A DNA stretch of 64,000 nucleotides, taken from contig JACIXH010000005.1 of assembly GCA_014360565.1 (NCBI GenBank), positions 1 to 64,000 on the forward strand. Reading direction: 5' to 3'. Below are positions 1 to 64,000 of the stretch, piece after piece. Each line of letters starts with the position of its first letter. Positions within the stretch are counted from its first letter, which is position 1. A model generated the notes under the pieces. That model saw only the letters and a list, made by a program, of their open reading frames with translations, was not told the DNA's origin and searched no databases. Source of the DNA: Nocardia sp. Its GTDB lineage: Bacteria; Actinomycetota; Actinomycetes; Mycobacteriales; Mycobacteriaceae. The position numbers were made by a program, and so were the translations under genes.

Positions 1-2
1 CC

Positions 3-2570
3 GAGAATGGGATCGCTCGCGCGAGTCGCAGCAGGTTCTCCCTCACGTTCTCCGGAGCGTCACCGAGGCCAGTGCCGAAGTTCAGGCTCTCGAAGGGCGC
101 GGCGCTCGCTCCGCAGTACTTCGACCGCGAGATCCAACCACGCCGCGAGTATCTGGCCGAACTCATGGCGGGCGGGGCCAAACGCACGACCGTCAAACGT
201 ATCGAGGACGCGATCCTCAAGTCCGAGGAGAAGCTGAAAAAGAAGGTCGGCGGCCCGACCGATCCGGGCATCACGTTCGAGCAGACCGGTATCGACTACC
301 TCGTGGTCGATGAGCTGCACGACTTCAAGAATCTGGCCACCGACACCCAGATCGAGTCAGCCGCCATCGCCGGAAGCCAGCGGGCGCAGAAGCTGCACAT
401 GGTCGTGGAGTACCTGCGCGACAAGCATGGCGGGCGCGCCATCACCGGCGCCACGGCGACCCCGCTCGCGAACAGCATCACCGAGGCGTACGTCGTGCAG
501 CGCTACCTCCGCCCGGACCTGCTCGAAGACGCCGGAATCCGCAATTTCGACGAGTGGGCGGCCACCTTCGGCCGCACCCGGACCGAGCTGGAGATGTCGG
601 TCGACGGCAATTCGTGGAGTCTCAAGACCCGACTGGTGGGGTTCCGCAACGTCGTCGAGCTGCAACGCATGTTCCATGTCGCTGCCGACGTGAAATTGCC
701 GGAGGACTTGAAGCTCCCGGTGCCCAAGCTCGCCCGTCGGGCCGACGGGGAACGTGCACCGGAGGTCATCTCCGTCCCGGCTACCGACACTCAGCTCGAA
801 TACGTTCGGGAACTCGGTGAACGGGCCCAGAAGGTGAAGTCGCGCGCGGTCGACCCGACGACCGACAACATGCTCAAAATCTCCTCCGACGGTCGTGCCG
901 CAGCTCTTGACCTCCGCCTTGTCAGGTCGCTCGGACTCGGTTCTCGTTCCGTATCGGCGCACGAGGATCGCCCGATGTTGGACATCGCAGCGGGAGGCTC
1001 TATCGCAAGACACCTCCACGCGAAGTCTCCGAGTCCGGCCACGGCGAGGTATGTCGCGCTCTACTCGGCGATGTCGCGCGATCAGCCGGACGAAGAGGTT
1101 GGTGAGGATCAGTTCGGCCTCAAGCTCGAAGCGGCGGCGGACTGGATGTTCGACAAATGGCAAGCCGCCAAGGACCAGGTCTTCCTGGGTCGCGACGGAC
1201 AGCCACACCCTCGCCGCGGCGGCCTTGTCCTGGCGTTCTGTGACCTGGGTACGCCAGGTGAGGACTGGAACGCCTACGACGAACTCAAGACCAAGCTCAT
1301 CGTGCGGGGCGCACCGGCGGAGCTGTTCGCCTACATCCACGACGCGAAGAACGACAAGGGAAAGGCGGCGCTGTTCACCAAGGCCCGCAACGGCAGCATC
1401 CAGTTCCTTTTCGGCTCCACGTCCAAGATGGGCGTCGGCGTGAATATTCAGGACCGGATGGTCGCCATGCTGCATGTCGACTGCCCCTGGCGGCCAGCCG
1501 ACATCGAGCAACGTGACGGGCGCGGCATCCGCCAGGGCAATCAAAACGCGGAGATCGCTGTTGCTCGCGCCGTCACCGAGGGGACGTTCGACGCCCGCAT
1601 GTGGGCAGCTCAGTCGCGAAAAGCGGCCATGGTCAACCAATTTCTGAAGGGTTCGCTCACCGCCCGGGAGATCGACGATATCGGCGATGCGGCGCTCAAC
1701 GCCAACGAGGCCCTCGCTATCGCCAGTGGCAATCCGCTGGTGCTGGAGAAGGCCGAAGTCGACATCGAGGTCACCAAACTCGAACGCTTGCGCCGAGCCC
1801 ACCAACGTAGCCAGTCGATGCTGCATATCCGCATGCGCGACGCTGACAACGCCATCCCCAGCCTCGAAGCCGAGATCGATGCCTACACCCATGCAATCGC
1901 GCACCGAACGCCGACCAAGGGCGACGCCTTCGCAGCCAAGGTCAACGGTCGCTTCTTCGACCACCGCGGCGAGGCTGGCGACGCGCTGGCCGCACGATTG
2001 TCCAAGTTGACTCAGGACCCCCGCTCGGTGTGGAAGGAGTTCTCCGATCAGGGCGTAGCCGAGATAGCGGGTTTCACCCTTGACGCTCGTAACGTGCCCA
2101 CAGGCCGCGACGCCCACGTCGCGGTGGTGTTCTCCGACGTCAGCGCTGATCTCTACGTCACCTTCGATGGGAAGACACTGGAAAAAGGTGGAGCAGGAGT
2201 GATGCTCAGGCTTGAGAATGCGGTCAACGGCCTAGATAAGCGACTCGACATTGCGACCAGCCGACTGGCTACCGAACGCACGGAACGCGAACGTTCCGAA
2301 CAACGTTTGGGCAAGCCATTCGAGCACTCCGAGCGCCTTGACGCGCTACGGGAGCGGCAGAAAGCAATCAACCAGGAACTTTTGAGAGGCGACGAGGTCC
2401 AGCCCGAGGCGCCATCGTCGGGGCCGAAGGTGTCCACCGACGAGGCCGAATTCATCCAGTCAGCCGCCAAGAACGAAGCCGCGGCGATGGTTCATCAGTT
2501 CGGCGGTGCAGCAGTCGTCAACGGTGCCAACGGAATTTCGATCCTCACCAATCAGGGACGACCTCGATGA
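3..2570 (+). CDS. Plasmid/ICE-type SF2 helicase, 5'-truncated
   Basis: Only the 3' part is in the window: the frame is open to the left edge, so any start seen here (GTG at 72) is internal. The protein resembles the C-terminal helicase half of the very large SNF2/DEAD-like helicase proteins found on actinobacterial plasmids and integrative elements. Counting from 72, a Walker-B-like DELHDF lies near residue 78, TGATATPLANS near 121 (motif III), and the second helicase lobe shows GSTSKMGVGVNIQ and QRDGRGIRQGNQ near 460-485. A charged, coiled-coil-like tail of about 300 residues follows. It probably acts in element DNA maintenance or transfer. The end looks frameshifted (see the next entry). 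The family call is good; the exact role is unknown. Confidence 0.75.
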   Translation, partial: ENGIARASRSRFSLTFSGASPRPVPKFRLSKGAALAPQYFDREIQPRREYLAELMAGGAKRTTVKRIEDAILKSEEKLKKKVGGPTDPGITFEQTGIDYLVVDELHDFKNLATDTQIESAAIAGSQRAQKLHMVVEYLRDKHGGRAITGATATPLANSITEAYVVQRYLRPDLLEDAGIRNFDEWAATFGRTRTELEMSVDGNSWSLKTRLVGFRNVVELQRMFHVAADVKLPEDLKLPVPKLARRADGERAPEVISVPATDTQLEYVRELGERAQKVKSRAVDPTTDNMLKISSDGRAAALDLRLVRSLGLGSRSVSAHEDRPMLDIAAGGSIARHLHAKSPSPATARYVALYSAMSRDQPDEEVGEDQFGLKLEAAADWMFDKWQAAKDQVFLGRDGQPHPRRGGLVLAFCDLGTPGEDWNAYDELKTKLIVRGAPAELFAYIHDAKNDKGKAALFTKARNGSIQFLFGSTSKMGVGVNIQDRMVAMLHVDCPWRPADIEQRDGRGIRQGNQNAEIAVARAVTEGTFDARMWAAQSRKAAMVNQFLKGSLTAREIDDIGDAALNANEALAIASGNPLVLEKAEVDIEVTKLERLRRAHQRSQSMLHIRMRDADNAIPSLEAEIDAYTHAIAHRTPTKGDAFAAKVNGRFFDHRGEAGDALAARLSKLTQDPRSVWKEFSDQGVAEIAGFTLDARNVPTGRDAHVAVVFSDVSADLYVTFDGKTLEKGGAGVMLRLENAVNGLDKRLDIATSRLATERTERERSEQRLGKPFEHSERLDALRERQKAINQELLRGDEVQPEAPSSGPKVSTDEAEFIQSAAKNEAAAMVHQFGGAAVVNGANGISILTNQGRPR

Positions 2571-2673
2571 ACTTTCGGGTTCGTACCTCGACATCGACCC
2601 CGGCCCGCTCCCTGCGGAAGTTGAGCTCGATATCGGAGGCACTGCAAGGTACTTCATTCCCGACAACGTCTAG
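2551..2673 (+). pseudogene. Frame-shifted C-terminus of the helicase
   Basis: In the +1 frame relative to the helicase, a protein-like stretch begins where the helicase frame is about to stop. It reads RDDLDELSGSYLDID, then PGPLPAEVELDIGGTARYF, and ends at TAG 2671-2673. It has no start codon of its own and joins naturally to the helicase sequence GANGISIL just upstream. The simplest reading is a one-base indel near 2545-2552 that cut about 40 residues from the original C-terminus. Programmed frameshifting is an alternative, but I see no slippery heptamer. Confidence 0.5.
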
Positions 2674-3309
2674 CCTGTGCTTCGATACCTGGCTCGATAG
2701 AGGCGCTGAGAAGGCACGAGCCCGCGGTGAGTCCGAAGCCCGCATCAGCCAATGGGGCTCTACCACTGCCGCGGAATGGCCTGAGCGCTAGGACGACCTG
2801 GCTGCGCGGTTTTGGCCAGACATCCGACTCCGTGTGCGCAACTGTATCGCCAGCCATCGAAGACTACCGAGATGACTCCACCTCGCCAGCTTTCGCTCGA
2901 AGGACATCCGGTTGACTGGCAGCAAGGAGAACGACTGCGCCGTCATCACCATCAATCTTGCCCCGCGCGTCAGGGGGAGTTGAGTGAGACTTCGCACTTG
3001 TATAGGCAGATCGACACTCACCAGGCGAACTGACCACTACGTGGACCGTGACGGGTTCGATCGCGTCTACGAGGGGGCGCCGATCGCCATTCCTGTGAAA
3101 GGTCTGGAAGTCGGGGACAGTTTCGAGTTAGCAGGCTCGGCCGGCGCGGCATAACAGTGCTGCTCGACGACTCTGCTGCGTGTGGCTCCTATCCAACCGC
3201 CATTGCTCACCGAGCTACGAGGCGCACGGACTGAGCTGTGCTGCTCACAGCAGTGTGTCGCTTCGGCGCTCGGGAGCTGATAGGGCGGCGCGTCGCCTAC
3301 GGTGAGCGT
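2674..3309 (+). other. Decayed coding remnants, no intact gene
   Basis: No full-length gene can be supported here. Short protein-like islands occur in different frames: one ends at 2983 and contains LTGSKENDCAVITINLAP, and another runs from GTG 3041 to TAA 3154 and contains GAPIAIPVKGLEVGDSFELA. Both look like the ends of genes whose remainder was lost. With the frameshifted helicase this marks an eroded junction between a mobile-element backbone and the metal-resistance genes to the right. A real small gene at 3041-3154 cannot be excluded. Confidence 0.4.
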
Positions 3310-4461
3310 GTGATCGACTTGCCTGCACGCCGCGACCTGCAGCGATTGTTGCGGTGGCTACCGTTGATGCTGATTCCGATACTGTTGTTGGCCAGCACAT
3401 ATCCGGGCCAGTACCGGGTGCCGACCTACTATTGGCTGCTGGCGTTGACCGCCGGAGTGGTGTTCGTGGCGGTCGAGCGGTGGCCGTTGGTGGTCTCGGT
3501 TGTGCTGTCGTTGTTGGCGGTGCCGATGTTGCGTGCACCAGCGTGGGGTGTGTCGGGGCTGGTGCCATACCTTGGTGCGGTAGCGCTGGTCGTCGTCATC
3601 GCCCGGACACATCGGTGGGCGACCGTAGTGGTCGCGACTGCGGGGTGGGCGGCTGCGGTCGTGCTCGGTCGGGTTGGTTTGCATGAGACGTCCATCGGGC
3701 GTGCCTATATCGCGGTCGAAGTGGCTGCTTATGCAGGAGTGCCGTTGTTGCTGGGGTTGTACCTACGTGGTCAACGTGACCTCGCCGACAACCTGCGCAG
3801 GCAGGCCGCCGACGCCGAGGCCCGCACGCGCGTCGATGAGCGCGCAGCCATGGCCAGGGAACTGCACGACGTAGTCGCTCATCATATGGCCTCGATCATT
3901 TTGCGGATTTCGGTAGCCGGACATGTTGTTCGGGAGGCTGACTCGCGCATCGTCGGTGTCCTCGACGATGTACGGGCCACCGCCGCCGACGCGCTGTCCG
4001 ATATCCGCAGGCTCTTGGCCGGGTTACGCGATCCCGCGCTCGGTGTAGTGGCCTTGGTTGACAGCGATGCGGCGGCCACCGAGATCGCCGCGGCCATCAC
4101 CCGCGTCCGTAGTGCTGGGTTCACGGTCGACGCGCAAATCGACGCCGAACTCGGCGGGCTCGATGCGGTCAACCGTCTGACGTTGCTGCGGTTGGTGCAG
4201 GAATCGCCCACTAATGTGATGAAGCACGCGGATCGCGATGTACCGGTGGTGTTTCGGATCGGCAGAAATGACGGCGGTATCGAGATGGTCGTGATCAACG
4301 GTGGCCGTGACCATGGGGTGCCCCATGGTCACGGCCTCGTCGGGATGCGGGAACGCGCTGAACTCGCCGGTGGCGCACTGACCGTTAGCGCTGAGGACGG
4401 TCTCTGGGCTGTGCGCGCCCGACTGTCGGTCAGTACACGCGAAGACACCAACCTGTCGTGA
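3310..4461 (+). CDS. NarL-type sensor histidine kinase, orphan
   Basis: Membrane histidine kinase that would phosphorylate a LuxR/NarL-type response regulator. The first 150 residues hold about five hydrophobic segments. The HisKA_3 dimerisation/phosphoacceptor motif RELHDVVAHH puts the active His near residue 186. The ATPase part follows with an N-box-like QESPTNVMKHA and a G-box containing HGHGLVGMRERAELAGG. I chose GTG 3310 because GGTGAG lies just upstream; GTG 3238 would add 24 unlikely residues. No response regulator gene adjoins it, which is odd because these kinases are usually paired. A 16-bp perfect inverted repeat lies inside the ATPase coding region. Signal unknown. Confidence 0.8.
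   Translation: MIDLPARRDLQRLLRWLPLMLIPILLLASTYPGQYRVPTYYWLLALTAGVVFVAVERWPLVVSVVLSLLAVPMLRAPAWGVSGLVPYLGAVALVVVIARTHRWATVVVATAGWAAAVVLGRVGLHETSIGRAYIAVEVAAYAGVPLLLGLYLRGQRDLADNLRRQAADAEARTRVDERAAMARELHDVVAHHMASIILRISVAGHVVREADSRIVGVLDDVRATAADALSDIRRLLAGLRDPALGVVALVDSDAAATEIAAAITRVRSAGFTVDAQIDAELGGLDAVNRLTLLRLVQESPTNVMKHADRDVPVVFRIGRNDGGIEMVVINGGRDHGVPHGHGLVGMRERAELAGGALTVSAEDGLWAVRARLSVSTREDTNLS
4303..4336. repeat. 16-bp perfect inverted repeat inside kinase gene
   Basis: Two 16-bp arms, GGCCGTGACCATGGGG (4303-4318) and its exact complement (4321-4336), are separated by TG. The palindrome lies in the codons between the N- and G-boxes of the kinase ATPase domain and encodes an unusual Gly/His/Asp-rich loop. 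It could be a chance codon arrangement, a strong mRNA hairpin, or a protein-binding or integration site. Confidence 0.8.
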
Positions 4462-4469
4462 CCGCCGTA

Positions 4470-6731
4470 CTACTGAGCGGCGGCTGACGCTTCGGTGGCG
4501 CTTGTGTCGGGGTGGCTACCGGGCCGGGTCGGTAGCCACCAGTTCCAGTCGCCGAGCAGACGCATGAGGGCGGGGACGAGGACGAGGCGGATCAGGACGG
4601 CGTCGAGGAAGACGGCGACGGCTAGGGCGAGGCCGAGTTGTTTGAGTTCGAGGATATCGGCGGTGAGGAAGCTGGCGAAGATGGCGACCATGATCGCGGC
4701 GGCGGCGGTGATGGGACGCGCGGTGTGGGTGAGTCCGGCGGCGACGGCGTGCTGGTTGTCGCCGGTGGTGTCCCAGTATTCACGGATGCGGCGGATGAGG
4801 AAGACCTCGTAATCCATCGAGAGCCCGAACAGCAGCGCGAACACGACGGTGGGCAGGTAGACCTGCACGAAGCCGGGACTGGTGAAGTCGAGGATGCTTT
4901 CGCCGAGGCCCCATTGGAATACGGCGACGGTGATGCCCAGGGCGGCGCCGGTGGCGAGCAGATTCATCGCGATGGCCTTGATCGGCAGGGCGATGCTGCG
5001 GAACGCGGCGATGAGGAAGATCAGTGACGCGGTCAGCACCAGCGCCACCACGAGTGGCAGTTTGGTGGTCATCTCGTCGGAGAGGTCGACGAATTCGGCG
5101 GTGCTGCCGCCGATGCGAATCTCGACGCCGACCGAGTCAGCCGCTGCGATGCGGAGGTCGCGGATGAGGTCGGTGGCCTGCATCGAGTCGAACGCGACCG
5201 ACGGGATCGCCATCGCCAGCACTCGTCCGTCGTTGAGTTGGGTGGGGAGAACGGTGTCGATGCGATCGTCGTCGGCGATCTCGGTCAGGAATCGGTTGAC
5301 TCGTTCGGGGGCGTCGCCGGTGAGTGGGGTGCCGCCAGGGCCGGTGGCGATGATTTCGACCGGTGCGAGTGATCCGGCAGGGAAGCTGGTGGTCAATGCG
5401 GTGGTGGCGCGTCCGGTGGGGGTGTCGTCGAGGGCGCTGGTTCCCATGTCGAGGCCGTAGCGGATCCCGAATATCGGGAGGGCGGCGATGATCAGTACCG
5501 CGACGGCGGCCGTGCCGAACAGGACGGGTCGGCGCATAACGAGATACGCCCAGCGCGCCCAGCGACCGAGGCTGGCACCAGGAAGGTCGGTGGTGCTGTC
5601 GGCGGGGCGCCAGCGTGCCGGGAGTGCACCGCGGTTGACGGCGGGGCCCAGTGCGGCGAGCAGGGCGGGTAGCAAGGTGATGGCGACGACGAGCATGCTG
5701 GTGACGGCGGTGGCGACGCCGATGGCGATGCCACGGAAGATCGGTGCCTGGATGATGATCAACGCGCACAGCGAGATCATCACCACCAGGCCCGAGACCA
5801 GAATCGTCTTGCCCGCGGTGGCCAGTGAGCGGCCGACGGCGGACGCGATCGCGGCGTGGTCGGCGACGGTGTGGTGGGCGAGTTCTTCGCGGAACCGGCT
5901 GACGATGAACATCGCGTAGTCGATGCCGACGCCCAGGCCGACCATGGTTGCCATGGCCACGGTCAGTGAATCGAACGCGGTCACCGTGGTGAGACCGAAC
6001 AACACTCCGACCGCGGTGAGCAACCCCGCGATGGCGACTCCGATCGGGACCGCTGCGGCGGCGAGAGCTCCGAGCGCGAGGACGAGCAGTACGAGGGCGA
6101 CCGGGATGCCGATCGCCTCGGCGCGGGCTAGATCGGCGTTCTGTAGTTCGGTGGCCGCGTTCTGCACCGCCGAGTATCCAGTCAGCCCCACTTCGACGGA
6201 GTCATCGCCTGTGGTGGTGATGGCAACTTGCAGGTCGCGGGCGACCCTCGCGCGCTCTGCCATGTCGCCGTCCATACCAGCCAGCGCGATCGCGACGTGA
6301 CCGTCGGCCGAGATCTGGGATCCGGGCAATCCTTCGTAAGGACCGACGACATCGACCACGCCCTCCACCTGCTTGGCTGCGGTGACAGTGTGAGTGATAG
6401 CTGCGCGGAAGTCGGAGTCGTCGGCGGTGAGGGCAGAAGATCGCAGCACGATTACCGCCTGCTCGGCTCCGAACTGCGGGAAGTGCTGGGCGACAAGGCG
6501 ATCGACCTCGGTGGACTCGGAGCCTTCGACGCCGAAGTCCATGGCGCCGAGCCGGTCTTCTAGTAGTGGGTAGGCCACCGCGCACACCGCCAGCAGTAGC
6601 GCCCAGATCGCCAAGACCGCGCGTCTGCGTCGGGCCATGAGAACCCCCCACCGATACAGCAGCCCTGGCGAGCCAGGTGGCAGTGGTTTCTGCGGTGACC
6701 TCTCGGTGACGGCGGTCTGCTGCTGGTTCAC
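4470..6731 (-). CDS. MmpL-type RND transporter
   Basis: RND-superfamily exporter of the MMPL family, 753 residues. Its two-fold repeat shows clearly: one TM helix, a porter-type extracytoplasmic domain, then a bundle including GVGIDYAMFIVSRFREE (near residue 270), followed by the second half with LLFGLSMDYEVFLIRRIREY (near 640). Such proteins move lipids, siderophores or toxic compounds across the inner membrane using the proton gradient. It is divergent from the CmtR-like repressor, and a 16-bp palindrome lies 31 nt upstream of its start, so metal-responsive control is likely. Substrate unknown. Confidence 0.85.
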   Translation of the reverse strand: MNQQQTAVTERSPQKPLPPGSPGLLYRWGVLMARRRRAVLAIWALLLAVCAVAYPLLEDRLGAMDFGVEGSESTEVDRLVAQHFPQFGAEQAVIVLRSSALTADDSDFRAAITHTVTAAKQVEGVVDVVGPYEGLPGSQISADGHVAIALAGMDGDMAERARVARDLQVAITTTGDDSVEVGLTGYSAVQNAATELQNADLARAEAIGIPVALVLLVLALGALAAAAVPIGVAIAGLLTAVGVLFGLTTVTAFDSLTVAMATMVGLGVGIDYAMFIVSRFREELAHHTVADHAAIASAVGRSLATAGKTILVSGLVVMISLCALIIIQAPIFRGIAIGVATAVTSMLVVAITLLPALLAALGPAVNRGALPARWRPADSTTDLPGASLGRWARWAYLVMRRPVLFGTAAVAVLIIAALPIFGIRYGLDMGTSALDDTPTGRATTALTTSFPAGSLAPVEIIATGPGGTPLTGDAPERVNRFLTEIADDDRIDTVLPTQLNDGRVLAMAIPSVAFDSMQATDLIRDLRIAAADSVGVEIRIGGSTAEFVDLSDEMTTKLPLVVALVLTASLIFLIAAFRSIALPIKAIAMNLLATGAALGITVAVFQWGLGESILDFTSPGFVQVYLPTVVFALLFGLSMDYEVFLIRRIREYWDTTGDNQHAVAAGLTHTARPITAAAAIMVAIFASFLTADILELKQLGLALAVAVFLDAVLIRLVLVPALMRLLGDWNWWLPTRPGSHPDTSATEASAAAQ

Positions 6732-6761
6732 GTGTTCTCCCTCCGTAGCCGATCACCATTG

Positions 6762-6777
6762 ATCGTCAAATGACGAT
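6762..6777. promoter_or_regulatory. Palindromic operator ATCGTCA-AA-TGACGAT
   Basis: Perfect 7-2-7 palindrome in the 115-bp divergent region between the MmpL gene (start 6731) and the ArsR-family gene (start 6847). A one-mismatch copy of the same layout occurs at 6839-6854. Repetition at both ends of a divergent promoter next to an ArsR/SmtB gene makes it the likely repressor site. Confidence 0.6.
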
Positions 6778-6838
6778 GTGATCGTTGAAATGAGATTAAT
6801 CACGCGAGCGGTCGATATCAATACCTTTTGCCGCTATC

Positions 6839-6854
6839 ATCGTCATATGGCGAT
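6839..6854. promoter_or_regulatory. Second operator copy over a leaderless start
   Basis: ATCGTCA-TA-TGGCGAT has the same 7-2-7 layout as 6762-6777, with one mismatch in the right arm. It contains the ATG of the ArsR-family gene at 6847. A -10-like TATCAT at 6835-6840 puts transcription start at or near that ATG, so the message is probably leaderless and a bound repressor would cover the start site. Confidence 0.5.
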
Positions 6855-7236
6855 TAATGAGGGCGAGGGTTGCCTCGTCGAGACGCAGGGCTTGGATCCG
6901 GCGGTGGCGTTGTTCCACAGCCTCTCGGATGGGACGCGGTTGGCGATTGTCCAGCGGTTGGCGTGCGGGGAAGCGCGGGTCGCGGATCTGATGGCCGGGC
7001 TCGGGCTGGCGCAGTCGACGGTGTCGGCGCATGTGGCGTGCCTGCGTGACTGTGGCCTGGTCGTGGGTCGTCCCCAGGGCAGGCAGGTGTTCTACAGCCT
7101 GGCCCGTCCCGAGCTGATGGATCTGCTCGCCTCGGCGGAGACCCTGCTCGCGGCGACCGGCAACGCGGTGGCGTTGTGCCCGAACTACGGCACCGACGCC
7201 ACCGCGACAGAGACCACCACGGAGGTACGAGCATGA
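6847..7236 (+). CDS. cmtR: CmtR-like ArsR/SmtB metal-sensing repressor
   Basis: Winged-helix repressor of 129 residues that releases DNA on binding Cd(II)/Pb(II)-type metals. The recognition-helix region SAHVACLRDCGLV carries the Cys-x3-Cys pair that matches Cys57/Cys61 of M. tuberculosis CmtR, and a third Cys sits in the C-terminal ALCPNYG, where CmtR has Cys102. I chose ATG 6847 because it has an appropriately placed -10 (TATCAT 6835-6840) for leaderless translation; ATG 6778 would add 23 unrelated residues. Its stop overlaps the ATPase start (ATGA at 7233). It likely controls both itself with the ATPase operon and the divergent MmpL gene. Confidence 0.8.
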   Translation: MAINEGEGCLVETQGLDPAVALFHSLSDGTRLAIVQRLACGEARVADLMAGLGLAQSTVSAHVACLRDCGLVVGRPQGRQVFYSLARPELMDLLASAETLLAATGNAVALCPNYGTDATATETTTEVRA

Positions 7237-9197
7237 GCGACGCATGCGGCTGCGGCCACGACGAACCCACCGCAGACGGCGAGGCCGAGGAGCGGGAACC
7301 CGAAAAGCTCTGGGAGGTCAGCGAACTACGTGCCGCCGCAGTCGCCGGAGTACTGCTGGTCGCGGCCCTGATCGTCGGCTGGACCGGCGGCCCACGCCCG
7401 GTCGAGCTGGGGTTGGAGATCGCCGCACTGCTCGTCGGTGCCTACACCTTCGTCCCGTCGACGTTCAAACGCCTGGCCAAGGGCAAGATCGGTGTCGGCA
7501 CGCTGATGACGATCGCCGCGATCGGCGCGGTGATACTCGGCGAGGTCGGCGAAGCCGCGATGCTGGCGTTCCTGTTCTCGATCAGCGAGGGCCTCGAGGA
7601 GTATGCGGTCGCCCGCACTCGCCGCGGTCTGCGCGCCCTGCTGAAACTGGTTCCCGATCGCGCCACCGTGCTGCGGGACGGCACCGAAACCGTGATCAGC
7701 CCGGCGGAGCTGCGGGTGGGGGACCGGATGCTGGTTCGCCCCGGCGAGCGGGTCGCCACCGACGGCGTGATCGTCGAAGGCCGTAGCGCGCTAGATGTTT
7801 CGGCGATCACCGGCGAATCAGTACCGGTGGAGGCCGGGCCGGGCGCGGAGGTATTCGCAGGGTCGATCAACGGCACCGGTGTGCTGACCGTCGAGGTCAC
7901 CACGACCGCCGAGGACAACTCCCTCGCGCGGATCGTGCGGATCGTGGAGGCAGAGCAGGCCCGCAAGGGCGATGCCCAACGCCTCGCCGACAAGATCGCC
8001 AAACCACTGGTTCCGGGCATCATGATCGCCGCTGCCGCGATCGCGGTGATCGGTGCGATCTTCGGCGATCCGGTGACCTGGATCGAGCGCGCTCTGGTGG
8101 TGTTGGTCGCGGCGTCGCCGTGTGCGCTGGCGATCTCGGTGCCGGTCACCGTGGTGGCCGCGATCGGTGCGGCGAGCAAGTTGGGTGTGCTGGTCAAGGG
8201 CGGTGCTGCGCTCGAGGCGATGGGTCGTGTGCGGGAGGTCGCGTTGGACAAGACCGGGACGCTGACCGCGAACAAGCCTGCTGTCGTCGAGATCTCGGCT
8301 GTGACCGGCGTCGAGCAGGCAACAGTGCTCGCTGTCGCCGCGGCGCTGGAATCGCGGAGCGAACATCCCCTCGCTCGCGCCATCCTCGCCGCGGTCGATA
8401 CCTTCACCCCGGCGACTGACGTCGAGGCTGTCACCGGCGCCGGATTGACCGGCCTGATCGACTGGCGCCCGGCACGACTGGGCCGACCGGGCTGGATCGA
8501 ACCCGGTGCGCTGGCTTCCGATGTGGAGCGAATGCAGCACGCGGGGGCGACTGCGGTGCTGATCGAGCACGACGGGCAGGTCATCGGCGCGATCGCCGTA
8601 CGCGATGAACTGCGACCCGAGGCGCACGAGGTCATCGACCGATTGCACGCCCTGGGTATTCGCGTGTCGATGCTCACCGGTGACAACGCCCGCACCGCCG
8701 CCGCGTTGGCCGCCGAGGCCGGGATCGAAGATGTGCACGCGGATCTGCGTCCCGAGGACAAGGCCCGCATCGTGGGCGAACTGCGCACCGACCGGTTCAC
8801 CGCGATGGTCGGCGACGGCGTCAACGACGCCCCCGCCCTGGCCACCGCCGACCTCGGCGTGGCGATGGGCGCGATGGGGACCGACGTCGCCATCGAGACC
8901 GCCGATGTGGCGTTGATGGGGGAGGACCTGCGGCATCTGCCGCGTGCTCTCGAGCACGCCCGTCGGGCTCGCCGGATCATGTTGCAGAATGTCGGTTTGT
9001 CGCTGGGGTTGATCACGGTCCTGATCCCGCTGGCCCTGTTCGGGGTGCTCGGGTTGGCGGCGGTGGTGCTGGTCCACGAGCTCGCCGAGATCGTCGTCAT
9101 CGCCAACGGTGTCCGCGCCGGACGTACCAAACCCCTTGCCTCGCTGCCTGATTCGGCGACGAAGCCCGCCCCGGTGCTGGCCGGAGCCTCCGCGTGA
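7233..9197 (+). CDS. P1B-type metal-transporting ATPase (SPC class)
   Basis: Heavy-metal efflux ATPase of 654 residues. Motifs in order: a short Cys/His N-terminus (CGCGH), actuator TGES near residue 192, membrane metal site AASPCALAISVP near 294, phosphorylation site DKTGTLT near 338, and hinge GDGVNDAP near 528. The last helices carry HELAEI. SPC in place of CPC, and no HMA domain, point to the group with CtpG/CtpD-like pumps rather than copper pumps; with a CmtR-like regulator, Cd(II), Pb(II) or Zn(II)/Co(II) export is the best guess. Start ATG 7233 has GGAGGT at 7221. Its end overlaps lspA by GTGA. Confidence 0.85.
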   Translation: MSDACGCGHDEPTADGEAEEREPEKLWEVSELRAAAVAGVLLVAALIVGWTGGPRPVELGLEIAALLVGAYTFVPSTFKRLAKGKIGVGTLMTIAAIGAVILGEVGEAAMLAFLFSISEGLEEYAVARTRRGLRALLKLVPDRATVLRDGTETVISPAELRVGDRMLVRPGERVATDGVIVEGRSALDVSAITGESVPVEAGPGAEVFAGSINGTGVLTVEVTTTAEDNSLARIVRIVEAEQARKGDAQRLADKIAKPLVPGIMIAAAAIAVIGAIFGDPVTWIERALVVLVAASPCALAISVPVTVVAAIGAASKLGVLVKGGAALEAMGRVREVALDKTGTLTANKPAVVEISAVTGVEQATVLAVAAALESRSEHPLARAILAAVDTFTPATDVEAVTGAGLTGLIDWRPARLGRPGWIEPGALASDVERMQHAGATAVLIEHDGQVIGAIAVRDELRPEAHEVIDRLHALGIRVSMLTGDNARTAAALAAEAGIEDVHADLRPEDKARIVGELRTDRFTAMVGDGVNDAPALATADLGVAMGAMGTDVAIETADVALMGEDLRHLPRALEHARRARRIMLQNVGLSLGLITVLIPLALFGVLGLAAVVLVHELAEIVVIANGVRAGRTKPLASLPDSATKPAPVLAGASA

Positions 9198-9724
9198 CCG
9201 CGACCGCAACGTCGGCCCCCGCCGTGTCGCGGTGGGGGCGGCGTCTGCGGTGGGTCGCCGCTGCTGCTGTACTCGCCGGCCTGGATCTCGCACTCAAGGC
9301 GTGGGCGCAATCCGCGTTGGACGGTTCGCCGATCGAGGCGGGGCCGGTGGATCTGCGGTTGGCGTTCAACCCGGGGGCCGCGTTCTCGATCGCCGCCGAC
9401 GCCCCGAGTTGGGTGATGCTGTCCATCACGACGGTGATCACCACTGCGGTCGCGGTGGTCGGATGGGTCCTCGCGCCGCGCGCGAACTTGCTCACCCGGG
9501 TCGCGCTCGCCGCGATCCTGGGTGGTGCCGCCGCCAACGTCATCGACCGGGTGCCGGACGGGTTGGTCACCGACTACCTGCATACCGGCTGGTGGCCCAC
9601 GTTCAACCTCGCCGACACCTTCATCGTGCTCGGCGCGATCGCCCTCGTTGCCACGACCTTGATCGGAAACTCTGATGAGCGAGAACAACTCTCACCCGGT
9701 CATCACACCGACGATCGGGACTGA
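9194..9724 (+). CDS. lspA: Signal peptidase II (lipoprotein)
   Basis: Aspartic membrane protease that cleaves lipoprotein signal peptides, 176 residues with four TM helices. The family signatures are present: FNPGAAFS, the first catalytic Asp in AANVIDRV and the second in FNLADTF. The GTG start overlaps the ATPase stop. A second lspA inside a cadmium/lead ATPase operon is a known arrangement (lspA/pbrC types), where it may process a metal-binding lipoprotein or serve the resistance directly. Its last 50 bases overlap the next gene. Confidence 0.9.
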   Translation: MTATATSAPAVSRWGRRLRWVAAAAVLAGLDLALKAWAQSALDGSPIEAGPVDLRLAFNPGAAFSIAADAPSWVMLSITTVITTAVAVVGWVLAPRANLLTRVALAAILGGAAANVIDRVPDGLVTDYLHTGWWPTFNLADTFIVLGAIALVATTLIGNSDEREQLSPGHHTDDRD

Positions 9725-11255
9725 ACCGAGCGCGTCGCGTCGGTGGGCGGGGTTGGCGGCGCTGGTCGTCGCCCTGCTCACCGTCGGGTTGGACCTGATG
9801 GTCCTCAACGTCGCCCTGCCCACGCTGGCGCAAGATCTGGGCGCGAGCACGACTCAGTTGCAATGGATCGTCAACGCCTACACCCTCGTCTTCGCCGCGC
9901 TCATGCTGCCCGCAGGCGGATTCGGGGACCGCTACGGACGCAAACGGCTGCTGCTGGTTGGCTTGCTCGTCTTCGTCGCCGCGTCGGCCTGGGCCGCCTA
10001 CAGCGGATCCACCGGCTCGCTGATCGCTGCCCGCGCCGTCATGGGCATCGGGGCCGCGATCATCGTTCCCCTGTCGCTGGGGATCCTGCCGACCCTGTTC
10101 AGCCCCGACCAGCGTCGGCGCGCGATCGCGGTGTGGGTCGGCGCACTGGGCGTCGGCCTCCCGTTGGGTCCGATCGTCGGCGGCTGGCTCTTACAGCACT
10201 TCTGGTGGGGCTCGGTCTTTCTCATCAACGTCCCGGTCGGCGTCGCCGCCCTGGTCGCCTGCGTTGTGCTGCTGCCCGAATCCGCAGATCCGCACGCACC
10301 GCCACTGGATTGGCTCGGAATCATCACCGCCGTGCCCGGTACAGCGGCGGTGGTGTTCGCCGTCATCCAAGCCCCCGAGTACGGATGGACCGACCCCCTC
10401 GTGCTCACCACTCTCGCAGCAGGTGTCGCACTGATCCTCGGATTTCTGATGTGGGAACGGCATACCCGCCACCCGCTGGTCGATCTGGCGTTGTTCACCA
10501 ACCCGGCCTTCACCTGGCCCACCCTCGCCGCCACCGCGGGCACCTTCACTCTCGTCGGGGTCCTGTTCGTCCTGCCGCAATACCTACAGATCCTGCGCAA
10601 CTACGACGCCTTCGGCACCGGCCTGCGCCTCGTCCCTTTGGTGCTGGCGATCATCGTCGCCGCAGCGGCGGTCGACAAGATCGTCACCCGAGTCGGCGCC
10701 AAGATCCCGATCGTCACCGGAATGATGATCGCCGCAGCAGGATTCGTGCTCGCTTCCCGCATCGGCGTCGACTCCGGCTACGGCTACATCGCGGGGTGCC
10801 TGGCGGTGATCGGTCTGGGCGCCGGACTGGCGTTGGCACCGGCGGTCGACGCGGTCATGGCGAGCCTGCCCGACAACCGCAGCGCCGCAGGAGCCGGGCT
10901 GCTGATGGCCATCCGACAGGTCGGTGCCGCGTTCAGCGTCGCGGTCCTGGGCACCCTGCTCACCCTCGTCTACACCCGCGACCTCGACCCCCACCTCGAC
11001 GGGCTACCCGCAGAGGTGGTCGGCGCGGCGCGCGACAACATCGCCGGAGCCCACCTGGTCGCCACCCAGCTTCCCGGCACAGCCGGTGCGGATCTGGCCG
11101 CCACCAGCGCCCAGGCCTACACCGAAGCCATGTCCGCGGTGTTTTTGGCCAGCGCCGCCGTCAGCGCACTACTGGCGGTGGCCATCGCTGCCAAACTCCC
11201 CAAACAGACACCCCCGCAAGAGCTGATCACCGGTCCGCGAACCGGGATGGGATAG
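9675..11255 (+). CDS. DHA2-type (EmrB/QacA) MFS exporter
   Basis: Proton-coupled drug/metabolite exporter with about 14 TM helices, 526 residues. Motif A appears as GGFGDRYGRKR near residue 77, and the N-terminal helix has LDLMVLNVALPTL, typical of the QacA/EmrB group. ATG 9675 lies inside the end of lspA (50-nt overlap), so it is probably translationally coupled to the metal operon. The substrate cannot be read from sequence; its position suggests exposure to the same toxicants as the pump, but it may be a passenger. Confidence 0.85.
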   Translation: MSENNSHPVITPTIGTEPSASRRWAGLAALVVALLTVGLDLMVLNVALPTLAQDLGASTTQLQWIVNAYTLVFAALMLPAGGFGDRYGRKRLLLVGLLVFVAASAWAAYSGSTGSLIAARAVMGIGAAIIVPLSLGILPTLFSPDQRRRAIAVWVGALGVGLPLGPIVGGWLLQHFWWGSVFLINVPVGVAALVACVVLLPESADPHAPPLDWLGIITAVPGTAAVVFAVIQAPEYGWTDPLVLTTLAAGVALILGFLMWERHTRHPLVDLALFTNPAFTWPTLAATAGTFTLVGVLFVLPQYLQILRNYDAFGTGLRLVPLVLAIIVAAAAVDKIVTRVGAKIPIVTGMMIAAAGFVLASRIGVDSGYGYIAGCLAVIGLGAGLALAPAVDAVMASLPDNRSAAGAGLLMAIRQVGAAFSVAVLGTLLTLVYTRDLDPHLDGLPAEVVGAARDNIAGAHLVATQLPGTAGADLAATSAQAYTEAMSAVFLASAAVSALLAVAIAAKLPKQTPPQELITGPRTGMG

Positions 11256-11331
11256 ACAGTCCAGTAGGGCGCGGCGCGTCATCCCTGTCCCGCCGCATCG
11301 CAGTGCAACTTCGAGAAAGGCACCCGCCAGC

Positions 11332-11922
11332 ATGGTTACCTCGATCCTGCAGGCCATCGGGCTCTTCCTGGTGACCAACATCGACGACATCATCGTGCTT
11401 TCGCTGTTTTTCGCCCGCGGCGCGGGAACCCGTGGAACCACGGTCGCCATAGCGACGGGACAATATCTCGGTTTCGGAGCGATCCTCGGCGCCTCCATCC
11501 TCGTCTCCCTGGGCGTGACGGCGTTGCTACCGGAAGAAGCGATCGCCTACTTCGGGTTAATACCTCTGCTGCTCGGTTTGCTCGCCGCCTGGAGGGCGTG
11601 GCGAAACAACGGCGACGACGATGAACGCCTCGGCGGCAAGAAGGTAGCCGTCTGGACGGTGGCCGCGGTGACCTTCGCCAACGGAGGCGACAACATCGGC
11701 GTCTACGTCCCTGTTTTCGCTACCGTGGGAACGGCGGCGATCATCGCCTACTCGGTCGTGTTTTTGCTGCTGGTCGGGCTACTGGTGTTCACCGCCAAGT
11801 TCCTCACCACCCGCAAGGGGATTGCCGAGATCTTGGAACGGTGGGAACACGTCCTCTTCCCGCTCGTGCTGATCGTGCTCGGCATCGTCATCCTCGTCAG
11901 CGGCGGCGCATTCGGCCTCTGA
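11332..11922 (+). CDS. cadD: CadD-family cadmium resistance transporter
   Basis: Small membrane protein (196 residues, about five to six TM helices) of the CadD/LysE-like group that confers cadmium resistance. The N-terminal FLVTNIDDIIVLSLFFARG with the paired Asp, and the repeated TFANGGDNIGVYVPVFA near residue 115, are the family hallmarks. It lies 76 bp after the MFS gene in the same direction, with AAAGG before ATG 11332, and closes the Cd/Pb block. Confidence 0.88.
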   Translation: MVTSILQAIGLFLVTNIDDIIVLSLFFARGAGTRGTTVAIATGQYLGFGAILGASILVSLGVTALLPEEAIAYFGLIPLLLGLLAAWRAWRNNGDDDERLGGKKVAVWTVAAVTFANGGDNIGVYVPVFATVGTAAIIAYSVVFLLLVGLLVFTAKFLTTRKGIAEILERWEHVLFPLVLIVLGIVILVSGGAFGL

Positions 11923-12060
11923 CCGTACAGCCGCCCCGGGTCTGCACACCACATCATCACCCCGAGAGGTCATCACCGTGATACGTCCGTACACGAGCCC
12001 GAGCGGCAGAACAGCGACCAGGAGCGAGCACCGCCGACGTCCTCACCGCAGCGATCCGAG

Positions 12061-12813
12061 ATGAGACCCACCGCGCACAGCTGGTCCGGAGGGATCGCGC
12101 TGACTCCCGGGCTCCTGACCTTCACCGGCGACATCGGCAACGCGGCTGCCCACGCCCACGCCGCAGTCCAGGTGCTCTTCGTCGCGCGCGGGCGACTGAC
12201 CCTGACCGACGCGGCCGGACACACCACACTCGCCCGTGCCGCGATCATCCCACCCGGCGTGGTCCACCAGGTTCACACAGACCACGGCACCAGCGGATTC
12301 CTCGCGTTCCTCGATCCCGACAGCGTGACCGCCCACGCCGCGCTGGCCCGACTGGAGGGGAAACCGCGCCAGGCAGCCACCAGCTGGGTCAGCGTCGCCG
12401 CGCCCGCACCGCCAACCCCTGTCGGCGACCCGATCACCCCGGTGGTGCGCCGGTCCCCGCACCCGGTAGTCGCGCAGGCGCTGCGACGAGCAACCGACTG
12501 GTTGGGAGGGCCGCCCTCGCTGGGCGCGCTTGCCGCCGACATCGGCATTTCGGCGAGTCGGTTATCCCACCTGTTCACCGCCCAGGTCGGCTTGCCGTAT
12601 GTGGCGTGGCGGCGGTGGATCCGGCTCCAGCTAGGGTTCGCCGTCGTGCGTGAAGGCGGATCCCTGACCGAAGCCGCGCACACGGCGGGGTTCGCCGACA
12701 GTGCACACCTCACCCGCACCTGCCGCGACCTGATCGGCATCTCTCCGACCGAAGCGCTCATCGCCACCGGATGGCGGCCACCACCGGCACGGGACCGAGC
12801 CATCACCGGATGA
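12061..12813 (+). CDS. AraC-family regulator with cupin sensor
   Basis: Regulator of 250 residues. An N-terminal cupin-like domain (HAHAAVQVLFVARGRL near residue 30) would bind a small ligand, and a C-terminal pair of helix-turn-helices (ISASRLSHLFTAQVGLP and TEAAHTAGFADSAHL) contacts DNA. It lies 138 bp after cadD and is convergent with the amidase gene. Target unknown; control of the cadD-side transport genes is possible but only inferred from position. Confidence 0.8.
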   Translation: MRPTAHSWSGGIALTPGLLTFTGDIGNAAAHAHAAVQVLFVARGRLTLTDAAGHTTLARAAIIPPGVVHQVHTDHGTSGFLAFLDPDSVTAHAALARLEGKPRQAATSWVSVAAPAPPTPVGDPITPVVRRSPHPVVAQALRRATDWLGGPPSLGALAADIGISASRLSHLFTAQVGLPYVAWRRWIRLQLGFAVVREGGSLTEAAHTAGFADSAHLTRTCRDLIGISPTEALIATGWRPPPARDRAITG

Positions 12814-12838
12814 TGCTGATCGCGGCGCGCGGGCTACG

Positions 12839-14827
12839 TCACTGCCCGGCCACCGGCACCTCGCCCGGAGCAGTTCCTGCCGGTTCAGGCGCTGGGGGAG
12901 CATCTGCTGAAACTGGTGGAGCTGGCCCTGGTTCAGGCGTCGGGGACGCCGCAGATGGCATCGGATGATCGGAGGCTGATCGGGGCAGCCCGAGCGTGGT
13001 GACGACACCGGTCGCCTGGTTGAACACCAACGCCCCGCGACCGAAATCGACGCGCACACCGCCCGGGACGGGGTATTCGTTGCTGCGTGGCGTACCCAAT
13101 ATGCCGTTGTCCCCGCCGAGCTGGGCGAACCGTTGCCCGATGCGCCCGGCCACTTCATAGACTTGACCGTCGGGGGCTTGGAACAGGTAGCCGTTGACGA
13201 ACCTGGCGTACTGTCCCCCCTCGGCGGTGGGCACCGGCTCCGAGGCGGCCGAACCCAGCCGCCCCTGCGGTCCACCGGCATCGACCCAACGCCGAGCCAA
13301 CACATTGCGGTCGACCAGATCCAACAGCTTGCCCGTCAACGCGGCCAACGCCGACACATCGGCATCCGCATCGATTTCGGGCTGCGCTGGTACCGGCGTC
13401 GAATCCTGTCCACCTAGAGCCTGTCTCGGCACCGCACCCGAATGCACACCCGCCGCGATAGCACGGATACGGTCCATGAGCGCGTAGGCGGCGTCCCCAG
13501 CACAGTCGGTGTTGCCGACATCGCGGTGGGAGAACACCACCGGCAACTGCACCTCTTCACCCTCGCCATACGGTGTGAATTCGGTCCCCTCGGAAATCAT
13601 CGTGGTAGTCCCTCGAGGATCCAAACCCGCGACGCGAGCACGCCACCCGACGAACTGACCCATCGCGGTGATCGCCGCCTGGGACGGTTCCTCGGATTCG
13701 TGATTGCCCATGAACGCCACCCCGGCGGTGTTCTCGTTGAACCCGCCGGTGTGCGCGCCCTGCACGGGCCGGTCCAACCCACCGGAATGCCCCTCGAAGA
13801 TCTGGCCGTATTTGTCCACCAAGGCGTGGTAACCGATATCGCACCAGCCCAATGTTTCGGCGTGATAGGCGTAGATCCCGCGAACGATCGCCGCCGACTC
13901 GGCCTTGCTGTAGTCGTTGCGGCCCGCGGTGTGATGCACCACGATCCCGCCCAGGCCGTCATCGTAGGTCGGGTCCTCACAACGGATCGATTCATCGGCG
14001 CCCCACTGCGCACGGCTGATCACCCGAGGCCCGCCACCGGCCAGCGGTGCCGCGATCGCCGACAGGTTCTCCTCACCACGGCCCGGATCGAGCAACACCG
14101 CGCTCATCTCCGGGACCCCAACACCGAGATGGTCCGGTCCTGCGACCGGCCGCGGGCCCGGCAACTCGGGATTGTCTGTCGCGGCGGATTCGCGGGTGCT
14201 CAGGATTTGCACCGCGTCGGTATCACCGACATACACCGGTTCACTACCCTGCAGGTGGCCCGGGGCCGGGCGACGAGCCGAAACACTGTCGTCGGTTCCC
14301 GCCTCGAACCACCGACCCCAGGAACCGTCGGGTTGGCGGGCTCGCACCATCGTGGTGACACCCTCCAGGTTCGGTGCGGTCAACCCGATCATGCTGAACC
14401 GGTCCTGGTGGGTGAGCTCGGTGACCTGGGCGCCGACCCGATCGGCCAACTGCTCGGGGACCACACCGGGATCCAACGCTGGAGTCCGGGCTGATAGCGG
14501 CGCCGTCCCCGCAGCGGAAACGAACCCGATCGGCCCGACCCGGGAGCCCTCCGGCAGCGGCAGCGCGCCGGGTACCAGCCGCAGGTCCGCGACCCTCAGA
14601 TCCGGCAACGACATGCCGGTCAGCTCACGGAGGGGCAACACCACCGTCGGCGCCCCTGCCAACCCGACCTGGGTGCTCGCGGTAGCCGAAAGACTGTCGG
14701 CTTCACTGTCGTTGGAGAATCGGAACTGCCGCTCACCACCGAGGAAACCGGCCGCGACCGGTGCCGCGACCACTGCCACCGCGACCAGGGGAAGCACGTA
14801 GGTTCGTTTGCGGGCGTAATTCGGCAC
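12839..14827 (-). CDS. Peptidoglycan amidase with LGFP repeats
   Basis: Exported zinc N-acetylmuramoyl-L-alanine amidase of the PGRP/Amidase_2 family. After a signal anchor (residues 8-30) comes a long linker; the catalytic domain near 300-460 shows VVHHTAGRNDYS, YHALVDKYGQIFEGH and FSHRDVGNTDCAGD, containing the zinc His residues. The C-terminus holds LGFP-type repeats (RLGSAASEP, ILGTPRSNEY) and a Pro/Ala-rich tail, as in M. tuberculosis Rv3811-like proteins of mycolic-acid bacteria. I chose GTG 14827 because AAGGAG sits five bases upstream; a start at 14869 would lack this. It is not an evident metal gene and may be part of the host or plasmid envelope set. Confidence 0.85.
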   Translation of the reverse strand: MPNYARKRTYVLPLVAVAVVAAPVAAGFLGGERQFRFSNDSEADSLSATASTQVGLAGAPTVVLPLRELTGMSLPDLRVADLRLVPGALPLPEGSRVGPIGFVSAAGTAPLSARTPALDPGVVPEQLADRVGAQVTELTHQDRFSMIGLTAPNLEGVTTMVRARQPDGSWGRWFEAGTDDSVSARRPAPGHLQGSEPVYVGDTDAVQILSTRESAATDNPELPGPRPVAGPDHLGVGVPEMSAVLLDPGRGEENLSAIAAPLAGGGPRVISRAQWGADESIRCEDPTYDDGLGGIVVHHTAGRNDYSKAESAAIVRGIYAYHAETLGWCDIGYHALVDKYGQIFEGHSGGLDRPVQGAHTGGFNENTAGVAFMGNHESEEPSQAAITAMGQFVGWRARVAGLDPRGTTTMISEGTEFTPYGEGEEVQLPVVFSHRDVGNTDCAGDAAYALMDRIRAIAAGVHSGAVPRQALGGQDSTPVPAQPEIDADADVSALAALTGKLLDLVDRNVLARRWVDAGGPQGRLGSAASEPVPTAEGGQYARFVNGYLFQAPDGQVYEVAGRIGQRFAQLGGDNGILGTPRSNEYPVPGGVRVDFGRGALVFNQATGVVTTLGLPRSASDHPMPSAASPTPEPGPAPPVSADAPPAPEPAGTAPGEVPVAGQ

Positions 14828-15068
14828 CAGAACTCCTTGGTAGAAATTGCGATGGCGGGGCCGAACCAATCAACCGAACCAGCACCACCGACCACACCAA
14901 CCACAACCACCCCAAAGAATGAAGTGTCACTTGAGACTGTAGCCAGGATGTAGCCATCCTTCGGTGCGACACCCTGGCCGCCCGTCAGATCGATGAACCG
15001 TCACCTGTACAGGAGAGTCAGCCGATTTCTTCAAGCCCGCGCTACCACCTGGGCGCGAAGCTCAACCG

Positions 15069-15929
15069 GTGTCTACGTTCATCTCGCCCCTCATCCGCTA
15101 CGGCTACGCGCCGTTGATGCTGCTCGGTGTCAACGGCGCCGGGGTCGCCCTGGCGGCCACCGGCGCCAACAAACTCTGGCTCCTCGCCCCGCTCGCGGTC
15201 GCGGTCGCGGTCTCCTTCGCCGCCGAACGACTCCTCCCGTATCAAGCGGCCTGGAACAACTCGCACGGTGACACCGGCCGCGACACCGCCCACACCTTCG
15301 TCAACGAATCCCTCATCCTGGGCAGCGTGGCCGCCATCCCGGTCCTGGCCGCAGTACTTCCCGGTGATGGGATCTGGCCTGGCGATTGGCCTTTCGTCGT
15401 GCAGGTTCTGGTCGCGATCCTTGTCGCCGACCTCGGCATCACCTTGGCCCACTACGCCAGCCACAAGATCGGGGTCCTGTGGCGATTCCACGCCGTGCAC
15501 CACAGCGTGAAACGGTTCTACGGGCTCAACGGGCTGATGAAACACCCCCTGCACCAAACGATCGAAATGACCGCCGGGGTCACCCCGCTACTACTGGCAG
15601 GGATCCCGGTCCCGGTCGCCGCAGCGCTGTCACTGGCGGTGGCGGTCCAGTTGTTGTTGCAGCACTCCAACGCCGACTACCGCGTCGGACCTCTCAAACA
15701 CGTGCTGGCACTCAACGAAGGCCACCGGTTCCACCACCTCAAATGGGCCGGCATCGGTGACGTCAACTTCGGACTGTTCACCCTGATCTGGGACCACCTG
15801 CTGCGCACTTACAGCTACGACCCACACCGGCGCTTCACCAGCGCCGACCTCGGTATGGCCGCCAAACCCGACTATCCCACCGGCTACCTCGCCCAGCTCA
15901 CCGAACCCTTCACCCGCCACGGCGCGTGA
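15069..15929 (+). CDS. Sterol desaturase/fatty acid hydroxylase family
   Basis: Membrane di-iron oxygenase-family protein, 286 residues with about five hydrophobic segments. The three histidine clusters that bind the iron pair are present: HYASH near residue 126, HAVHH near 145 and HRFHH near 221. Members hydroxylate or desaturate lipids such as sterols, carotenoids or fatty acids. GTG 15069 is the first plausible start. Substrate unknown; a lipid role would fit the neighbouring envelope genes. Confidence 0.8.
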   Translation: MSTFISPLIRYGYAPLMLLGVNGAGVALAATGANKLWLLAPLAVAVAVSFAAERLLPYQAAWNNSHGDTGRDTAHTFVNESLILGSVAAIPVLAAVLPGDGIWPGDWPFVVQVLVAILVADLGITLAHYASHKIGVLWRFHAVHHSVKRFYGLNGLMKHPLHQTIEMTAGVTPLLLAGIPVPVAAALSLAVAVQLLLQHSNADYRVGPLKHVLALNEGHRFHHLKWAGIGDVNFGLFTLIWDHLLRTYSYDPHRRFTSADLGMAAKPDYPTGYLAQLTEPFTRHGA

Positions 15930-16157
15930 ACCGTTCCCCAGCCCAACCCCGTTGCGACTCGGAGAGGATTGTTTCAATGCACCGGGAGCGCCCAGCTCGG
16001 GTTGCGGCAACCGATGCCGGTACCACCGGAGCTGGCGGCATTGCTGCCTGAGGATGTGGTGTTCGTGCTGGATCCGGACCGTCGTCACCGCACGAAATCA
16101 CCGCGCGGCCCCGCAGGCGATGCTCGAGACCACCTTTGCCCCACGAAGAAGGCGTGG

Positions 16158-16562
16158 TCAGGCGTTGCGGTCGAGGGCCGCGAGCGCGGCTGTCAAGCGG
16201 GTGGTGGCCTCTGCGGCGACGGGACGGAGTTGTGGGTCGCCGGTGACTTCGACCATGAGCTCGGGGTTCATGGCTTCGACGCGGATCAGGCCGGGATCAT
16301 CGGGGTCGCGGCGCACCACGACATTGCAGGGAAGCAGTAGGCCGATCTGGCGGTCGATGTCGACTGCCCGGTGTGCCAGCGGCGGGTTGCAGGCGCCGAG
16401 AATGCGGTAGTCCTCCATGTCGTGGTCGAGTTTGGCCTTCAACGTGGCTGCCATATCGATGTCGGTGAGCACACCGAATCCTTGCTCGGCCAACGCCGCG
16501 CGCACAGCGTCCACGGCATCGTCGAAGCCGATACGTAGCGTGGTCGACAGGGCGAGTTCCAT
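16158..16562 (-). CDS. DUF302 protein
   Basis: Soluble protein of 134 residues matching DUF302: an N-terminal TTLRIGFDDAVDAVRAAL, a central GACNPPLAHRAVD and LLLPCNVVVR. The conserved Cys and the GACNP motif are typical. The function is not established; DUF302 genes often sit beside CsoR/CstR-type repressors and rhodanese-like proteins. I chose ATG 16562 over 16571 for its distance from GAAAGG. It is the last gene of a three-gene unit behind the CsoR-type repressor. Confidence 0.75.
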   Translation of the reverse strand: MELALSTTLRIGFDDAVDAVRAALAEQGFGVLTDIDMAATLKAKLDHDMEDYRILGACNPPLAHRAVDIDRQIGLLLPCNVVVRRDPDDPGLIRVEAMNPELMVEVTGDPQLRPVAAEATTRLTAALAALDRNA

Positions 16563-16585
16563 ATGGGTCATCCTTTCGGTGAGTG

Positions 16586-16828
16586 TCAGGTCCGGGCAGG
16601 TGGGCAGGTACCGGAGGCGATACCGGCGCGGCGCATGAGCAGCGTGGCCGGGCACCACCCCACCGCGCTGTAGAGCAGCAGGTTCGCGCCGACCAGCGCC
16701 GGCACGATCAGCCACCACGCCGATATCGTCGCGGCGGCCGCAGTACCGACGAGAACCAGAACACCGGCCAGTAGTGGCACCAGCCGGGCAATGGTCCAGC
16801 CGCGACGGTCCAAGGGGGAGGTAGACAT
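16586..16828 (-). CDS. DUF2892 (YgaP-like) membrane protein
   Basis: Small two-helix membrane protein, 80 residues. TIARLVPLLAGVLVLVGTA and a second helix with LLLYSAVGWCPAT match the DUF2892 membrane segment that ends the YgaP rhodanese. Here the rhodanese part is absent. ATG 16828 has AAGGAG about 5 bases upstream. The gene lies between the repressor and the DUF302 gene, so it is likely co-regulated; sulfur or persulfide handling is the reasonable guess. Confidence 0.7.
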   Translation of the reverse strand: MSTSPLDRRGWTIARLVPLLAGVLVLVGTAAAATISAWWLIVPALVGANLLLYSAVGWCPATLLMRRAGIASGTCPPART

Positions 16829-16876
16829 GAATCTCCTTGTCGGATCGGCCCTCCGTCCGGGGTGGGTCACCGCGGA

Positions 16877-17197
<321 letters not shown>

Positions 17198-17207
17198 CTA
17201 TGGCACG

Positions 17208-19355
17208 TCAGTGATGGGCGAAACTGATCCGTGGCAGAACTCGGCGCAGCCAGGCCGGTGACCACCAGGCAGTACGGCCGGTGAGACGCAGGATGACCGG
17301 CAGCAGGACCAGCCGCACGACCAGGGCATCCAGCAGCACGGCGACACCGAGGATGATGCCCATTTCCTTCGGGGGCAGCGGTTCGGCGAGGGCGAAGGTG
17401 AAGAACACCGCGACCATGACCGCCGCCGCGGCGAAGATCACGCGTCCGGAATGGGCCAGCCCTTCCACTGCCGCGGTCCGGGCGTCGCCGGTGTGTTCGA
17501 ACTGTTCTTTGGCGCTGGCCAGCAGGAACACGGTGTAGTCCATCGCGATGGCGAAGATCATGGCGAAGAAGAACACCGGTCCCCAGCCGTCGAGGAACCC
17601 CTGGGGAGTGAAGCCGAGCAGCCCCGCGCCGTGTCCGTCCTGGAAGATCAGCTTCGCCACGCCGAATGCCGCGGCGGTGGAGCCGAGGCTGACCAGTGTT
17701 CCCAGCGCTGCGATCAGCGGAGCTTGCAACGCGACCAGCAGCAACACGAAGCCCAGGACCAGAATCACCGAGATGACGATCGGCAGGTAGTCGTTCAGCG
17801 CCTGCTGCAGATCCAGGTTCTCCGCGGGCGCGCCGCCGACCATGGCTTGGTCGGGCAACCGGTCTCGCAACCCGTCGAGGACCGCGCTCATACGTTCGTC
17901 GGAGGGATCCATAGCCGGTAGGGCCTGCATCATGACCCACCCGGAACCGTCAACGGCTGGTTGTGCGGGCGTCACCATCGCGATCCCCGCACCCGCTGCC
18001 GCCTCGGCGGTGCTGTCGGCCTGATCGGCGGGGGTGATGATCTGCAGTGCACCGGGCGCTCCCTCGCCGAGTTGACGTTGAACGAGCTCATAGCCTTGAC
18101 GCACTGGTGCCTGCTCGGGGACCACCTGGATCGAGGGCATCGCCACCTTCAACCCGAGAACCGGCAGCGCCAGCACGATCAACACTCCTGCCCCGGCGAT
18201 CGCGAACGGCCACGGTCGGTCGTGTAGCAACTGTCCCCACCGTGCGAACCGAGGCGAGCGGTGCTCCTGACGGGTCGCATACGGTAAGGCCGCGGAATTG
18301 ATCCGCCCACCGAGCGCGCCCAGCGCCGCCGGCAGCAATGTCAGGGTTGCGGCCAGCACGACCGCGACCGCGAGCATGATCCCCACCGCCATCGTCCGCA
18401 CCGCCGGCGCCGGGACCAGCAGAACCGCCGAAAGGCTCACCAGCACAGTCAAACCCGACAACACCACGGCCTTGCCCGCGGTGGCCATCGTCTCGGCGAC
18501 CGCGCGGCGCGCATCAGCGGTCTTGCTCAGCGCATCGCGGAACCGGGCCACCATGAACAGCGCGTAGTCGATGCCCAGCGCGAGGGCGAACATCATCGCG
18601 AAGTTCATCGCCCACACCGAGATCGGGGTCACCTGATTCAGCAACACCAGGCCGCCGGCCGAAGCCGCCAGCCCGGCCACCGTCAGCAACAACGGCAACC
18701 CCGCCGCGACCAGCGAACCGAACGCCAGGACCATGATCAGCAGCGTCACCGGCCACGAGAACAACTCCGCCTGAATCATCGCGTCGTGGTTGGCCTTGTT
18801 GAAATCACTCCACAACGCCGAAGCGCCGGTGGGATAGACCTCGACACCGTCACCGGAGAGCCCGGTCAACGCCGCCTTGTGCTCGTCAACAGCACGCACC
18901 ATGTCATCGGCTGACGCATTGGCGCCCGCAATAAGGATCCCGGTATGCCCGTCCGGACTGATACTCATTCCCGGTTGCGGTTCCAGCACAGCCCCGAACC
19001 GGGAGTCACCGGCGAACACCGCCGAAGCCTCATCCAGCACCGCCTGCATCTGCGGATCGGAGACCTGCGCGGTATCGGAATGCACCACCACCTGCACCGC
19101 CGCCGAGGAATTACCGCCGAAATGCTGCTGAGCCAACTCCCGGACGTGCACCGATTCCGAGCCGTTGGCCTGCCACCCCGCACCGGCCAACGAGCTGAAG
19201 ACACTCGGTGCCACGGAACCCAGTGCGACGAGCACCATCAGCCACACCCCGACCACCACCCGCGCGCGACCGGCCATCACCGACCCCAGCCGAGCCAACG
19301 ACCCTGGCCTGCTGGGCCCCGCCGTGCTCGGCGGCTGCACCGTTGTCTCCGTCAT
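17208..19355 (-). CDS. MmpL-type RND transporter
   Basis: Second MMPL-family exporter of the window, 715 residues with the usual duplicated 6-TM architecture. Diagnostic stretches are ALALGIDYALFMVARFRDAL near residue 255 and AIAMDYTVFLLASAKEQFE near 610. It ends 15 bp from the CsoR-type operator and its start faces a tandem pair of the same operators, so it is probably derepressed with the CsoR regulon. Substrate unknown; lipid, siderophore or thiol-related export are options. Confidence 0.85.
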   Translation of the reverse strand: MTETTVQPPSTAGPSRPGSLARLGSVMAGRARVVVGVWLMVLVALGSVAPSVFSSLAGAGWQANGSESVHVRELAQQHFGGNSSAAVQVVVHSDTAQVSDPQMQAVLDEASAVFAGDSRFGAVLEPQPGMSISPDGHTGILIAGANASADDMVRAVDEHKAALTGLSGDGVEVYPTGASALWSDFNKANHDAMIQAELFSWPVTLLIMVLAFGSLVAAGLPLLLTVAGLAASAGGLVLLNQVTPISVWAMNFAMMFALALGIDYALFMVARFRDALSKTADARRAVAETMATAGKAVVLSGLTVLVSLSAVLLVPAPAVRTMAVGIMLAVAVVLAATLTLLPAALGALGGRINSAALPYATRQEHRSPRFARWGQLLHDRPWPFAIAGAGVLIVLALPVLGLKVAMPSIQVVPEQAPVRQGYELVQRQLGEGAPGALQIITPADQADSTAEAAAGAGIAMVTPAQPAVDGSGWVMMQALPAMDPSDERMSAVLDGLRDRLPDQAMVGGAPAENLDLQQALNDYLPIVISVILVLGFVLLLVALQAPLIAALGTLVSLGSTAAAFGVAKLIFQDGHGAGLLGFTPQGFLDGWGPVFFFAMIFAIAMDYTVFLLASAKEQFEHTGDARTAAVEGLAHSGRVIFAAAAVMVAVFFTFALAEPLPPKEMGIILGVAVLLDALVVRLVLLPVILRLTGRTAWWSPAWLRRVLPRISFAHH

Positions 19356-19399
19356 GTTCTTCCGCCTTTCGAGTGCTACTCGATCTTCAAAGGGTCATA

Positions 19400-19448
19400 T
19401 ACCCCAGGGGGTATATCTCGTCTTTTGAAGACGATACCCCATGGGGTA
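19400..19448. promoter_or_regulatory. Paired CsoR-type operators, 35-bp spacing
   Basis: Two palindromes, TACCCCAGGGGGTA (19400-19413) and TACCCCATGGGGTA (19435-19448), lie 35 bp apart centre to centre. Between them a third inverted repeat, TCGTCTT-TTG-AAGACGA (19418-19434), makes the whole block symmetrical. The block lies between the MmpL gene (minus) and the HXXEE gene (plus), so it can serve both directions. Confidence 0.8.
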
Positions 19449-19592
19449 TATGTCGAAGGGTTGGTCGATGTCGCCTCTCTCGGGGAGGGTCGACCCGCCG
19501 TGGGGATCTCGCTCTGAACGTGAGCACGGCTGACGCGCGAAAGTGTGCCCGCGTCCGAGTGTCGAAAAGGGCCGCGAAACACGGCTCGATCA

Positions 19593-19606
19593 AATATAGT
19601 CATATT
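19593..19606. promoter_or_regulatory. Short palindrome before HXXEE gene
   Basis: AATAT-AGTC-ATATT, a 14-bp inverted repeat 30 bp upstream of ATG 19637 in an AT-rich patch that may also hold the -10 of that gene. No second copy was noticed elsewhere, so the operator call is weak. Confidence 0.3.
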
Positions 19607-19636
19607 CGCATGCATGGACGAATGAGGGAGATCTCG

Positions 19637-20143
19637 ATGGCTGATACGCTCGAAACCCGTCCGGATACCGCTGTGGCACTGGATCTTTCGAAATTTCGAC
19701 CCTTGATGCTATGGGCGCCGTTCGTTGTCTTCGTGGTGCACACCCTCGAGGAGATCCCGGGGTTCGCCGCCTGGACGAGCTTGCATTTCGCACCGCTGAC
19801 CACGGAGGCATTCGCGCTCAGCCATATCCCACTGATCTTGTTGGTCTTGCTCTGTTCCTGGCAGGCGACGCGACCTCGGGCGGCATCCGGGTGGGTCGTG
19901 ATCGCAGTGGCGTTGCAGTGGCAGTTCGCAGTCAACGCGATATTCCACCTCGGCGCTGCGGCGTGGTTCGGAGACTATTCACCCGGAATGGTCACCGCTG
20001 CCACGGTCGCGCTGCCGGCCACGCTGATGCTGCTCACGTGGGTGCGCCGCGAAAGCGTGCTCACCGCAACCCAACTCGCCGCCGCGATCGCGATCGGCTC
20101 GGCCATCGCTGCGGCCGCGATCAGCGTGTTGTTCCTCGGCTGA
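19637..20143 (+). CDS. HXXEE-domain membrane protein
   Basis: Integral membrane protein of 168 residues with about five TM helices. The first helix ends in VVHTLEEIPGF, the His-x-x-Glu-Glu motif that defines this family; a second conserved His occurs in VNAIFHLGAA. The molecular function of the family is not established. ATG 19637 has GAGGGAG six bases upstream. It lies downstream of the paired CsoR-type operators and before DUF3703, so it is probably part of the same stress unit. Confidence 0.75.
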   Translation: MADTLETRPDTAVALDLSKFRPLMLWAPFVVFVVHTLEEIPGFAAWTSLHFAPLTTEAFALSHIPLILLVLLCSWQATRPRAASGWVVIAVALQWQFAVNAIFHLGAAAWFGDYSPGMVTAATVALPATLMLLTWVRRESVLTATQLAAAIAIGSAIAAAAISVLFLG

Positions 20144-20185
20144 CGCACGAGGCCACCACAACCTCACCCAGGAAAGGGTCGCTCC

Positions 20186-20536
20186 ATGTCCCGCTTGCCC
20201 GCCCAGGCCCGCGCGCGTTACTTCGACGAGATGCGAGTCGCTGCCACAGTAGCCGACCCCGATCGGCGCTGGGCCCATCTCGAACGTGCGCACATCTTGT
20301 CTCAGCCGGACCCGTGGCTGCACACCCGCAATCACGTCGCGATGTTGGCGCTGGCGGTGCGGCAACGTGATCGTCGCGAGGCATTCGGCCAGGTCGTGCG
20401 GATCATCGTCGCTGCCCCTGGATCGCTGTCGGGACACTATCCCGAGGGCAACACCGGGCGCGCGAGAGTTGGTCTGCGCCAAATCATGCCGACTCCGCCG
20501 GACCTGGACGCGCTACTGCACCCAGCCGCCACCTAG
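20186..20536 (+). CDS. DUF3703 protein
   Basis: Soluble protein of 116 residues with the DUF3703 pattern: RWAHLERAHILSQP near residue 28, HTRNHVAMLALA, and the C-terminal GSLSGHYPEGNTGR. The function is unknown; the family is seen near heavy-metal resistance and methyltransferase genes. It starts 42 bp after the HXXEE gene with AAAGG upstream, and a methyltransferase follows. Confidence 0.7.
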   Translation: MSRLPAQARARYFDEMRVAATVADPDRRWAHLERAHILSQPDPWLHTRNHVAMLALAVRQRDRREAFGQVVRIIVAAPGSLSGHYPEGNTGRARVGLRQIMPTPPDLDALLHPAAT

Positions 20537-20621
20537 AGAATTCAGGGGTTTCCCCGATAGTGGCCGTCCATGTTGCGGCGCAGACTTGGTCCCACCGGGT
20601 CGGCCGTCGAACAGAGGCATC

Positions 20622-21260
20622 ATGCAGCAACCGAGTATCGACCGCATCGCAGCGGTCTTCGACAGAAATGCCACACGCTACGACCGTCAAATGGGTGCGT
20701 TCGAGCGGTGGATGCTCGGTGACGCGCGCGGCTGGGCTGTGGGTCACGCCAGGGGCAGGGTCCTCGAACTCGCCGTGGGCACAGGGTTGAATCTGCCCCG
20801 CTATGGTAGCGAGGTCGAGCACGTCATCGGCGTCGACGTCTCCCAAGGCGTGCTCGATATCGCCCAGCGGCGCCCACTCCGCCCCGACCTGGCCGTACAA
20901 CTCCGTGTCGGCGACGTGCAGGACCTGGATGTGCCAGACGCCAGCGTCGACACCGTGGTGTCGACCTACAGTTTCTGCACGATCCCCGACCCGGGACGTG
21001 CCTGTGCGCAGGCCTACCGAGCCTTGATCCCGGGCGGGGTGTTCGTGCTCGCTGAGCACGGGCCGTCCACCTCCGCGCCGGTGCGGCTGTTGATGCGATT
21101 GGCCGAGCCGATCAGCGTCCGGTTCGGCGCCGACCACTTGCTGCGTGACCCGATTCCCTACCTGGAAGCTGCCGGATTCGTGATCACCGAATCGCGGCGC
21201 AGCGGGCGCGGGGGGATTACGTTCCGGGTTCGGGCGCACAAGCCCGCGGAACGCGCGTAG
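20622..21260 (+). CDS. Class I SAM-dependent methyltransferase
   Basis: Methyltransferase of 212 residues. The SAM-binding motif I reads VLELAVGTGLNLPRYG near residue 47, followed by VIGVDVS and, after the DVPDASVDTVVST segment, the motif AYRALIPGGVFVLAEHG. This layout is that of UbiE/thiol- or phospholipid-type methyltransferases. The acceptor cannot be read from sequence. ATG 20622 was chosen because it begins the recognisable domain; the frame is open further upstream without a good ribosome site. Confidence 0.8.
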   Translation: MQQPSIDRIAAVFDRNATRYDRQMGAFERWMLGDARGWAVGHARGRVLELAVGTGLNLPRYGSEVEHVIGVDVSQGVLDIAQRRPLRPDLAVQLRVGDVQDLDVPDASVDTVVSTYSFCTIPDPGRACAQAYRALIPGGVFVLAEHGPSTSAPVRLLMRLAEPISVRFGADHLLRDPIPYLEAAGFVITESRRSGRGGITFRVRAHKPAERA

Positions 21261-21340
21261 CCGCCGACCATCAGATCGCCTCCATGGCACGGTCCGCAGG
21301 CGGCCTGGGGCGATCGCGAGTTATCTACTACCCTGGCGGC

Positions 21341-21793
21341 GTGCAGAGCGGGCATCGTGGTGTAGCCGTGCGGGTGGGACTCGCGCGGTTGATCGCGGTG
21401 TTGGCAGCGCTGGTGGGGCTGGCGATGATGCAGACCTCACCGTGCGCGGATCAGGTTCGCGCCTTCGGCCACGACCTTCGATGCCCGACCGCGGGCCTGG
21501 CCGCGAACGCGGTCACGGATGGAGATGCTGCGGCGACATCGACGTCAGAGGTGGTCGGGCACTTCGAAGCTGCCGCTGATCTTCTCGGCGGCGCCATGCT
21601 GGATCCGGTTGCTCCCGTGGGGGCACTCGGTCTGTGTCTGGTTCTGCTTCTGAGCGTGTTGCTCGCAGTGACGTGGCCTGCGCGTACCCGTCCGATTCTC
21701 CTTGCGCCTGCACGCGCTGGACCGCATCCGGTGATCATCCAGCGGCGCTGCCATGCGCCCAGTTTGGCCATGCTCTGCGTGTTGCGCACATAG
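21341..21793 (+). CDS. Hypothetical two-helix membrane protein
   Basis: I do not recognise this gene. From GTG 21341 it encodes 150 residues: an N-terminal hydrophobic signal/anchor (LARLIAVLAALVGLAMM), an extracytoplasmic stretch with two Cys (SPCADQ and LRCPTAG), a second hydrophobic helix near residue 100 and a basic tail with RRCHAPS. Starts at 21284 or 21368 are possible. Position between the methyltransferase and the DsbA gene suggests an envelope role, but nothing shows it directly. Confidence 0.5.
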   Translation: MQSGHRGVAVRVGLARLIAVLAALVGLAMMQTSPCADQVRAFGHDLRCPTAGLAANAVTDGDAAATSTSEVVGHFEAAADLLGGAMLDPVAPVGALGLCLVLLLSVLLAVTWPARTRPILLAPARAGPHPVIIQRRCHAPSLAMLCVLRT

Positions 21794-21968
21794 AAGCCCG
21801 GCAGTTCTCAACGCGTCAGTTGCCGGTGATCACATCTCGGCAGCCTCGACGCGTCCTTTCGATGGCAGTTGCCTGGTCGCGACCGAGTCGCGTTCGCATC
21901 ACGGCACCATGCCCATCCCATCGGCCAACAGCGACGGGGTTGTCTGTCGCTGGCATTAAGGATCAGAG

Positions 21969-22661
21969 ATGTCGCAGAAGCAGAGCAAGACCGGCGAGAT
22001 CACTCGCCGAAAGAGGAACTTGGTGATCTCGGCGGCGATCGTTGCCGTCTTCCTCGCGGTAGCCGCCGTGATTGTCGCGATCAACTCCGGCTCCGATGAA
22101 GATCAGCCCGTCGCGGGCGCTGATACGCAGAGCCTGGTTGTCCGCGACAACAGCCACCGGGTCGGCCCGGTGAGTGACGGCAAGGTCACGCTGGTGGAAT
22201 TTCTCGACTTCGAATGCGAGGCCTGCGGGGCAGCCTTCCCCTTCGTGGAGCAACTGCGTGAAACCTACAGCGGGCGAGTGACATTCGTAGTGCGCTACTT
22301 CCCGATTCCGTCACACTTCAACGCCGAACGCGCGGCGCGTGCGGTGGAGGCCGCCGCAGGGCAGGGCGCCTTCGAAGCGATGTACAAGAAGATGTATGAA
22401 ACGCAGACCGAGTGGGCCGAGCAACGTGTTCCGAAGGATGACGTCTTTCGTGGCTACGCCAGCGATCTCGGGTTGAACATGACCCAATGGGACAGCGCCT
22501 ACAACGATCCTGCCACCCTGCAACGGATCAAGGACGACGTCGCAGACGGCCGAACCCTCGGAGTTTCGGGGACACCCACCTTCTTCCTCAACGGCGCCAA
22601 GCTCCAACCGCGATCCGCCGAAGACTTCATCGGGGCCATCGATGCCGCACTCGCCAAGTGA
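21969..22661 (+). CDS. DsbA-family thiol oxidoreductase
   Basis: Membrane-anchored extracytoplasmic oxidoreductase, 230 residues. A basic N-terminus and one TM helix (VISAAIVAVFLAVAAVIVA) are followed by a thioredoxin-fold DsbA domain with active site CEAC near residue 77 and cis-proline loop SGTPTFF near 201. It would form or isomerise disulfides in secreted proteins. Its end overlaps the VKOR gene by 20 nt, so the pair is a classical actinobacterial DsbA/VKOR couple. Confidence 0.9.
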   Translation: MSQKQSKTGEITRRKRNLVISAAIVAVFLAVAAVIVAINSGSDEDQPVAGADTQSLVVRDNSHRVGPVSDGKVTLVEFLDFECEACGAAFPFVEQLRETYSGRVTFVVRYFPIPSHFNAERAARAVEAAAGQGAFEAMYKKMYETQTEWAEQRVPKDDVFRGYASDLGLNMTQWDSAYNDPATLQRIKDDVADGRTLGVSGTPTFFLNGAKLQPRSAEDFIGAIDAALAK

Positions 22662-23283
22662 GGCAAGCGTTTCCACGCAATCGAGGGGCTACCGCGCCCC
22701 GTTCCCACGGTTGCTGCCCTGGCTGCTACTGATCGGTGGTCTGCTCGGCACGATGGCCGCGAGCGTACTCACCGTGGAAAAGATGGCGCGATTGCGCAAC
22801 CCTGACTATGTACCGAGCTGCAGTCTGAACCCGATCGTGTCGTGCGGGTCTGTCATGGACAGCCCGCAAGGAGCGGTGTTCGGCTTCCCCAACCCTGTGC
22901 TGGGGATCGCCGGGTTCGCTGTGGTCACCACCGTCGGCGCCGGGCTGTTGGCCGGAGCACGGTTCCAGCGCTGGTTCTGGCTGGGATTGCAAGCCGGTGC
23001 CGGCTTCGGCGTGGTGTTCGTGCACTGGTTGATCTACCAGACGCTCTACAACATCGGTGCCCTGTGCCCCTACTGCATGGTGGTCTGGGTGGTGACCGTC
23101 CCGATCTTCGGTTACGTGACCCTGCGCAACGTGGTTGTCGGTGACCTGCCTGTCCCTGCCGCCGCACGTCGACTCGCTGACGTCGCAGTCGGCTACCACG
23201 GGGTGGCGCTGACCATCTGGGCCCTCACCATCGTTGCGTTGATCGGCATCCGCTTCTGGGATTACTGGAGCACGCTGCTGTGA
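22642..23283 (+). CDS. VKOR-family disulfide reoxidase
   Basis: Vitamin K epoxide reductase homologue, 213 residues, five hydrophobic segments. The loop Cys pair (SCSLNPIVSCGSV near residues 54-64) and the active-site CPYC near 135 are present; together they pass electrons from DsbA to quinone. The N-terminal 30 residues are extra and overlap the dsbA-like gene. The family assignment is firm. Confidence 0.9.
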   Translation: MPHSPSEASVSTQSRGYRAPFPRLLPWLLLIGGLLGTMAASVLTVEKMARLRNPDYVPSCSLNPIVSCGSVMDSPQGAVFGFPNPVLGIAGFAVVTTVGAGLLAGARFQRWFWLGLQAGAGFGVVFVHWLIYQTLYNIGALCPYCMVVWVVTVPIFGYVTLRNVVVGDLPVPAAARRLADVAVGYHGVALTIWALTIVALIGIRFWDYWSTLL

Positions 23284-23314
23284 AGGCTGGGAATCCGCAC
23301 CTCGACACGCCATA

Positions 23315-23331
23315 TACTACGATAGGTAGTA
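23315..23331. promoter_or_regulatory. BlaI-2-type operator, 17-mer
   Basis: TACTAC-GATAG-GTAGTA is a perfect palindrome with outer TACTA/TAGTA half-sites seven bases apart. It lies just upstream of the TlpA-like gene (ATG 23333 or 23348). The same 17-nt layout occurs at 55317-55333 and 56703-56719 around a BlaI-family gene 32 kb away. The right half overlaps the likely promoter or leader. Confidence 0.65.
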
Positions 23332-23347
23332 GATGGGGTGTCGCGTC

Positions 23348-23998
23348 ATGAAGAAGGGATCACCCGTGCAGCCGAGAGCTCGATGGCTCGTCCTTGTTCT
23401 GGTCGTGATCGTGGCGCTGATCGTGGCGATCTGGCCGCGATCGACCTCTGAGACCCCGTTCGCCCAACGGGGCATGACGCCAGACGCGGTCTCTGGCTCC
23501 GCCGCAGTTGCTCCCGAAGTCACCCGAGCAGGTGCGGCTCTGCTGACACGGTGCCCGGCGCCCGCAGTCCCGCCACCAGCTGGCGCACCACTGAGTGGCG
23601 TCTCGGCACGCTGTCTTGGGTCGCCTCATACAGTCGACCTCGGTGCCGCGTTGAGCGGTGAACCCACCCTGATAAATCTCTGGGCGTCCTGGTGTGGGCC
23701 GTGTCGGGAAGAGATCCCTGTGCTCGATACGTATGCGGACGAGCCCGGTTCAGTTCGCGTGGTGGGGATCAATCTGCAAGACAACCCCGTCGCCGCCCTG
23801 GAGCTGTTTACGGGGTTGGGTGTCGGTTACGCGTCGTTCGTCGATGTCGGCGACGTGCGCAAGGCGTTGTCCGCGCCCCCGGTGTTGCCCCTGAGTTTCC
23901 TTGTCCAGCCGGATGGTTCCGTCGAGCGGATCACCACGCCAGCTGTATTCGATAATCCCGCCCAGATTCGGGCCGCGATCAGTGAGGTGACCCGATGA
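23348..23998 (+). CDS. TlpA/ResA-type thioredoxin-like protein
   Basis: Membrane-anchored thiol-disulfide protein, 216 residues. An N-terminal TM helix (WLVLVLVVIVALIVAIW) is followed by a spacer with a Cys pair (LTRCPAPAV, SARCLGSP) and a TlpA/AhpC-TSA domain with active site WCGPC near residue 117. Such proteins reduce Cys in cytochrome c maturation or metallochaperones. It overlaps the next gene by ATGA and is followed by CcdA, so electrons probably come from the cytoplasm through CcdA. A BlaI-2-type operator lies upstream. Confidence 0.85.
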   Translation: MKKGSPVQPRARWLVLVLVVIVALIVAIWPRSTSETPFAQRGMTPDAVSGSAAVAPEVTRAGAALLTRCPAPAVPPPAGAPLSGVSARCLGSPHTVDLGAALSGEPTLINLWASWCGPCREEIPVLDTYADEPGSVRVVGINLQDNPVAALELFTGLGVGYASFVDVGDVRKALSAPPVLPLSFLVQPDGSVERITTPAVFDNPAQIRAAISEVTR

Positions 23999-24648
23999 TC
24001 GAGCGACAAGGCAGGCAAAGACTCCCACGATCCACCCCTACACCAGCTCGGCAACCCCGGTGGATTGCGGTGCTCGTCCTGTGTACATGCTTGGTGATCG
24101 CCGTGACGGGTTGTGCTTCCGGCTCGGATTCGGTCGCCACCGGTGGCGGCACGTTCGATTTCGTTTCCCCGGGCGGGCAGACCGACATCTTCTACGACCC
24201 GCCGGACAGTCGCGGGCAGATCGGGGCCCTGTCGGGGCCCGATCTCATGGCCGAGGACAAGACGGTGTCGGTGGCCGACTACGACGGCCAGGTGGTGGTG
24301 ATCAACCTGTGGGGTCAATGGTGTGGGCCTTGCCGAGCTGAAGCCGACGACCTCGAACGCGTATATGCGGCCACCAAGAACATGGGCGTGCAGTTCCTGG
24401 GGATAAACGTCCGCGATCCCCAGCGTGACAAAGCGCAGGATTTCGTCATTGACTACAAAATCGGTTATCCGTCGATTTATGACCCCTCAATGCGCACGCT
24501 GATCGCGCTCGGCGGCAGCTATCCCACCAGCGTCATCCCGTCCACCCTGATCCTGGACCGACAGCACCGTGTCGCGGCAGTGTTCCTGCGTGCCCTGCTG
24601 GCTGAGGATCTGCAACCGGTGATCGAACGTGTGGCGGCAGGACGATGA
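23995..24648 (+). CDS. TlpA-family lipoprotein (CcsX-like)
   Basis: Second TlpA-like thiol oxidoreductase, 217 residues. The signal peptide ends in a lipobox (AVTGCASG), so it is a lipoprotein. The thioredoxin domain carries WCGPC near residue 110 and cis-Pro SVIPSTL near 180. It resembles the M. tuberculosis Rv0526 protein encoded beside CcdA in the cytochrome c maturation cluster. ATGA overlaps join it to both neighbours. Here no ccsA/ccsB genes follow, so the role may be reduction of metal-binding Cys outside the cell. Confidence 0.85.
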
Positions 24649-25448
24649 CAGCGCTCGCCCAGGAGATCGGCACCAGCTTTCAGACCGCCGCCGCGACCGG
24701 GCCACTGCTGCTCGCGCTCGCCGCCTGCGTGCTCGCCGGGCTCGTTTCGTTCGCCTCGCCGTGTGTTGTGCCGCTGGTTCCCGGATACCTGTCCTACCTC
24801 GCTGGTGTATCCGGTGCCAGTAGCTCACCCGCGGGCGACGACGAGCCGGACTCAGCAGCAGACCGATGGCGCGTGGCCGGCGCGGCAGCGCTGTTCGTCG
24901 CCGGATTCACCGTCGTCTTCGTCCTGGCCACCGCGTCGGTATTCGGGGTGATCGGAGCGCTGCGGATCAACGAGGATCTGCTCCAACGCCTCGGTGGAGT
25001 GATCACGATCGTGATGGGGTTGGCGTTCGTCGGGCTCATCCCGGCGCTGCAGAAGGACACCCGCTTCGCCCCGTTGCGAATTTCCTCCCTGGCCGGAGCG
25101 CCTCTACTCGGAGGAGTGTTCGGGTTGGGCTGGACGCCGTGTCTGGGACCGACTCTCGCGGGGGTTCTCTCGGTCGCGGCCGGAACCGAGGGCACGACCG
25201 CCGCCCGGGGCGTGGCGCTGATCGTCGCCTACTGCGTCGGGCTCGGATCACCGTTCATCGTTCTCGGCTTCGGATCCGCGAAAGCGTTGCGTGGTGTCGG
25301 GTGGCTGCGCCGACATTCCCGGACCATCCAGGTCGCCGGTGGGGTCATGCTCATCCTGGTGGGCACTGCGCTGGTCAGCGGAGTGTGGGCCGTGTTCATC
25401 GGCTGGATGCGCAACGAATTCGTCACCTCGGTCGTGCTGCCGATATGA
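24645..25448 (+). CDS. ccdA: CcdA-type transmembrane thiol reductase
   Basis: Integral membrane protein of 267 residues with six or more TM helices that carries electrons from cytoplasmic thioredoxin to extracytoplasmic TlpA-like partners. The two redox Cys lie in [14 protein letters not shown] near residue 40 and [12 protein letters not shown] near 167. It follows two TlpA-like genes by an ATGA overlap, a complete reduction branch that complements the DsbA/VKOR oxidation branch upstream. Confidence 0.9.
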
Positions 25449-25518
25449 CGCAGCGGCTGCTCGGCGGAATTGTCATGATTCCAGCTCTGACGGCACTGTG
25501 TACTCGGCGGGGATGGGG

Positions 25519-25550
25519 TTGACCCTGTAGTCGGGTACCGGGGTGAGAAT
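25519..25550 (+). promoter_or_regulatory. MerR-type promoter, 20-bp spacer, leaderless
   Basis: TTGACC (25519-25524) and a -10-like GAGAAT (25545-25550) are separated by 20 bp, the over-long spacing typical of MerR-controlled promoters. The spacer holds an imperfect dyad (ACCCTGTA near 25522 and GTACCGGGGT near 25535). The -10 is followed six bases later by the ATG of merR at 25557, so the transcript is probably leaderless. Confidence 0.6.
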
Positions 25551-25556
25551 GTTGGT

Positions 25557-25958
25557 ATGCGTACAGGTGAGTTGGCCGTACAGGCCGGTGTGAACGCGCA
25601 GACCCTGCGGTACTACGAAGGTCGCGGCCTACTGGCGCTGCCGCTTCGATCCCCTGCGGGCTATCGCGACTATCCGGACGAGGCGGTCTCGGTGGTGCGG
25701 TTCGTCAAACGCGCCCAGGAGTTGGGGTTCAGCCTCGCGGAGATCAGGGAGTTACTGCACCTGGCAGACGGCGGCCCCGACGATTGTGGCACCGCACGCG
25801 TTGTGGCACAGGCGCGTATCGATCAACTGGCGCAACGGATCTCGGAGTTGCAGCGGATGCAACAGTCACTTGGTGAGCTGACTCGCACCTGTGAGATGCC
25901 GCGCGCGCAGCGCTCGTGCCCGATCCTTTCCACTCTGCATCAGGAGGACATTTCGTGA
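25557..25958 (+). CDS. merR: Mercury-responsive MerR regulator
   Basis: Mercury-sensing transcription activator/repressor, 133 residues. The MerR DNA-binding domain is at the N-terminus (GVNAQTLRYYEGRGLL). Three Cys at 77, 112 and 121 reproduce the 35- and 9-residue spacings of Hg(II)-binding Cys82/117/126 in Tn501 MerR, which is strong evidence for Hg rather than other metals. The stop overlaps merB by GTGA. It likely acts on its own long-spacer promoter. Confidence 0.88.
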   Translation: MRTGELAVQAGVNAQTLRYYEGRGLLALPLRSPAGYRDYPDEAVSVVRFVKRAQELGFSLAEIRELLHLADGGPDDCGTARVVAQARIDQLAQRISELQRMQQSLGELTRTCEMPRAQRSCPILSTLHQEDIS

Positions 25959-26950
25959 AGCTGGAAATCTTGCAGGTTACCGACTGTCCGAACGTGGCCG
26001 TGCTCGAACAACGCCTGCGCCAGGCCATCGCAGGCACGGGAATCGTTATCGACCTCGCCCACCGGATTATCAAGGACGCCGGTCAGGCCGCCGACGCCGG
26101 AATGACCGGCTCACCCACTCTTCTGGTCGAAGGCCGCGATCCGTTCGCGGTGCCGGGACAATCCCCGAGTATTTCGTGCCGGCTCTACCGCACCAACGAC
26201 GGCGGAATCGACGGCGCACCCTCGGTCGCGGCGATTCGCGAAGCATTGTCCATCACCACATCACCGGTCTCGGAGTCGGAGGACGGACCGGCGGCGTGCT
26301 GTCCCGGCCCCGTTCCGGAATCGGTAGCTGACTCATTGACTGCCTGGCGTGGCCGCGCCCAACCCGTCGACGCGTTCGAGAAGGCCTTTCATCAAGCCGT
26401 TCTGCGTGGCTTCGCCGCCACAGGTGGAGCGCCCACTGTCGACGAACTTGCCACCATCTTCGGCGCGGACGTCTCTGTGCCGCAGGTGCTACGCCGACTA
26501 TATGAGGGCGATGTGATCCGGCTCGACAGCTCGGGTGCGATCGCTGCGGCGTACCCGTTCTCTGCTGTGCCGACCGCACACCGAGTCCATATCGACGGTG
26601 GCGCGACCGTCTACGCCATGTGTGCCATCGACGCGTTGGGCATGTCCGCCATGCTCGGCGCCGACACCACGATCGAGACCACGGCCCCCGATACCGGGCA
26701 ACCCATCACCGTCGCCGTTCGTGACCAGCAGTTGACCGCGACCCCAACCACCGCCGTCGTGTTCGTCGGCGGGCAAGCCGCGCAGGGTCCTTCCGCCGAG
26801 ACCTGCTGCAGCTGTTTGAACTTCTTCCCCGACCGCGAGAGCAGCCAATCCTGGGCAGCCACTCATCCGGCTATCAGCGGCACCGTTGTAGACCTCACTG
26901 AGGCACATGACCTCGGCAACGCCATTTTCGGACAACTGCTACGTCCGTGA
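25955..26950 (+). CDS. merB: Organomercurial lyase with N-terminal extra domain
   Basis: Alkylmercury lyase that breaks the C-Hg bond. The catalytic core is in the C-terminal half: C223 and D226 in YAMCAIDALG correspond to Cys96/Asp99 of plasmid R831b MerB, and C284 in TCCSCLNFF corresponds to Cys159. At 331 residues the protein is about 120 longer than classical MerB because of a thioredoxin-like N-terminal domain (residues 1-100, TDCPNV) and a Cys-Cys linker (AACCPGP). The extra domain may receive Hg(II). GTG 25955 follows AGGAGG. No mercuric reductase gene is visible in this window. Confidence 0.9.
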   Translation: MKLEILQVTDCPNVAVLEQRLRQAIAGTGIVIDLAHRIIKDAGQAADAGMTGSPTLLVEGRDPFAVPGQSPSISCRLYRTNDGGIDGAPSVAAIREALSITTSPVSESEDGPAACCPGPVPESVADSLTAWRGRAQPVDAFEKAFHQAVLRGFAATGGAPTVDELATIFGADVSVPQVLRRLYEGDVIRLDSSGAIAAAYPFSAVPTAHRVHIDGGATVYAMCAIDALGMSAMLGADTTIETTAPDTGQPITVAVRDQQLTATPTTAVVFVGGQAAQGPSAETCCSCLNFFPDRESSQSWAATHPAISGTVVDLTEAHDLGNAIFGQLLRP

Positions 26951-27004
26951 CCATCTGTCACAGCAGATGAGAACAGCCGGATCGGTTACACGGCCGACCG
27001 AGGA

Positions 27005-27784
27005 TCAGTCGGAGCCCCAACGCTGTTCGGTGATCACACCGTTGCCCGCCAGCCAGGCGACGGGATCGATCTTGTTGCTGTTCTGGTCCCAGATCTCGAG
27101 GTGCAGGTGGGGGCCGGTGGACTGGCCGCGGTTGCCGACTGCGGCGATCACGTCACCGGCGTTGACCCGGTCTCCGGCTTGCACGTAGTACTCGTTGATG
27201 TGGCCATAGACGGCGATCGTGCCGTCGTCCTGCTGCACGCGCACCCATTGGCCGAACCCGGACGCCGGGCCTGCTTCGATCACGGTGCCGCCCATCGCGG
27301 ACTGGATCGGCGCTCCGAGCGCGTCGGCGATGTCGACACCGTAGTGGAACGCGCCCCAACGGCTGCCGTACCCGGAGCTGATTTCACCTCCGACGGGAAG
27401 CACCGCAGGCGCGGGTGCTGCGGTCTGCGGTGCTACCGCGGACGGGACCGCTTGGAGATCTTTGATGATCTGCTCGGCCTGCGCGAGTGGTCCGGCGAGT
27501 TCGGCAGGCAGGCCCGCCAGACCGAACGGGGCGGCGACCGGTGCTGCGACGGGAGCCGGGGCAGGACGGTCGACGGAGTCGGAAAGTCCTTCGGCGCCAA
27601 GGTCTGTGGTCGCCATCGCGGGCGCGGCCTGGGCAATCGTGCCGAGTAGAGCCCCGGCGGCGACCGCTACTCCCGCCATTCCCTTGAACTTGTCCGTGGA
27701 GTCCGTGGCCAGCCGGTGCTTGGCCCGGGGTTCTTCGGTGACACCACCGAGCAGTTCCTTGACAGTGATGGAACCGGAGGTCAT
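27005..27784 (-). CDS. M23 (LytM-type) peptidase
   Basis: Secreted zinc endopeptidase that cuts peptidoglycan cross-links, 259 residues from ATG 27784 (GTG 27799 possible). After a signal segment (GVAVAAGALLGTIAQAAPA) and a Pro/Ala-rich linker, the M23 domain shows SGYGSRWGAFHYGVDIA and PHLHLEIW with the zinc His/Asp residues. I looked for a c-di-AMP riboswitch upstream, as is common for such genes, and saw none. It is probably a cell-wall gene unrelated to mercury. Confidence 0.85.
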   Translation of the reverse strand: MTSGSITVKELLGGVTEEPRAKHRLATDSTDKFKGMAGVAVAAGALLGTIAQAAPAMATTDLGAEGLSDSVDRPAPAPVAAPVAAPFGLAGLPAELAGPLAQAEQIIKDLQAVPSAVAPQTAAPAPAVLPVGGEISSGYGSRWGAFHYGVDIADALGAPIQSAMGGTVIEAGPASGFGQWVRVQQDDGTIAVYGHINEYYVQAGDRVNAGDVIAAVGNRGQSTGPHLHLEIWDQNSNKIDPVAWLAGNGVITEQRWGSD

Positions 27785-27963
27785 TCGATGGTGCGGCACA
27801 GCTGGGTCCTAACGTCGATCTGAGCGGTCGTGATGCGGGTCGAGTTGGGCTGGTTAACGCCATCTGCCTGCTACGACGTGACGCAAACTGTACCTGGTCG
27901 TGACCAATTTGCGACCATATTGGCGACTGCTCGTGAACCTTGAAATGATCGAAGGAGCGGGGG

Positions 27964-28365
27964 TCACTGGACCGTCAAGGTGTCGCCCTGGACGGTTACG
28001 GTGAGTTCGGCCAGTGGTTCCCGCGCCGGGCCCTTGGCCACGGATCCGTCGGTGAGTTTGAAGGTGCTTCCGTGGCACGGGCACTTCATGACGTCACCGG
28101 CGATGTCGGTGACGCTGCACCCCTGGTGGGTGCAGATCGCTGAATAGGCCCTGTACACCCCGGCGCTGGGCTGGGTGACCACGATTCGATGTTCGGGAAA
28201 TGCTGTGGCGCCGCCGATTTCGATGCGGTTGGCCGGAATTCTGGCCGGTTGTCGTTCCTGGTCGGCTCGTCCGGTGGCGCACCCGGTGGCGACGATCGCG
28301 CAGACGGCGCAACCTCCTGCGATGGCGGTTCGGCGGGTGATCGCTGTGGTGGGTTCGGTGCTCAT
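27964..28365 (-). CDS. Rieske 2Fe-2S protein, Tat-type lipoprotein
   Basis: Exported iron-sulfur protein, 133 residues. The N-terminus has a twin-arginine motif (TRRTAIAGG) and a lipobox-like VATGCATG. The Rieske cluster ligands are CTHQGC near residue 78 and CPCHGS near 94. It probably passes electrons outside the membrane. It overlaps the ZIP-family gene by four bases and ends a three-gene operon with multicopper oxidase at its head, so the oxidase and Rieske protein may act together. Confidence 0.88.
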   Translation of the reverse strand: MSTEPTTAITRRTAIAGGCAVCAIVATGCATGRADQERQPARIPANRIEIGGATAFPEHRIVVTQPSAGVYRAYSAICTHQGCSVTDIAGDVMKCPCHGSTFKLTDGSVAKGPAREPLAELTVTVQGDTLTVQ

Positions 28366-29546
28366 CCGGCCACCAGCAGTCCGGTCGCGTACATCGTCAG
28401 CATGCCCACCCCGATACCGGCGAGGGTTCGGGCTCTGACCGAGGTGGTGCCCGGTTCGCGCAGGCTCGGCGCGATCTGCACGATCACCTGGACAATGGCA
28501 CCTACGCCGATGCCGAGCAGCAATGCCGACAGTTCGGGATTGTTGGCACCGGCGCCGATGACCGCGCCCACGATCGCGGGAGCTCCGGCGATCAACCCCA
28601 GTCCGAGCAGCCTGAGCAGCGGTGGCCGTCGCTCGGTCAGCGGAGCGACGACCGCCAGGCCTTCGGTGGTGTTCTGGATGGTGAAGCCGATGACGAGAAA
28701 GGCTCCGAGTGCGAGTTCGCCCACTGCGTAAGCGGATCCGATGGCGAGCCCTTCGCCGAGGTTGTGCAAGCCGATGCCGATGGAGATCATCAGCGCGAGG
28801 CGCAGGCCGCTGGCCTGTCCGCTCGCGGCGGCTTGCTGTCTGCGGGTTCGCAGCCAGTGGTCGATCGCGGTCAGCGTCAAGAAGGCCAGTGCTGCACCGA
28901 GGACGACGAGTTCCGCACCGCCGAACGGGCTTCCGGAGGCGCCTGCCAGCTCGAAGCCTTCGCTGGTGCCTTCCCAGGCGAGAAATGCCAACAGCCCAAC
29001 GGTGAAAGCGAGCAGTACCCGCACTGTTGCCCCGCCGACCGTGCGCAGGAACGGAAGGAACAACATGCCGAGCACCACGGGAATGATGCCCACGTAGGTG
29101 CCGAGCAGGGCCATCAGCCCGAAGAACGACGCTCCCGCCTGCGGGGTCTGCACCGCGGCGGCGATGTCGTGCTCGATCACCAGCCCGGTGGAGGTCAGCA
29201 TCGAGATCTTGTAGGGCTGACCGTCCTGCCAGGGATAGTCCAAGCGAAACTGTGCCGAGCGCAGTCGCCCGATCTCCTCGACCGGCCCGGTGAAATCGAC
29301 GTAGGCGTCGTTGACGAAGACCTGCCCGATCCGGATCGGATCCGCGCCGGTGTTGCGGATGCCGAGTTCGATCGAACCAGGTTGCAGTACAACGCGTTCG
29401 ACGCCGATCTCCTCGATCGGGGGACCGGTACGTTCGGGCAGGCTACGTCCACCGACGAAGGCGAGGCCGGCCAAGGCGAGGATCAGTAGCAGCCCGGTGC
29501 CGAGCCCGAGGGCCCAGGCAGGTTTGCGGGTGTCGGGGGTACTCAT
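28362..29546 (-). CDS. ZIP-family metal transporter with extra domain
   Basis: Membrane protein of 394 residues. After one TM helix comes an extracytoplasmic beta-rich region (about residues 45-130), unusual for the family, then eight or so TM helices with the ZIP metal-path motifs HNLGEGLAIG near 265 and QNTTEGLA near 292. ZIP proteins move Zn/Fe/Mn-type divalent metals toward the cytoplasm. It is flanked by a multicopper oxidase and a Rieske protein with start/stop overlaps, suggesting that oxidation state and uptake are linked, perhaps for iron or copper. This is inference. Confidence 0.8.
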   Translation of the reverse strand: MSTPDTRKPAWALGLGTGLLLILALAGLAFVGGRSLPERTGPPIEEIGVERVVLQPGSIELGIRNTGADPIRIGQVFVNDAYVDFTGPVEEIGRLRSAQFRLDYPWQDGQPYKISMLTSTGLVIEHDIAAAVQTPQAGASFFGLMALLGTYVGIIPVVLGMLFLPFLRTVGGATVRVLLAFTVGLLAFLAWEGTSEGFELAGASGSPFGGAELVVLGAALAFLTLTAIDHWLRTRRQQAAASGQASGLRLALMISIGIGLHNLGEGLAIGSAYAVGELALGAFLVIGFTIQNTTEGLAVVAPLTERRPPLLRLLGLGLIAGAPAIVGAVIGAGANNPELSALLLGIGVGAIVQVIVQIAPSLREPGTTSVRARTLAGIGVGMLTMYATGLLVAG

Positions 29547-30586
29547 CAGTCACTCACCTCGAAGAACCCCATCCAGCCCAGTTCGGCGAACTCGGTTTTG
29601 TGGGCGTGGAACATGTATTTGCCCGGATTCGGAAAGCGCATTTCGCAGATCCCGCGCTGGCCTTGACCCTGCACGATCGTGTCGGTGAATTCCGAGGACT
29701 GCAGCCGGGTGCCGGTGGGGTAGTAGTCGAAGAAGTTGCCGTGCACGTGGAAGCTGTTGATCGGGTCGTACTCGAGCACGTTGACCAGGTAGATCCGGAC
29801 GAGTTCGTTGCGTTTCACCCGCACCGGTTCGTGCATGTAGTGGAACGGGATCCCGTTGACCGCGTAGAGCTGGTTGCCCTCGCCGTCGAAGGTGGTGTTG
29901 TAGCCGTGCATGACCATGACCATCTCGTCCGCGGGTGGGCGCGGCTGGGGTGGGTCGACGATGAACGTGCCGTACATTCCGCGGGCGATGTGCTCGGCCA
30001 ACGGACCGACGTGGCAGTGGAACAGGTGCAACCCGAACGGGGTCGCGTCGAACTCGTAGGTCGTGGACTGTCCCGGTTCGATGATCCCAGCACCTAATCC
30101 AGCGATGCCGTCCATCTCGGCCGGGTGGATCCCGTGGAAGTGCAGGGTATGCGGATGCTTCGAGCCGTTGCGGAAATGCACCCGCAGCAGTTCACCTTCC
30201 CGACAGCGCAGGGTCGGGCCGGGGATGCGCGCGTTGAGCGTCCACGCCGGGAAGGTGACACCCGGTGCGACCTCGATGTCCTCGTCGCTGGCGTAGACCT
30301 CCCACTCGCGCAGGGTCCGCCCGTCGGGCAGCCGCGTGGTTTTGCCGTAATCGAAGTCGCGCAGCACCTGGGTCGGGTTGAATCCGTTTGCATCATGATC
30401 GACGACCTGGCCGATCCGGAAGGTCGGTCCACTGGCGCCCCCGCCATGGGATCCGCTGTGTCCGGAGGTGGGCTGCGCCTGTGCTCTTGCCGGTGACGCG
30501 TCGAGCACAGCCCGCCCGGCGAGCGCCAGACCGGCGCTCCCTGCCAGCGCGCTACCCAACAGGAATCGGCGGTTCGGTTCACTCAT
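29546..30586 (-). CDS. Two-domain multicopper oxidase
   Basis: Exported copper oxidase with a Tat signal (NRRFLLGSALAG), 346 residues, thus a two-cupredoxin-domain enzyme. Domain 1 has the HFHGIH site (H149/H151) and H190-C191-H192 with M204, a full type 1 copper centre. Domain 2 has SFHVHG (H280/H282) and FHAHKTEF (H327/H329), where the type 1 Cys is replaced by Ala, leaving only bridging His ligands. It would oxidise Cu(I) or phenols outside the cell. ATG 30586 was chosen for the Tat motif. First gene of the operon with ZIP and Rieske genes. Confidence 0.88.
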   Translation of the reverse strand: MSEPNRRFLLGSALAGSAGLALAGRAVLDASPARAQAQPTSGHSGSHGGGASGPTFRIGQVVDHDANGFNPTQVLRDFDYGKTTRLPDGRTLREWEVYASDEDIEVAPGVTFPAWTLNARIPGPTLRCREGELLRVHFRNGSKHPHTLHFHGIHPAEMDGIAGLGAGIIEPGQSTTYEFDATPFGLHLFHCHVGPLAEHIARGMYGTFIVDPPQPRPPADEMVMVMHGYNTTFDGEGNQLYAVNGIPFHYMHEPVRVKRNELVRIYLVNVLEYDPINSFHVHGNFFDYYPTGTRLQSSEFTDTIVQGQGQRGICEMRFPNPGKYMFHAHKTEFAELGWMGFFEVSD

Positions 30587-30716
30587 AACCTGCATAGTTT
30601 GGCACACCGAAAAAATTGATTCAACACCCCGAAATCTAGCCGGACTGACAACACGAACCACCTGGTGGGGGCGCGGAGTGGCGGGCAACATGCCGCCGCT
30701 CGATCCTGTAGTGGTT

Positions 30717-30728
30717 ACATGCGCATGT
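30717..30728. promoter_or_regulatory. 12-bp palindrome before CDF exporter
   Basis: ACATGCGCATGT, a perfect palindrome 40 bp upstream of the CDF start and about 130 bp from the divergent oxidase start. It sits in a short AT-rich patch and may be a repressor site or part of a promoter; no second copy was noticed. Confidence 0.35.
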
Positions 30729-30767
30729 TAATATGTATCCAGCGACCTGTTCGAAGGAGGAGTCATC

Positions 30768-31691
30768 ATGGGCCACAGCCATGACCACGGGGTCTCGGCG
30801 TCGGAGGCGACCAGCGCATCCAGCAAGTACGTATGGCGGCTGGCGATAGCGATCGGGCTGGGTCTGATCACCTTCGTCACCCAGCTCCTGGTGGGTCTGT
30901 CGACCTCGTCGCTGGCTCTGTTGTCGGATTCGGCTCATGTGTTCACCGACGTTTTCGGTGTGGTGATGGCCCTGGTGGCGATCTTGGTCGCGCGCCGCAC
31001 CGTACGCCGCAGCGACCGGTCGTTCGGGATGTATCGCGCCGAGGTCCTCGCCGCGCTGTTCAACGCGGTGCTGCTCTTCGGCGTGGCGGGCTGGGTGCTC
31101 TACGAAGCGCTCGGTCGACTGTCGGAGCCGCCGGAGGTGCCCGGCCTTCCCGTCGTGATCGTCGCCATCGTCGGTCTGTTGATGAACGTGGCTGCGCTGC
31201 TGGTGCTGCGCAGCGGCGCGAAAGACAGTCTCAATGTGCGCGGTGCGTATCTGGAAGTGATGGCCGACATGCTGGGGTCGATCGGTGTGCTCATCAGCGG
31301 TCTGGTGACATTGATCTTCGGCTGGCGCTACGCCGACCCGGTCATCGGCGTCCTCATCGGGCTTTTCGTCTTGCCGCGTGCCTACAACCTGGGCAAACAA
31401 GCCCTGCGAATCCTGTTCCAGCATGCGCCGACCGGCTTGGACATCGCCGAGGTCACCGCAGCTCTGGAGGGCGTGGACGGTGTGCGGGAAGTACACGACC
31501 TGCACGTGTGGACCCTGACTCCCGGCATGGAAGTCGCCTCGGCGCACCTGGCGATCGACGATGCCGCCGACCCTGATGCCGTGTTGGGCGCGGCCAAGCA
31601 TGTGCTGGCCGAATCGTTCGAACTTCATCACGCCACCCTTCAGGTCGAGCCGGTCGGCATGGCCGCGGAGTGCAGGAAGCAGTCTTGGTAG
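30768..31691 (+). CDS. CDF-family Zn/Cd/Co exporter (CzcD-like)
   Basis: Cation diffusion facilitator of 307 residues with six TM helices and a cytoplasmic C-terminal domain. A metal-binding HSHDHG opens the protein. The transport-site residues are in LLSDSAHVFTD near residue 49 and LEVMADMLGS near 164; the C-terminal domain has VHDLHVWTLTPG. It exports Zn(II), and often Cd(II) or Co(II), against protons. ATG 30768 follows AAGGAGG. It is divergent from the oxidase operon. Confidence 0.9.
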   Translation: MGHSHDHGVSASEATSASSKYVWRLAIAIGLGLITFVTQLLVGLSTSSLALLSDSAHVFTDVFGVVMALVAILVARRTVRRSDRSFGMYRAEVLAALFNAVLLFGVAGWVLYEALGRLSEPPEVPGLPVVIVAIVGLLMNVAALLVLRSGAKDSLNVRGAYLEVMADMLGSIGVLISGLVTLIFGWRYADPVIGVLIGLFVLPRAYNLGKQALRILFQHAPTGLDIAEVTAALEGVDGVREVHDLHVWTLTPGMEVASAHLAIDDAADPDAVLGAAKHVLAESFELHHATLQVEPVGMAAECRKQSW

Positions 31692-31713
31692 ATCTGGTCG
31701 CTTGATCGTGCGG

Positions 31714-32409
31714 TCAGTTCAGCGGCAGAGTGGGTGCCCCGCGCTGGGTGAGCATGTCTCGAAGGGCCTGCGATTCTGCGGACTGAGCAGTATCGATCTG
31801 TTTGGCAAGGGTCGCGACTGCCGCAACTGTGGCAGTGTCGCGGGCCGCGCGGGCCATCGTGAGGCCGCCTTCGTGGTGGCGCAACAGCAGTTGTAGATAC
31901 AGGGTGTCGAAGGCGGTACCTCGTGCTCTGCGGAGCTCGGCGAGTTCCTCGGTGGTGGCCATGCCGGGCATCCTCATCGATTCCTGCTCGGGCATCTTGT
32001 GCTCCGAGCCCGCAGCATGCGGGTCCGCGGGACTCATCCACCGCATCGGTTGCTCGGCCGATATCGGTTGATTCCAGAGCATCAGCCAGCCGCGCATCAT
32101 CCCGAGTTGGCTCTGCTGGCTGGTCAGAACGTCGAAAGCCAACGTGCGCACGGCTGGATCGACCGCATGTTCCAAGGCCGTCGCAGACATCTCGACGGCT
32201 TGATTGTGGTGAGTCGCCATATCCTGGGCGAACCCCACGTCAACGACAGAGAGTGGTGTTTCCGCCGCGTCGGCGGTGACCAGTCCGCGTAGCCACAGGC
32301 CCGCGAGCACGCCGATAACCAGCGTGACCACCACGGTCGTGGCGATCACCGGTATCGATCGGGGCCGCTGCGGCGTCGTGGACGAGGGCTTGGGGAGCTC
32401 CGATGTCAC
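31714..32409 (-). CDS. DUF305 membrane-anchored protein
   Basis: DUF305 family, 231 residues: N-terminal TM helix (IPVIATTVVVTLVIGVLAG), then an exported ferritin-like helical bundle with two His motifs, ATHHNQAVEMS near residue 88 and LLRHHEGGLTMA near 185. A Met/His-rich insert (EHKMPEQESMRMPGM) separates them. The His/Met content suggests copper binding, but the activity is not known. GTG 32409 overlaps the DUF3105 stop. Last gene of a four-gene minus-strand operon headed by copC. Confidence 0.8.
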   Translation of the reverse strand: MTSELPKPSSTTPQRPRSIPVIATTVVVTLVIGVLAGLWLRGLVTADAAETPLSVVDVGFAQDMATHHNQAVEMSATALEHAVDPAVRTLAFDVLTSQQSQLGMMRGWLMLWNQPISAEQPMRWMSPADPHAAGSEHKMPEQESMRMPGMATTEELAELRRARGTAFDTLYLQLLLRHHEGGLTMARAARDTATVAAVATLAKQIDTAQSAESQALRDMLTQRGAPTLPLN

Positions 32410-33167
32410 CGCGGGCCTCCGGAAGGATCGGTTGATCCGCTGTCGGCGGGAGCGAGTGGGACTGCGTCGGGTCCCGGCGGGCTGGGATCGAAAGGCGGCG
32501 GAGCATCGGGGTCGAATCCGGTCCCGGAGGTGGCGCAACTGGCGCCCGGCTCTGGATGGGTGTTCGGGTTCTGGCGCAGGGCGGTGACGAATCGTCGGAT
32601 GCGGGGATCCTCGACGCTGTCGAGTTCGAGCTGGTGACCCCAAGACTGCAGTGTCACAGTCGAATCCAGGTTCGGGTAGGGCGACATGAACATGTAGGGC
32701 TTGCCGTCGACCTCGGCGCGCAAGGCGGCGATGTCCGCGGCATCGAGCCGGTCGGCGTTGTAGGTGATCCAGATGGCGCCGTGTTCGAGTGAATGAACGG
32801 CGTTCTCGCTGCGAATCGGGTTGGTGTAGACCTCGCCGGTGCAGGTCGCCCAGCTCTGATCGTGGGGTCCGCCGAAGGGCGGGGCCTGGTCGTAGGCGAC
32901 GCGCTGTGTCGCGCGCACGTGACTGCCGGCCGGGTACTGCTGTTTGGTCACCCCGTCGATGAGGTCGGACGGATCAGGTTGACTGCTGCCGGGAACATAG
33001 CGTTGGGCTTCGGCGAACTCGCGAGACTTGGGCACGAAGTGCCAGGCGAGCCCGGCAACCAACACAAGGATGGCGACCGCGCCCCCGATCAGTGCCCAAG
33101 GCGGCTGTCGGCGGCCGAGGTTGCCGACGGGGGCCCGCTTCGGGGTCCGGCGGGACTTGTTGCTCAT
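32406..33167 (-). CDS. DUF3105 membrane-anchored protein
   Basis: DUF3105 protein, 253 residues: a basic N-terminus, one TM helix near residue 30, then an exported domain with the family motifs GPHDQSWATCTGEVY and ENAVHSLEHGAIWI and SPYPNLDS. Its conserved His, Cys and Met residues suggest metal binding, though function is unproven. The tail after residue 220 is Pro/Asp-rich. Four-base overlaps with both neighbours tie it to ctaG and DUF305. Confidence 0.8.
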   Translation of the reverse strand: MSNKSRRTPKRAPVGNLGRRQPPWALIGGAVAILVLVAGLAWHFVPKSREFAEAQRYVPGSSQPDPSDLIDGVTKQQYPAGSHVRATQRVAYDQAPPFGGPHDQSWATCTGEVYTNPIRSENAVHSLEHGAIWITYNADRLDAADIAALRAEVDGKPYMFMSPYPNLDSTVTLQSWGHQLELDSVEDPRIRRFVTALRQNPNTHPEPGASCATSGTGFDPDAPPPFDPSPPGPDAVPLAPADSGSTDPSGGPR

Positions 33168-34165
33168 TCGGTGTTCCTTCGCGCTGTCGAACCGGCACGC
33201 GTGGGATGGCCGGCCGGGTGGAGGTCTTTCAGGAAGGCGTTGTAGGCAGCGAGGTCGGCATCGCCGACTCGATCGGCGCGGTGATCGGCGACGGCGTTCT
33301 CGTGCTGCTCGTCGCGACGCCAGCGGATCGCGAAGACGATGACCACGACGAGTGCGACCGGCTCGCCGTAGGACCAGGCCAGCGCTCCGGCCAGGTATTG
33401 ATCCCGCATCGCGTCGATGCCCCAGTCCGGCGGTGGCGTAGCGAACAGTCCGACCAGGGGCGTGGTGGCCATCATCAGAATGACGCCGAAGAACACGTGC
33501 AGCGGCATCTCCACGAACAGGTCGAAGAACCGGCCGAGGTTGGTCTGACGGATGGGGAGCGGGCCGACCGACAGGATCGGCACGATGAACAGCAGCCCAC
33601 TGAGCAGGAAGAACAATTCGAGCGCTTGGTGGCCTAGGACAGTGGAGCCGACCTTGTCGAATACCGGTGACAGATAGATGCCGTAATAGCTGAACAGAAA
33701 CAGCGGAATGGTGAACCCGGGATGGAGCACCCAGCGCGCCATTCGGCTGCGTAACCCACTGACCGCCACGGCGAGGACGATGCGCCCGAGACCGTGGTGC
33801 GGTGTCGCCCGAAGCAGCATCACACCGGGACAACCCCATACCAGTAGCGGCGGGATCGTCATCGACAGTGTCAGGTGTTGGAACATCCACACGCTGAACA
33901 GTTGGTATCCGTAGCCTTCGATCCCCAAACCGGTCGTCGCGGCCAACAGCAGGCAGCCGCCGAGGAAGCACGCGGTCCGCCACCACGGCCAGGGGCGACG
34001 CAACCGCCGCAGCCGGGCGAGACCGAACAGATAGGTCACCGCGGCCACACCCGCCAAAATCGGAAGAATGGGGAGCGGTTGGGGATACCACGCCAGCATC
34101 GAACCGATCGAGGGCGGCGTGTTCGGCACGGTGATCGAGAAGGCGACCGGATCCAGGGCAATCAT
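33164..34165 (-). CDS. CtaG-family copper-insertion membrane protein
   Basis: Caa3_CtaG-type membrane protein, 333 residues, about seven TM helices. Characteristic stretches are VWMFQHLTLSMTIPPLLVWG near residue 92, SYYGIYLSP near 162 and LFVEMPLHVFFGV near 215, with the conserved His residues. Relatives deliver copper to cytochrome oxidase or fuse to CopD. Next to copC it likely takes the CopD role of moving copper through the membrane. A soluble C-terminal tail of about 50 residues follows the last helix. Confidence 0.8.
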   Translation of the reverse strand: MIALDPVAFSITVPNTPPSIGSMLAWYPQPLPILPILAGVAAVTYLFGLARLRRLRRPWPWWRTACFLGGCLLLAATTGLGIEGYGYQLFSVWMFQHLTLSMTIPPLLVWGCPGVMLLRATPHHGLGRIVLAVAVSGLRSRMARWVLHPGFTIPLFLFSYYGIYLSPVFDKVGSTVLGHQALELFFLLSGLLFIVPILSVGPLPIRQTNLGRFFDLFVEMPLHVFFGVILMMATTPLVGLFATPPPDWGIDAMRDQYLAGALAWSYGEPVALVVVIVFAIRWRRDEQHENAVADHRADRVGDADLAAYNAFLKDLHPAGHPTRAGSTARRNTE

Positions 34166-34190
34166 GGCGATGAGGCTTTCGGGATGGACC

Positions 34191-34742
34191 TCAGCGTCCC
34201 GATCGTTTGCTTGCCCGCAGGGTCACAGCAGCGCCACCGAGGACGAGCGCCACCATCACGCCGATCAGCGGCCACGGGAGCCCACTCGAGGACGAAGAGG
34301 TAGCCGCAGGTTCACCGGCTACCACGGACGTCGGGGCCGACGGCGAGTTCTGCTGTGCCTCGGTCGGCGCCGCGGACGGGGCGGCGTAGGTGAATTCGTA
34401 GGATCCGGTGATCGGATGGCCGTCGTCGGAGACGACCCGGTAGGCCACGGTGTATTGCTGCGGCGGCATCGACGGGCTCACTGCGACGCGCACTGTCTTG
34501 CCCTCGACCTTGGACACCTGGGCTCCCCAGCTGGCACCGCTGGAATCGGTCAGGCCGACGTTGGCGAATTCCGTCCCGATCTCCTGATTGAACGTCAATT
34601 CGATCATGGTCAGGGCAGTGTTGACGGTGGCCCCCGCCGCCGGAACGGAACTGTCGAGCTTGCTGTGCGCCTGTGCCTGGCCGCCGATCAGCGCCAATCC
34701 CAGCGCTGTCAGCATGGCGACAACGACGCTGCGTCGAATCAT
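34191..34742 (-). CDS. copC: CopC copper-binding protein, membrane-anchored
   Basis: Exported copper-binding protein, 183 residues. After signal cleavage at AQAHSKLD the mature chain begins with the His that binds Cu(II) in CopC; the second conserved site is in VSDDGHPITGSYEF near residue 105. A Ser/Thr/Pro linker and a C-terminal TM helix anchor it, as in actinobacterial CopC. It starts the copC-ctaG-DUF3105-DUF305 operon, and a 19-bp palindrome (34820-34838) lies 78 bp upstream. Confidence 0.9.
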   Translation of the reverse strand: MIRRSVVVAMLTALGLALIGGQAQAHSKLDSSVPAAGATVNTALTMIELTFNQEIGTEFANVGLTDSSGASWGAQVSKVEGKTVRVAVSPSMPPQQYTVAYRVVSDDGHPITGSYEFTYAAPSAAPTEAQQNSPSAPTSVVAGEPAATSSSSSGLPWPLIGVMVALVLGGAAVTLRASKRSGR

Positions 34743-34819
34743 TCCCGGGCCTCCCGAAATCGTGCGCGTTCCGCGGAGGCATTCGTCGCCGCGCGGCGCC
34801 GTCTGTAATCGGGCACCGG

Positions 34820-34838
34820 CAACTATGCTACATAGTTG
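34820..34838. promoter_or_regulatory. BlaI-1-type operator before copC
   Basis: CAACTATG-CTA-CATAGTTG, a perfect 8-3-8 palindrome upstream of the copC operon, followed by GAT. The core ACTATG-N3-CATAGT and the same right flank TGAT recur at 36291-36308, upstream of the BlaI/M56 operon. The two sites tie copC to this BlaI regulator. Confidence 0.75.
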
Positions 34839-34859
34839 ATGCCTGGCGTCCAGGCTTGG

Positions 34860-35801
34860 TCAGGGCACGAGCAGGCAGGCGATCGCGGCGCAGGCGAGCA
34901 TTCCAGCTGGTGCGGCGGTCGCGGCGAAGACCGAGGAGAAGCCCACCGCTATCCAGCGCGATGACCGTCGCGGTGGGTTCGAGCCGTTCAGCCGGTGTAA
35001 ACGTTGCTGAAGGACCTGTCCGCCCAGTGAGAGAGTGGCGGAAGGCTGGTTGCTGGTCGAGGCCGCGACTATGCACAGGGCTGAGCGGATTGTCGCGGGG
35101 CTGGTGGCCGTCGCGGCGGAGTCGTCGGCGGCGAACTCGGCCAACGCGGCGACCGCTCGCGGCGCCTTGGCGAACAGTGGGATCCACGGCAGTGCCGCAG
35201 CCAGGACTTCGCAGCTTCTGATCAGGCGATGATGGCCGCCGCGCAGATGGGCGTATTCGTGCGCCAGGACGGCGCGCCGCTCACCATCATTGAGCGTATT
35301 GGCCAGTCCCTCGGTCGCCACGACCATCCCGGGGCGGCCGTCGACGCTGTACGCCATCGGCTTGGGATGATCGAGCCACATCACCGGCACCTCCTCGCCG
35401 CCACGACGAGCCACCACGCTGACGACATCGCGGTGGTAGGCGCGCACGCGAGCTCCGGCCCGGGCATGCCGCCGTGCACTGGCGGCGACCCGAATGCCAA
35501 GGCTGACCACGACGACCACAACAACGCCGGTCAGCGGATCGACCATCCAGCCGGGCACCGAATGGACCACGCGGGTCAGGCACTGCGTTGCCGCTTCGGC
35601 GACACCCACGCCCGGCGCATGCCCGGGCCAGACCGCCGCCGTTACCGCCGTGCCAGCGAGCGCAACGACCGAGAACAGGCAGATCAGCCAGGCCGCGACA
35701 GCGGCACGAGGCGTCATTGTCGGCGTGATGCGGTGCAGGACTCCCGGCGCCGCGACGCACAACAGTGCCGCGGCCCAGGCCGCACCCAAGGCGATGATCA
35801 T
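34860..35801 (-). CDS. M56 (BlaR1-type) membrane metalloprotease
   Basis: Membrane peptidase of 313 residues with four or five TM helices. The zinc-protease motif LAHEYAHLRGGHH lies near residue 183. In BlaR1/MecR1 systems such proteases cleave the BlaI-type repressor in response to a signal; this one lacks the penicillin-binding sensor domain, as do M. tuberculosis Rv1845c-type proteins. The start overlaps the BlaI stop (ATGA at 35798), so the two are co-expressed. The signal may be copper or redox stress. Confidence 0.88.
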   Translation of the reverse strand: MIIALGAAWAAALLCVAAPGVLHRITPTMTPRAAVAAWLICLFSVVALAGTAVTAAVWPGHAPGVGVAEAATQCLTRVVHSVPGWMVDPLTGVVVVVVVSLGIRVAASARRHARAGARVRAYHRDVVSVVARRGGEEVPVMWLDHPKPMAYSVDGRPGMVVATEGLANTLNDGERRAVLAHEYAHLRGGHHRLIRSCEVLAAALPWIPLFAKAPRAVAALAEFAADDSAATATSPATIRSALCIVAASTSNQPSATLSLGGQVLQQRLHRLNGSNPPRRSSRWIAVGFSSVFAATAAPAGMLACAAIACLLVP

Positions 35802-36160
35802 TTCTTGGATCGCTTCGCGGGGCGGGTGCGCCCGCGGTGGAACGCTTCGGATTCGGCCTCCGTCACGATCGACGCCAAGTGCAGAAGCACCGACTCCGGG
35901 TCGTTGCTGGAGTCGATGATGCCGCGGACGACCTCGGCGGTCGCTTCCGCTCGCGAGCGTGCGGGCCGGTAGAGATATGCCCGACGATGCATCACTCGCA
36001 CTACCCACTCCTTCTCGTGGAGGTGAGTCAAAACCGTCAGAATGGTGGTGTAGGCGTAGGGGTCGGGAAGCCGCTCCAAGATGTCGCGCACGGTGAGCGC
36101 CTCGGAGGTACCCCAGAGTACGTCCATCACTCGGGCCTCCAAGGTGCCCAATCCGTTCAT
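35798..36160 (-). CDS. BlaI/CopY-family repressor (BlaI-1)
   Basis: Winged-helix repressor of 120 residues. LTVRDILERLPDPYAYTTILTVLTHL is the DNA-binding part and the C-terminal helix (VLLHLASIVTEAES) dimerises. I chose ATG 36160 because the domain begins with MNGLGTLEARVMDVLW and AAGGG precedes it; ATG 36217 would add 19 residues. It forms an operon with the M56 protease, and an ACTATG-N3-CATAGT palindrome 131 bp upstream is the likely autoregulatory site, shared with copC. No CopY-type Cys motif is present, so release probably depends on cleavage. Confidence 0.85.
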   Translation of the reverse strand: MNGLGTLEARVMDVLWGTSEALTVRDILERLPDPYAYTTILTVLTHLHEKEWVVRVMHRRAYLYRPARSRAEATAEVVRGIIDSSNDPESVLLHLASIVTEAESEAFHRGRTRPAKRSKK

Positions 36161-36290
36161 CGCCTGCCCTTCCTGCGTGCGCCGTTCACTTGCTGCGGTA
36201 CAGACGCGTCCGATCAACTATCGCCGATTGCCCGCGTGCAACCCAACACCGCCCGCTGGGACGCACCCTAAGAACTACGCGCCGCTAAGT

Positions 36291-36305
36291 ACTATGCAAC
36301 ATAGT
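36291..36305. promoter_or_regulatory. BlaI-1-type operator, autoregulatory
   Basis: ACTATG-CAA-CATAGT, perfect 6-3-6 palindrome followed by TGAT, matching 34820-34838 except for the spacer. It lies upstream of BlaI-1 and may also affect the divergent SulP gene. Confidence 0.75.
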
Positions 36306-36424
36306 TGATCCTGAGAAGTGACTTAGAGTTAGCTGGATTGTGACGTGGGCAACGGATCCCAACGTCGTTGAGACCCTATGGTTTCGGGGCGTGCCGCTCG
36401 TCCCCTCATCAGGTTCAGGCACAT

Positions 36425-36476
36425 GCCCGACGGGCACGATGGCTTCCCCCGGCAGGGAAACCATCGTCCGTCGGGC
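36425..36476 (+). promoter_or_regulatory. Long structured leader hairpin before SulP gene
   Basis: Outer arms GCCCGACGG (36425-36433) and CCGTCGGGC (36468-36476) enclose a second stem made of CGATGG (36437-36442) plus TTCCC (36444-36448) paired with GGGAA (36455-36459) plus CCATCG (36461-36466), closing on a six-base loop. Twenty base pairs in 52 nt, only small interruptions. It ends 96 nt before the SulP start. It may be a cis-regulatory RNA or attenuator; I do not recognise a known riboswitch. Confidence 0.6.
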
Positions 36477-36572
36477 CTCGCGGAAGCGATCGGTGCGTAC
36501 CGATCCGCACTGAGCTCCGACCGTCGACGGCAGACCGTCAACGGCCCAAACCGACCGGTGGAGGAAACAATC

Positions 36573-38843
36573 ATGACCCAGGCCGAGGCGCCCGAGAGCG
36601 CAGGCGACTCACAAGGATCACCATCCCCACTCGGCGAACGGCTTCGTGGCGTGCTCCGCCATGATCTGCCCGCCTCTGTGGTGGTGTTCCTGGTCGCGTT
36701 GCCGTTGTCTCTCGGTATCGCTATCGCCTCCGACGCGCCGATCATGGCCGGTTTGATCGCGGCGGTCATCGGCGGCATCGTTGCGGGTGCCGTGGGTGGC
36801 TCGCCGATGCTCGCCAGCGGTCCCGCTGCGGGCTTGACCGTCGTCGTCGCCGAGCTGGTCGCCGAGTTCGGGTGGCAGGTCACCTGCGCGATCACCGTCG
36901 CCGCGGGTGTGCTGCAGATCCTGTTCGGCCTCAGCCGTGTCGCGCGCGCCGCGTTGGCCATTTCCCCGGTGGTTGTCCACGCGATGCTCGCGGGCATCGG
37001 TATCACGATCGCGCTGCAGCAGGTACATGTTCTGCTCGGTGGAACGTCGCGAAGTTCGGTGTGGCAGAACCTCAGTCAGCTGCCCGCGCAGTTGACGCGC
37101 CTGCACTGGGGCGACGTGGTGATCGGCCTCATCGTCATCGTGACGCTGCTGTTCTGGAAGAAGGTGCCCGGCGCGCTGGGACGCGTTCCCGGGGCGCTGG
37201 TCGCGGTGGTCGCCGCGACGATCGTTTCGTTGGTGGCGCCGCTGGGTGTCGAGCGAATCGTGATGGACGGGTCGCTGTTCGACGCGATCACCCTGCCGAC
37301 GTTGCCCGATGGCAAGTGGCTCGCGGTAGCGACCGGCGTGTTGACCGTGGCGTTGATCGCGAGTGTGGAGAGCCTGCTCTCCGCGGTGGCGGTGGACAAG
37401 ATGCACTCCGGTTCGCGCACTGATCTGAACCGGGAGCTCGTCGGTCAGGGCACCGCGAATATCGCCTCCGGGATGCTCGGCGGGCTTCCGATCACCGGTG
37501 TCATCGTGCGTAGTGCGACCAATGTCGCCGCTGGTGCGAAGTCCAAGGCATCGACGATTCTGCACGGTGTGTGGGTTCTGCTCTTCTCGGTGCTGCTGGC
37601 CGGAGTCGTGCAACAGATTCCGAAGGCCGCACTCGCCGGACTACTGATCGTCATCGGCATCCAGCTGGTCAAACTCGCCCACATCAGGCTGGCGCACCGC
37701 ACCGGTGACTTGTGGGTTTACCTGATCACCGTGGCCGGGGTGATGTTCCTCAACCTGCTCGAAGGCGTCCTCGTCGGTCTGGTCGTCGCGATCGCGCTCG
37801 TCGTCTGGCGTGCCGCCCGCGCCGACATCCACGCAGAGCAGGTGGGCGACGTGGATTCGCGGCGCTGGAGAGTCGTCATCGAAGGAACCTGCAGCTTCCT
37901 TTCGCTGCCGAAGCTGTCGAGCGCGCTGGACTCCGTGCCCGCAGGTACCGATGTGACCGTTGAACTGACCGTCGACTTCATCGACCACGCGGCGACGGAG
38001 GTACTGCACGAATGGGAACGCCGCCACCGCGAAACCGGCGGTACCGTCCTCATCGACGAACTCGGCTCGGACACACTCTCGGCCACGGCCCTTGGCCCGC
38101 CGCAGCGGGGATCGTCAGCGCAGGCGCGGGGTTTGGAGCCGTGGAAGGCGTGGCAGAACACCGACACCGACTCTGCAGCGTTGCTGTCCGTTGGCGCGCT
38201 GCGGCCCATCCTCGACGGAATCTCGCGCTATCAACGCCGTCACGCACCCATGGTTCGCGCCCACCTCAATGACCTGCGCGACGGTCAGGCCCCGAATTCG
38301 CTGTTCCTGACCTGTGCCGATTCGCGTCTGGTACCCAACGTCATCACTCACAGCGGTCCCGGCGACCTGTTCACCGTTCGCAATGTCGGCAACCTGATAC
38401 CCGCCGATAGCGCCGACCCCTCAGCCGAGGCGGCATTGGCTTTCGCGGTGGAAGAGCTCGCGGTGTCTTCGGTGATCATCTGCGGCCACTCCGGTTGCGG
38501 CGCGATGGGTGCGCTGCTGGGCGACGCCACGGTGTCCCCGAGCATTCGTGGGTGGCTCGACCACGCCGAACCCAGTGTGCACGCCTACCTCACCGGGCAC
38601 CCGGTTGCTGCCGCTGCCGCGGCGGCCGGGTTCGATGCACGCGACCAGTTGAGTATGGTCAACGTCGCGATCCAGGTCGAGACCGCGCGCAGGCATCCGG
38701 TCGTAGCCGCCGCGGCAGCCACCGGCGAGGTCCATATCGCGGGCTTGTTCTTCGACATCGCGACCGCCACCGTGTGGCACGTCGGATCCGACACCGTCAC
38801 CGCACACCACGACGAACTCATCCCGGATGCCGCGCCCGTCTGA
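36573..38843 (+). CDS. SulP bicarbonate/anion transporter fused to carbonic anhydrase
   Basis: Fusion of 756 residues. The first 430 form a SulP (SLC26-like) transporter with ASVVVFLVALPLSLGIAIAS near residue 33 and about ten TM helices; a short STAS-like part follows. The last 190 residues are a beta-carbonic anhydrase with zinc ligands in LTCADSRLVP near 580 and ICGHSGCGAMG near 636. Such fusions (M. tuberculosis Rv3273 type) take up bicarbonate and interconvert it with CO2. ATG 36573 follows GGAGG. Beside BlaI-1, it is the only non-metal transporter here; a pH or CO2 role near proton-pumping genes is possible. Confidence 0.9.
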   Translation: MTQAEAPESAGDSQGSPSPLGERLRGVLRHDLPASVVVFLVALPLSLGIAIASDAPIMAGLIAAVIGGIVAGAVGGSPMLASGPAAGLTVVVAELVAEFGWQVTCAITVAAGVLQILFGLSRVARAALAISPVVVHAMLAGIGITIALQQVHVLLGGTSRSSVWQNLSQLPAQLTRLHWGDVVIGLIVIVTLLFWKKVPGALGRVPGALVAVVAATIVSLVAPLGVERIVMDGSLFDAITLPTLPDGKWLAVATGVLTVALIASVESLLSAVAVDKMHSGSRTDLNRELVGQGTANIASGMLGGLPITGVIVRSATNVAAGAKSKASTILHGVWVLLFSVLLAGVVQQIPKAALAGLLIVIGIQLVKLAHIRLAHRTGDLWVYLITVAGVMFLNLLEGVLVGLVVAIALVVWRAARADIHAEQVGDVDSRRWRVVIEGTCSFLSLPKLSSALDSVPAGTDVTVELTVDFIDHAATEVLHEWERRHRETGGTVLIDELGSDTLSATALGPPQRGSSAQARGLEPWKAWQNTDTDSAALLSVGALRPILDGISRYQRRHAPMVRAHLNDLRDGQAPNSLFLTCADSRLVPNVITHSGPGDLFTVRNVGNLIPADSADPSAEAALAFAVEELAVSSVIICGHSGCGAMGALLGDATVSPSIRGWLDHAEPSVHAYLTGHPVAAAAAAAGFDARDQLSMVNVAIQVETARRHPVVAAAAATGEVHIAGLFFDIATATVWHVGSDTVTAHHDELIPDAAPV

Positions 38844-38981
38844 CCGAGCATCACCTCGGCCCGGCTCGCAGTCCCGTCGGATTGTGGGCCGGGCACCCCT
38901 AGTGAGGAGAGTGGGCACGGCATGCCGCCGCGACAATGCGTCTGGCGTTTTCAAGATCACAGCGGCGTACGATCGGCTGCC

Positions 38982-39041
38982 GTGTGGCACAGGGTGCGCG
39001 TCCCGAGCGTGTGGCACAGGGTGCGCGTCCCGAGCGTGTGG
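38982..39041 (+). repeat. 27-bp tandem repeat at lpqS start
   Basis: Two identical 27-bp units (38982-39008, 39009-39035) and the first six bases of a third (39036-39041). Each starts with GTGTGG, so the repeat triplicates the possible GTG start of the lpqS-like gene. In frame the unit would encode VWHRVRVPS. Slippage here would change the leader or N-terminus without breaking the frame. Confidence 0.9.
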
Positions 39042-39425
39042 TGCGGCGCTGTGCTGTTCCTCGCCGGTCTCGTCCTGACCCTGGGGATCGCCGACTGCAG
39101 ACTGCTCGAAGCTCGTGACCCAGTGTCCATCGCACATCACCACTCGGCTGCACTGGCGACCCGCGCCGACGGCGCGGTCACCGCCTCTGACTGCAGCCAC
39201 ACCGACCTCGACGGCGCAACGCGCTGTCCGCACGATGGCGTCCGGATAGAAGCGGTCCTGACCCGCACCGACGAGACCGGTAACGCGAGCACCGTCGCCG
39301 CAGACCCGTTGTTCGACGCAGACTCTGCGCCGATATCCCGACTGCGCGGACCACCACAATCGAGCGCGGCTCGAACCGACAGCGGAGCCGAACGTCTTCT
39401 CCGGAACTGTATTTGCCGTCGCTGA
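39036..39425 (+). CDS. lpqS: LpqS-like copper-regulon exported protein
   Basis: Small exported protein, 129 residues from GTG 39036. An N-terminal hydrophobic signal ([14 protein letters not shown]) is followed by AHHHSAA, two Cys (SDCSHTD, TRCPHDG) and the end RGPPQSS...[10 protein letters not shown], which resembles the RGPP...LLNRFCLARR end of M. tuberculosis LpqS (from memory). LpqS is copper-induced through RicR. With this start the length equals that of the second copy at 44378; GTG 38982 or 39009 would add 18 or 9 residues from the tandem repeat. The cysK2-MFS genes follow in the same order as Rv0847-Rv0849. Confidence 0.65.
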
Positions 39426-39510
39426 CAGGCAAGCGCCAGGCCAACACCTACACAGTGTCGGCCGGTGGTCGCGGCCTGGTCCAACGCTTGGCGAACAGAA
39501 CGGAATCTTC

Positions 39511-40653
39511 ATGGACGACGCTTTGCTCGACGAACTGCGAATCACCCCCGCCAACCTGCTCACCACCGGGGCGAGGTGCCTACGGCCCGACGCCTTGGTC
39601 GGCAACACCCCCGTGTTGTGGGTCGGGGCGCCGCTGGCCCCACACGGCCACGGGTTCTGGGCGAAACTCGAAGGAGCCAACCCCGGCGGAATGAAAGATC
39701 GCCCCGGCCTGCACATGGTCGCCCGAGCCCGCGCACGCGGCGATCTCCAGCCTAGCGCTCTGATCATCGAGTCCACCAGCGGCACACTCGGATTGGGATT
39801 GGCACTGGCAGGCACCTTCTTCAAGCATCCGGTCACGTTGGTCACCGACCCGGGTATGGAACCTCTGATGCGCAGCCTGCTCGCCGCCTACGGCACCCAT
39901 ATCGACCTGGTCACCGACCCGCACCCCGACGGCGGCTGGCAGCGTGCACGCTGTGACCGGGTATCGGAGCTTCTCGACGCCGACCCGTCGGCATGGTGCC
40001 CAGACCAATACAACAACCCCGACAACGTCGACGCCTACGACTCCCTTGCACTGGAACTGGTCGCCCAACTGGGCCGAGTCGACGTACTGGTGTGCTCGGT
40101 CGGCACCGGCGGGCACTCCGCCGGAATCACCCGGGTACTACGCCGGTTTCACCCGCACCTGAAGCTGATCGGGGTCGACACCATCTCCTCGACGATATTC
40201 GGGCAACCGGCAGGAACCCGCCTCATGCGTGGGCTCGGCTCGAGCATCTACCCCAGCAACATCGACTACGACGCCTTCGACGAAGTGCACTGGGTAGCGC
40301 CGTCAGAAGCCGTCTGGGCGGCCCGCGCCCTGGCGAGCACCCACCACGCTACCGGCGGCTGGAGCGTCGGAGCCGTCGCGCTGGTCGCAGGATGGGCTGC
40401 GTCGCAGTACTCATCCGATACCCGATTCGCCGCTGTCTTTCCCGACGGACCGCACCGGTACTACGACACCGTCTTCAACGACGACTACTGCCACCGAAAC
40501 GGGTTGCTGCACACCAACCCTCCGATCGAACCGACCACCATCGCCCATCCTGGCGATCAAGTGGTCCGAACATGGACTCGCTGCGCCGACGTCGTCGACC
40601 CGCGCCAGCCGAAACCAATCGAACCGCAGAGCTTCTCGCGGAGCGCGCGATGA
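39511..40653 (+). CDS. cysK2: CysK2-like PLP-dependent cysteine synthase family
   Basis: PLP enzyme of the beta-substituting family, 380 residues. The PLP lysine is in [11 protein letters not shown] near residue 60, the substrate loop is [13 protein letters not shown] near 87, and the phosphate-binding glycines are [11 protein letters not shown] near 195. M. tuberculosis CysK2 uses O-phosphoserine and thiosulfate to make S-sulfocysteine. Between lpqS and an MFS gene it reproduces the Rv0847-0848-0849 order. The thiol product could buffer copper or oxidative stress. It overlaps the MFS gene by ATGA. Confidence 0.85.
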
Positions 40654-41915
40654 TCGAGATCGTCCGCAGCTTCGGCAGCTACAACAAGGTCACTCGCATG
40701 CTGATGGTCAATCAGTTCGCGATCAACCTCGGCTTCTACATGCTGATGCCTTACCTGGCTGGCTATCTCTCCGGATCGCTGGGTCTTGCCGCCTGGACGG
40801 TCGGCCTGGTGCTCGGGGTGCGGAACTTCTCCCAACAGGGGATGTTCCTGATCGGCGGCACCCTCGCCGACCGCCTCGGCTACAAACCACTCATCGTGGC
40901 CGGCTGTCTGTTGCGCACGGCGGGCTTCGGGTTGCTCGCTGTCGTCGAAACGTTGCCCGCTCTGCTGATCGCCTCCGCGGCAACAGGATTCGCCGGTGCG
41001 TTGTTCAACCCGGCGGTGCGTGCCTATCTAGCCGCCGAAGCTGGTGAACGCCGGGTTCCGGCCTTCGCGATGTTCAACGTGTTCTACCAAGCCGGGATTC
41101 TGGCGGGCCCACTGGCCGGGATCGCATTGCTGGCATTGGATTTCCGCGTGGCCGCCGCAGCGGCCGCCGCAGTGTTCGCTGTGCTGACAATCGGACAACT
41201 GGCAGCCCTACCAGCTGGTCGCGGAAAGCCCGTCATCGACCGAGTATCGGTCTGGAAGGATTGGGCGAGCATCACATCGAACAACGCGTTTATGTGGTTC
41301 GCGGTAGCGATGACCGGCTCCTACGTCCTGTCGTTTCAGGTGTATCTGGCGTTGCCGTTGCACGCCGAATACCTCAGCGATGGTGCCGCCGCACCATTGG
41401 TAGCTGCGTTGTTCGTTGTCAACGCGACAGTCGCTGTCGCGGGACAACTTCGGATCACGCGGTGGTTCGAGGCTCGTTTCGGCAGCAGACTCGGGCTGGT
41501 GATCGGCGTGGGAACCCTCGCCGTCGCCTTCGTGCCATTGCTGCTGGTGCCGGGCCCGGGCCGGTTCGGTCCCGCCGTCGCGATCATCGCGTTGCTGGTG
41601 TCGGCGGCAGTCCTGGCCGTAGCCAGCGCCGCGGTCTTCCCGTTCGAAATGGACACCATCGTCGCGCTGTCAGGCGGACGGCTGGTGGCAACACACTACG
41701 GGTTCTACAACACCATCGTGGGAATCGGAATCCTGCTGGGAAACCTCGGGACCGGGGCGTTGCTGGGCGCTGCTCATCGTGCCGGGCTCGACGCGCTGGC
41801 TTGGGCAGGACTGATCGTGATAGGCGCGATCACCACGACAGCACTCGGCCTGCTCAACAGATCCGGAGCACTCGGCAGAGCCAAATCGCACACCAAACCC
41901 CTGATCAGCACATAA
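40650..41915 (+). CDS. MFS exporter (Rv0849-like)
   Basis: Major facilitator protein, 421 residues, about 12 TM helices. Motif A is [13 protein letters not shown] near residue 70 and the second half repeats it weakly. It is the third gene of the lpqS-cysK2-MFS unit and overlaps cysK2 by ATGA, matching the M. tuberculosis Rv0849 position. Possible substrates are a small thiol, a chelator or a drug; not readable from sequence. Confidence 0.85.
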
Positions 41916-42483
41916 GATTCGCTGCCCCGGACGAGGCGAACGAAACATGCACATGGTCGTAGTGATTCTGGGTTGGGCTACCACGGTCCTCCATGTACGA
42001 CCACCCGCCGCCATCGTTGTAACGCTGCTGCCAGATCACATAGTTGACACCGAACCGCGCCTTGTTGGCCAGCACAAAAGCAGCGATCGCATCGCCCTGG
42101 GCCGGATTCGGCGTCATGATGTCGAGCGCGAGACCAGCACCGTGATCACCGTCGTAGCGCCCCTGCGCGCCACCGATGTCGGAAATCCCGAACATCTGCT
42201 GCACCATGTTACTGACCTGCGCGACATGCGGCCGGGTGCCCTTCCATTGCGTTCCGCAGGGGGTTTTCGCCTTCAGAGCCGACAGCTTCGCCTCTTCGTC
42301 GTCTGCGGCGACGCGAGGAAGCCCCGGCTCTGGCGGCGCGTCATGCGCCAGTGTGGGCAGCGTATCGAGCTCGATCGCCGACGGCGCCAGCGGCGCGACC
42401 GCGCTGACCTGCTGGACCTCGGACCCGCTCGGCCGCAACGCCATCCAGATCATCGCGGGAACAGTCGCGGCGAGGCTGCACAC
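41905..42483 (-). CDS. Secreted D,D-peptidase-like protein (ARB-07466 type)
   Basis: Exported protein of about 192 residues with an N-terminal hydrophobic anchor and a C-terminal hydrolase-like domain: KTPCGTQWKG, GRYDGDHGAGLALDIM near residue 110, YVIWQQRYN and NHYDHVHVSF, giving the His/Asp zinc pattern of M15-type or ARB-07466-like peptidases. The start is uncertain: GTG 42483 cuts into the hydrophobic helix, and the frame is open about 20 codons further upstream. Convergent with the MFS gene by 11 nt. Cell-wall role likely. Confidence 0.7.
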   Translation of the reverse strand: MCSLAATVPAMIWMALRPSGSEVQQVSAVAPLAPSAIELDTLPTLAHDAPPEPGLPRVAADDEEAKLSALKAKTPCGTQWKGTRPHVAQVSNMVQQMFGISDIGGAQGRYDGDHGAGLALDIMTPNPAQGDAIAAFVLANKARFGVNYVIWQQRYNDGGGWSYMEDRGSPTQNHYDHVHVSFASSGAANLMC

Positions 42484-42750
42484 AACCAGGGAGGCGCGGC
42501 CTGTGGGCGCCGCAGGACTGCGATGTTGACCGGACGTTTCAATGACCAGCTACCGTCGAGAATGGGCCGGTGCAATATTACGAGACGGTCGCGAGAAAGT
42601 CATGGGGAACAGCAAGAGTAAAAGCCGGAACAGGTGGGCCCGCCACCGCGTATGCCCGGCCCCTTGCTGAGGCACCCGGGACTGCAGGTCACGCTGCGCC
42701 AACTCGCCCGACCGCCTTGCAAGAAAGATTTGCGCTGTGGGTGATAGCCG

Positions 42751-43182
42751 TCAGCCGTGGTGCTTGGCGGTCTGGTGGTCTGCGGGCTCGGCTTCGAGGA
42801 TCCAGCACACGGCGGCGGTGTCGTGTGAGCTCGGAGCCGCGCCGCGAGCTGTGTGGAGCAGGTCTTGAAGGTGGGACTCGAGGGTGAGAAGCTCGCTGAT
42901 CTGCGCGCGCACCTGGTCGAGGCGGGTCGCCAGGACCTCGCGAACGTGCCCGCAGGGTTGCTCGCCTCCGTCGTGGATATCCAGGATCTCACCGGCTTCA
43001 CGCAGGGACAGCCCGGCGGTTTGGGCACGGCGGATGAACTGCAGTCTGGTGAGGTGTTCGTTCGTATAGTCGCGGTAACCGCTGGGGGTGCGGTCGGGCT
43101 CGGGCATCAGCCCCTGGCTCTCGTAGAACCGGATTGTGGTCGGTATGAGTCCGCTGGCGGCGGCGAGTTCACCGATCTTCAT
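42751..43182 (-). CDS. MerR-family metal regulator (not Hg type)
   Basis: MerR-type activator, 143 residues. DNA-binding helix SGLIPTTIRFYESQGLM; GYRDYTNEHLTRLQFI follows. Metal-site candidates are C77 and H79 (PCGHV) and C126 (AVCWILE) with a His-rich end (DHQTAKHHG). The middle Cys of mercury MerR is absent, so a Zn/Cd/Cu-type sensor related to ZntR/CadR/CueR is more likely. Start ATG 43182 has GAGGAGGA upstream. It may activate the long-spacer promoter at 43650 that faces away toward the 21-residue peptide. Confidence 0.82.
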   Translation of the reverse strand: MKIGELAAASGLIPTTIRFYESQGLMPEPDRTPSGYRDYTNEHLTRLQFIRRAQTAGLSLREAGEILDIHDGGEQPCGHVREVLATRLDQVRAQISELLTLESHLQDLLHTARGAAPSSHDTAAVCWILEAEPADHQTAKHHG

Positions 43183-43649
43183 CAGCCTGTCCTCCTCTCA
43201 ACGAAAATACTACGGATCCGGGGTCGCTCGGTTCGGCCTCCCTGCCTCCCCGCCGCTGGCAACGAGGCAGAACGAGTCTCGTCGCTTGCCCGGCGACAGC
43301 ATGCAGGCTGTCCAGCCGAACGGCATGCGAAGACGCATCCGCGGCGGCGCCCAAGAATTCCCGGCGTCAGAGATACTCGCCGCTGGGTTCGCGATCGCAT
43401 GCTTGCGGTGTTCCTGACACTCATGGCTCGGGTCCGCAAGGGCCGACCATGTGGGTGTCCTCGGCCCTGCTTATCTACGACGTTCTGGTCGAGATACCTG
43501 GTGTCCAGGTCATGCGCACCGCCAAAAGACCGGCACCACCCTCGTGCTAGATACCCCGCGGCGACGCTCGACCACTATCGCCGTGACTACCGAACTCGGC
43601 TACACCGCGACCGTGATCTGGCCCGGCAGCGTGGTGAGCCACACTTGAC
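43183..43649. other. No supported gene
   Basis: This stretch lies between the MerR-family gene and a MerR-type promoter. Only short frames occur, for example 43449-43550 (33 codons), none with a convincing ribosome site and recognisable product. It presumably carries the promoter of the MerR gene and possibly decayed coding DNA. Confidence 0.5.
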
Positions 43650-43680
43650 TTGACCTTCCATCACACTGGAGGCTTTAGCA
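43650..43680 (+). promoter_or_regulatory. MerR-type promoter, 19-bp spacer
   Basis: TTGACC (43650-43655) and a -10-like TAGCAT (43675-43680) are 19 bp apart. The spacer contains an imperfect dyad, CCTTCCA (43654-43660) and TGGAGGC (43667-43673), like sites bound by CueR/ZntR-type proteins. It points to the 21-residue Cys/Met peptide and lies 468 bp from the MerR gene at 42751-43182. Confidence 0.65.
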
Positions 43681-43764
43681 TTCTCGCGGCCGGGCCAACC
43701 CGGCACCCGAAAGATCGTCGGCGACCGGCACCCAAGGCCATCGACCCCAGGAAAGGTGAATGAG

Positions 43765-43830
43765 ATGAATCCACTGAAAATGCTCTGCGACTGGATGTGT
43801 GCAGTGATGGGCCCTTGCTGCCCGATGTGA
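43765..43830 (+). CDS. 21-residue Cys/Met-rich peptide
   Basis: A very small gene: ATG 43765 to TGA 43828-43830, with AAAGG eight bases before the start. The product has Cys at 8, 12, 18 and 19 and Met at 1, 6, 11, 15 and 21, so nine of 21 residues can bind soft metals. It includes CDWMC and PCCPM. It follows a MerR-type long-spacer promoter and precedes an lpqS-like gene. A metallothionein-like or regulatory copper/cadmium peptide is the best guess; it is shorter than and unlike MymT. No homologue is known to me. Confidence 0.6.
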   Translation: MNPLKMLCDWMCAVMGPCCPM

Positions 43831-44377
43831 CCCTATCCCCAGCGACGGTGACCGCCGGGACACGTACTCGACAAGTGCGCGTCCCGGCCGCGTTGCTCCG
43901 CGGTAAGCCGCAGGGTTACCAAACCGTGAACCGGACATTCGGGCTCCGCCCATTACCGTCGCGCCCTCGATTCTGTTTGCGTTCTGGCTGCGAGCATCGA
44001 CATCGGCGGACTTGGCTGCGGCTTCGCCGATGCTTGCCCGGTCGAGGATCCCTGCTGGCTGCACTATTTCGACGCTGCGAAACATACCGAGCACCGGTGT
44101 TCGTTGCGATCGGCCAGTGGCCTCGCATCGCCCCGGTTGCCGACCGGGCCGGTAGTGTCGACAGCAATCTCTGTTCTGGGAGTGTCCGCCGCAGCGGGCC
44201 TGGTCGACATCGGCATCTTCAGGCATCACCGCTGCCGATTCGGGTTGTGCTGCAGCGATCGACACCGAGCGCTGTCGAATGGCCGACCAGTCGGCCGGCA
44301 GTGCTCGGTCATGCAACCATCGCGGACTGGCAGTAGCTCAGCTTTCGGAAGCACAGACCGGTTGCTATTTTGATGCC
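43831..44377. other. No supported gene
   Basis: Frames are open on both strands, as is common in high-GC DNA, but none has a ribosome site plus a recognisable or balanced protein. The sequence may be an eroded gene or a long leader of the lpqS-like gene at 44378. Confidence 0.45.
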
Positions 44378-44767
44378 GTGAGACTGGTCGGTCGGGTTTG
44401 GCGAGGATGGTTTCCGGCCGCACTGTTGGTGCTGCTGCTCGTGATGCCGTTCGGGGAATTCGAACTGCCGGTGCAACATTCGCACCACGGCGGCAATGCC
44501 TTCGTGAAGTCCGAGACGCCGCTGCGGGTCCCCGCGCACCCGCACTTCACCGCCGAATCCGCCGACTGGACTGCGGTCGCTGTCCAGCGCGCGGGCAACG
44601 ACTGGTGCCCGCGCACTACCGCGCACTGCGCAATCGTTCAGGTGGTCGAAGTGCCCGCCGTATCCGATTCTTTCCCGGGATTCGCCTCGGTACGTGGCCC
44701 ACCGGGGCGCGCTCTGTCCGGCTACGGCCGTGACACTCTCCTTCACTGCTGCATCGATCGGCGCTGA
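44378..44767 (+). CDS. Second LpqS-like exported protein
   Basis: 129 residues, the same length as the copy at 39036. A hydrophobic signal (WFPAALLVLLLVMPFGE) is followed by VQHSHHGG, Cys residues (DWCPRTTAHC) and the end RGPPGRA...DTLLHCCIDRR, sharing the RGPP...C..RR end with the first copy and with M. tuberculosis LpqS. A -10-like GCTATT lies about 10 bases before GTG 44378, compatible with leaderless expression. It is probably copper-induced and metal-binding. Convergent with the next gene. Confidence 0.6.
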   Translation: MRLVGRVWRGWFPAALLVLLLVMPFGEFELPVQHSHHGGNAFVKSETPLRVPAHPHFTAESADWTAVAVQRAGNDWCPRTTAHCAIVQVVEVPAVSDSFPGFASVRGPPGRALSGYGRDTLLHCCIDRR

Positions 44768-44773
44768 CGAACA

Positions 44774-45154
44774 TCACGCTCCCGGTGCGACCAGGCATGA
44801 ATGACGGCGCCACCCACCGCTTCTCGTCCGGTGTCTTGTCGGCACCGTGAGATCCGCGGTGCGTACGCGACCGTCGACCGCGAACGTCAGTTGGACGCGG
44901 CACCCCGCCGGAAACCTCGTACCGAGACGGAACCGCAAGGGCGGCGGCGTATTCGGGCGAATTCGCGTCAGCACCGGCTCGGTGTCTATCGGCGTCTCGC
45001 CATGGTGGACGAACAGCTGGACCGGACCGTCGAGAGCCGCCACGGGTTGCCCTGCTCGATTCACCGTGAATTCGAGGATCGAGCTCGTCCGCTCCGGCTC
45101 AACAGCCAGGTCGACCGAGTAGTCGTCGATTGCCGTCGAACAGCAGATCTCCAT
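44774..45154 (-). CDS. Hypothetical small beta-rich protein
   Basis: 126 residues from ATG 45154, with GGAGGA nine bases upstream and strong GC bias at third codon positions, so likely real. I do not recognise it. The pattern ILEFTVNRAGQPVAALDGP and VQLFVHHGETPID recalls one Ig-like repeat of the YtkA/FixH-type protein at 51143-52099, without a signal peptide. It is divergent from the AraC gene at 45245 and convergent with the lpqS-like gene. Confidence 0.5.
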   Translation of the reverse strand: MEICCSTAIDDYSVDLAVEPERTSSILEFTVNRAGQPVAALDGPVQLFVHHGETPIDTEPVLTRIRPNTPPPLRFRLGTRFPAGCRVQLTFAVDGRVRTADLTVPTRHRTRSGGWRRHSCLVAPGA

Positions 45155-45244
45155 TTCAGCGCGTCCTCCGTGAGTCAACCTTCACCCCTACGGGGCACAG
45201 GTATTCACCGTAGAGACGCGCTGACCGCGTCGGAGGGCGCAAAG

Positions 45245-46291
45245 GTGTCAGAAACAGGACAGATCACGACAGGGCATCCGCCACGTCCGCCGCGGAATTC
45301 CGTGTCAACAGCCATCATTCGGCTGCTGTTGACTGCGGCGCGCGATGCTGGACTGAGTAGCGGCAGCCAAGCCATGCTTCCCGGGTTGACCGGTGAGGCC
45401 TTACTGGATGACCGCAACCGAGTCAACACAGAATTATCGAACGCGCTGTGGGGCTGCCTGGTTCAATCCAGTAGCCCGGGTCGAGTAGGCGTGGAGCTCG
45501 CCGGTCGGGCCGGCCCCGGCGAACTCGGCGTATGGGACCAGTTCTTCACCGCGGGTGCGACCGTCCTCGACGGACTGCGTGACGCCACCACCTATCTCGG
45601 GTCGGTCGCCGACATCGACCGTGAGCAACTCGATGTACGCGCGGACGGGGACCTGATCGTCCTACGTCACCGGTCGCTGGATCTCGACCCCGAAGTTGCC
45701 GCCGCAGTTGGCGAATTCGTCGTGGCCATGGTTGTCGCGCGCATGGCCGAGGCTGCCCGGCGGCCGATCGTCCCAGTGCAGGTCGGCTTCGCTCATCGAG
45801 CACCTAGGGGCTCCGCGCACCGACTGCTCGCCGAACGGTTGGGCACCTCGCGCGTGGATTACGAACAACTGGACGACAGGATCGTCATTCTTGCGGCTGA
45901 TGCACTGGCGCCGGTGCCGCATCCCAGATCCGGGTTGCCCCGGATTCTGCGCGACCACGCCGACCTGCTCCTGGGTAGTGCGCGGGTCGTCGGTGATTGG
46001 CGCATGATGCTGCGCGTCGTGCTCGTCGCGACCATCGCGGAGGGAACGCCGACTCTGGCAGCGGTGTCTGCCCGCCTCGGAATCGGCCCTCGGACACTGC
46101 AGCGACGACTGGACGAAGCAGGTACCAGCTGGCGCGCTGAGGTCGACTCGGTGCGGGCCGAGCAGGCGCGGTCGCTCGACCTCGGCTTGTCGCAACGGGT
46201 AGTGGCAACTCGGCTGGGATACCGCGACGAGCGGAGCTTGCGCAGGGCTCAGCAGCGGTGGTCGACCGCTGGATCGGAGTCGCGCTCATGA
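45245..46291 (+). CDS. AraC/OruR-family regulator
   Basis: Transcription regulator, 348 residues. The first 230 form an arabinose-binding-like domain (ELGVWDQFFTAGATVLDGL, VVDYEQLDD-like stretches); the C-terminus has the AraC helix-turn-helix pair with LGIGPRTLQRRLDEAGTSW and VVATRLGYRDERSLRRA. GTG 45245 has GGAGGG seven bases upstream; the longer frame back to 44801 is antisense to the hypothetical gene. Effector and targets unknown. Confidence 0.82.
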   Translation: MSETGQITTGHPPRPPRNSVSTAIIRLLLTAARDAGLSSGSQAMLPGLTGEALLDDRNRVNTELSNALWGCLVQSSSPGRVGVELAGRAGPGELGVWDQFFTAGATVLDGLRDATTYLGSVADIDREQLDVRADGDLIVLRHRSLDLDPEVAAAVGEFVVAMVVARMAEAARRPIVPVQVGFAHRAPRGSAHRLLAERLGTSRVDYEQLDDRIVILAADALAPVPHPRSGLPRILRDHADLLLGSARVVGDWRMMLRVVLVATIAEGTPTLAAVSARLGIGPRTLQRRLDEAGTSWRAEVDSVRAEQARSLDLGLSQRVVATRLGYRDERSLRRAQQRWSTAGSESRS

Positions 46292-46789
46292 TCTCCGCGC
46301 TCGAATCCCGAATGGCGTGAGGCCGCGCGGTTTGTAGATCGCCAGGACCATCGCGCACAGGAGGATGAGCGTGGCGGCGGCCGCGTGGATGACGAATGTC
46401 GGTGCGCGCATCTGGTCGATGGTGGATTCCGGGCGTGCGGCGATGCTGGTGTAGTGGTCGACGGTGCGCGTGTAGAGCAGCAGGATCGCGGTGGCGATGA
46501 CGTTGAGCAGGAGTTTGAACAGCACCCAGTAGTGGCGGACCAATCCCCATGGTGTGCCGAGAGATTGAACAATTCCCGTCAAGAGCGAGGCCACCGAGAG
46601 TGGCACCAGCACCCACCACGCCAAAGGCCGGGCGACTAGGTCTACGGCGCGCACCATGCCGACGTCGGAGCTGGCGACTCCGACGATCGCTAGGACCAAG
46701 AAGGTGACGACTGCGCCGAGCCAGCCCACCGATGCGCTGACGTGAATGGTCAAGGCCAGCTGACGAATCGGTGGACGCATCCGGCTCAC
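46286..46789 (-). CDS. DUF2269-like integral membrane protein
   Basis: Membrane protein of 167 residues with four TM helices. LALTIHVSASVGWLGAVVTF at the N-terminus and a late FVIHAAAATLILL place His residues in helices, as in cytochrome b-like or DUF2269 proteins. Function unknown. It overlaps the 59-residue gene upstream by GTGA and faces the TetR gene across a palindromic operator, so TetR control is likely. Confidence 0.7.
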   Translation of the reverse strand: MSRMRPPIRQLALTIHVSASVGWLGAVVTFLVLAIVGVASSDVGMVRAVDLVARPLAWWVLVPLSVASLLTGIVQSLGTPWGLVRHYWVLFKLLLNVIATAILLLYTRTVDHYTSIAARPESTIDQMRAPTFVIHAAAATLILLCAMVLAIYKPRGLTPFGIRARRS

Positions 46790-46965
46790 CGTACGTACTC
46801 AGTTACTTCTGCCGAGCTGCTGTGCCGGCCTGGGCCGTGTTCGCCGCCGCCGACCAGCAGGCCGATCACGAGTAATGCAACGAGGGCGGCGATGACGATT
46901 CCGGTCACTTTCACCCAGCGAGGTGTGGGTGAAGCGGGACGTGGACGAGGCGTTGGTTCGGTCAT
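46786..46965 (-). CDS. Small single-TM protein
   Basis: 59 residues: a Pro-rich basic N-terminus, one TM helix (VTGIVIAALVALLVIGLLVG) and a short His-containing end (GEHGPGRHSS). AAGGG precedes ATG 46965. First gene of a two-gene unit with the DUF2269-like gene; the tail resembles the end of small actinobacterial membrane proteins beside DUF2269. Function unknown. Confidence 0.6.
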   Translation of the reverse strand: MTEPTPRPRPASPTPRWVKVTGIVIAALVALLVIGLLVGGGEHGPGRHSSSAEVTEYVR

Positions 46966-47010
46966 CAGGATTGCCCTTCCGGTGGACCTACGAGGTCGGC
47001 TGCGTTTTGC

Positions 47011-47025
47011 AATACAGTATGTATT
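47011..47025. promoter_or_regulatory. Probable TetR operator
   Basis: AATAC-AGTAT-GTATT, with weaker symmetry extending to TTG/CAA on both sides, lies between the divergent TetR gene (47074) and the small membrane gene (46965). Position suggests control of both. Confidence 0.55.
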
Positions 47026-47073
47026 CAACAGCGACGAAATGTCTAGGGCGATGCCAGAACGTATAATCCGGGG

Positions 47074-47649
47074 GTGCCGAAGTTATGGAGCGAGACGATC
47101 GATGAGCATCGCCGTGCGGTGCGCGACTCGATCCTCGACTCCGCTGCGCGGTTGGCGATCGAGCACGGGGTGTCGTCGGTGACGATGTCCCAGATCGCGG
47201 AACAGGCGGGCATCGGGCGGGCAACCCTGTACAAGTACTTCTCCGACGTGGGCACGATCCTCGGTGCCTGGCACGAGCAGCAAGTCGGCAACCACCTGGG
47301 GCAACTGGAGGCGGCGGGCGCGGCGGAGGGCGACGCTTCGCAGCGTCTGGACATCTTGCTGAGTACGTACGCGAGGATCCTGCGAGAATCTCGCCGTCAC
47401 CACGGCACCGATCTCGGCGCGCTTGTCCACCACGGATCGCATGTTGTTCATGCCGAACAGAAGTTGCGTCAGCTGATGACCGATTCGATCCGCGCAGCTG
47501 CCGCTATCGGCGCCGTCCGAGCGGATGTACCTGCCGCTGAACTGGCGGGTTACTGCCTGCACGCGCTGGACGCCGCTGTTTCGCTGCCATCCGAGGAAGC
47601 GGTGCAACGACTGCTCGGGATCATCAAGGCCGGGTTGGATCCGGCTTGA
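47074..47649 (+). CDS. TetR-family repressor
   Basis: 191 residues. The N-terminal DNA-binding domain reads VTMSQIAEQAGIGRATLYKYF near residue 37; the ligand domain has no recognisable signature. A consensus TATAAT at 47062-47067 is followed six bases later by GTG 47074, so translation is probably leaderless. It most likely represses itself and the divergent two-gene membrane unit through the 47011 palindrome. Confidence 0.85.
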   Translation: MPKLWSETIDEHRRAVRDSILDSAARLAIEHGVSSVTMSQIAEQAGIGRATLYKYFSDVGTILGAWHEQQVGNHLGQLEAAGAAEGDASQRLDILLSTYARILRESRRHHGTDLGALVHHGSHVVHAEQKLRQLMTDSIRAAAAIGAVRADVPAAELAGYCLHALDAAVSLPSEEAVQRLLGIIKAGLDPA

Positions 47650-47768
47650 GCTGCAGTCTTCCCGCGACGCGCCGGGCTCGCTGGACGCCGAGCACGCGTG
47701 TCGAGCATATCCTCGGCAATCCGGGGTAGGTCGGTTCCGTGGGGGCGTATGCGAGGAGGCGGTTCACC

Positions 47769-48386
47769 ATGTCTCGACGTTCGATCATGCTTCGACGGTT
47801 CGTTCCATGCGTCGCTCTGGTCGCTTTAGTTGCTGTCGGCTGTGGCGATGACGATTCGGGCGACACAGCCGCGACTTCGGCGCCTGCACTGTCGCCGAGT
47901 TCGACCAGTACTACGGCCCCCGCCGGCACCTTCAACGACGCCGACGTCACGTTCTTGCAGATGATGTACCAACATCATCAGCAGGCTATCCAGATGGCGG
48001 ACCTGGTGCCGTCCCGGTCCCAGGATCAGCAGGTGATCGATCTCGCGGCCGATATCAAGGCTGCTCAGGCACCTGAGATGGCTCAGATGCAGTCGATGCT
48101 CACGGAGTTCGGAAAGTCGGTGCCGTCGGGTGGTGAGGCGATGGGGCACGACATGCCAGGGATGATGTCGCCGGAGCAGATGTCGTCGTTGGACGGCATG
48201 TCCGGGCCGGAGTTCGATCGGATGTGGTTGGAGATGATGATCGACCACCACAACGGTGCGGTGCAGATGGCTCAGACCGAAATCGCCTCGGGCGCCAATC
48301 CCCAAGCCAAACAAATGGCCGAGACCATCGTGTCCACCCAGCAGCGTGAAATCGACCAGATGAAGGCGATGCTCGAGCAACGGTGA
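47769..48386 (+). CDS. DUF305 lipoprotein
   Basis: Second DUF305 protein, 205 residues, a lipoprotein (lipobox ALVAVGCGDD). The two conserved blocks are FLQMMYQHHQQAIQMADL near residue 63 and MWLEMMIDHHNGAVQMAQ near 152. Met and His are very abundant (MGHDMPGMMSPEQMSSLDGM), consistent with copper binding outside the cell. ATG 47769 follows GAGGAGG by about 11 bases. It precedes the copA region but on the opposite strand. Confidence 0.85.
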   Translation: MSRRSIMLRRFVPCVALVALVAVGCGDDDSGDTAATSAPALSPSSTSTTAPAGTFNDADVTFLQMMYQHHQQAIQMADLVPSRSQDQQVIDLAADIKAAQAPEMAQMQSMLTEFGKSVPSGGEAMGHDMPGMMSPEQMSSLDGMSGPEFDRMWLEMMIDHHNGAVQMAQTEIASGANPQAKQMAETIVSTQQREIDQMKAMLEQR

Positions 48387-48445
48387 AAACGGGCGAATTC
48401 GGCTAGGGAGCGGCGATACCAGCTGACTGCCTGAGGAGCCGTCGC

Positions 48446-48655
48446 GTGCGAAATGTGTCTCGGCTATGTCGGTTGTGCTGGCCGATGTTGGCGGCCGCTG
48501 CCGCGGGAGTTGGCTTCGGGCTATGCGTTTCGAGAGCCTGGTCGGTGCTGGGTGTCGACGTCCGGGTTCAGGATCGCGTTTCGGATCGCTTCGGCTACGC
48601 ATGCGACGGCGCAGCGCGCGATGGTTCGGACGGCGGGATGGCGGGCGATCCGTAG
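48446..48655 (+). CDS. Possible small exported/membrane protein
   Basis: 69 residues from GTG 48446 with GAGGAG seven bases upstream. An N-terminal CRLCWP and a hydrophobic stretch (MLAAAAAGVGFGLCV) could be a signal or anchor; the rest is polar. I do not recognise it. The remainder of 48387-48754 shows only a terminator-like hairpin. Confidence 0.35.
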   Translation: MRNVSRLCRLCWPMLAAAAAGVGFGLCVSRAWSVLGVDVRVQDRVSDRFGYACDGAARDGSDGGMAGDP

Positions 48656-48696
48656 GGCGGTGGCTGTTGAGGAAATAGCAATCGTCTCCTTCGAAG

Positions 48697-48738
48697 AAGG
48701 GGTGGTGGCAGCAAATGGTTCTGCTGCCACCACCCCTT
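48697..48738. terminator. Strong hairpin between DUF305 and copA ends
   Basis: Perfect 17-bp arms (48697-48713 and 48722-48738) with an eight-base loop. It lies 17 bp after the copA stop on the minus strand and downstream of the plus-strand DUF305 gene, so it can end transcription from both sides. No T-run follows, as is common in actinobacteria. Confidence 0.75.
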
Positions 48739-48754
48739 GTATTTCGGTTACCGC

Positions 48755-51010
48755 CTACTGCGCGGTCGACTTGAACCGGCGAAGGCGCAGGCTGTTGCTC
48801 ACCACGAAGACCGAGCTGAACGCCATCGCGGCGCCGGCCAGCATCGGGTTGAGCAGGCCCGCCATGGCCAGCGGGATCGCGGCCACGTTGTAGGCGAAGG
48901 CCCAGAACAGATTGCCCTTGATCGTGGCCAGGGTGCGTCGCGACAGGCGGATCGCGTCGGCGGCGGCGCGCAGGTCGCCGCGGACGAGGGTGAGGTCGCT
49001 GGCCTCGATGGCGACGTCGGTGCCGGTGCCCATCGACAGGCCCAGGTCGGCCTGGGCCAGGGCGGCCGCGTCGTTGACGCCGTCACCGACCATGGCGACG
49101 ACCTTGCCCTCGGCCTGCAGCCGCTTCACCGTGTCGACCTTGTCCTGCGGCAGCACCTCGGCGATGACCTCGTCGATGCCGACTTCGTCGCCGATGGTGC
49201 GGGCGGCACGGGCATTGTCACCGGTGAGCAGGATCGGCGTCAGGCCGAGCTCGCGGAACTGCGAGATGGCTTGGGCCGAGGTCGGCTTCACCGCATCGGC
49301 GACAACCAGCACACCGCGCGCCTTACCGTCCCAGCCGATCGCGACCGCGGTCTTGCCCGCCGACTCCGCTTCCGCCAGCACGGTTTCCAGCTTCTCGTCG
49401 AGCGGCTGTGACCAGTCGGCCAGCAGTCGCGCCCGGCCCACGATCACCGCGTGCCCGTCGACCACGCCCTGCACGCCGAGGCCCTCGACATTGGCGAAGC
49501 CCTCCACCGGCAGCAGTGTGCCGAACTCGTCGCGTGCGCCCTTGGCGATCGCCTGCGCGATCGGGTGTTCCGACGAATCCTCCAGCGCACCAGCGAGTTC
49601 CAGCACCTTGTTACCCAGTTCGCCGTCGGCGGGGATCACGTCGAGCAGCGTCATCTTGCCGGTGGTGACGGTGCCGGTCTTGTCCAGCACGATGGTGTCG
49701 ACCTTGCGGGTCGATTCCAGCACTTCGGGTCCCTTGATCAGGATGCCCAGCTGCGCGCCGCGTCCGGTGCCGACCATCAATGCGGTCGGCGTGGCCAGGC
49801 CGAGGGCGCACGGGCAGGCGATGATCAGCACCGCCACGCCCGCGGTGAAGGCCGCGGCGATGGAACCGCCTGTGCCGAGCCAGAATCCGAGCGTGGCGAC
49901 GGCCAGTGCGATGACGATCGGGACGAAGATGCCGGAGATCTTGTCGGCCAGCCGCTGTGCCTGCGCCTTGCCGGTCTGCGCGTCCTCGACGAGCTGTGCC
50001 ATCTGGGCGAGTTGGGTGTCGGCTCCGATTCTGGTGGCGCGCACGACGAGTCGGCCGCCGACGTTCACGGTGGCCCCGGTGACAGCGTCGTCGACACCGA
50101 CCTCCACCGGCACGGACTCGCCGGTGAGCATGGACGCGTCGACCGCCGACGTGCCCTCGGTGATCACACCGTCGGTGGCGATCTTCTCGCCCGGCCGCAC
50201 GATGAACTCGTCACCGACGACCAGCTGCTCCACCGGAATTCGCGTCTCGACGCCGTCGCGCAGGACCGCGACGTCCTTCGCGCCGAGCTCGAGCAGTGCC
50301 TTCAGTGCCGCCCCCGCACGTCGCTTGGACCGTGCTTCGAAGTACCGTCCCGCCAGGATGAACGTGGTCACACCGGCCGCGGCTTCGAGGTAGATGCTGC
50401 CCGTGCCGTCCATCCGCGCGATGGTGAATTCGAACGGGTGCTTCATCCCCGGCGTGCCCGCCGTGCCCCAGAAAAGGGCGTACAGCGACCAGCCGAACGC
50501 TGCCAGGGTGCCCATCGACACCAGCGTGTCCATGGTGGCGGTGCCGTGCTTCAGGTTGGTCCACGCTGCCTTGTGGAAGGGCAGCGCGCCCCAGATCACG
50601 ACCGGCGCGGCCAACGTGAGCGAGAGCCACTGCCAGTTGGTGAACTGCAGTGCGGGGATCATCGCCATCGCGATCACCGGGACGGTCAGCACCAGCGAGA
50701 CCAGCAGGCGGGTGCGCAGCGTTGCGGTGGGGTCCGCTTCGGCGGCGGGCTCGTCGGTGGTCTCCGGCTTCTTCGGCGCGGGCAGCGCCGCGGTGTAGCC
50801 GGCCTGCTCGACGGTGGAGATCAGTTCCTCGGGGGAGACGTCACCGGTGAAGTCGACCCGCGCCTTCTCGGTCGCGTAGTTGACCGTGGCGGTGACCCCG
50901 TCGAGCTTGTTGAGCTTCTTCTCGATCCGGTTCGCGCAGGAAGCGCACGTCATGCCACCGATCACCAGTTCTACCTGGCCGGTGCCCGGTGGGTGTGTCA
51001 CGGTGGTCAT
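48755..51010 (-). CDS. copA: Copper-exporting P1B-1 ATPase
   Basis: Cu(I) efflux ATPase, 751 residues. One N-terminal HMA domain with GMTCASC near residue 19, eight TM helices, actuator TGES near 290, the copper-path motif [11 protein letters not shown] near 400, phosphorylation site DKTGTVT near 445, the SEHP loop near 485 and [10 protein letters not shown] near 640. These residues are those of CopA/CtpA/CtpV-type pumps. No CsoR-type palindrome is visible in its 130-bp upstream gap, so it may be read through from the genes to its right. A strong hairpin follows its stop. Confidence 0.93.
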
Positions 51011-51142
51011 GGGGTGCTCCTTCGTTGTGTCGACAGTGGTGCCGAATTGATTGGCGTTGCGTGGATCCGATGGGGCCGACCGGGGCTAGTAGCAGGACCG
51101 ACCGGGGAGGTTGGCATTGAATGCGCCGTTGCGCCGAGCGTG

Positions 51143-52099
51143 TCAGTGTCCATGGCCGGGCGCGCCATGGTTGGCGGGCGCTGTCGGCGCTGTCGGCGCT
51201 GTCGGCGCTGCCGCAGCTTCGTTCGAGGTGGTCACGCTGAGGGTGAATTCAGCGGTGCGCACTACGCCCTGATGTTGGAAGTCCAGGAACAGCCGATAGT
51301 CGCCGGTACTCGGTGCGTTCACCACGAAGTCGACGCCGGGCCCGGCCGGGGTGACCCCGTCGCCGGGTGCACCCTCCGGATGAACGTGCAGGTAGGCGAG
51401 GTCGGCCGCGCGCAGAGCGACCAGGTGCCCGTAGGCGCCGAGGTAGGGCTGCAAGTCGGTGACCGGTGCGCCGTTGCGGCTGACCGACAGGGTGACCGGC
51501 GACGCGGCGCCCGGAGTGATCGTGCCGGTCAGCGTGATCTCGTACTCGCCGACCCGAGCCGTCGCCGCCGGGGCGGGTAGGGCCTGCACGTCGTAGTTGC
51601 CCGCGACCCGGAGGTCGGCGCCGAGGGTCAGGTTCGACCCGCCCGCCGGGGTGAAGTCGGCGAAGACCCGGTAGTCACCGGCCCGGCTCAGATTCAGCGG
51701 CACGGACCAGGTCCCGGCCGGATCCAGCACCGGGTGCACGTGCTGGAAACCGGCCATGTCGCGCCGCACCACGATCAGGTGCAGGTCCTTGTCGTGGCTG
51801 GTCTGATACTTCGTCACCGGGGCGCCGGTGGCATCGAGGATGCGGAAGGAGATCGGCGTCTGCGCCGCCGTGGTGGTGTTCGGCTTGTCCAGCTCCAGCG
51901 TGTAGCCCTGATCGGTGACCATGAGGCCGCCGGGCATATCGGTGGAGGGGCCAGGGGCACTGGGTGCGGCGTGGCCGCCGTGTCCGGCAGGTCCACTCGG
52001 ATCAGGGTCCGGTCCGATTGTCGCGCCGACGGCGACGGCGATTCCGAAGACCGCGGCGAGGCCGACGGCGAATCCGGCGAACTTGGTGGTGGCATTCAT
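51143..52099 (-). CDS. Secreted His-tailed YtkA/FixH-like protein
   Basis: Exported protein, 318 residues, with an N-terminal anchor, a Gly/His patch (GPAGHGGHAAPSAPG), two Ig-like repeats (FQHVHPVLDPAGTW near residue 118 and YLHVHPEGAPGD near 240, each with an HVHP motif), an Ala-Pro-Thr repeat and a His-rich end (NHGAPGHGH). The repeated HVHP and His-rich termini suggest extracytoplasmic copper binding. It lies between copA and an MFS gene on the same strand. Function unproven. Confidence 0.7.
   Translation of the reverse strand: MNATTKFAGFAVGLAAVFGIAVAVGATIGPDPDPSGPAGHGGHAAPSAPGPSTDMPGGLMVTDQGYTLELDKPNTTTAAQTPISFRILDATGAPVTKYQTSHDKDLHLIVVRRDMAGFQHVHPVLDPAGTWSVPLNLSRAGDYRVFADFTPAGGSNLTLGADLRVAGNYDVQALPAPAATARVGEYEITLTGTITPGAASPVTLSVSRNGAPVTDLQPYLGAYGHLVALRAADLAYLHVHPEGAPGDGVTPAGPGVDFVVNAPSTGDYRLFLDFQHQGVVRTAEFTLSVTTSNEAAAAPTAPTAPTAPANHGAPGHGH
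51178..51215 (-). repeat. 9-bp tandem repeat (Ala-Pro-Thr codons)
   Basis: About four copies of a 9-bp unit (GGCGCTGTC on the plus strand) encode the repeated Pro-Thr-Ala segment near the C-terminus of the YtkA-like protein. It is a simple coding repeat that may vary in number between strains and acts as a flexible spacer before the His tail. Confidence 0.75.
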
Positions 52100-52147
52100 C
52101 GAGAGTTCCGCACTTTCTGTACTTGGTTGTCCGACAAGGGGATCGGA

Positions 52148-53518
52148 TCAGCCGATGAGGGTGGGTTGGCGGGTGTCACGCGGCCACCTCAGGTGTTCTG
52201 CGTCGATGACGTAGGGATGGGTGTGCAGGTAGAGGCGGTCGCTGACCCGGATCGCGTCGACCAGGCGGGCGGGATCGATGGTGCCGACCTCGTGCAGGTG
52301 GGTGATCTGCTCGGGATCGTGACGCGGCCAGGACCGCAGCGCGACTGTGGTGCCGACAACTGCGAGTGCCGCCAGCACCACCCAGGTGGTGGTGAAACCG
52401 GCTGCGCGGGTGAGCCATCCGGCGATCGGGTAGGTGAGCAGCCAGGCAAGGTGGGACAGCGAGAACTGGGCGGCGAACAAGGCCGCACGGTCGGCGGGCT
52501 GCGACGAGCGACGCAGGATCTGCCCGGTGGGGGTGAGGACCGCGGCGGTGCCGGCACCGATCAAGGCCCACACGCCGATCGCGGCACCCCAGCGCCACTG
52601 ACCGCCGGTAGCGGTCGACAGCGCGATGGCCGAGCTGAGACCGACGATCAACGTCGCGGCGCCGGACAGCATCACCGGGCGCGCACCGATTCGGTCCAGG
52701 ACCCGCGGCAGTGACAAAGCGGTGATCATTGTTCCGAAACCGTTGGCGGCCAGCAGCATCGCCACGCCGGTCTGGGATCCACCGAGGGTGTCACGGACGT
52801 AGTTGACGGTGTTGACCATGATCACCGAACCAGCCGCGGCGACGACCAGATTCAGACCGAGCAGCCCGCGTAGGCGTGGAGTGGCGGCGAAGATCCGCAT
52901 GCCGACCGCGATCCGTTCGCGGAAGCTGCCCTGAGTGGTGGCGCCCGCGTTGGGGATTCGGGTCGAGATCACCAGGGCGGCGGAGACCACGAAGCCGATC
53001 GCGGTGCCGACGAACAGCCAGTGGAAGCTGATCAGGGTCAGCGCGGCCGCGGCCAGCATGGGGCTCAACAGTGTTTCCATGGTCGCAGCGAGTTGGGCGG
53101 CCGACAGTGCGCGGGTGTAGTCACGTTCGTCGGGCAGGATATCGGGGATCACTGCCTGGTAGGTGGGGGTGAAGGCGGCTGAGGCTGTCTGTAGGACTGC
53201 GATCAGGACGTAGATGTGCCAGATCTGGTCGATGAACGGCAGCGCCAGTACGACGCCGCCGCGAATCATGTTGAGCGAGACCAGGAACAGTCGGCGGGGG
53301 AATCGGTCGGCGTAGGCGGCCACGATCGGGGCGATCGTGACGTAGACGGCCATCTTGATGGTCAATGCGGTGCCGAGCACGGCTCCGGCATCGGCTCCGG
53401 CGAGTTCGTAGGCGAGTAGTCCGAGCGCGACCGTGGTCAGGCCGGTGCCGAACAGGGCGGTCATCTGCGCGGTGAACAACCGCATGTAGTCGCGGTTGGC
53501 GAACAGTGACGTGATCAT
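52148..53518 (-). CDS. MFS transporter
   Basis: 456 residues, about 12 TM helices, with AAYADRFPRRLFLVSLNM near residue 68 as motif A. This resembles the enterobactin-exporter/EntS-like or chloramphenicol-type branch of MFS proteins often seen beside copper genes. A soluble C-terminal tail of about 50 residues has several His (YLHTHPYVIDAEH). It lies between copZ and the YtkA-like gene on the same strand. Substrate unknown. Confidence 0.8.
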   Translation of the reverse strand: MITSLFANRDYMRLFTAQMTALFGTGLTTVALGLLAYELAGADAGAVLGTALTIKMAVYVTIAPIVAAYADRFPRRLFLVSLNMIRGGVVLALPFIDQIWHIYVLIAVLQTASAAFTPTYQAVIPDILPDERDYTRALSAAQLAATMETLLSPMLAAAALTLISFHWLFVGTAIGFVVSAALVISTRIPNAGATTQGSFRERIAVGMRIFAATPRLRGLLGLNLVVAAAGSVIMVNTVNYVRDTLGGSQTGVAMLLAANGFGTMITALSLPRVLDRIGARPVMLSGAATLIVGLSSAIALSTATGGQWRWGAAIGVWALIGAGTAAVLTPTGQILRRSSQPADRAALFAAQFSLSHLAWLLTYPIAGWLTRAAGFTTTWVVLAALAVVGTTVALRSWPRHDPEQITHLHEVGTIDPARLVDAIRVSDRLYLHTHPYVIDAEHLRWPRDTRQPTLIG

Positions 53519-53603
53519 CGGGGTTGTCCTTCTACTTCTGTGGCGGTGCGTGGCACCTGCTGAACGGGCTACCGTCCAGACCCGCTGACTTCCCCGAGGA
53601 TGG

Positions 53604-53640
53604 CCACCGTGTCATCGAATCGGAGTCGATAACACGGTGG
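53604..53640. terminator. Hairpin after copZ
   Basis: CCACCGTGT (53604-53612) pairs with ACACGGTGG (53632-53640), and the interior continues the symmetry with a few mismatches. It lies 8 bp after the copZ stop on the minus strand, so it likely ends or attenuates the copZ transcript before the MFS gene. Confidence 0.65.
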
Positions 53641-53647
53641 CGGGGGG

Positions 53648-53869
53648 TCAGTTCTGGACGAGCTCGTAGCCGAGGTTTTCGACGGTGTCCTGGATCAGCG
53701 CGTCGTCGATCGCGCCTGCGCCGATGACGGTCATCCGGCCGGTGGCGAGTTCGATGTCGACACCGTTGATGCCGTCGAGCTTGCCGATCTCGTTCTTGAC
53801 CTTGCCGACGCAGCTGCCACAGGACATGCCCGAAACGACGTAGGTGCTGGTGCTGTTGTTGGTGCTCAT
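53648..53869 (-). CDS. copZ: CopZ-type copper chaperone
   Basis: Cytoplasmic heavy-metal-associated domain protein, 73 residues, with the Cu(I) site GMSCGSCVGKV near residue 14 and the usual ferredoxin-like pattern. It hands copper to CopA or to a repressor. Paired CsoR-type operators lie 70-120 bp upstream, shared with the divergent FAD reductase gene, so it belongs to the CsoR-type regulon. Confidence 0.92.
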   Translation of the reverse strand: MSTNNSTSTYVVSGMSCGSCVGKVKNEIGKLDGINGVDIELATGRMTVIGAGAIDDALIQDTVENLGYELVQN

Positions 53870-53938
53870 GACCGTTTGTCTCCTTGTGCTTCAGGGGCGT
53901 TCCGAGAACAGACGATACGACAGTCAAGGTTCGTTGTC

Positions 53939-53988
53939 TACCCCTAGGGGGTATACGTATTGATGACTACCAGTACCCCCAAGGGGTA
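53939..53988. promoter_or_regulatory. Paired CsoR-type operators, 35-bp spacing
   Basis: TACCCCTAGGGGGTA (53939-53953) and TACCCCCAAGGGGTA (53974-53988) lie 35 bp apart centre to centre, the same spacing as the pair at 19400-19448. They are in the divergent region between copZ and the FAD reductase gene, and the right-hand site is only 14 bp from ATG 54003. Confidence 0.85.
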
Positions 53989-54002
53989 TGTATGGTGGCG
54001 GA

Positions 54003-55184
54003 ATGACAAAGTTGAATCGGATCGTCGTTGTCGGAGCTTCGCTGGCGGGACTGCGCGCCGTGCAGGCACTACGCGCTGCGGACTTCGCCGGCGAGATCAC
54101 CTTGATCGGCGCGGAAAACCACGCACCCTATAACCGGCCGCCCCTGTCGAAAAGTGTCCTGGACGGCGACGACGACATCGCACTCCCCGGCGCGGAACAG
54201 CTAGAGGGTGGTTGGCTGCGCAACCGCCGAGCCACTTCGCTGCGCACCGACGAGCGCCTGGTCGTCCTCGATGACGGATCGGAAATCGCGTTCGATGGAC
54301 TGGTGGTGGCGACCGGCGCGAGCCCGCGCCGCTTCGATGCGCAGCCCGCGGGCGTGCACAGCCTTCGAACCGTCGACGACGCTCTCGCCCTGCGCGCCGA
54401 GCTGGCGGCCGCACCTGCTCATGTCACGGTGATCGGTGGTGGCTTCATCGGAAGCGAAGTGGCGTCCACCGCTCGACGGAGAGGAATCTCGGTCACCCTG
54501 GTCGACGCCGGATCTCACCCCATGGTCACGACGTTGGGAACGCACGGCGCGCGGTGGCTCGCCCGGCACCATCAGCGGCACGGCGTCGACCTTGTGTCCG
54601 GGGTCCGGGCCCTCGGCTTCGATGGGGAAAGCCGGGCCACCGCGGTGTTGTTGAGTGATGGCCGTCGAATTCCGACCGATGTCGTCATCGCGGGCACCGG
54701 CGTCGTACCGAATACCGCCTGGCTGCGCGGGAGTGGGCTGAAGCTCGACAACGGTGTCGTGTGCACCAGTTCGTTGTTCGCCGAAGGGGAATCGTCGATC
54801 GTCGCCGCGGGTGACGTCGCCCGCTGGTCACACCCGCTGTACAACGGCGAACTGATCCGCGTCGAACACTGGGCCAACGCCAATGAACAGGGCGCCCTGG
54901 CTGCCCGCAATCTGCTTACTGGTCTCGACGCAGCCGAAACGTATGCGCCGGTACCGTCTTTCGCGACGCATATTCACGGTGCCCGCATTCAGGTCGCTGG
55001 TGTGCTCGCGCTCGCTGACGAGGAGCGGATCGTTGTCGACGAATCGGCCGAGGATCGCCTCGTGGTCGCCTTCTCGTCGCGCGGCGTCCTTGTTGGTGCG
55101 GTGGCGGTGAACGCGCCGAAGGATCTCATCCGGCTGAAGCGCGCCATCGCCGCGCGCGCCTCGAATGACGAGATTGCGGCTTGA
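54003..55184 (+). CDS. FAD/NAD(P)-dependent reductase (ferredoxin-reductase type)
   Basis: Flavoprotein of 393 residues with two Rossmann folds: IVVVGASLAGLRAVQAL near residue 7 for FAD and VTVIGGGFIGSEVAS near 140 for NAD(P)H, then GEGESSIVAAGDVARW-like FAD-binding end near 260. This is the rubredoxin/ferredoxin reductase group, also used by persulfide- or CoA-disulfide-related enzymes. It is under the paired CsoR-type operators and divergent from copZ. A reductase of copper, disulfide or persulfide is plausible; the substrate is not shown. ATG 54003 was preferred to 53988. Confidence 0.82.
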   Translation: MTKLNRIVVVGASLAGLRAVQALRAADFAGEITLIGAENHAPYNRPPLSKSVLDGDDDIALPGAEQLEGGWLRNRRATSLRTDERLVVLDDGSEIAFDGLVVATGASPRRFDAQPAGVHSLRTVDDALALRAELAAAPAHVTVIGGGFIGSEVASTARRRGISVTLVDAGSHPMVTTLGTHGARWLARHHQRHGVDLVSGVRALGFDGESRATAVLLSDGRRIPTDVVIAGTGVVPNTAWLRGSGLKLDNGVVCTSSLFAEGESSIVAAGDVARWSHPLYNGELIRVEHWANANEQGALAARNLLTGLDAAETYAPVPSFATHIHGARIQVAGVLALADEERIVVDESAEDRLVVAFSSRGVLVGAVAVNAPKDLIRLKRAIAARASNDEIAA

Positions 55185-55239
55185 CGGACCAAACGCATCG
55201 TGGTCGGTAGCTGTCGCGGCGTGGCACCGTGATCTGCTG

Positions 55240-55287
55240 GCTTCGAGGATGGGGCGACGCTTCGTATCGCAGCCCCATCCTCGAAGC
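55240..55287. terminator. Hairpin after FAD reductase
   Basis: Perfect 15-bp arms GCTTCGAGGATGGGG (55240-55254) and its complement (55273-55287) with an 18-base loop, 56 bp after the FAD reductase stop. No T-run follows. Probable transcription terminator that insulates the GNAT gene. Confidence 0.65.
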
Positions 55288-55316
55288 GTTGACAAAGCTG
55301 CAACGAACCGGCTAAA

Positions 55317-55333
55317 TACTAAATTACTTAGTA
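55317..55333. promoter_or_regulatory. BlaI-2-type operator before GNAT gene
   Basis: TACTAA-ATTAC-TTAGTA, perfect 17-mer palindrome with TACTA/TAGTA half-sites seven bases apart, 21 bp before GTG 55354. Same layout as 23315-23331 and 56703-56719. Confidence 0.75.
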
Positions 55334-55353
55334 GATATGATCGGAAGGTTCGT

Positions 55354-56145
55354 GTGATTCGGCGGTCCGCGTCTGCGACACCCGAGGGGGTGTCCGCTCG
55401 AAAGAGCGTCGGTGCGACCCGGACTACTCGGCGCATCATTGCGAGGCGTAGTCGGCCATCCGCGATGGTGGTGGGGGTTGCGCGCTATTACGCTTCGCGT
55501 GTTCTGCGGCCAATGATCATCTCGCTGCGTACCACGCCTCGTGTCACCCTCGCGGGTCGAACCTCCCGCGGAGAACCGGTCAGCCTGCGCCCTCCGAGAC
55601 TGTCCGACGCCGCTACCTGGCGCGAGATCCGAATCGCCGATCGGCACGCGATCGAGCCGTTCTGGGTGACAGACGATCGCGGCTGGGAAGGGCGCCACCG
55701 TGAGCGGATATGGATTCACGAGTGGTTGTGGTCGAGGTCGGAGGCGAAGGCCGGCCGAGTCCTACGCACGGTGATCGAGGTCGATGGTCGATTCGCCGGG
55801 CAGTGTGACCTGTGGATGCACGACGAGCGCGGCGAGCTCAGTATCTGGGTCGACTCACGACTGGCCGGGCGCGGCGTCGCCGGTGCGGCAGCTCGCCTGC
55901 TCATCGGCTACGCCTTCGACCAGTTGGGTCTGGCGCGGGTCACGGCGCCTATCGATGTGGACAATGCCCAGTCGGCTCGGTTGGCCCGCCGGATCGGTTT
56001 GGTGCGCGAGGGGACGATGGTCAGCTATCTCAGCGTCGGTGGCAGGCGCCGTGATCACGATCTCTGGGCCGTTTCCGCGCCAGCTTGGACGGCGCTGTGG
56101 GGGCATACGACCGAGCGGTCCCCGATGACGTCATCGAATACGTAG
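55354..56145 (+). CDS. RimJ-type GNAT acetyltransferase
   Basis: N-acetyltransferase of 263 residues. After a basic, Arg-rich leader of about 70 residues, the GNAT domain begins with VSLRPPRLSDAATWREIRI, has the acetyl-CoA loop DSRLAGRGVAGAAARLL near residue 170 and ends with ARRIGLVREGTM. Relatives acetylate ribosomal protein N-termini or small substrates. GTG 55354 follows GGAAGG by five bases. Directly before the BlaI-2 gene and under a BlaI-2-type operator, so it is probably part of that regulon. Confidence 0.8.
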   Translation: MIRRSASATPEGVSARKSVGATRTTRRIIARRSRPSAMVVGVARYYASRVLRPMIISLRTTPRVTLAGRTSRGEPVSLRPPRLSDAATWREIRIADRHAIEPFWVTDDRGWEGRHRERIWIHEWLWSRSEAKAGRVLRTVIEVDGRFAGQCDLWMHDERGELSIWVDSRLAGRGVAGAAARLLIGYAFDQLGLARVTAPIDVDNAQSARLARRIGLVREGTMVSYLSVGGRRRDHDLWAVSAPAWTALWGHTTERSPMTSSNT

Positions 56146-56155
56146 AGATATAGTA
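56139..56155. promoter_or_regulatory. Degenerate BlaI-2-type operator
   Basis: A 17-mer ending in TAGTA whose left half is TACGT rather than TACTA, in the gap between the GNAT and BlaI-2 genes, 61 bp before ATG 56216. Likely an autoregulatory site of lower affinity. Confidence 0.4.
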
Positions 56156-56215
56156 TGTGTTGGCGCGCCGGACGCCGCTGCGGCACGGTCGGGCGGAGAA
56201 CGGGAGAGGGCGACG

Positions 56216-56590
56216 ATGGGTCATCGATTTGGAGAACTGGAAGCGGTTGTGATGGATCGCGTCTGGTCGGCCGACGACACCATCACCGTCCGGCAGGTCT
56301 ACGACGACCTACTGCGTGACCGCGAGATCGCGTACACGACCGTCATGACGACTATGGACAACCTGCACCGCAAAGGTTGGCTCGAGCGGGAACGGCTCGG
56401 CAAGGCCTACACCTACTGGGCCACGCTGACGCGTGAGCAGTACAGCGCGAAGCTGATGCGCGATGCACTCGGTGACGGTGGCCGGTCCGATTTGGTGCTG
56501 GCGCATTTCATTGATCAGATCACCGAAGACGAATCGAACGCGCTGCGAACTGTGTTGCGGGGATTGACTTCCCGACGGAAGAAGGACTGA
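56216..56590 (+). CDS. BlaI-family repressor (BlaI-2)
   Basis: Winged-helix repressor, 124 residues, with the recognition region REIAYTTVMTTMDNLHRKGW near residue 38 and a C-terminal dimerisation helix. Unlike BlaI-1 it has no M56 protease partner next to it. Three perfect TACTA-N7-TAGTA palindromes and one degenerate copy lie before its own gene, both flanking genes and the TlpA-CcdA genes at 23.3 kb. How it is released is unknown; the protease at 34860 could act on it too. Confidence 0.88.
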   Translation: MGHRFGELEAVVMDRVWSADDTITVRQVYDDLLRDREIAYTTVMTTMDNLHRKGWLERERLGKAYTYWATLTREQYSAKLMRDALGDGGRSDLVLAHFIDQITEDESNALRTVLRGLTSRRKKD

Positions 56591-56702
56591 GCCGTACGGT
56601 CCTGATTTGCCGCCGTCCGCGCCGGGCCTGGTGATTGGGCCGTATATGCCACGACTTCGATCCGAAATCGGGCAACCGTGTGGCGCCAGCGTGGTCGTGA
56701 TC

Positions 56703-56719
56703 TACTATTTGTCTTAGTA
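56703..56719. promoter_or_regulatory. BlaI-2-type operator before CPVC gene
   Basis: TACTAT-TTGTC-TTAGTA, same 17-mer layout; symmetry extends one base each side (CTACTA/TAGTAG). It lies 29 bp before GTG 56749. Confidence 0.75.
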
Positions 56720-56748
56720 GTTTGCCGGGTGGCGGAGGAGATGCAGTC

Positions 56749-57225
56749 GTGACGATCTCGCAGTGGCCGATTCAGCGGTGGTTGGTGGCGCTGGCCGTGG
56801 GGACGGTGGTCGCTGCGGTGGTGGGCGTTCCCACCGGGGTGATTCAGACGCCGTTCTATACGCGGATGACTCCGGTGCTGTGGTGGAACTACCCGATCTG
56901 GCTTCTCACCGCAGTACTCAGCGGTCTCGTCGCGGCGACCTACGTACGAAGTCGGATGCCGTCGACCACGCGCTCGGCGGGGCTGTTCGCTACGCTCGCA
57001 TCGGCGTTCGCTGTCGGTTGTCCGGTGTGCAACAAGCTGATTGTGGCACTGCTGGGAGTCAGTGGCGCGCTCAGCATCTGGGCGCCTCTGCAGCCGGTTA
57101 TCGCGGTGGCGTCGCTGTCGCTGCTGGTATGGGCGCTGCGTCGCAGACTCATGGGCGAGCGCGCGTGCCTGGCACCCGCTCCGGCGGACATGCGCGCTGT
57201 TGAAGCGGATCCTCTGGGTCGGTAA
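56749..57225 (+). CDS. Membrane protein with CPVC motif
   Basis: 158 residues, four TM helices. The third helix starts with VGCPVCNKLIVALLGVSGAL near residue 93, a Cys pair facing a membrane edge, which may be redox-active or bind metal. I know similar unnamed proteins from actinobacteria but no function. GTG 56749 follows GGAGGAG by eight bases. It is preceded by a BlaI-2-type operator and followed 75 bp later by the Nuo-type cluster, so it may share its promoter. Confidence 0.7.
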   Translation: MTISQWPIQRWLVALAVGTVVAAVVGVPTGVIQTPFYTRMTPVLWWNYPIWLLTAVLSGLVAATYVRSRMPSTTRSAGLFATLASAFAVGCPVCNKLIVALLGVSGALSIWAPLQPVIAVASLSLLVWALRRRLMGERACLAPAPADMRAVEADPLGR

Positions 57226-57300
57226 TCGTCCGTGTCAGTCCCGTCGGTTTACGGACCGAAATAGTACTGTCACTCGCGGGGGAGCAGGAGGTGACCGTCG

Positions 57301-57642
57301 ATGCTCAATCTGCTCATAGTCCTTGCCGTGGTGGCGGCCTCGACGGCGTTGGCATACGCGGCGGCCCGCGTGGGGCAATCGGGACCGGCTGCGAGGGATG
57401 TCGCGCCGTTCTTGTCGGGCGCGGAGGCCACCGAGCACGCTGTGTCGCGTTATCACGTGCGCTGGTACACGATCACGATGATCTTCCTGGCCTTCGACAT
57501 GGAAATGGCGTTCATGTATCCGTGGTCTGTCGTCGTCGCCGATCTCGGGGCCATGGCGGTCGCCGAGATGTTCGGATTTCTGGCGGTGCTGATGATCGCG
57601 GTCCTCTATGCCTGGCGCGAGGGAGCGCTGCGATGGGTCTGA
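57301..57642 (+). CDS. nuoA: NuoA-like Complex I membrane subunit
   Basis: 113 residues, three TM helices. The conserved loop-helix FLAFDMEMAFMYPW near residue 62 keeps the Asp and Glu (DMEM in place of the usual DVEA) of NuoA. GGAGGTGA lies about five bases before ATG 57301. It overlaps the next gene by ten bases. It opens a cluster with H, J, K, L and M but without C, D, E, F, G and I. Confidence 0.85.
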   Translation: MLNLLIVLAVVAASTALAYAAARVGQSGPAARDVAPFLSGAEATEHAVSRYHVRWYTITMIFLAFDMEMAFMYPWSVVVADLGAMAVAEMFGFLAVLMIAVLYAWREGALRWV

Positions 57643-58958
57643 ACTCCTGGTTGCGTGGGCGAGTTGCCGTTGCGCCGTTCGTGGTGACCGCCCCTGGTGG
57701 TACCTCAGTACGCGTGGCGGTTGAACGCGAGATCCGAGAACACGGTCGGTTGCAGGTGGGCAGTCCAGCCGCGGCCGACCTGCTGGTCGTCGCCGGACCG
57801 GCCGACGAGGAATTCGACTCCTACGTCACGCGGGTCTTCGACAGCATGCCGCTGCCCCGAGATCGCGCGTGGATTACCGAACCCAATGCTGCCGCAACAG
57901 AAATCGGTGCCGCGATCGTTCGTCTGCGCGCTGGAGTAGCTGCTGTCTCACCACCGTCGCACCCCGAATCCGTAGACGGCCCACACCAACAGCACCACAG
58001 GACGAGTGGCCACGACGCTGAGCCGGCGCCGGTGCGCGAGCAGGCTGCGGTGCACGAGCACACGCAGCACACCGCAGGGGATGAGCACATGGGGCACGCC
58101 GCAGAGCATGAGCACATCGGGCATGCTGCGGAACACCAGCACATCGGGCACGCCGCGGAACACGAGCACATGGGGCACGCCGCGGGCGGTGCGGCGCACG
58201 GTGGGCACAACCACGATATGGGCATGATGATGCCGGGTGGGTTGGCGATGGCTGATCGGGCGGATGATCGGGACGGTCTGAAGCTCGACGTGCTGACGGT
58301 TCCGTTGGGGCCGGTGCTCGCCTGGTGGCCCGCAGGCCTGACCGCTGTCACACGATGGCAGGGCGATATCGTCTGCGACGCAACGGTTTCAGTTCTCGCG
58401 GCACCATCGGGCACCGTGCCCTTCTGGTTGAAGCCGTGGTTACACCCAGGGCAGGTCGACGCAAACTTACGGGGACGATGGCGAGCGGCACGGGCGTTGG
58501 ACTCGGCCTCGACGCTGCTGACGCTGGCGGGATGGTCGGATGCGGCGACGACCGCGCGCCGGTTGCGAGACGAATTGCTGGCCGGTGAGCTGTCCGGGGC
58601 CGGTGAGGTGCGGCTGCGCCGTTGGACACGTCGGGTCGCGGGCTCGTGGGTACTGAGGTCGTCGCTGCGTGATGTCGGACGCATCGCCGAGGGATCGGAC
58701 GTACCGGCGGGGTTGGTCGGCGACGCGCATGACCGGCTGCTGCGCTGGATCGCCGAGACGGACCTGGCGCGCCGACACGAGGAAAAGACCACAGGCGGAT
58801 TCATCGATGCCCAGATCACTCGATGCCAGTGGATCGTCGACACGTTGCCGACACTGCTTGCCGGAACGGAACTAGCGGAGGCCCGCTTGACCGTGGCCAG
58901 CCTCGATCCCGACATCGAGGTGCTGACCGCATCAGTTGCGGAGGCGGCGCATGGTTGA
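57633..58958 (+). CDS. NuoB-like protein with histidine-repeat domain
   Basis: 441 residues, a fusion I have not seen described. Residues 1-105 resemble NuoB (VGSPAAADLLVVAGPADE, then FDSMPLPRDRAWI) but contain no Cys, so cannot hold cluster N2. Residues 115-205 are His-rich and include four 9-residue repeats of the type EHEHIGHAA (149-184), followed by HGGHNHDMGMMMPGG. Residues 210-441 form an unfamiliar domain starting KLDVLTVPLGPVLAWWPAG. It sits between nuoA and nuoH with overlaps on both sides, where NuoB/C/D would be expected. A metal-binding adaptor in place of the electron-input module is the inference. Confidence 0.6.
   Translation: MGLNSWLRGRVAVAPFVVTAPGGTSVRVAVEREIREHGRLQVGSPAAADLLVVAGPADEEFDSYVTRVFDSMPLPRDRAWITEPNAAATEIGAAIVRLRAGVAAVSPPSHPESVDGPHQQHHRTSGHDAEPAPVREQAAVHEHTQHTAGDEHMGHAAEHEHIGHAAEHQHIGHAAEHEHMGHAAGGAAHGGHNHDMGMMMPGGLAMADRADDRDGLKLDVLTVPLGPVLAWWPAGLTAVTRWQGDIVCDATVSVLAAPSGTVPFWLKPWLHPGQVDANLRGRWRAARALDSASTLLTLAGWSDAATTARRLRDELLAGELSGAGEVRLRRWTRRVAGSWVLRSSLRDVGRIAEGSDVPAGLVGDAHDRLLRWIAETDLARRHEEKTTGGFIDAQITRCQWIVDTLPTLLAGTELAEARLTVASLDPDIEVLTASVAEAAHG
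58077..58184 (+). repeat. Four 27-bp His-rich coding repeats
   Basis: Units at 58077-58103 (degenerate), 58104-58130, 58131-58157 and 58158-58184 encode x-x-E/Q-H-M/I-G-H-A-A. They differ by a few bases, mainly at E/Q and M/I codons, so they are diverged tandem duplications. They supply most of the His of the NuoB-like protein. Confidence 0.85.
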
Positions 58959-59874
58959 GTCGGCGCCCTGGTGGCAAGCCGCGTTCTTGCCGGTCGTCGT
59001 GGTGGTCCTCGCCTTCGCCGTCGAGGTCTGCCAGGGGGTGCTCAACGCACGAGTCGCTGGAGCTTCCGCGCCGGTCGCCGCGTTCGCACCGGCGCGGGCT
59101 GTCGCGCTACTACTCACCCAGCAGCGCCGCCGGATCGTCGGTGCTGATGTATTGCTCTGGCGTTGTGCGGGATTGATACTGCTGGTCGGCGGTGTGCTCA
59201 CAGCGGCGCTCGTGCCGGTCGGTGATCGCGTCGTGCTGGGCGGTAGCGTGTCGCTCGCGTGGTTCAACGCGGTCGAGATCCTCTCCTGGGCGGCGGTGTG
59301 GTTGGCCGGGTGGGGCGCGGACTCGGCTTTCTCGCTCGTGGGTGGGTATCGCTTCGTCGCGCAGGGCCTGGCTTACGAGTTGCCGCATATGTTCGCGTTG
59401 ATCTGCGCCGCGGTGGCCGCCGAGTCACTCGAGATCTCCGACATCGTTGCCGCACAGCAGGACCGGTGGTTCGTTGTGATCATGCCGGTGGCTTTCGTGA
59501 TCTATCTGCTCTCGGTGCCGGCGATGTCGTTCACCGCGCCGTTCGATGCTCCGGTGGGCGCGGATATCGCTGGTGGAGTGTTCGCCGAGGTGTCGGGAGT
59601 AGATCGCCTGGTCCTGATCGTGGGTCGCCGGGTGCTGTTCGTGGCAGCGGCTGCGATGGCGGTGCCGTTGTTTCTGGGCGGTGGTGCCGGTCCGTGGTTG
59701 CCGGCCTGGCTGTGGTCGCTGGTGAAGACACTGGCCGTGCTGGGGGCGCTGATCTGGCTCGGGCGGAGCTGGCCGACGATCAGGATGTCGCGCTATATGG
59801 AGGTCGCCTGGATCATTTTGCTGCCGGTGATTCTGCTGCAGGCGTTGGTGGTGTCGATCGTGATGATTCGCTGA
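58951..59874 (+). CDS. nuoH: NuoH-like Complex I membrane subunit
   Basis: 307 residues, eight TM helices. The NuoH signatures are altered: FVAQGLAYELPHMFALI near residue 136 and MSFTAPFDAPVGADIAGG near 190, where classical NuoH has PFDLPEAE; the following AEVSGVDRLVLIV replaces the usual TEYSG loop. The quinone-cavity acidic residues are thus partly lost, which argues against ordinary quinone reduction. ATG 58951 has GGAGG upstream and overlaps the His-rich gene by eight bases. Confidence 0.8.
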   Translation: MVESAPWWQAAFLPVVVVVLAFAVEVCQGVLNARVAGASAPVAAFAPARAVALLLTQQRRRIVGADVLLWRCAGLILLVGGVLTAALVPVGDRVVLGGSVSLAWFNAVEILSWAAVWLAGWGADSAFSLVGGYRFVAQGLAYELPHMFALICAAVAAESLEISDIVAAQQDRWFVVIMPVAFVIYLLSVPAMSFTAPFDAPVGADIAGGVFAEVSGVDRLVLIVGRRVLFVAAAAMAVPLFLGGGAGPWLPAWLWSLVKTLAVLGALIWLGRSWPTIRMSRYMEVAWIILLPVILLQALVVSIVMIR

Positions 59875-59887
59875 GAAGGAGCCGACG

Positions 59888-60451
59888 ATGTGGGCGCAGG
59901 TGGTCTTCTGGGTGTGTGCGGTCGGGGCTGTCGCGACCGGGCTCGCGGTCTTTCGTGTGGATTCGATGGCGCGTGCGACCTTCGCGTTGCTGCTGTCGTT
60001 CTGCTTTGCCGCGGGCACCGTGTTTCTGGTCGACCTGGACTACCTCGGAGTCCTCGTCGTGCTGATGATGATCATGGAGATGGTCATCATGGTGGTGTTC
60101 ATGATCATGTACATGATGAACCCGGCAGGGCTGATGCCGATGTCGATGGTGCACAACCAGAAAGCGGCGCTGGGCATCTCGGTGGTGGTCTTTCTCGGGT
60201 TGGCGAGCGTCGCGCTGCTGGTCGACTGGCCGGCACGGGAGCAACCTCGGCCCGCTGACCCGACGGTTCAGCTGGGTGAGTCCATCATGGGCTCGAAGAT
60301 GCTGGTGATGATCGTTGTCGGGCTGGTGCTGTTCGCCACGATCGTGTCGACGGTGGTGCTGGCAACCCATCGGGGCCGCTACGACCGCTACGGCGACCGG
60401 CTCGACCAGCGCATTCCCGACGATCCCGTCAAGGGCGGAGTGGGCCGATGA
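59888..60451 (+). CDS. nuoJ: NuoJ-like Complex I membrane subunit
   Basis: 187 residues, five TM helices. The conserved helix 3 region reads VFLVDLDYLGVLVVLMMIME, followed by an unusually Met-rich stretch (MVIMVVFMIMYMM). NuoJ links the quinone end of Complex I to the antiporter-like subunits. GAAGGAG precedes ATG 59888, and the stop overlaps nuoK by ATGA. The Met-rich helix is odd and could interact with soft metals, but chance is possible. Confidence 0.82.
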   Translation: MWAQVVFWVCAVGAVATGLAVFRVDSMARATFALLLSFCFAAGTVFLVDLDYLGVLVVLMMIMEMVIMVVFMIMYMMNPAGLMPMSMVHNQKAALGISVVVFLGLASVALLVDWPAREQPRPADPTVQLGESIMGSKMLVMIVVGLVLFATIVSTVVLATHRGRYDRYGDRLDQRIPDDPVKGGVGR

Positions 60452-60750
60452 ATCTGCCGGAATATCTGCTGCTCGCTGCGGCCTTGTTCAGCATCGGGCT
60501 TTACGGAGTGCTGTCTCAGCAGTCCATCGTGATGATCATGATGGGCGTGGAACTGATGATCAACGCGGTCATCGTCGCCGCGGCGGCGTTCTGGTATTTC
60601 GCCTGGCCATCCGCCGACCCCCAAGTGCTCGTGCTGGTCGCGATGACTGCCATGGCGGTGGAGATGGCGGCCGGGTTCGCCGTCACTACGGCCATTTTCC
60701 GCGCTCGCGACATCGACATGGTCGATATGGCCGACGACCTGAAGGGCTGA
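60448..60750 (+). CDS. nuoK: NuoK-like Complex I membrane subunit
   Basis: 100 residues, three TM helices. Both membrane glutamates essential for proton transfer in NuoK are kept: MMGVELMINAV near residue 35 and AVEMAAGFAV near 71. This indicates a working proton path. ATG overlaps the nuoJ stop (ATGA) and nuoL follows after four bases. Confidence 0.9.
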   Translation: MNLPEYLLLAAALFSIGLYGVLSQQSIVMIMMGVELMINAVIVAAAAFWYFAWPSADPQVLVLVAMTAMAVEMAAGFAVTTAIFRARDIDMVDMADDLKG

Positions 60751-60754
60751 GGCG

Positions 60755-62611
60755 ATGCTGTGGTCACTGATCGCGCTGCCGGGTCTGGTCGGCGCGGCCC
60801 TGCTGGTGTGCGGCCGCCGTGTCGACCACGTCGCGCCGATGCTCGGCGTCACGGTCGCGGCGGTAAGCACGGTGCTGGCCGTGCTCACCGCCGTCGAACG
60901 GCCAAGTGGGTCGGCTCCGCTGCTGGCAGGGATACCGTTCGCGGTTGGGGTGGACGGGCTGTCGGCGGTGATGATCGTCACCGTCGCCGCGGTGACCACC
61001 GCGGTGCTGGTGTTCGCGACCGGTGATCTGGGTGCCGACCAACCACGTGCCCGGTTCTACGGTCTCATGCTGGTCTTCGCCGCGGCCATGCTCACCACGG
61101 TGGTGGCGCAGAACATCGTCACGTTGCTGATGGCGTGGGAGATCATGGGCGCCGCGTCCTACGCGCTGATCGGTTTTCATTGGCACGACGACTATCGTGT
61201 GTCCTCCGGCCTGGTCGCTTTCCTGACCACCCGCACCGGCGATGTCGGTCTCTATCTCGCCGCCGGTGCCCTGTTGGCAGGCGGAGACGTCACTCTCGCA
61301 CTGGGTTCCGCCGCCGGGGTCGAGGGCGGATGGCGCGACGTCGTGGCCGCCGGGGTGCTGCTGGCCGCACTGGGCAAATCCGCACAACTACCGTTCAGCT
61401 TCTGGCTCTCCCGCGCGATGTCCGGCCCCAGTCCGGTCTCGGCGTTGTTGCACTCCGCCACGATGGTCGCCGCGGGGGCGTACCTGCTCCTTCGGATGCA
61501 CCCGCTGCTCGAGTCCACCTCGTGGGCGGGTCCGGCTACGGCATGGATCGGAGTCGCCACCGCGATCGTGCTCGGTGCCGTTGCGGTATGCCAGGCCGAC
61601 TTGAAACAACTGCTCGCCGCGTCTACGTGCGCTCAAGTTGGCTTCATCGTCGTTGCTGCCGGTGTCGGTGGAGTTGCGGCGGGTACAGGACAACTCGTCG
61701 CCCACGCCGGCACGAAGAGTCTGCTGTTCCTCGGTGCCGGTGCCTGGCTCTCGGCGCTGGGAACCAAACAGCTCACGGGTCTGCGTGGAGTGGCGCGTAC
61801 CTATCCCATCGTCGGCCTGACCTTCACCATCGGTGCCCTCAGCCTGGCGGGCGTGCCCCCGTTTGCGCTGTGGCCGACCAAAGACGCCGTACTCGCCGCG
61901 GTCCGATCGGATTCGGGCGCGTTGTACCTGGCCGGCATGGTCGCCGCCGTGCTCAGCGCGGTGTACGCGGGTCGTGCACTCGTGCTCGTGTGGTCCCGGC
62001 CGATCGCCGCCACCGATAGCTTCCGCGACACCGAGGAGGTCGGAACTCGTCGGGTGAATGTCAGCGAACGGTTGTCGCTGGTGGCGCTGGCTGGGGTCAC
62101 CCTGGCCGGGGGAGCCGCCGTGCTGCCCTCTGTGCGTGACAGATTCGCCGACATCGTCGGCGGGGGAGCGATGGTCGAAGCCACATGGTGGGAACTGGGG
62201 ATGTCAGGGCTTATTGCGGTGTTGACCGTGCTGGTCGTGCGCGCGGTGATTCGTCGTCGCGGCGACCTTCCCGCGCCGACGGCGGCTGCCGACTGGTTCG
62301 GTCTGGAGAAGGCAGCGCACTACGCGGTGGTCGTGCCGACGCTCACTGTGTCGCGATGGCTGGCGGATTTCGACGACCGGGTGCTCAACCGCGGCGTATA
62401 TGCCACGGCCACCACAACTCTGGCGATCTCTCACGATCTCGATCAGCGCGTGGAGAAGCCACTTGACGCGGCGGTGCGCGATACCGCCGCCGCGGCACGC
62501 GATGTGGGGCGATGGGCACGCCGTCCGGAAACAGGCCAGGTGCACCAGTACTACGCCCAGGCGGTGGTAGGTCTGCTGCTCCTCGCGGTGATGGTGTTGA
62601 CCTTGCGATGA
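60755..62611 (+). CDS. nuoL: NuoL-like antiporter subunit
   Basis: 618 residues, about 15 TM helices. The proton-channel residues are present: Glu in LLMAWEIMGAASYALIGFHW near residue 127, Lys in ALGKSAQLPFSFWL near 207 and His in ALLHSATMVAAGAY near 230. The C-terminal third carries a long amphipathic segment (residues 510-590) that may be the lateral helix, ending in one TM helix. The Mrp/NuoL family moves protons, sometimes Na+ or K+. Translationally coupled to nuoK. Confidence 0.9.
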   Translation: MLWSLIALPGLVGAALLVCGRRVDHVAPMLGVTVAAVSTVLAVLTAVERPSGSAPLLAGIPFAVGVDGLSAVMIVTVAAVTTAVLVFATGDLGADQPRARFYGLMLVFAAAMLTTVVAQNIVTLLMAWEIMGAASYALIGFHWHDDYRVSSGLVAFLTTRTGDVGLYLAAGALLAGGDVTLALGSAAGVEGGWRDVVAAGVLLAALGKSAQLPFSFWLSRAMSGPSPVSALLHSATMVAAGAYLLLRMHPLLESTSWAGPATAWIGVATAIVLGAVAVCQADLKQLLAASTCAQVGFIVVAAGVGGVAAGTGQLVAHAGTKSLLFLGAGAWLSALGTKQLTGLRGVARTYPIVGLTFTIGALSLAGVPPFALWPTKDAVLAAVRSDSGALYLAGMVAAVLSAVYAGRALVLVWSRPIAATDSFRDTEEVGTRRVNVSERLSLVALAGVTLAGGAAVLPSVRDRFADIVGGGAMVEATWWELGMSGLIAVLTVLVVRAVIRRRGDLPAPTAAADWFGLEKAAHYAVVVPTLTVSRWLADFDDRVLNRGVYATATTTLAISHDLDQRVEKPLDAAVRDTAAAARDVGRWARRPETGQVHQYYAQAVVGLLLLAVMVLTLR

Positions 62612-62660
62612 AACACGGTGTCACAGTGACGAATTTGCCGCGAACAGAGGTGAGGTAAGC

Positions 62661-64000
62661 GTGCTCAGCATCCTGGTGTTCCTGCCGATGATCGTGGCGG
62701 CTGTGCTGCTGACCATGCCACGCATCGGCGACCGCGTGTCGCGATGGACGTGGGTCGTGGTCAGCGCCGTCGAGGTCGTGCAGGTCGTGGGGTTGTGGAT
62801 CGGCTATCGCCGGACCCCGCCCGTCGACGGCGGATTCGCCTACGAGGAGCGTCGTTCCTGGATTCCTACAGTCGGTTCCAGCTATCACGTCGGCGTCGAT
62901 GGATTCAGCTTGCCGCTGGTCGCGTTGACCACCGTGCTGTTCCTGGCCTGCGCGATCTACTCGTTGCGCGAGACCCGCCGGGTTCGGTTCTACGCCGCAC
63001 TGTTCCTGTTCCTCGAAAGCGTCTGCCTCGGCGTATTCGTATCCCTCGATCTGGTGCTGTTCTTCGTCTTCTTCGACCTCTCGATCGTCGGAATGTACTT
63101 CGTGATCAACGGCTGGGGGCACGGCCAGGCGCGGCGGGCGGCGTTGCAGTTCTTCCTCTACACCTTCATCGGCTCGCTGGCCCTGCTGCTCGGTTTCATC
63201 GTCCTGTACCTCGCGGCAGATCCGCACACCTTCGACATGGTCGAGTTGACCGAGGCAAACCCATTGGCAGGCAATACCGCTCGCGGTGCGGTCGCGCTCG
63301 CTGCCATTGTGATCGGCCTCGCTGTCAAGACACCCACGGTGCCCTTCCACACGTGGCTCCCGCCCGCGCACACCGAGGCACCGGCCGCCGGATCGGCGAT
63401 CCTGGCCGGCGTGCTGCTCAAACTGGGCGCCTACGGTTTCGTGCGGATCGCGATCCCGATGCTGCCCGACCAGTGGCGGCGCTACGCCCTGGTGATCGTG
63501 ATCGTCGGCGTGATCAGCGTCCTCTACGGCGCGCTGGTCGCCCTCGCACAGACCAACTTCAAACGCATGATCGCCTATACATCCGTCAACCACATGGGCT
63601 ATATCGTCCTTGCCGTCGGTGCGGCCGGGCTGGTCGCCGACAACACCGAACAAGCGCGCACGTTGGCGATCACGGGCGCGGTGACTCAAATGGTCAGCCA
63701 CGGGCTCATCACGGGTGCGCTGTTTCTGCTCGCGGGGGTGCTCTACGAACGTCGACAGACCTACAACATCGACGCCTACGGCGGTTTGGCCGGGCAGGCA
63801 CCAGTTTTCGCCGCCGTCACCGCCGCTGCGATATTCGCCTCGCTCGGCTTGCCGGGCTTCTCCGGGTTCATCGCCGAGTTCCAGATCTTCACGGGATCGT
63901 TCGCGCCCGCACCGGTGTATACAGCCTTGTCGGTTCTGGGCATTCTGATCACCGCGGCTCTGCTGCTGCGCGCCTACCAACGGATGTTCCTCGGCGAGTC
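62661..64000 (+). CDS. nuoM: NuoM-like antiporter subunit, 3' end outside
   Basis: The first 446 residues are in the window; the frame stays open to the right edge. GTG 62661 follows GAGGT. Channel residues: Lys in AVKTPTVPFHTWLPPAHTEA near residue 217 and LLKLGAYGF near 250 are kept. The key membrane acid, Glu in most NuoM (FFE/FWE), is Asp139 here (FFVFFDLSIVGMYF). NuoN would be expected beyond the window. Confidence 0.9.
   Translation, partial: MLSILVFLPMIVAAVLLTMPRIGDRVSRWTWVVVSAVEVVQVVGLWIGYRRTPPVDGGFAYEERRSWIPTVGSSYHVGVDGFSLPLVALTTVLFLACAIYSLRETRRVRFYAALFLFLESVCLGVFVSLDLVLFFVFFDLSIVGMYFVINGWGHGQARRAALQFFLYTFIGSLALLLGFIVLYLAADPHTFDMVELTEANPLAGNTARGAVALAAIVIGLAVKTPTVPFHTWLPPAHTEAPAAGSAILAGVLLKLGAYGFVRIAIPMLPDQWRRYALVIVIVGVISVLYGALVALAQTNFKRMIAYTSVNHMGYIVLAVGAAGLVADNTEQARTLAITGAVTQMVSHGLITGALFLLAGVLYERRQTYNIDAYGGLAGQAPVFAAVTAAAIFASLGLPGFSGFIAEFQIFTGSFAPAPVYTALSVLGILITAALLLRAYQRMFLGE

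Follow-up and report, generated by a model that had tools for sequence, protein, structure and literature searches.

A redox-less membrane complex derived from complex I with a likely role in copper homeostasis

How complex I links a reaction at one extremity of its membrane arm to the movement of protons along that arm has long been an open question. A stretch of 64,000 nucleotides from Nocardia sp. (contig JACIXH010000005.1, positions 1 to 64,000; hereafter the window) raises a related one: what does such an arm do when the genes for electron input are missing from its operon? The best explanation we can offer is a complex-I-derived membrane complex free of redox chemistry, made of A, a NuoB–NuoD-like fusion (B'D'), H, J, K, L, M and N, that acts in copper homeostasis, most likely as a proton-driven copper(I) transporter; we give this reading a probability of about 0.5, and a copper function of the complex is likely. 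A relative that has the arm and the B–D–H junction and no redox chemistry could allow the coupling to be studied without quinone.

A preliminary description of the window had reported consecutive genes for NuoA, H, J, K, L and M (Pfam matches at E 3e-67 to 7e-13) and a 441-residue protein, which matched no Pfam family, and all of these are confirmed at the positions listed in Table 1. The start of NuoH is more likely the ATG at 58951 than position 58936, judging from the length of relatives. To the right of NuoN lie a multicopper oxidase gene and BlaI/BlaR-type genes. Genes nuoC, E, F, G and I had been described as absent, and from the right edge of the window to the contig end at 70366 there is none of them, nor any other part of a nuoC–G and nuoI set. 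The same genome carries a separate nuo set on contig C223, with C, D, E, F and G and with the cluster cysteines of NuoB.

Table 1. Positions of the operon, its putative operator and associated genes (window coordinates unless marked as contig coordinates)
Feature	Position	Strand	Basis
Copper-type P-ATPase (CopA-like), same island	48755..51010	-	PF00122, PF00403
CopZ-like metal chaperone, same island	53648..53869	-	near-identical relatives in flank cluster with PF00403 representative
BlaI/MecI/CopY-type repressor gene	56216..56590	+	PF03965 E 5e-25
Putative palindromic operator TACTA-N7-TAGTA, directly upstream of operon	56703..56719
Small membrane protein with CPVC motif, first gene past operator; start uncertain	56722..57225	+
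NuoA-like subunit, Met/His-enriched (M67, M69, M72, H52)	57301..57642	+	PF00507 E 3e-26, residue counts
NuoB'–His-rich linker–NuoD' fusion without cluster cysteines and quinone histidine	57633..58958	+
NuoH-like subunit, eroded quinone chamber	58936..59874	+	PF00146 E 1e-41
NuoJ-like subunit, methionine ladder in TM3, new Glu (E64)	59888..60451	+	PF00499 E 7e-13
NuoK-like subunit, E35 and E72 kept, M29, M31, M69 and M73 added	60448..60750	+	PF00420 E 7e-17
NuoL-like antiporter subunit, proton-path residues kept	60755..62611	+	PF00361 E 2e-49
NuoM-like antiporter subunit	62661..64000, runs on to contig 64154	+	PF00361 E 3e-67
NuoN-like subunit, right of window	contig 64135-65607

The 441-residue protein consists of a NuoB-like domain, a histidine-rich linker and a NuoD-like domain. 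Its family profile matches NuoB chains in the PDB over positions 33–85 (best E 7e-11) and, more weakly, NuoD-type chains over the C-terminal part (best E 4e-5), and its predicted model superposes on mycobacterial NuoD over 216 residues with Z 15.8 and rmsd 3.4, a value to be read beside the Z of about 14 that mostly helical models can reach without kinship. With NuoD' detected by both profile and fold, the earlier statement that D is absent needs correction, and a protein that is NuoB-like only is ruled out. A Foldseek search with the fusion model returned nothing at E 0.001 or better, and the rows shown carry chain names that we take to be those of NuoD-type or hydrogenase large-subunit chains; because the NuoB' part is absent from these rows, its identity rests on sequence profiles.

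The same arrangement recurs widely. Among 73 loci, five without all eight genes were left out (four at contig ends, and L152, a truncated second copy), and the 68 complete loci, from Actinomycetota, all have the order A-B'D'-H-J-K-L-M-N on one strand. Removing 10 near-duplicates at 75% identity from the 73 left a non-redundant set of 63 loci; profile matches limited to about positions 41–79, seen in many genomes, were taken as ordinary NuoB and not counted. At E 1e-6, no ORF of the 73 loci, some of which are cut by contig ends, has its best match in a canonical NuoB–G or NuoI, and none of the relatives retrieved sits in a complete nuo operon. The gene set is also found on plasmids of three proteobacterial species. 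In a NuoM tree, one partial set (L162) groups with the canonical rows, of which L158 and L171 are long branches and were badly extracted. The histidine repeat stressed at first does not define the family: many members lack it, and the number of histidines in B'D' proteins ranges from 4 to 54, which rules it out as the key feature. It belongs to a group of metal-binding add-ons that includes an HMBD motif and a His tail on J. A His-rich B'D' or one of these two is found in 37 of the 63 loci, and by the thresholds used here 26 loci have none.

Copper genes are frequent neighbors. A copper-type gene lies within 6 kb of 36 of the 63 non-redundant loci, and two or more kinds lie near 25, whereas in the other 27 all six copper families are missing from that range. 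Such a gene was present in one of only 20 random control regions (Fisher p 2e-5 against 36/63), and p values are descriptive here because it was recurrence among the clusters that decided which flank families were scored. The seven clusters found most often in the flanks are CopA-type ATPase (whose profile may pick up P-ATPases for other metals too), DUF305, multicopper oxidase, CsoR, DUF326, HMA chaperone and ArsR. The proteobacterial plasmid copies keep the methionine ladder described below and adjoin CueR, metal P-ATPase or CopB-type genes. Among 17 plasmid regions inspected, 6 hold no copper or heavy-metal gene in the stretch examined. At the Nocardia locus, what appears from its sequence to be a BlaI-type operator is common to the operon and the multicopper oxidase gene, the same arms recurring at contig 67300 (L002:3300) directly upstream of the latter, and the window has four matches with up to one mismatch, against 0.03 expected. 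The preliminary description had proposed a proton-coupled membrane arm that has no electron input and is tied to metal. That much is supported, and copper can be named as the metal, although not at every locus; nothing points to the pH control that it also considered.

The membrane subunits carry a clade-specific signature. The genome's own canonical operon is represented by two overlapping pieces and so entered the canonical H, J and K rows twice in the residue counts and Met shares; with this removed, the distinct canonical rows number 26 for H, 25 for J and 26 for K. NuoJ has a set of near-invariant, clade-specific residues (M27, M60, M61, M65, M68, M72, M76, M77, M85, M87, M138 and H89, each in 70–71 of 71 sequences); M61 stands where all 25 distinct canonical rows have Tyr, and E64 is new, present in 71/71 in the clade against Ala in 25/25 canonical rows. 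NuoK has clade-specific M29, M31 and M69 (71/71) and NuoA has M69, M72 and H52 (72/72), M69 being Met also in 7 of 25 canonical rows. There is no such near-invariant methionine in NuoL or NuoN and a single one, M312, in NuoM. The share of Met exceeds the canonical value in J (9.6% vs 3.8%), K (9.1 vs 5.3) and A (5.5 vs 3.0), and is below it in H, L, M and N. Homology to NuoJ, K and A places the conserved Met/His sites in membrane helices, and on an ideal helix M61, M65, M68, M72 and M76 of NuoJ TM3 would form an 80-degree stripe over 16 residues. The AF2 model of NuoJ (pLDDT 53) is too poor for tracing a metal path. Methionines so placed could serve gating or sensing instead of passage.

Proton-path residues had been described as mostly kept in K, L and M, and residue counts across the clade bear this out for K (E35, E72), L (E129, K208, K321, K376) and M (D/E139, K223, K254, E406). 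NuoN has K254 and K396 in 68/68 sequences and K224 in 60/68; the acid taken as its TM5 Glu is Leu in 64/68 and an acid in 26/26 canonical rows. Because NuoN is without this presumed Glu, the three antiporter modules cannot all count as standard.

From these features we infer that the complex moves Cu(I), that the direction is outward and that protons drive it. L, M and N would act as antiporter modules, and the conformational coupling with which complex I ties proton pumping to quinone chemistry would now tie metal transfer to proton flow. B'D', presumably no longer a redox protein, would form a cytoplasmic cap over NuoH; in many lineages it carries a metal-binding segment (a His-rich linker or a heavy-metal-binding domain). 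The Cu(I) route may be the methionine ladder in TM3 of J, together with methionines that K and A contribute next to the former E-channel acids. More tentatively, and with the odds somewhat against the account as a whole, complex I may have become a proton-driven copper(I) pump by turning its quinone-reduction module into a metal-handling cap, its E-channel into a methionine-lined copper path and its antiporter arm, run in reverse, into the engine, giving a mobile copper-resistance module common to Actinomycetota and Proteobacteria.

The alternative that survives best, unlikely as we hold it to be, is a copper-gated ion valve or sensor, in which only H+ or Na+ moves and binding of Cu(I) to the Met/His sites switches the complex open or shut, adjusting the proton gradient or signalling in copper stress. 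The copper context and the methionine sites also fit a valve, the antiporter residues of L and M are kept, and the variable metal-binding segments resemble regulatory add-ons. However, the stripe in J TM3 exceeds what one gating site would need, and the methionine positions are kept even in loci that have no metal-binding add-on.

The published view of an operon with this gene order is different. A partial NDH-1 operon, nuoAHJKLMN, is listed among marine adaptation genes and taken for a proton or sodium pump suited to seawater (PMC3314556, PMC4018334, PMC6002675, PMC6676996, PMC8622039). The available portions of these papers note a hypothetical protein after nuoA (PMC6676996) and two carriers from copper sites, and they name no copper role, no B'–D' fusion and no methionine ladder; likewise, our literature search, in which the texts were mostly titles and the beginnings of abstracts, found no paper that links the operon to a copper function. 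The likeness to our loci is one of gene order, and this order is identical down to the hypothetical protein between nuoA and nuoH (PMC6676996, PMC3314556). A pump for marine or osmotic adaptation, as printed for Salinispora, Streptomyces and Kocuria, is nevertheless improbable. An operon with no electron input genes has no means to generate a gradient in the manner of complex I, the carriers include soil and sputum isolates, the lists in those papers, as far as seen, themselves contain rhizosphere and copper-site strains, and copper genes are neighbors; the proposal, in the portions available, is based on presence or absence in genomes. If the complex moves copper, this marine-adaptation reading would deserve to be revisited.

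It is hardly probable that the complex is still a redox-driven proton pump, with B'D' receiving electrons from an unknown partner or with copper itself as redox carrier. The D' fold remains, and some Nocardia have an FAD/NAD oxidoreductase gene upstream; the latter is present in only 4 of 73 loci. Against electron transfer, the NuoB-like part in the window is free of Cys, as reported earlier, and the whole fusion has two; a CC motif occurs in the first 150 residues of B' in 0/63 sequences, and the N2 cluster ligands (CC and two further Cys), kept in the canonical NuoB of the same genome, are not in the window B'. The quinone-site position of NuoD (GPxHP) is His in 1/58 sequences (L138) and Leu in 47/58; the window protein has Leu. 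The altered quinone loop noted earlier in NuoH proves to be clade-wide; NuoH has lost acids and its quinone chamber is eroded. The interrupted or fragmentary state of some copies might suggest a second complex I in decay that no longer has a function, but conservation makes this very unlikely: all eight genes stand in order in 68/68 complete loci across the phylum, with invariant new residues.

A copper(I) transporter of this kind would differ from each known system that it resembles. Complex I (NDH-1, NuoA–N) has homologues of its A, H, J, K, L, M and N here, as well as of NuoB and NuoD (B' and D'), and the proton path of K, L and M keeps its residues; conversely, C, E, F, G and I, the N2 ligands and the quinone His are missing, NuoH is altered, B and D are fused, J, K and A are Met-rich, and the loci often lie in copper islands. 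The Mrp Na+/H+ antiporter (MrpA–G) also uses complex-I-type antiporter modules without redox chemistry and is not known to have a relative of NuoH, NuoB or NuoD, whereas relatives of all three are present here, so this is not an Mrp set. Ctr1 and CusA are Met-rich copper transporters with methionine ladders in membrane helices; the ladders are alike, but the folds are unrelated, and the ladder here is set in a complex-I arm. D' resembles the large subunit and B' the small subunit of group 4 membrane [NiFe] hydrogenases and formate hydrogenlyase (6cfw, 7z0s), although the window protein lacks Fe–S or NiFe cysteines. If copper is moved, metal transporters would gain a new class, one with subunits that now carry the annotation NADH-quinone oxidoreductase, and this annotation would be corrected on plasmids of soil, marine and clinical strains. 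The small CPVC protein encoded ahead of nuoA matches no Pfam family, and a relative of it occurs in the upstream flank of 6 of the 73 loci.

The nuo operon that opens in the window belongs to a system that is real, conserved, mobile and misnamed, and that is a variant of complex I with a probable copper function, the copper function itself being predicted at a probability of about 0.8. The window covers bases 1–64000 of contig C349. The consecutive genes for NuoA, H, J, K, L and M reported in the preliminary description are present (table). That description had allowed for nuoC–G and nuoI beyond position 64000; a gene for NuoN lies there, and nuoC, nuoE, nuoF, nuoG and nuoI are absent between the window's right edge and the contig end at 70366. 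A separate nuo set of the same genome, on contig C223, encodes a NuoB with cluster cysteines together with C, D, E, F and G. In the canonical nuo stretch of this genome (L003), NuoH and NuoI form one open frame (16923–18713).

Features of the operon, its right flank and the rest of the window
Feature	Position	Pfam	Setting
NuoA, 441-aa protein, NuoH, J, K, L, M	from 57301, tightly packed		window
NuoN	contig 64135–65607		right of window
Multicopper oxidase	right of NuoN, opposite strand		contig reaching 70366
BlaI- and M56-type genes	before contig end 70366		right of window
P-type metal ATPase	7176–9194		multi-metal island
Cadmium transporter	11332–11919	PF03596	multi-metal island
Organomercurial lyase MerB domain	25916–26947	PF03243	multi-metal island
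SulP-type permease fused to carbonic anhydrase domain	36378–38840	PF00916, PF00484	window

The 441-residue protein is a NuoB'–linker–NuoD' fusion (B'D'), as profile matches, Pfam scans of relatives and superposition of its model indicate. Queried singly, it matches no Pfam family. A profile built on 58 relatives (A3) matches NuoB chains of the PDB at positions 33–85 (E down to 7e-11) and, in its C-terminal part, NuoD-type chains (MbhL, NdhH, NuoCD and Nqo4; E 4e-5 to 3e-4). Single-sequence scans at E up to 0.1 find PF00346 (NuoD) in 13 of the 58 members (best 4e-17) and PF01058 (NuoB) in 10 (best 2e-4). When the window protein was modelled with AlphaFold (pLDDT 68, from an alignment of six rows), the top Foldseek rows for the model are NuoD-type chains, all weaker than E 0.001, and residues 217–433 re-align on NuoD of mycobacterial complex I with Z 15.8 and rmsd 3.4 over 216 residues. 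The B' part contains no Cys, as first described, and a CC pair within the first 150 residues occurs in 0/63 non-redundant relatives; the quinone His position of NuoD (GPxHP) holds Leu in 47/58 and His in one (locus L138). The earlier claim that C, D, E, F, G and I are missing thus stands for all but D, which is present as NuoD' fused to B'.

The protein is 100% identical to the fusion protein of Nocardia ignorata NBRC 108230. Clear relatives are found in 12 of 148 Nocardia genomes, its own included, with three more rows excluded (E 1e-4 to 7e-4). Order-wide, 52 of 298 genomes reach a best E below 1e-15, and phylum-wide at least 27 of 396 have a match below E 1e-5 spanning the D' part. The eight-gene set is complete in 68 of the 73 loci inspected, and all 68 keep the order A–B'D'–H–J–K–L–M–N on a single strand; the incomplete loci are L032, L107, L138 and L139, at contig ends, and L152, a truncated second copy. 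Whether homologues always lack C–G had been asked at the outset: at E 1e-6, none of the 73 loci contains an ORF whose top match is a canonical B, C, D, E, F, G or I. All 32 carrier genomes tested encode a second, higher-scoring NuoJ (PF00499, best E 5e-30 or better), which comes from a complete or partial nuo set. A quick tree of NuoM places the clade together with six plasmid copies on a single branch (SH-aLRT 92), separate from canonical and other partial sets, barring two badly extracted rows.

Residues were compared with 25–26 distinct canonical nuo operons from carrier genomes, one per genome. Most proton-path residues of K, L and M are kept, as had been proposed: the clade retains E35 and E72 of NuoK; E129, K208, H233, K321, K376 and D377 of NuoL; and D/E139, K223, K254 and E406 of NuoM, along with D66 and E68 of NuoA and K254 and K396 of NuoN (K224 in 60/68). 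One NuoN acid, which we take to be the TM5 Glu, is lost, with Leu at that position in 64/68. NuoH is altered, as described earlier, through clade-wide loss of canonical E225, R228, D232, E235 and E237 and replacement of E260 by Arg (69/72); these residues presumably line the quinone chamber. NuoJ has gained E64 (71/71; canonical Ala in 25/25) and a ladder of clade-specific methionines in TM3: positions 58–90 hold 9–13 Met in the clade (61 loci), 2–5 in canonical operons (26 rows, own operon counted twice) and 1–2 in other partial sets (n = 12). By paper geometry on an ideal helix, not a structure, M61, M65, M68, M72 and M76 occupy angles of 80–160 degrees, with E64 at 40 degrees. Base composition is disfavored as the source of this enrichment, since only J, K and A have a raised Met share and that of H, L, M and N lies below canonical. 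Outside J, K and A, the sole clade-specific near-invariant Met is M312 of NuoM (69/69 versus 2/26). Several carrier genomes hold further nuo sets in which E, F and G were not found (L162, L176, L178–L181, L187, L189, L191, L193 and L194); these are without the ladder.

Flank genes of the 73 loci were clustered without preselected families. The leading clusters are P-type metal ATPase (24 loci), DUF305 (19), multicopper oxidase (13) and CsoR-type repressor (13), followed by DUF326 cysteine protein (12), HMA chaperone (11) and ArsR (11); a methyltransferase-like cluster ranks eighth (8). Scoring all but the last two as copper families, at least one lies within 6 kb in 36/63 non-redundant loci and at least two kinds in 25/63, compared with 1/20 and 0/20 random 20-kb regions of carrier genomes (Fisher p 2e-5 and 2e-4, descriptive only, the families having been picked from the flanks). 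The metal-resistance setting initially ascribed to the operon recurs in part of the clade, the other 27/63 loci having none of the six families within 6 kb. The palindrome TACTA-N7-TAGTA precedes both the operon (56703) and the multicopper oxidase gene (contig 67300), and similar sites occur in near relatives; because both have BlaI-type genes beside them, they are probably under joint control. Two further palindromes lie at 23315 and 55317, so additional genes may belong to the BlaI-type regulon. The multi-metal island of the window spans 7176–26950.

A tblastn search of PLSDB matched the fusion in 12 records and NuoJ in 19. Copper or heavy-metal genes lie near the set in 11 of 17 plasmid regions inspected (L215–L220, L222, L227 and L229–L231; L227 by DUF305 and ArsR alone) and not in six (L221, L223–L226 and L228); L221, L225, L226 and L227 are in pieces and L224 is interrupted. 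The same gene order is carried by the proteobacteria Halomonas sp. KO116, Roseivivax marinus (two plasmids, one strain) and Acuticoccus sp., whose copies adjoin CueR, metal P-ATPase, multicopper oxidase or CopB genes, retain the NuoJ ladder, and bear a His-rich stretch on the NuoJ tail, not in B'D'. A heavy-metal-binding domain (HMBD) motif lies in the B'D' linker of seven loci of one family of the phylum sample (f18), and PF19335 matches 4 of the 58 B'D' scanned (best 8e-23). At least one of three additions (His-rich B'D', HMBD motif or His tail on NuoJ) occurs in 37/63 loci and none in 26/63. That one complex carries metal-binding pieces of several kinds, at sites that vary, speaks for a metal role.

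With its Lys/Glu paths largely intact, the L–M–N arm would be able to move protons, and the Met path would lie where, in complex I, coupling is relayed from quinone site to arm. Proton-driven Cu(I) transport is, on these predictions, about as likely as not. Export or detoxification would be likelier than uptake, because CsoR- and CueR-type regulators respond to copper excess.

The gene order of the partial operon (nuoA, H, J, K, L, M, N) is already known: five papers describe it as a set of genes for marine adaptation and interpret it as a pump for protons or sodium (PMC3314556, PMC4018334, PMC6002675, PMC6676996, PMC8622039), and PMC6676996 remarks on a hypothetical protein that separates nuoA from nuoH. 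PMC3314556, PMC4018334 and PMC8622039 do not contain the word "copper". PMC6002675 uses it for copD, for seawater copper and for the copper-mine origin of Kocuria marina, a carrier of the nuo set in its table; PMC6676996 describes the operon as common to rhizosphere strains and a Streptomyces of mine fluids rich in copper, and invokes osmotic stress. Two published carriers thus come from copper sites, with no copper role proposed in the text available. The literature search found no paper proposing one for the partial operon, so, within the literature searched, three points appear to be new: the copper reading, what the hypothetical protein is, and the Met ladder.

On a Rhodococcus pyridinivorans plasmid (L223), IS3 transposases flank the eight-gene set on both sides, as though it could move on its own. 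On a Pseudarthrobacter defluvii plasmid (L224), an IS3 transposase gene separates nuoH from a short hypothetical gene that follows nuoA. On the Halomonas sp. KO116 plasmid (L216), egtB and egtD, genes of ergothioneine biosynthesis, directly follow the operon.
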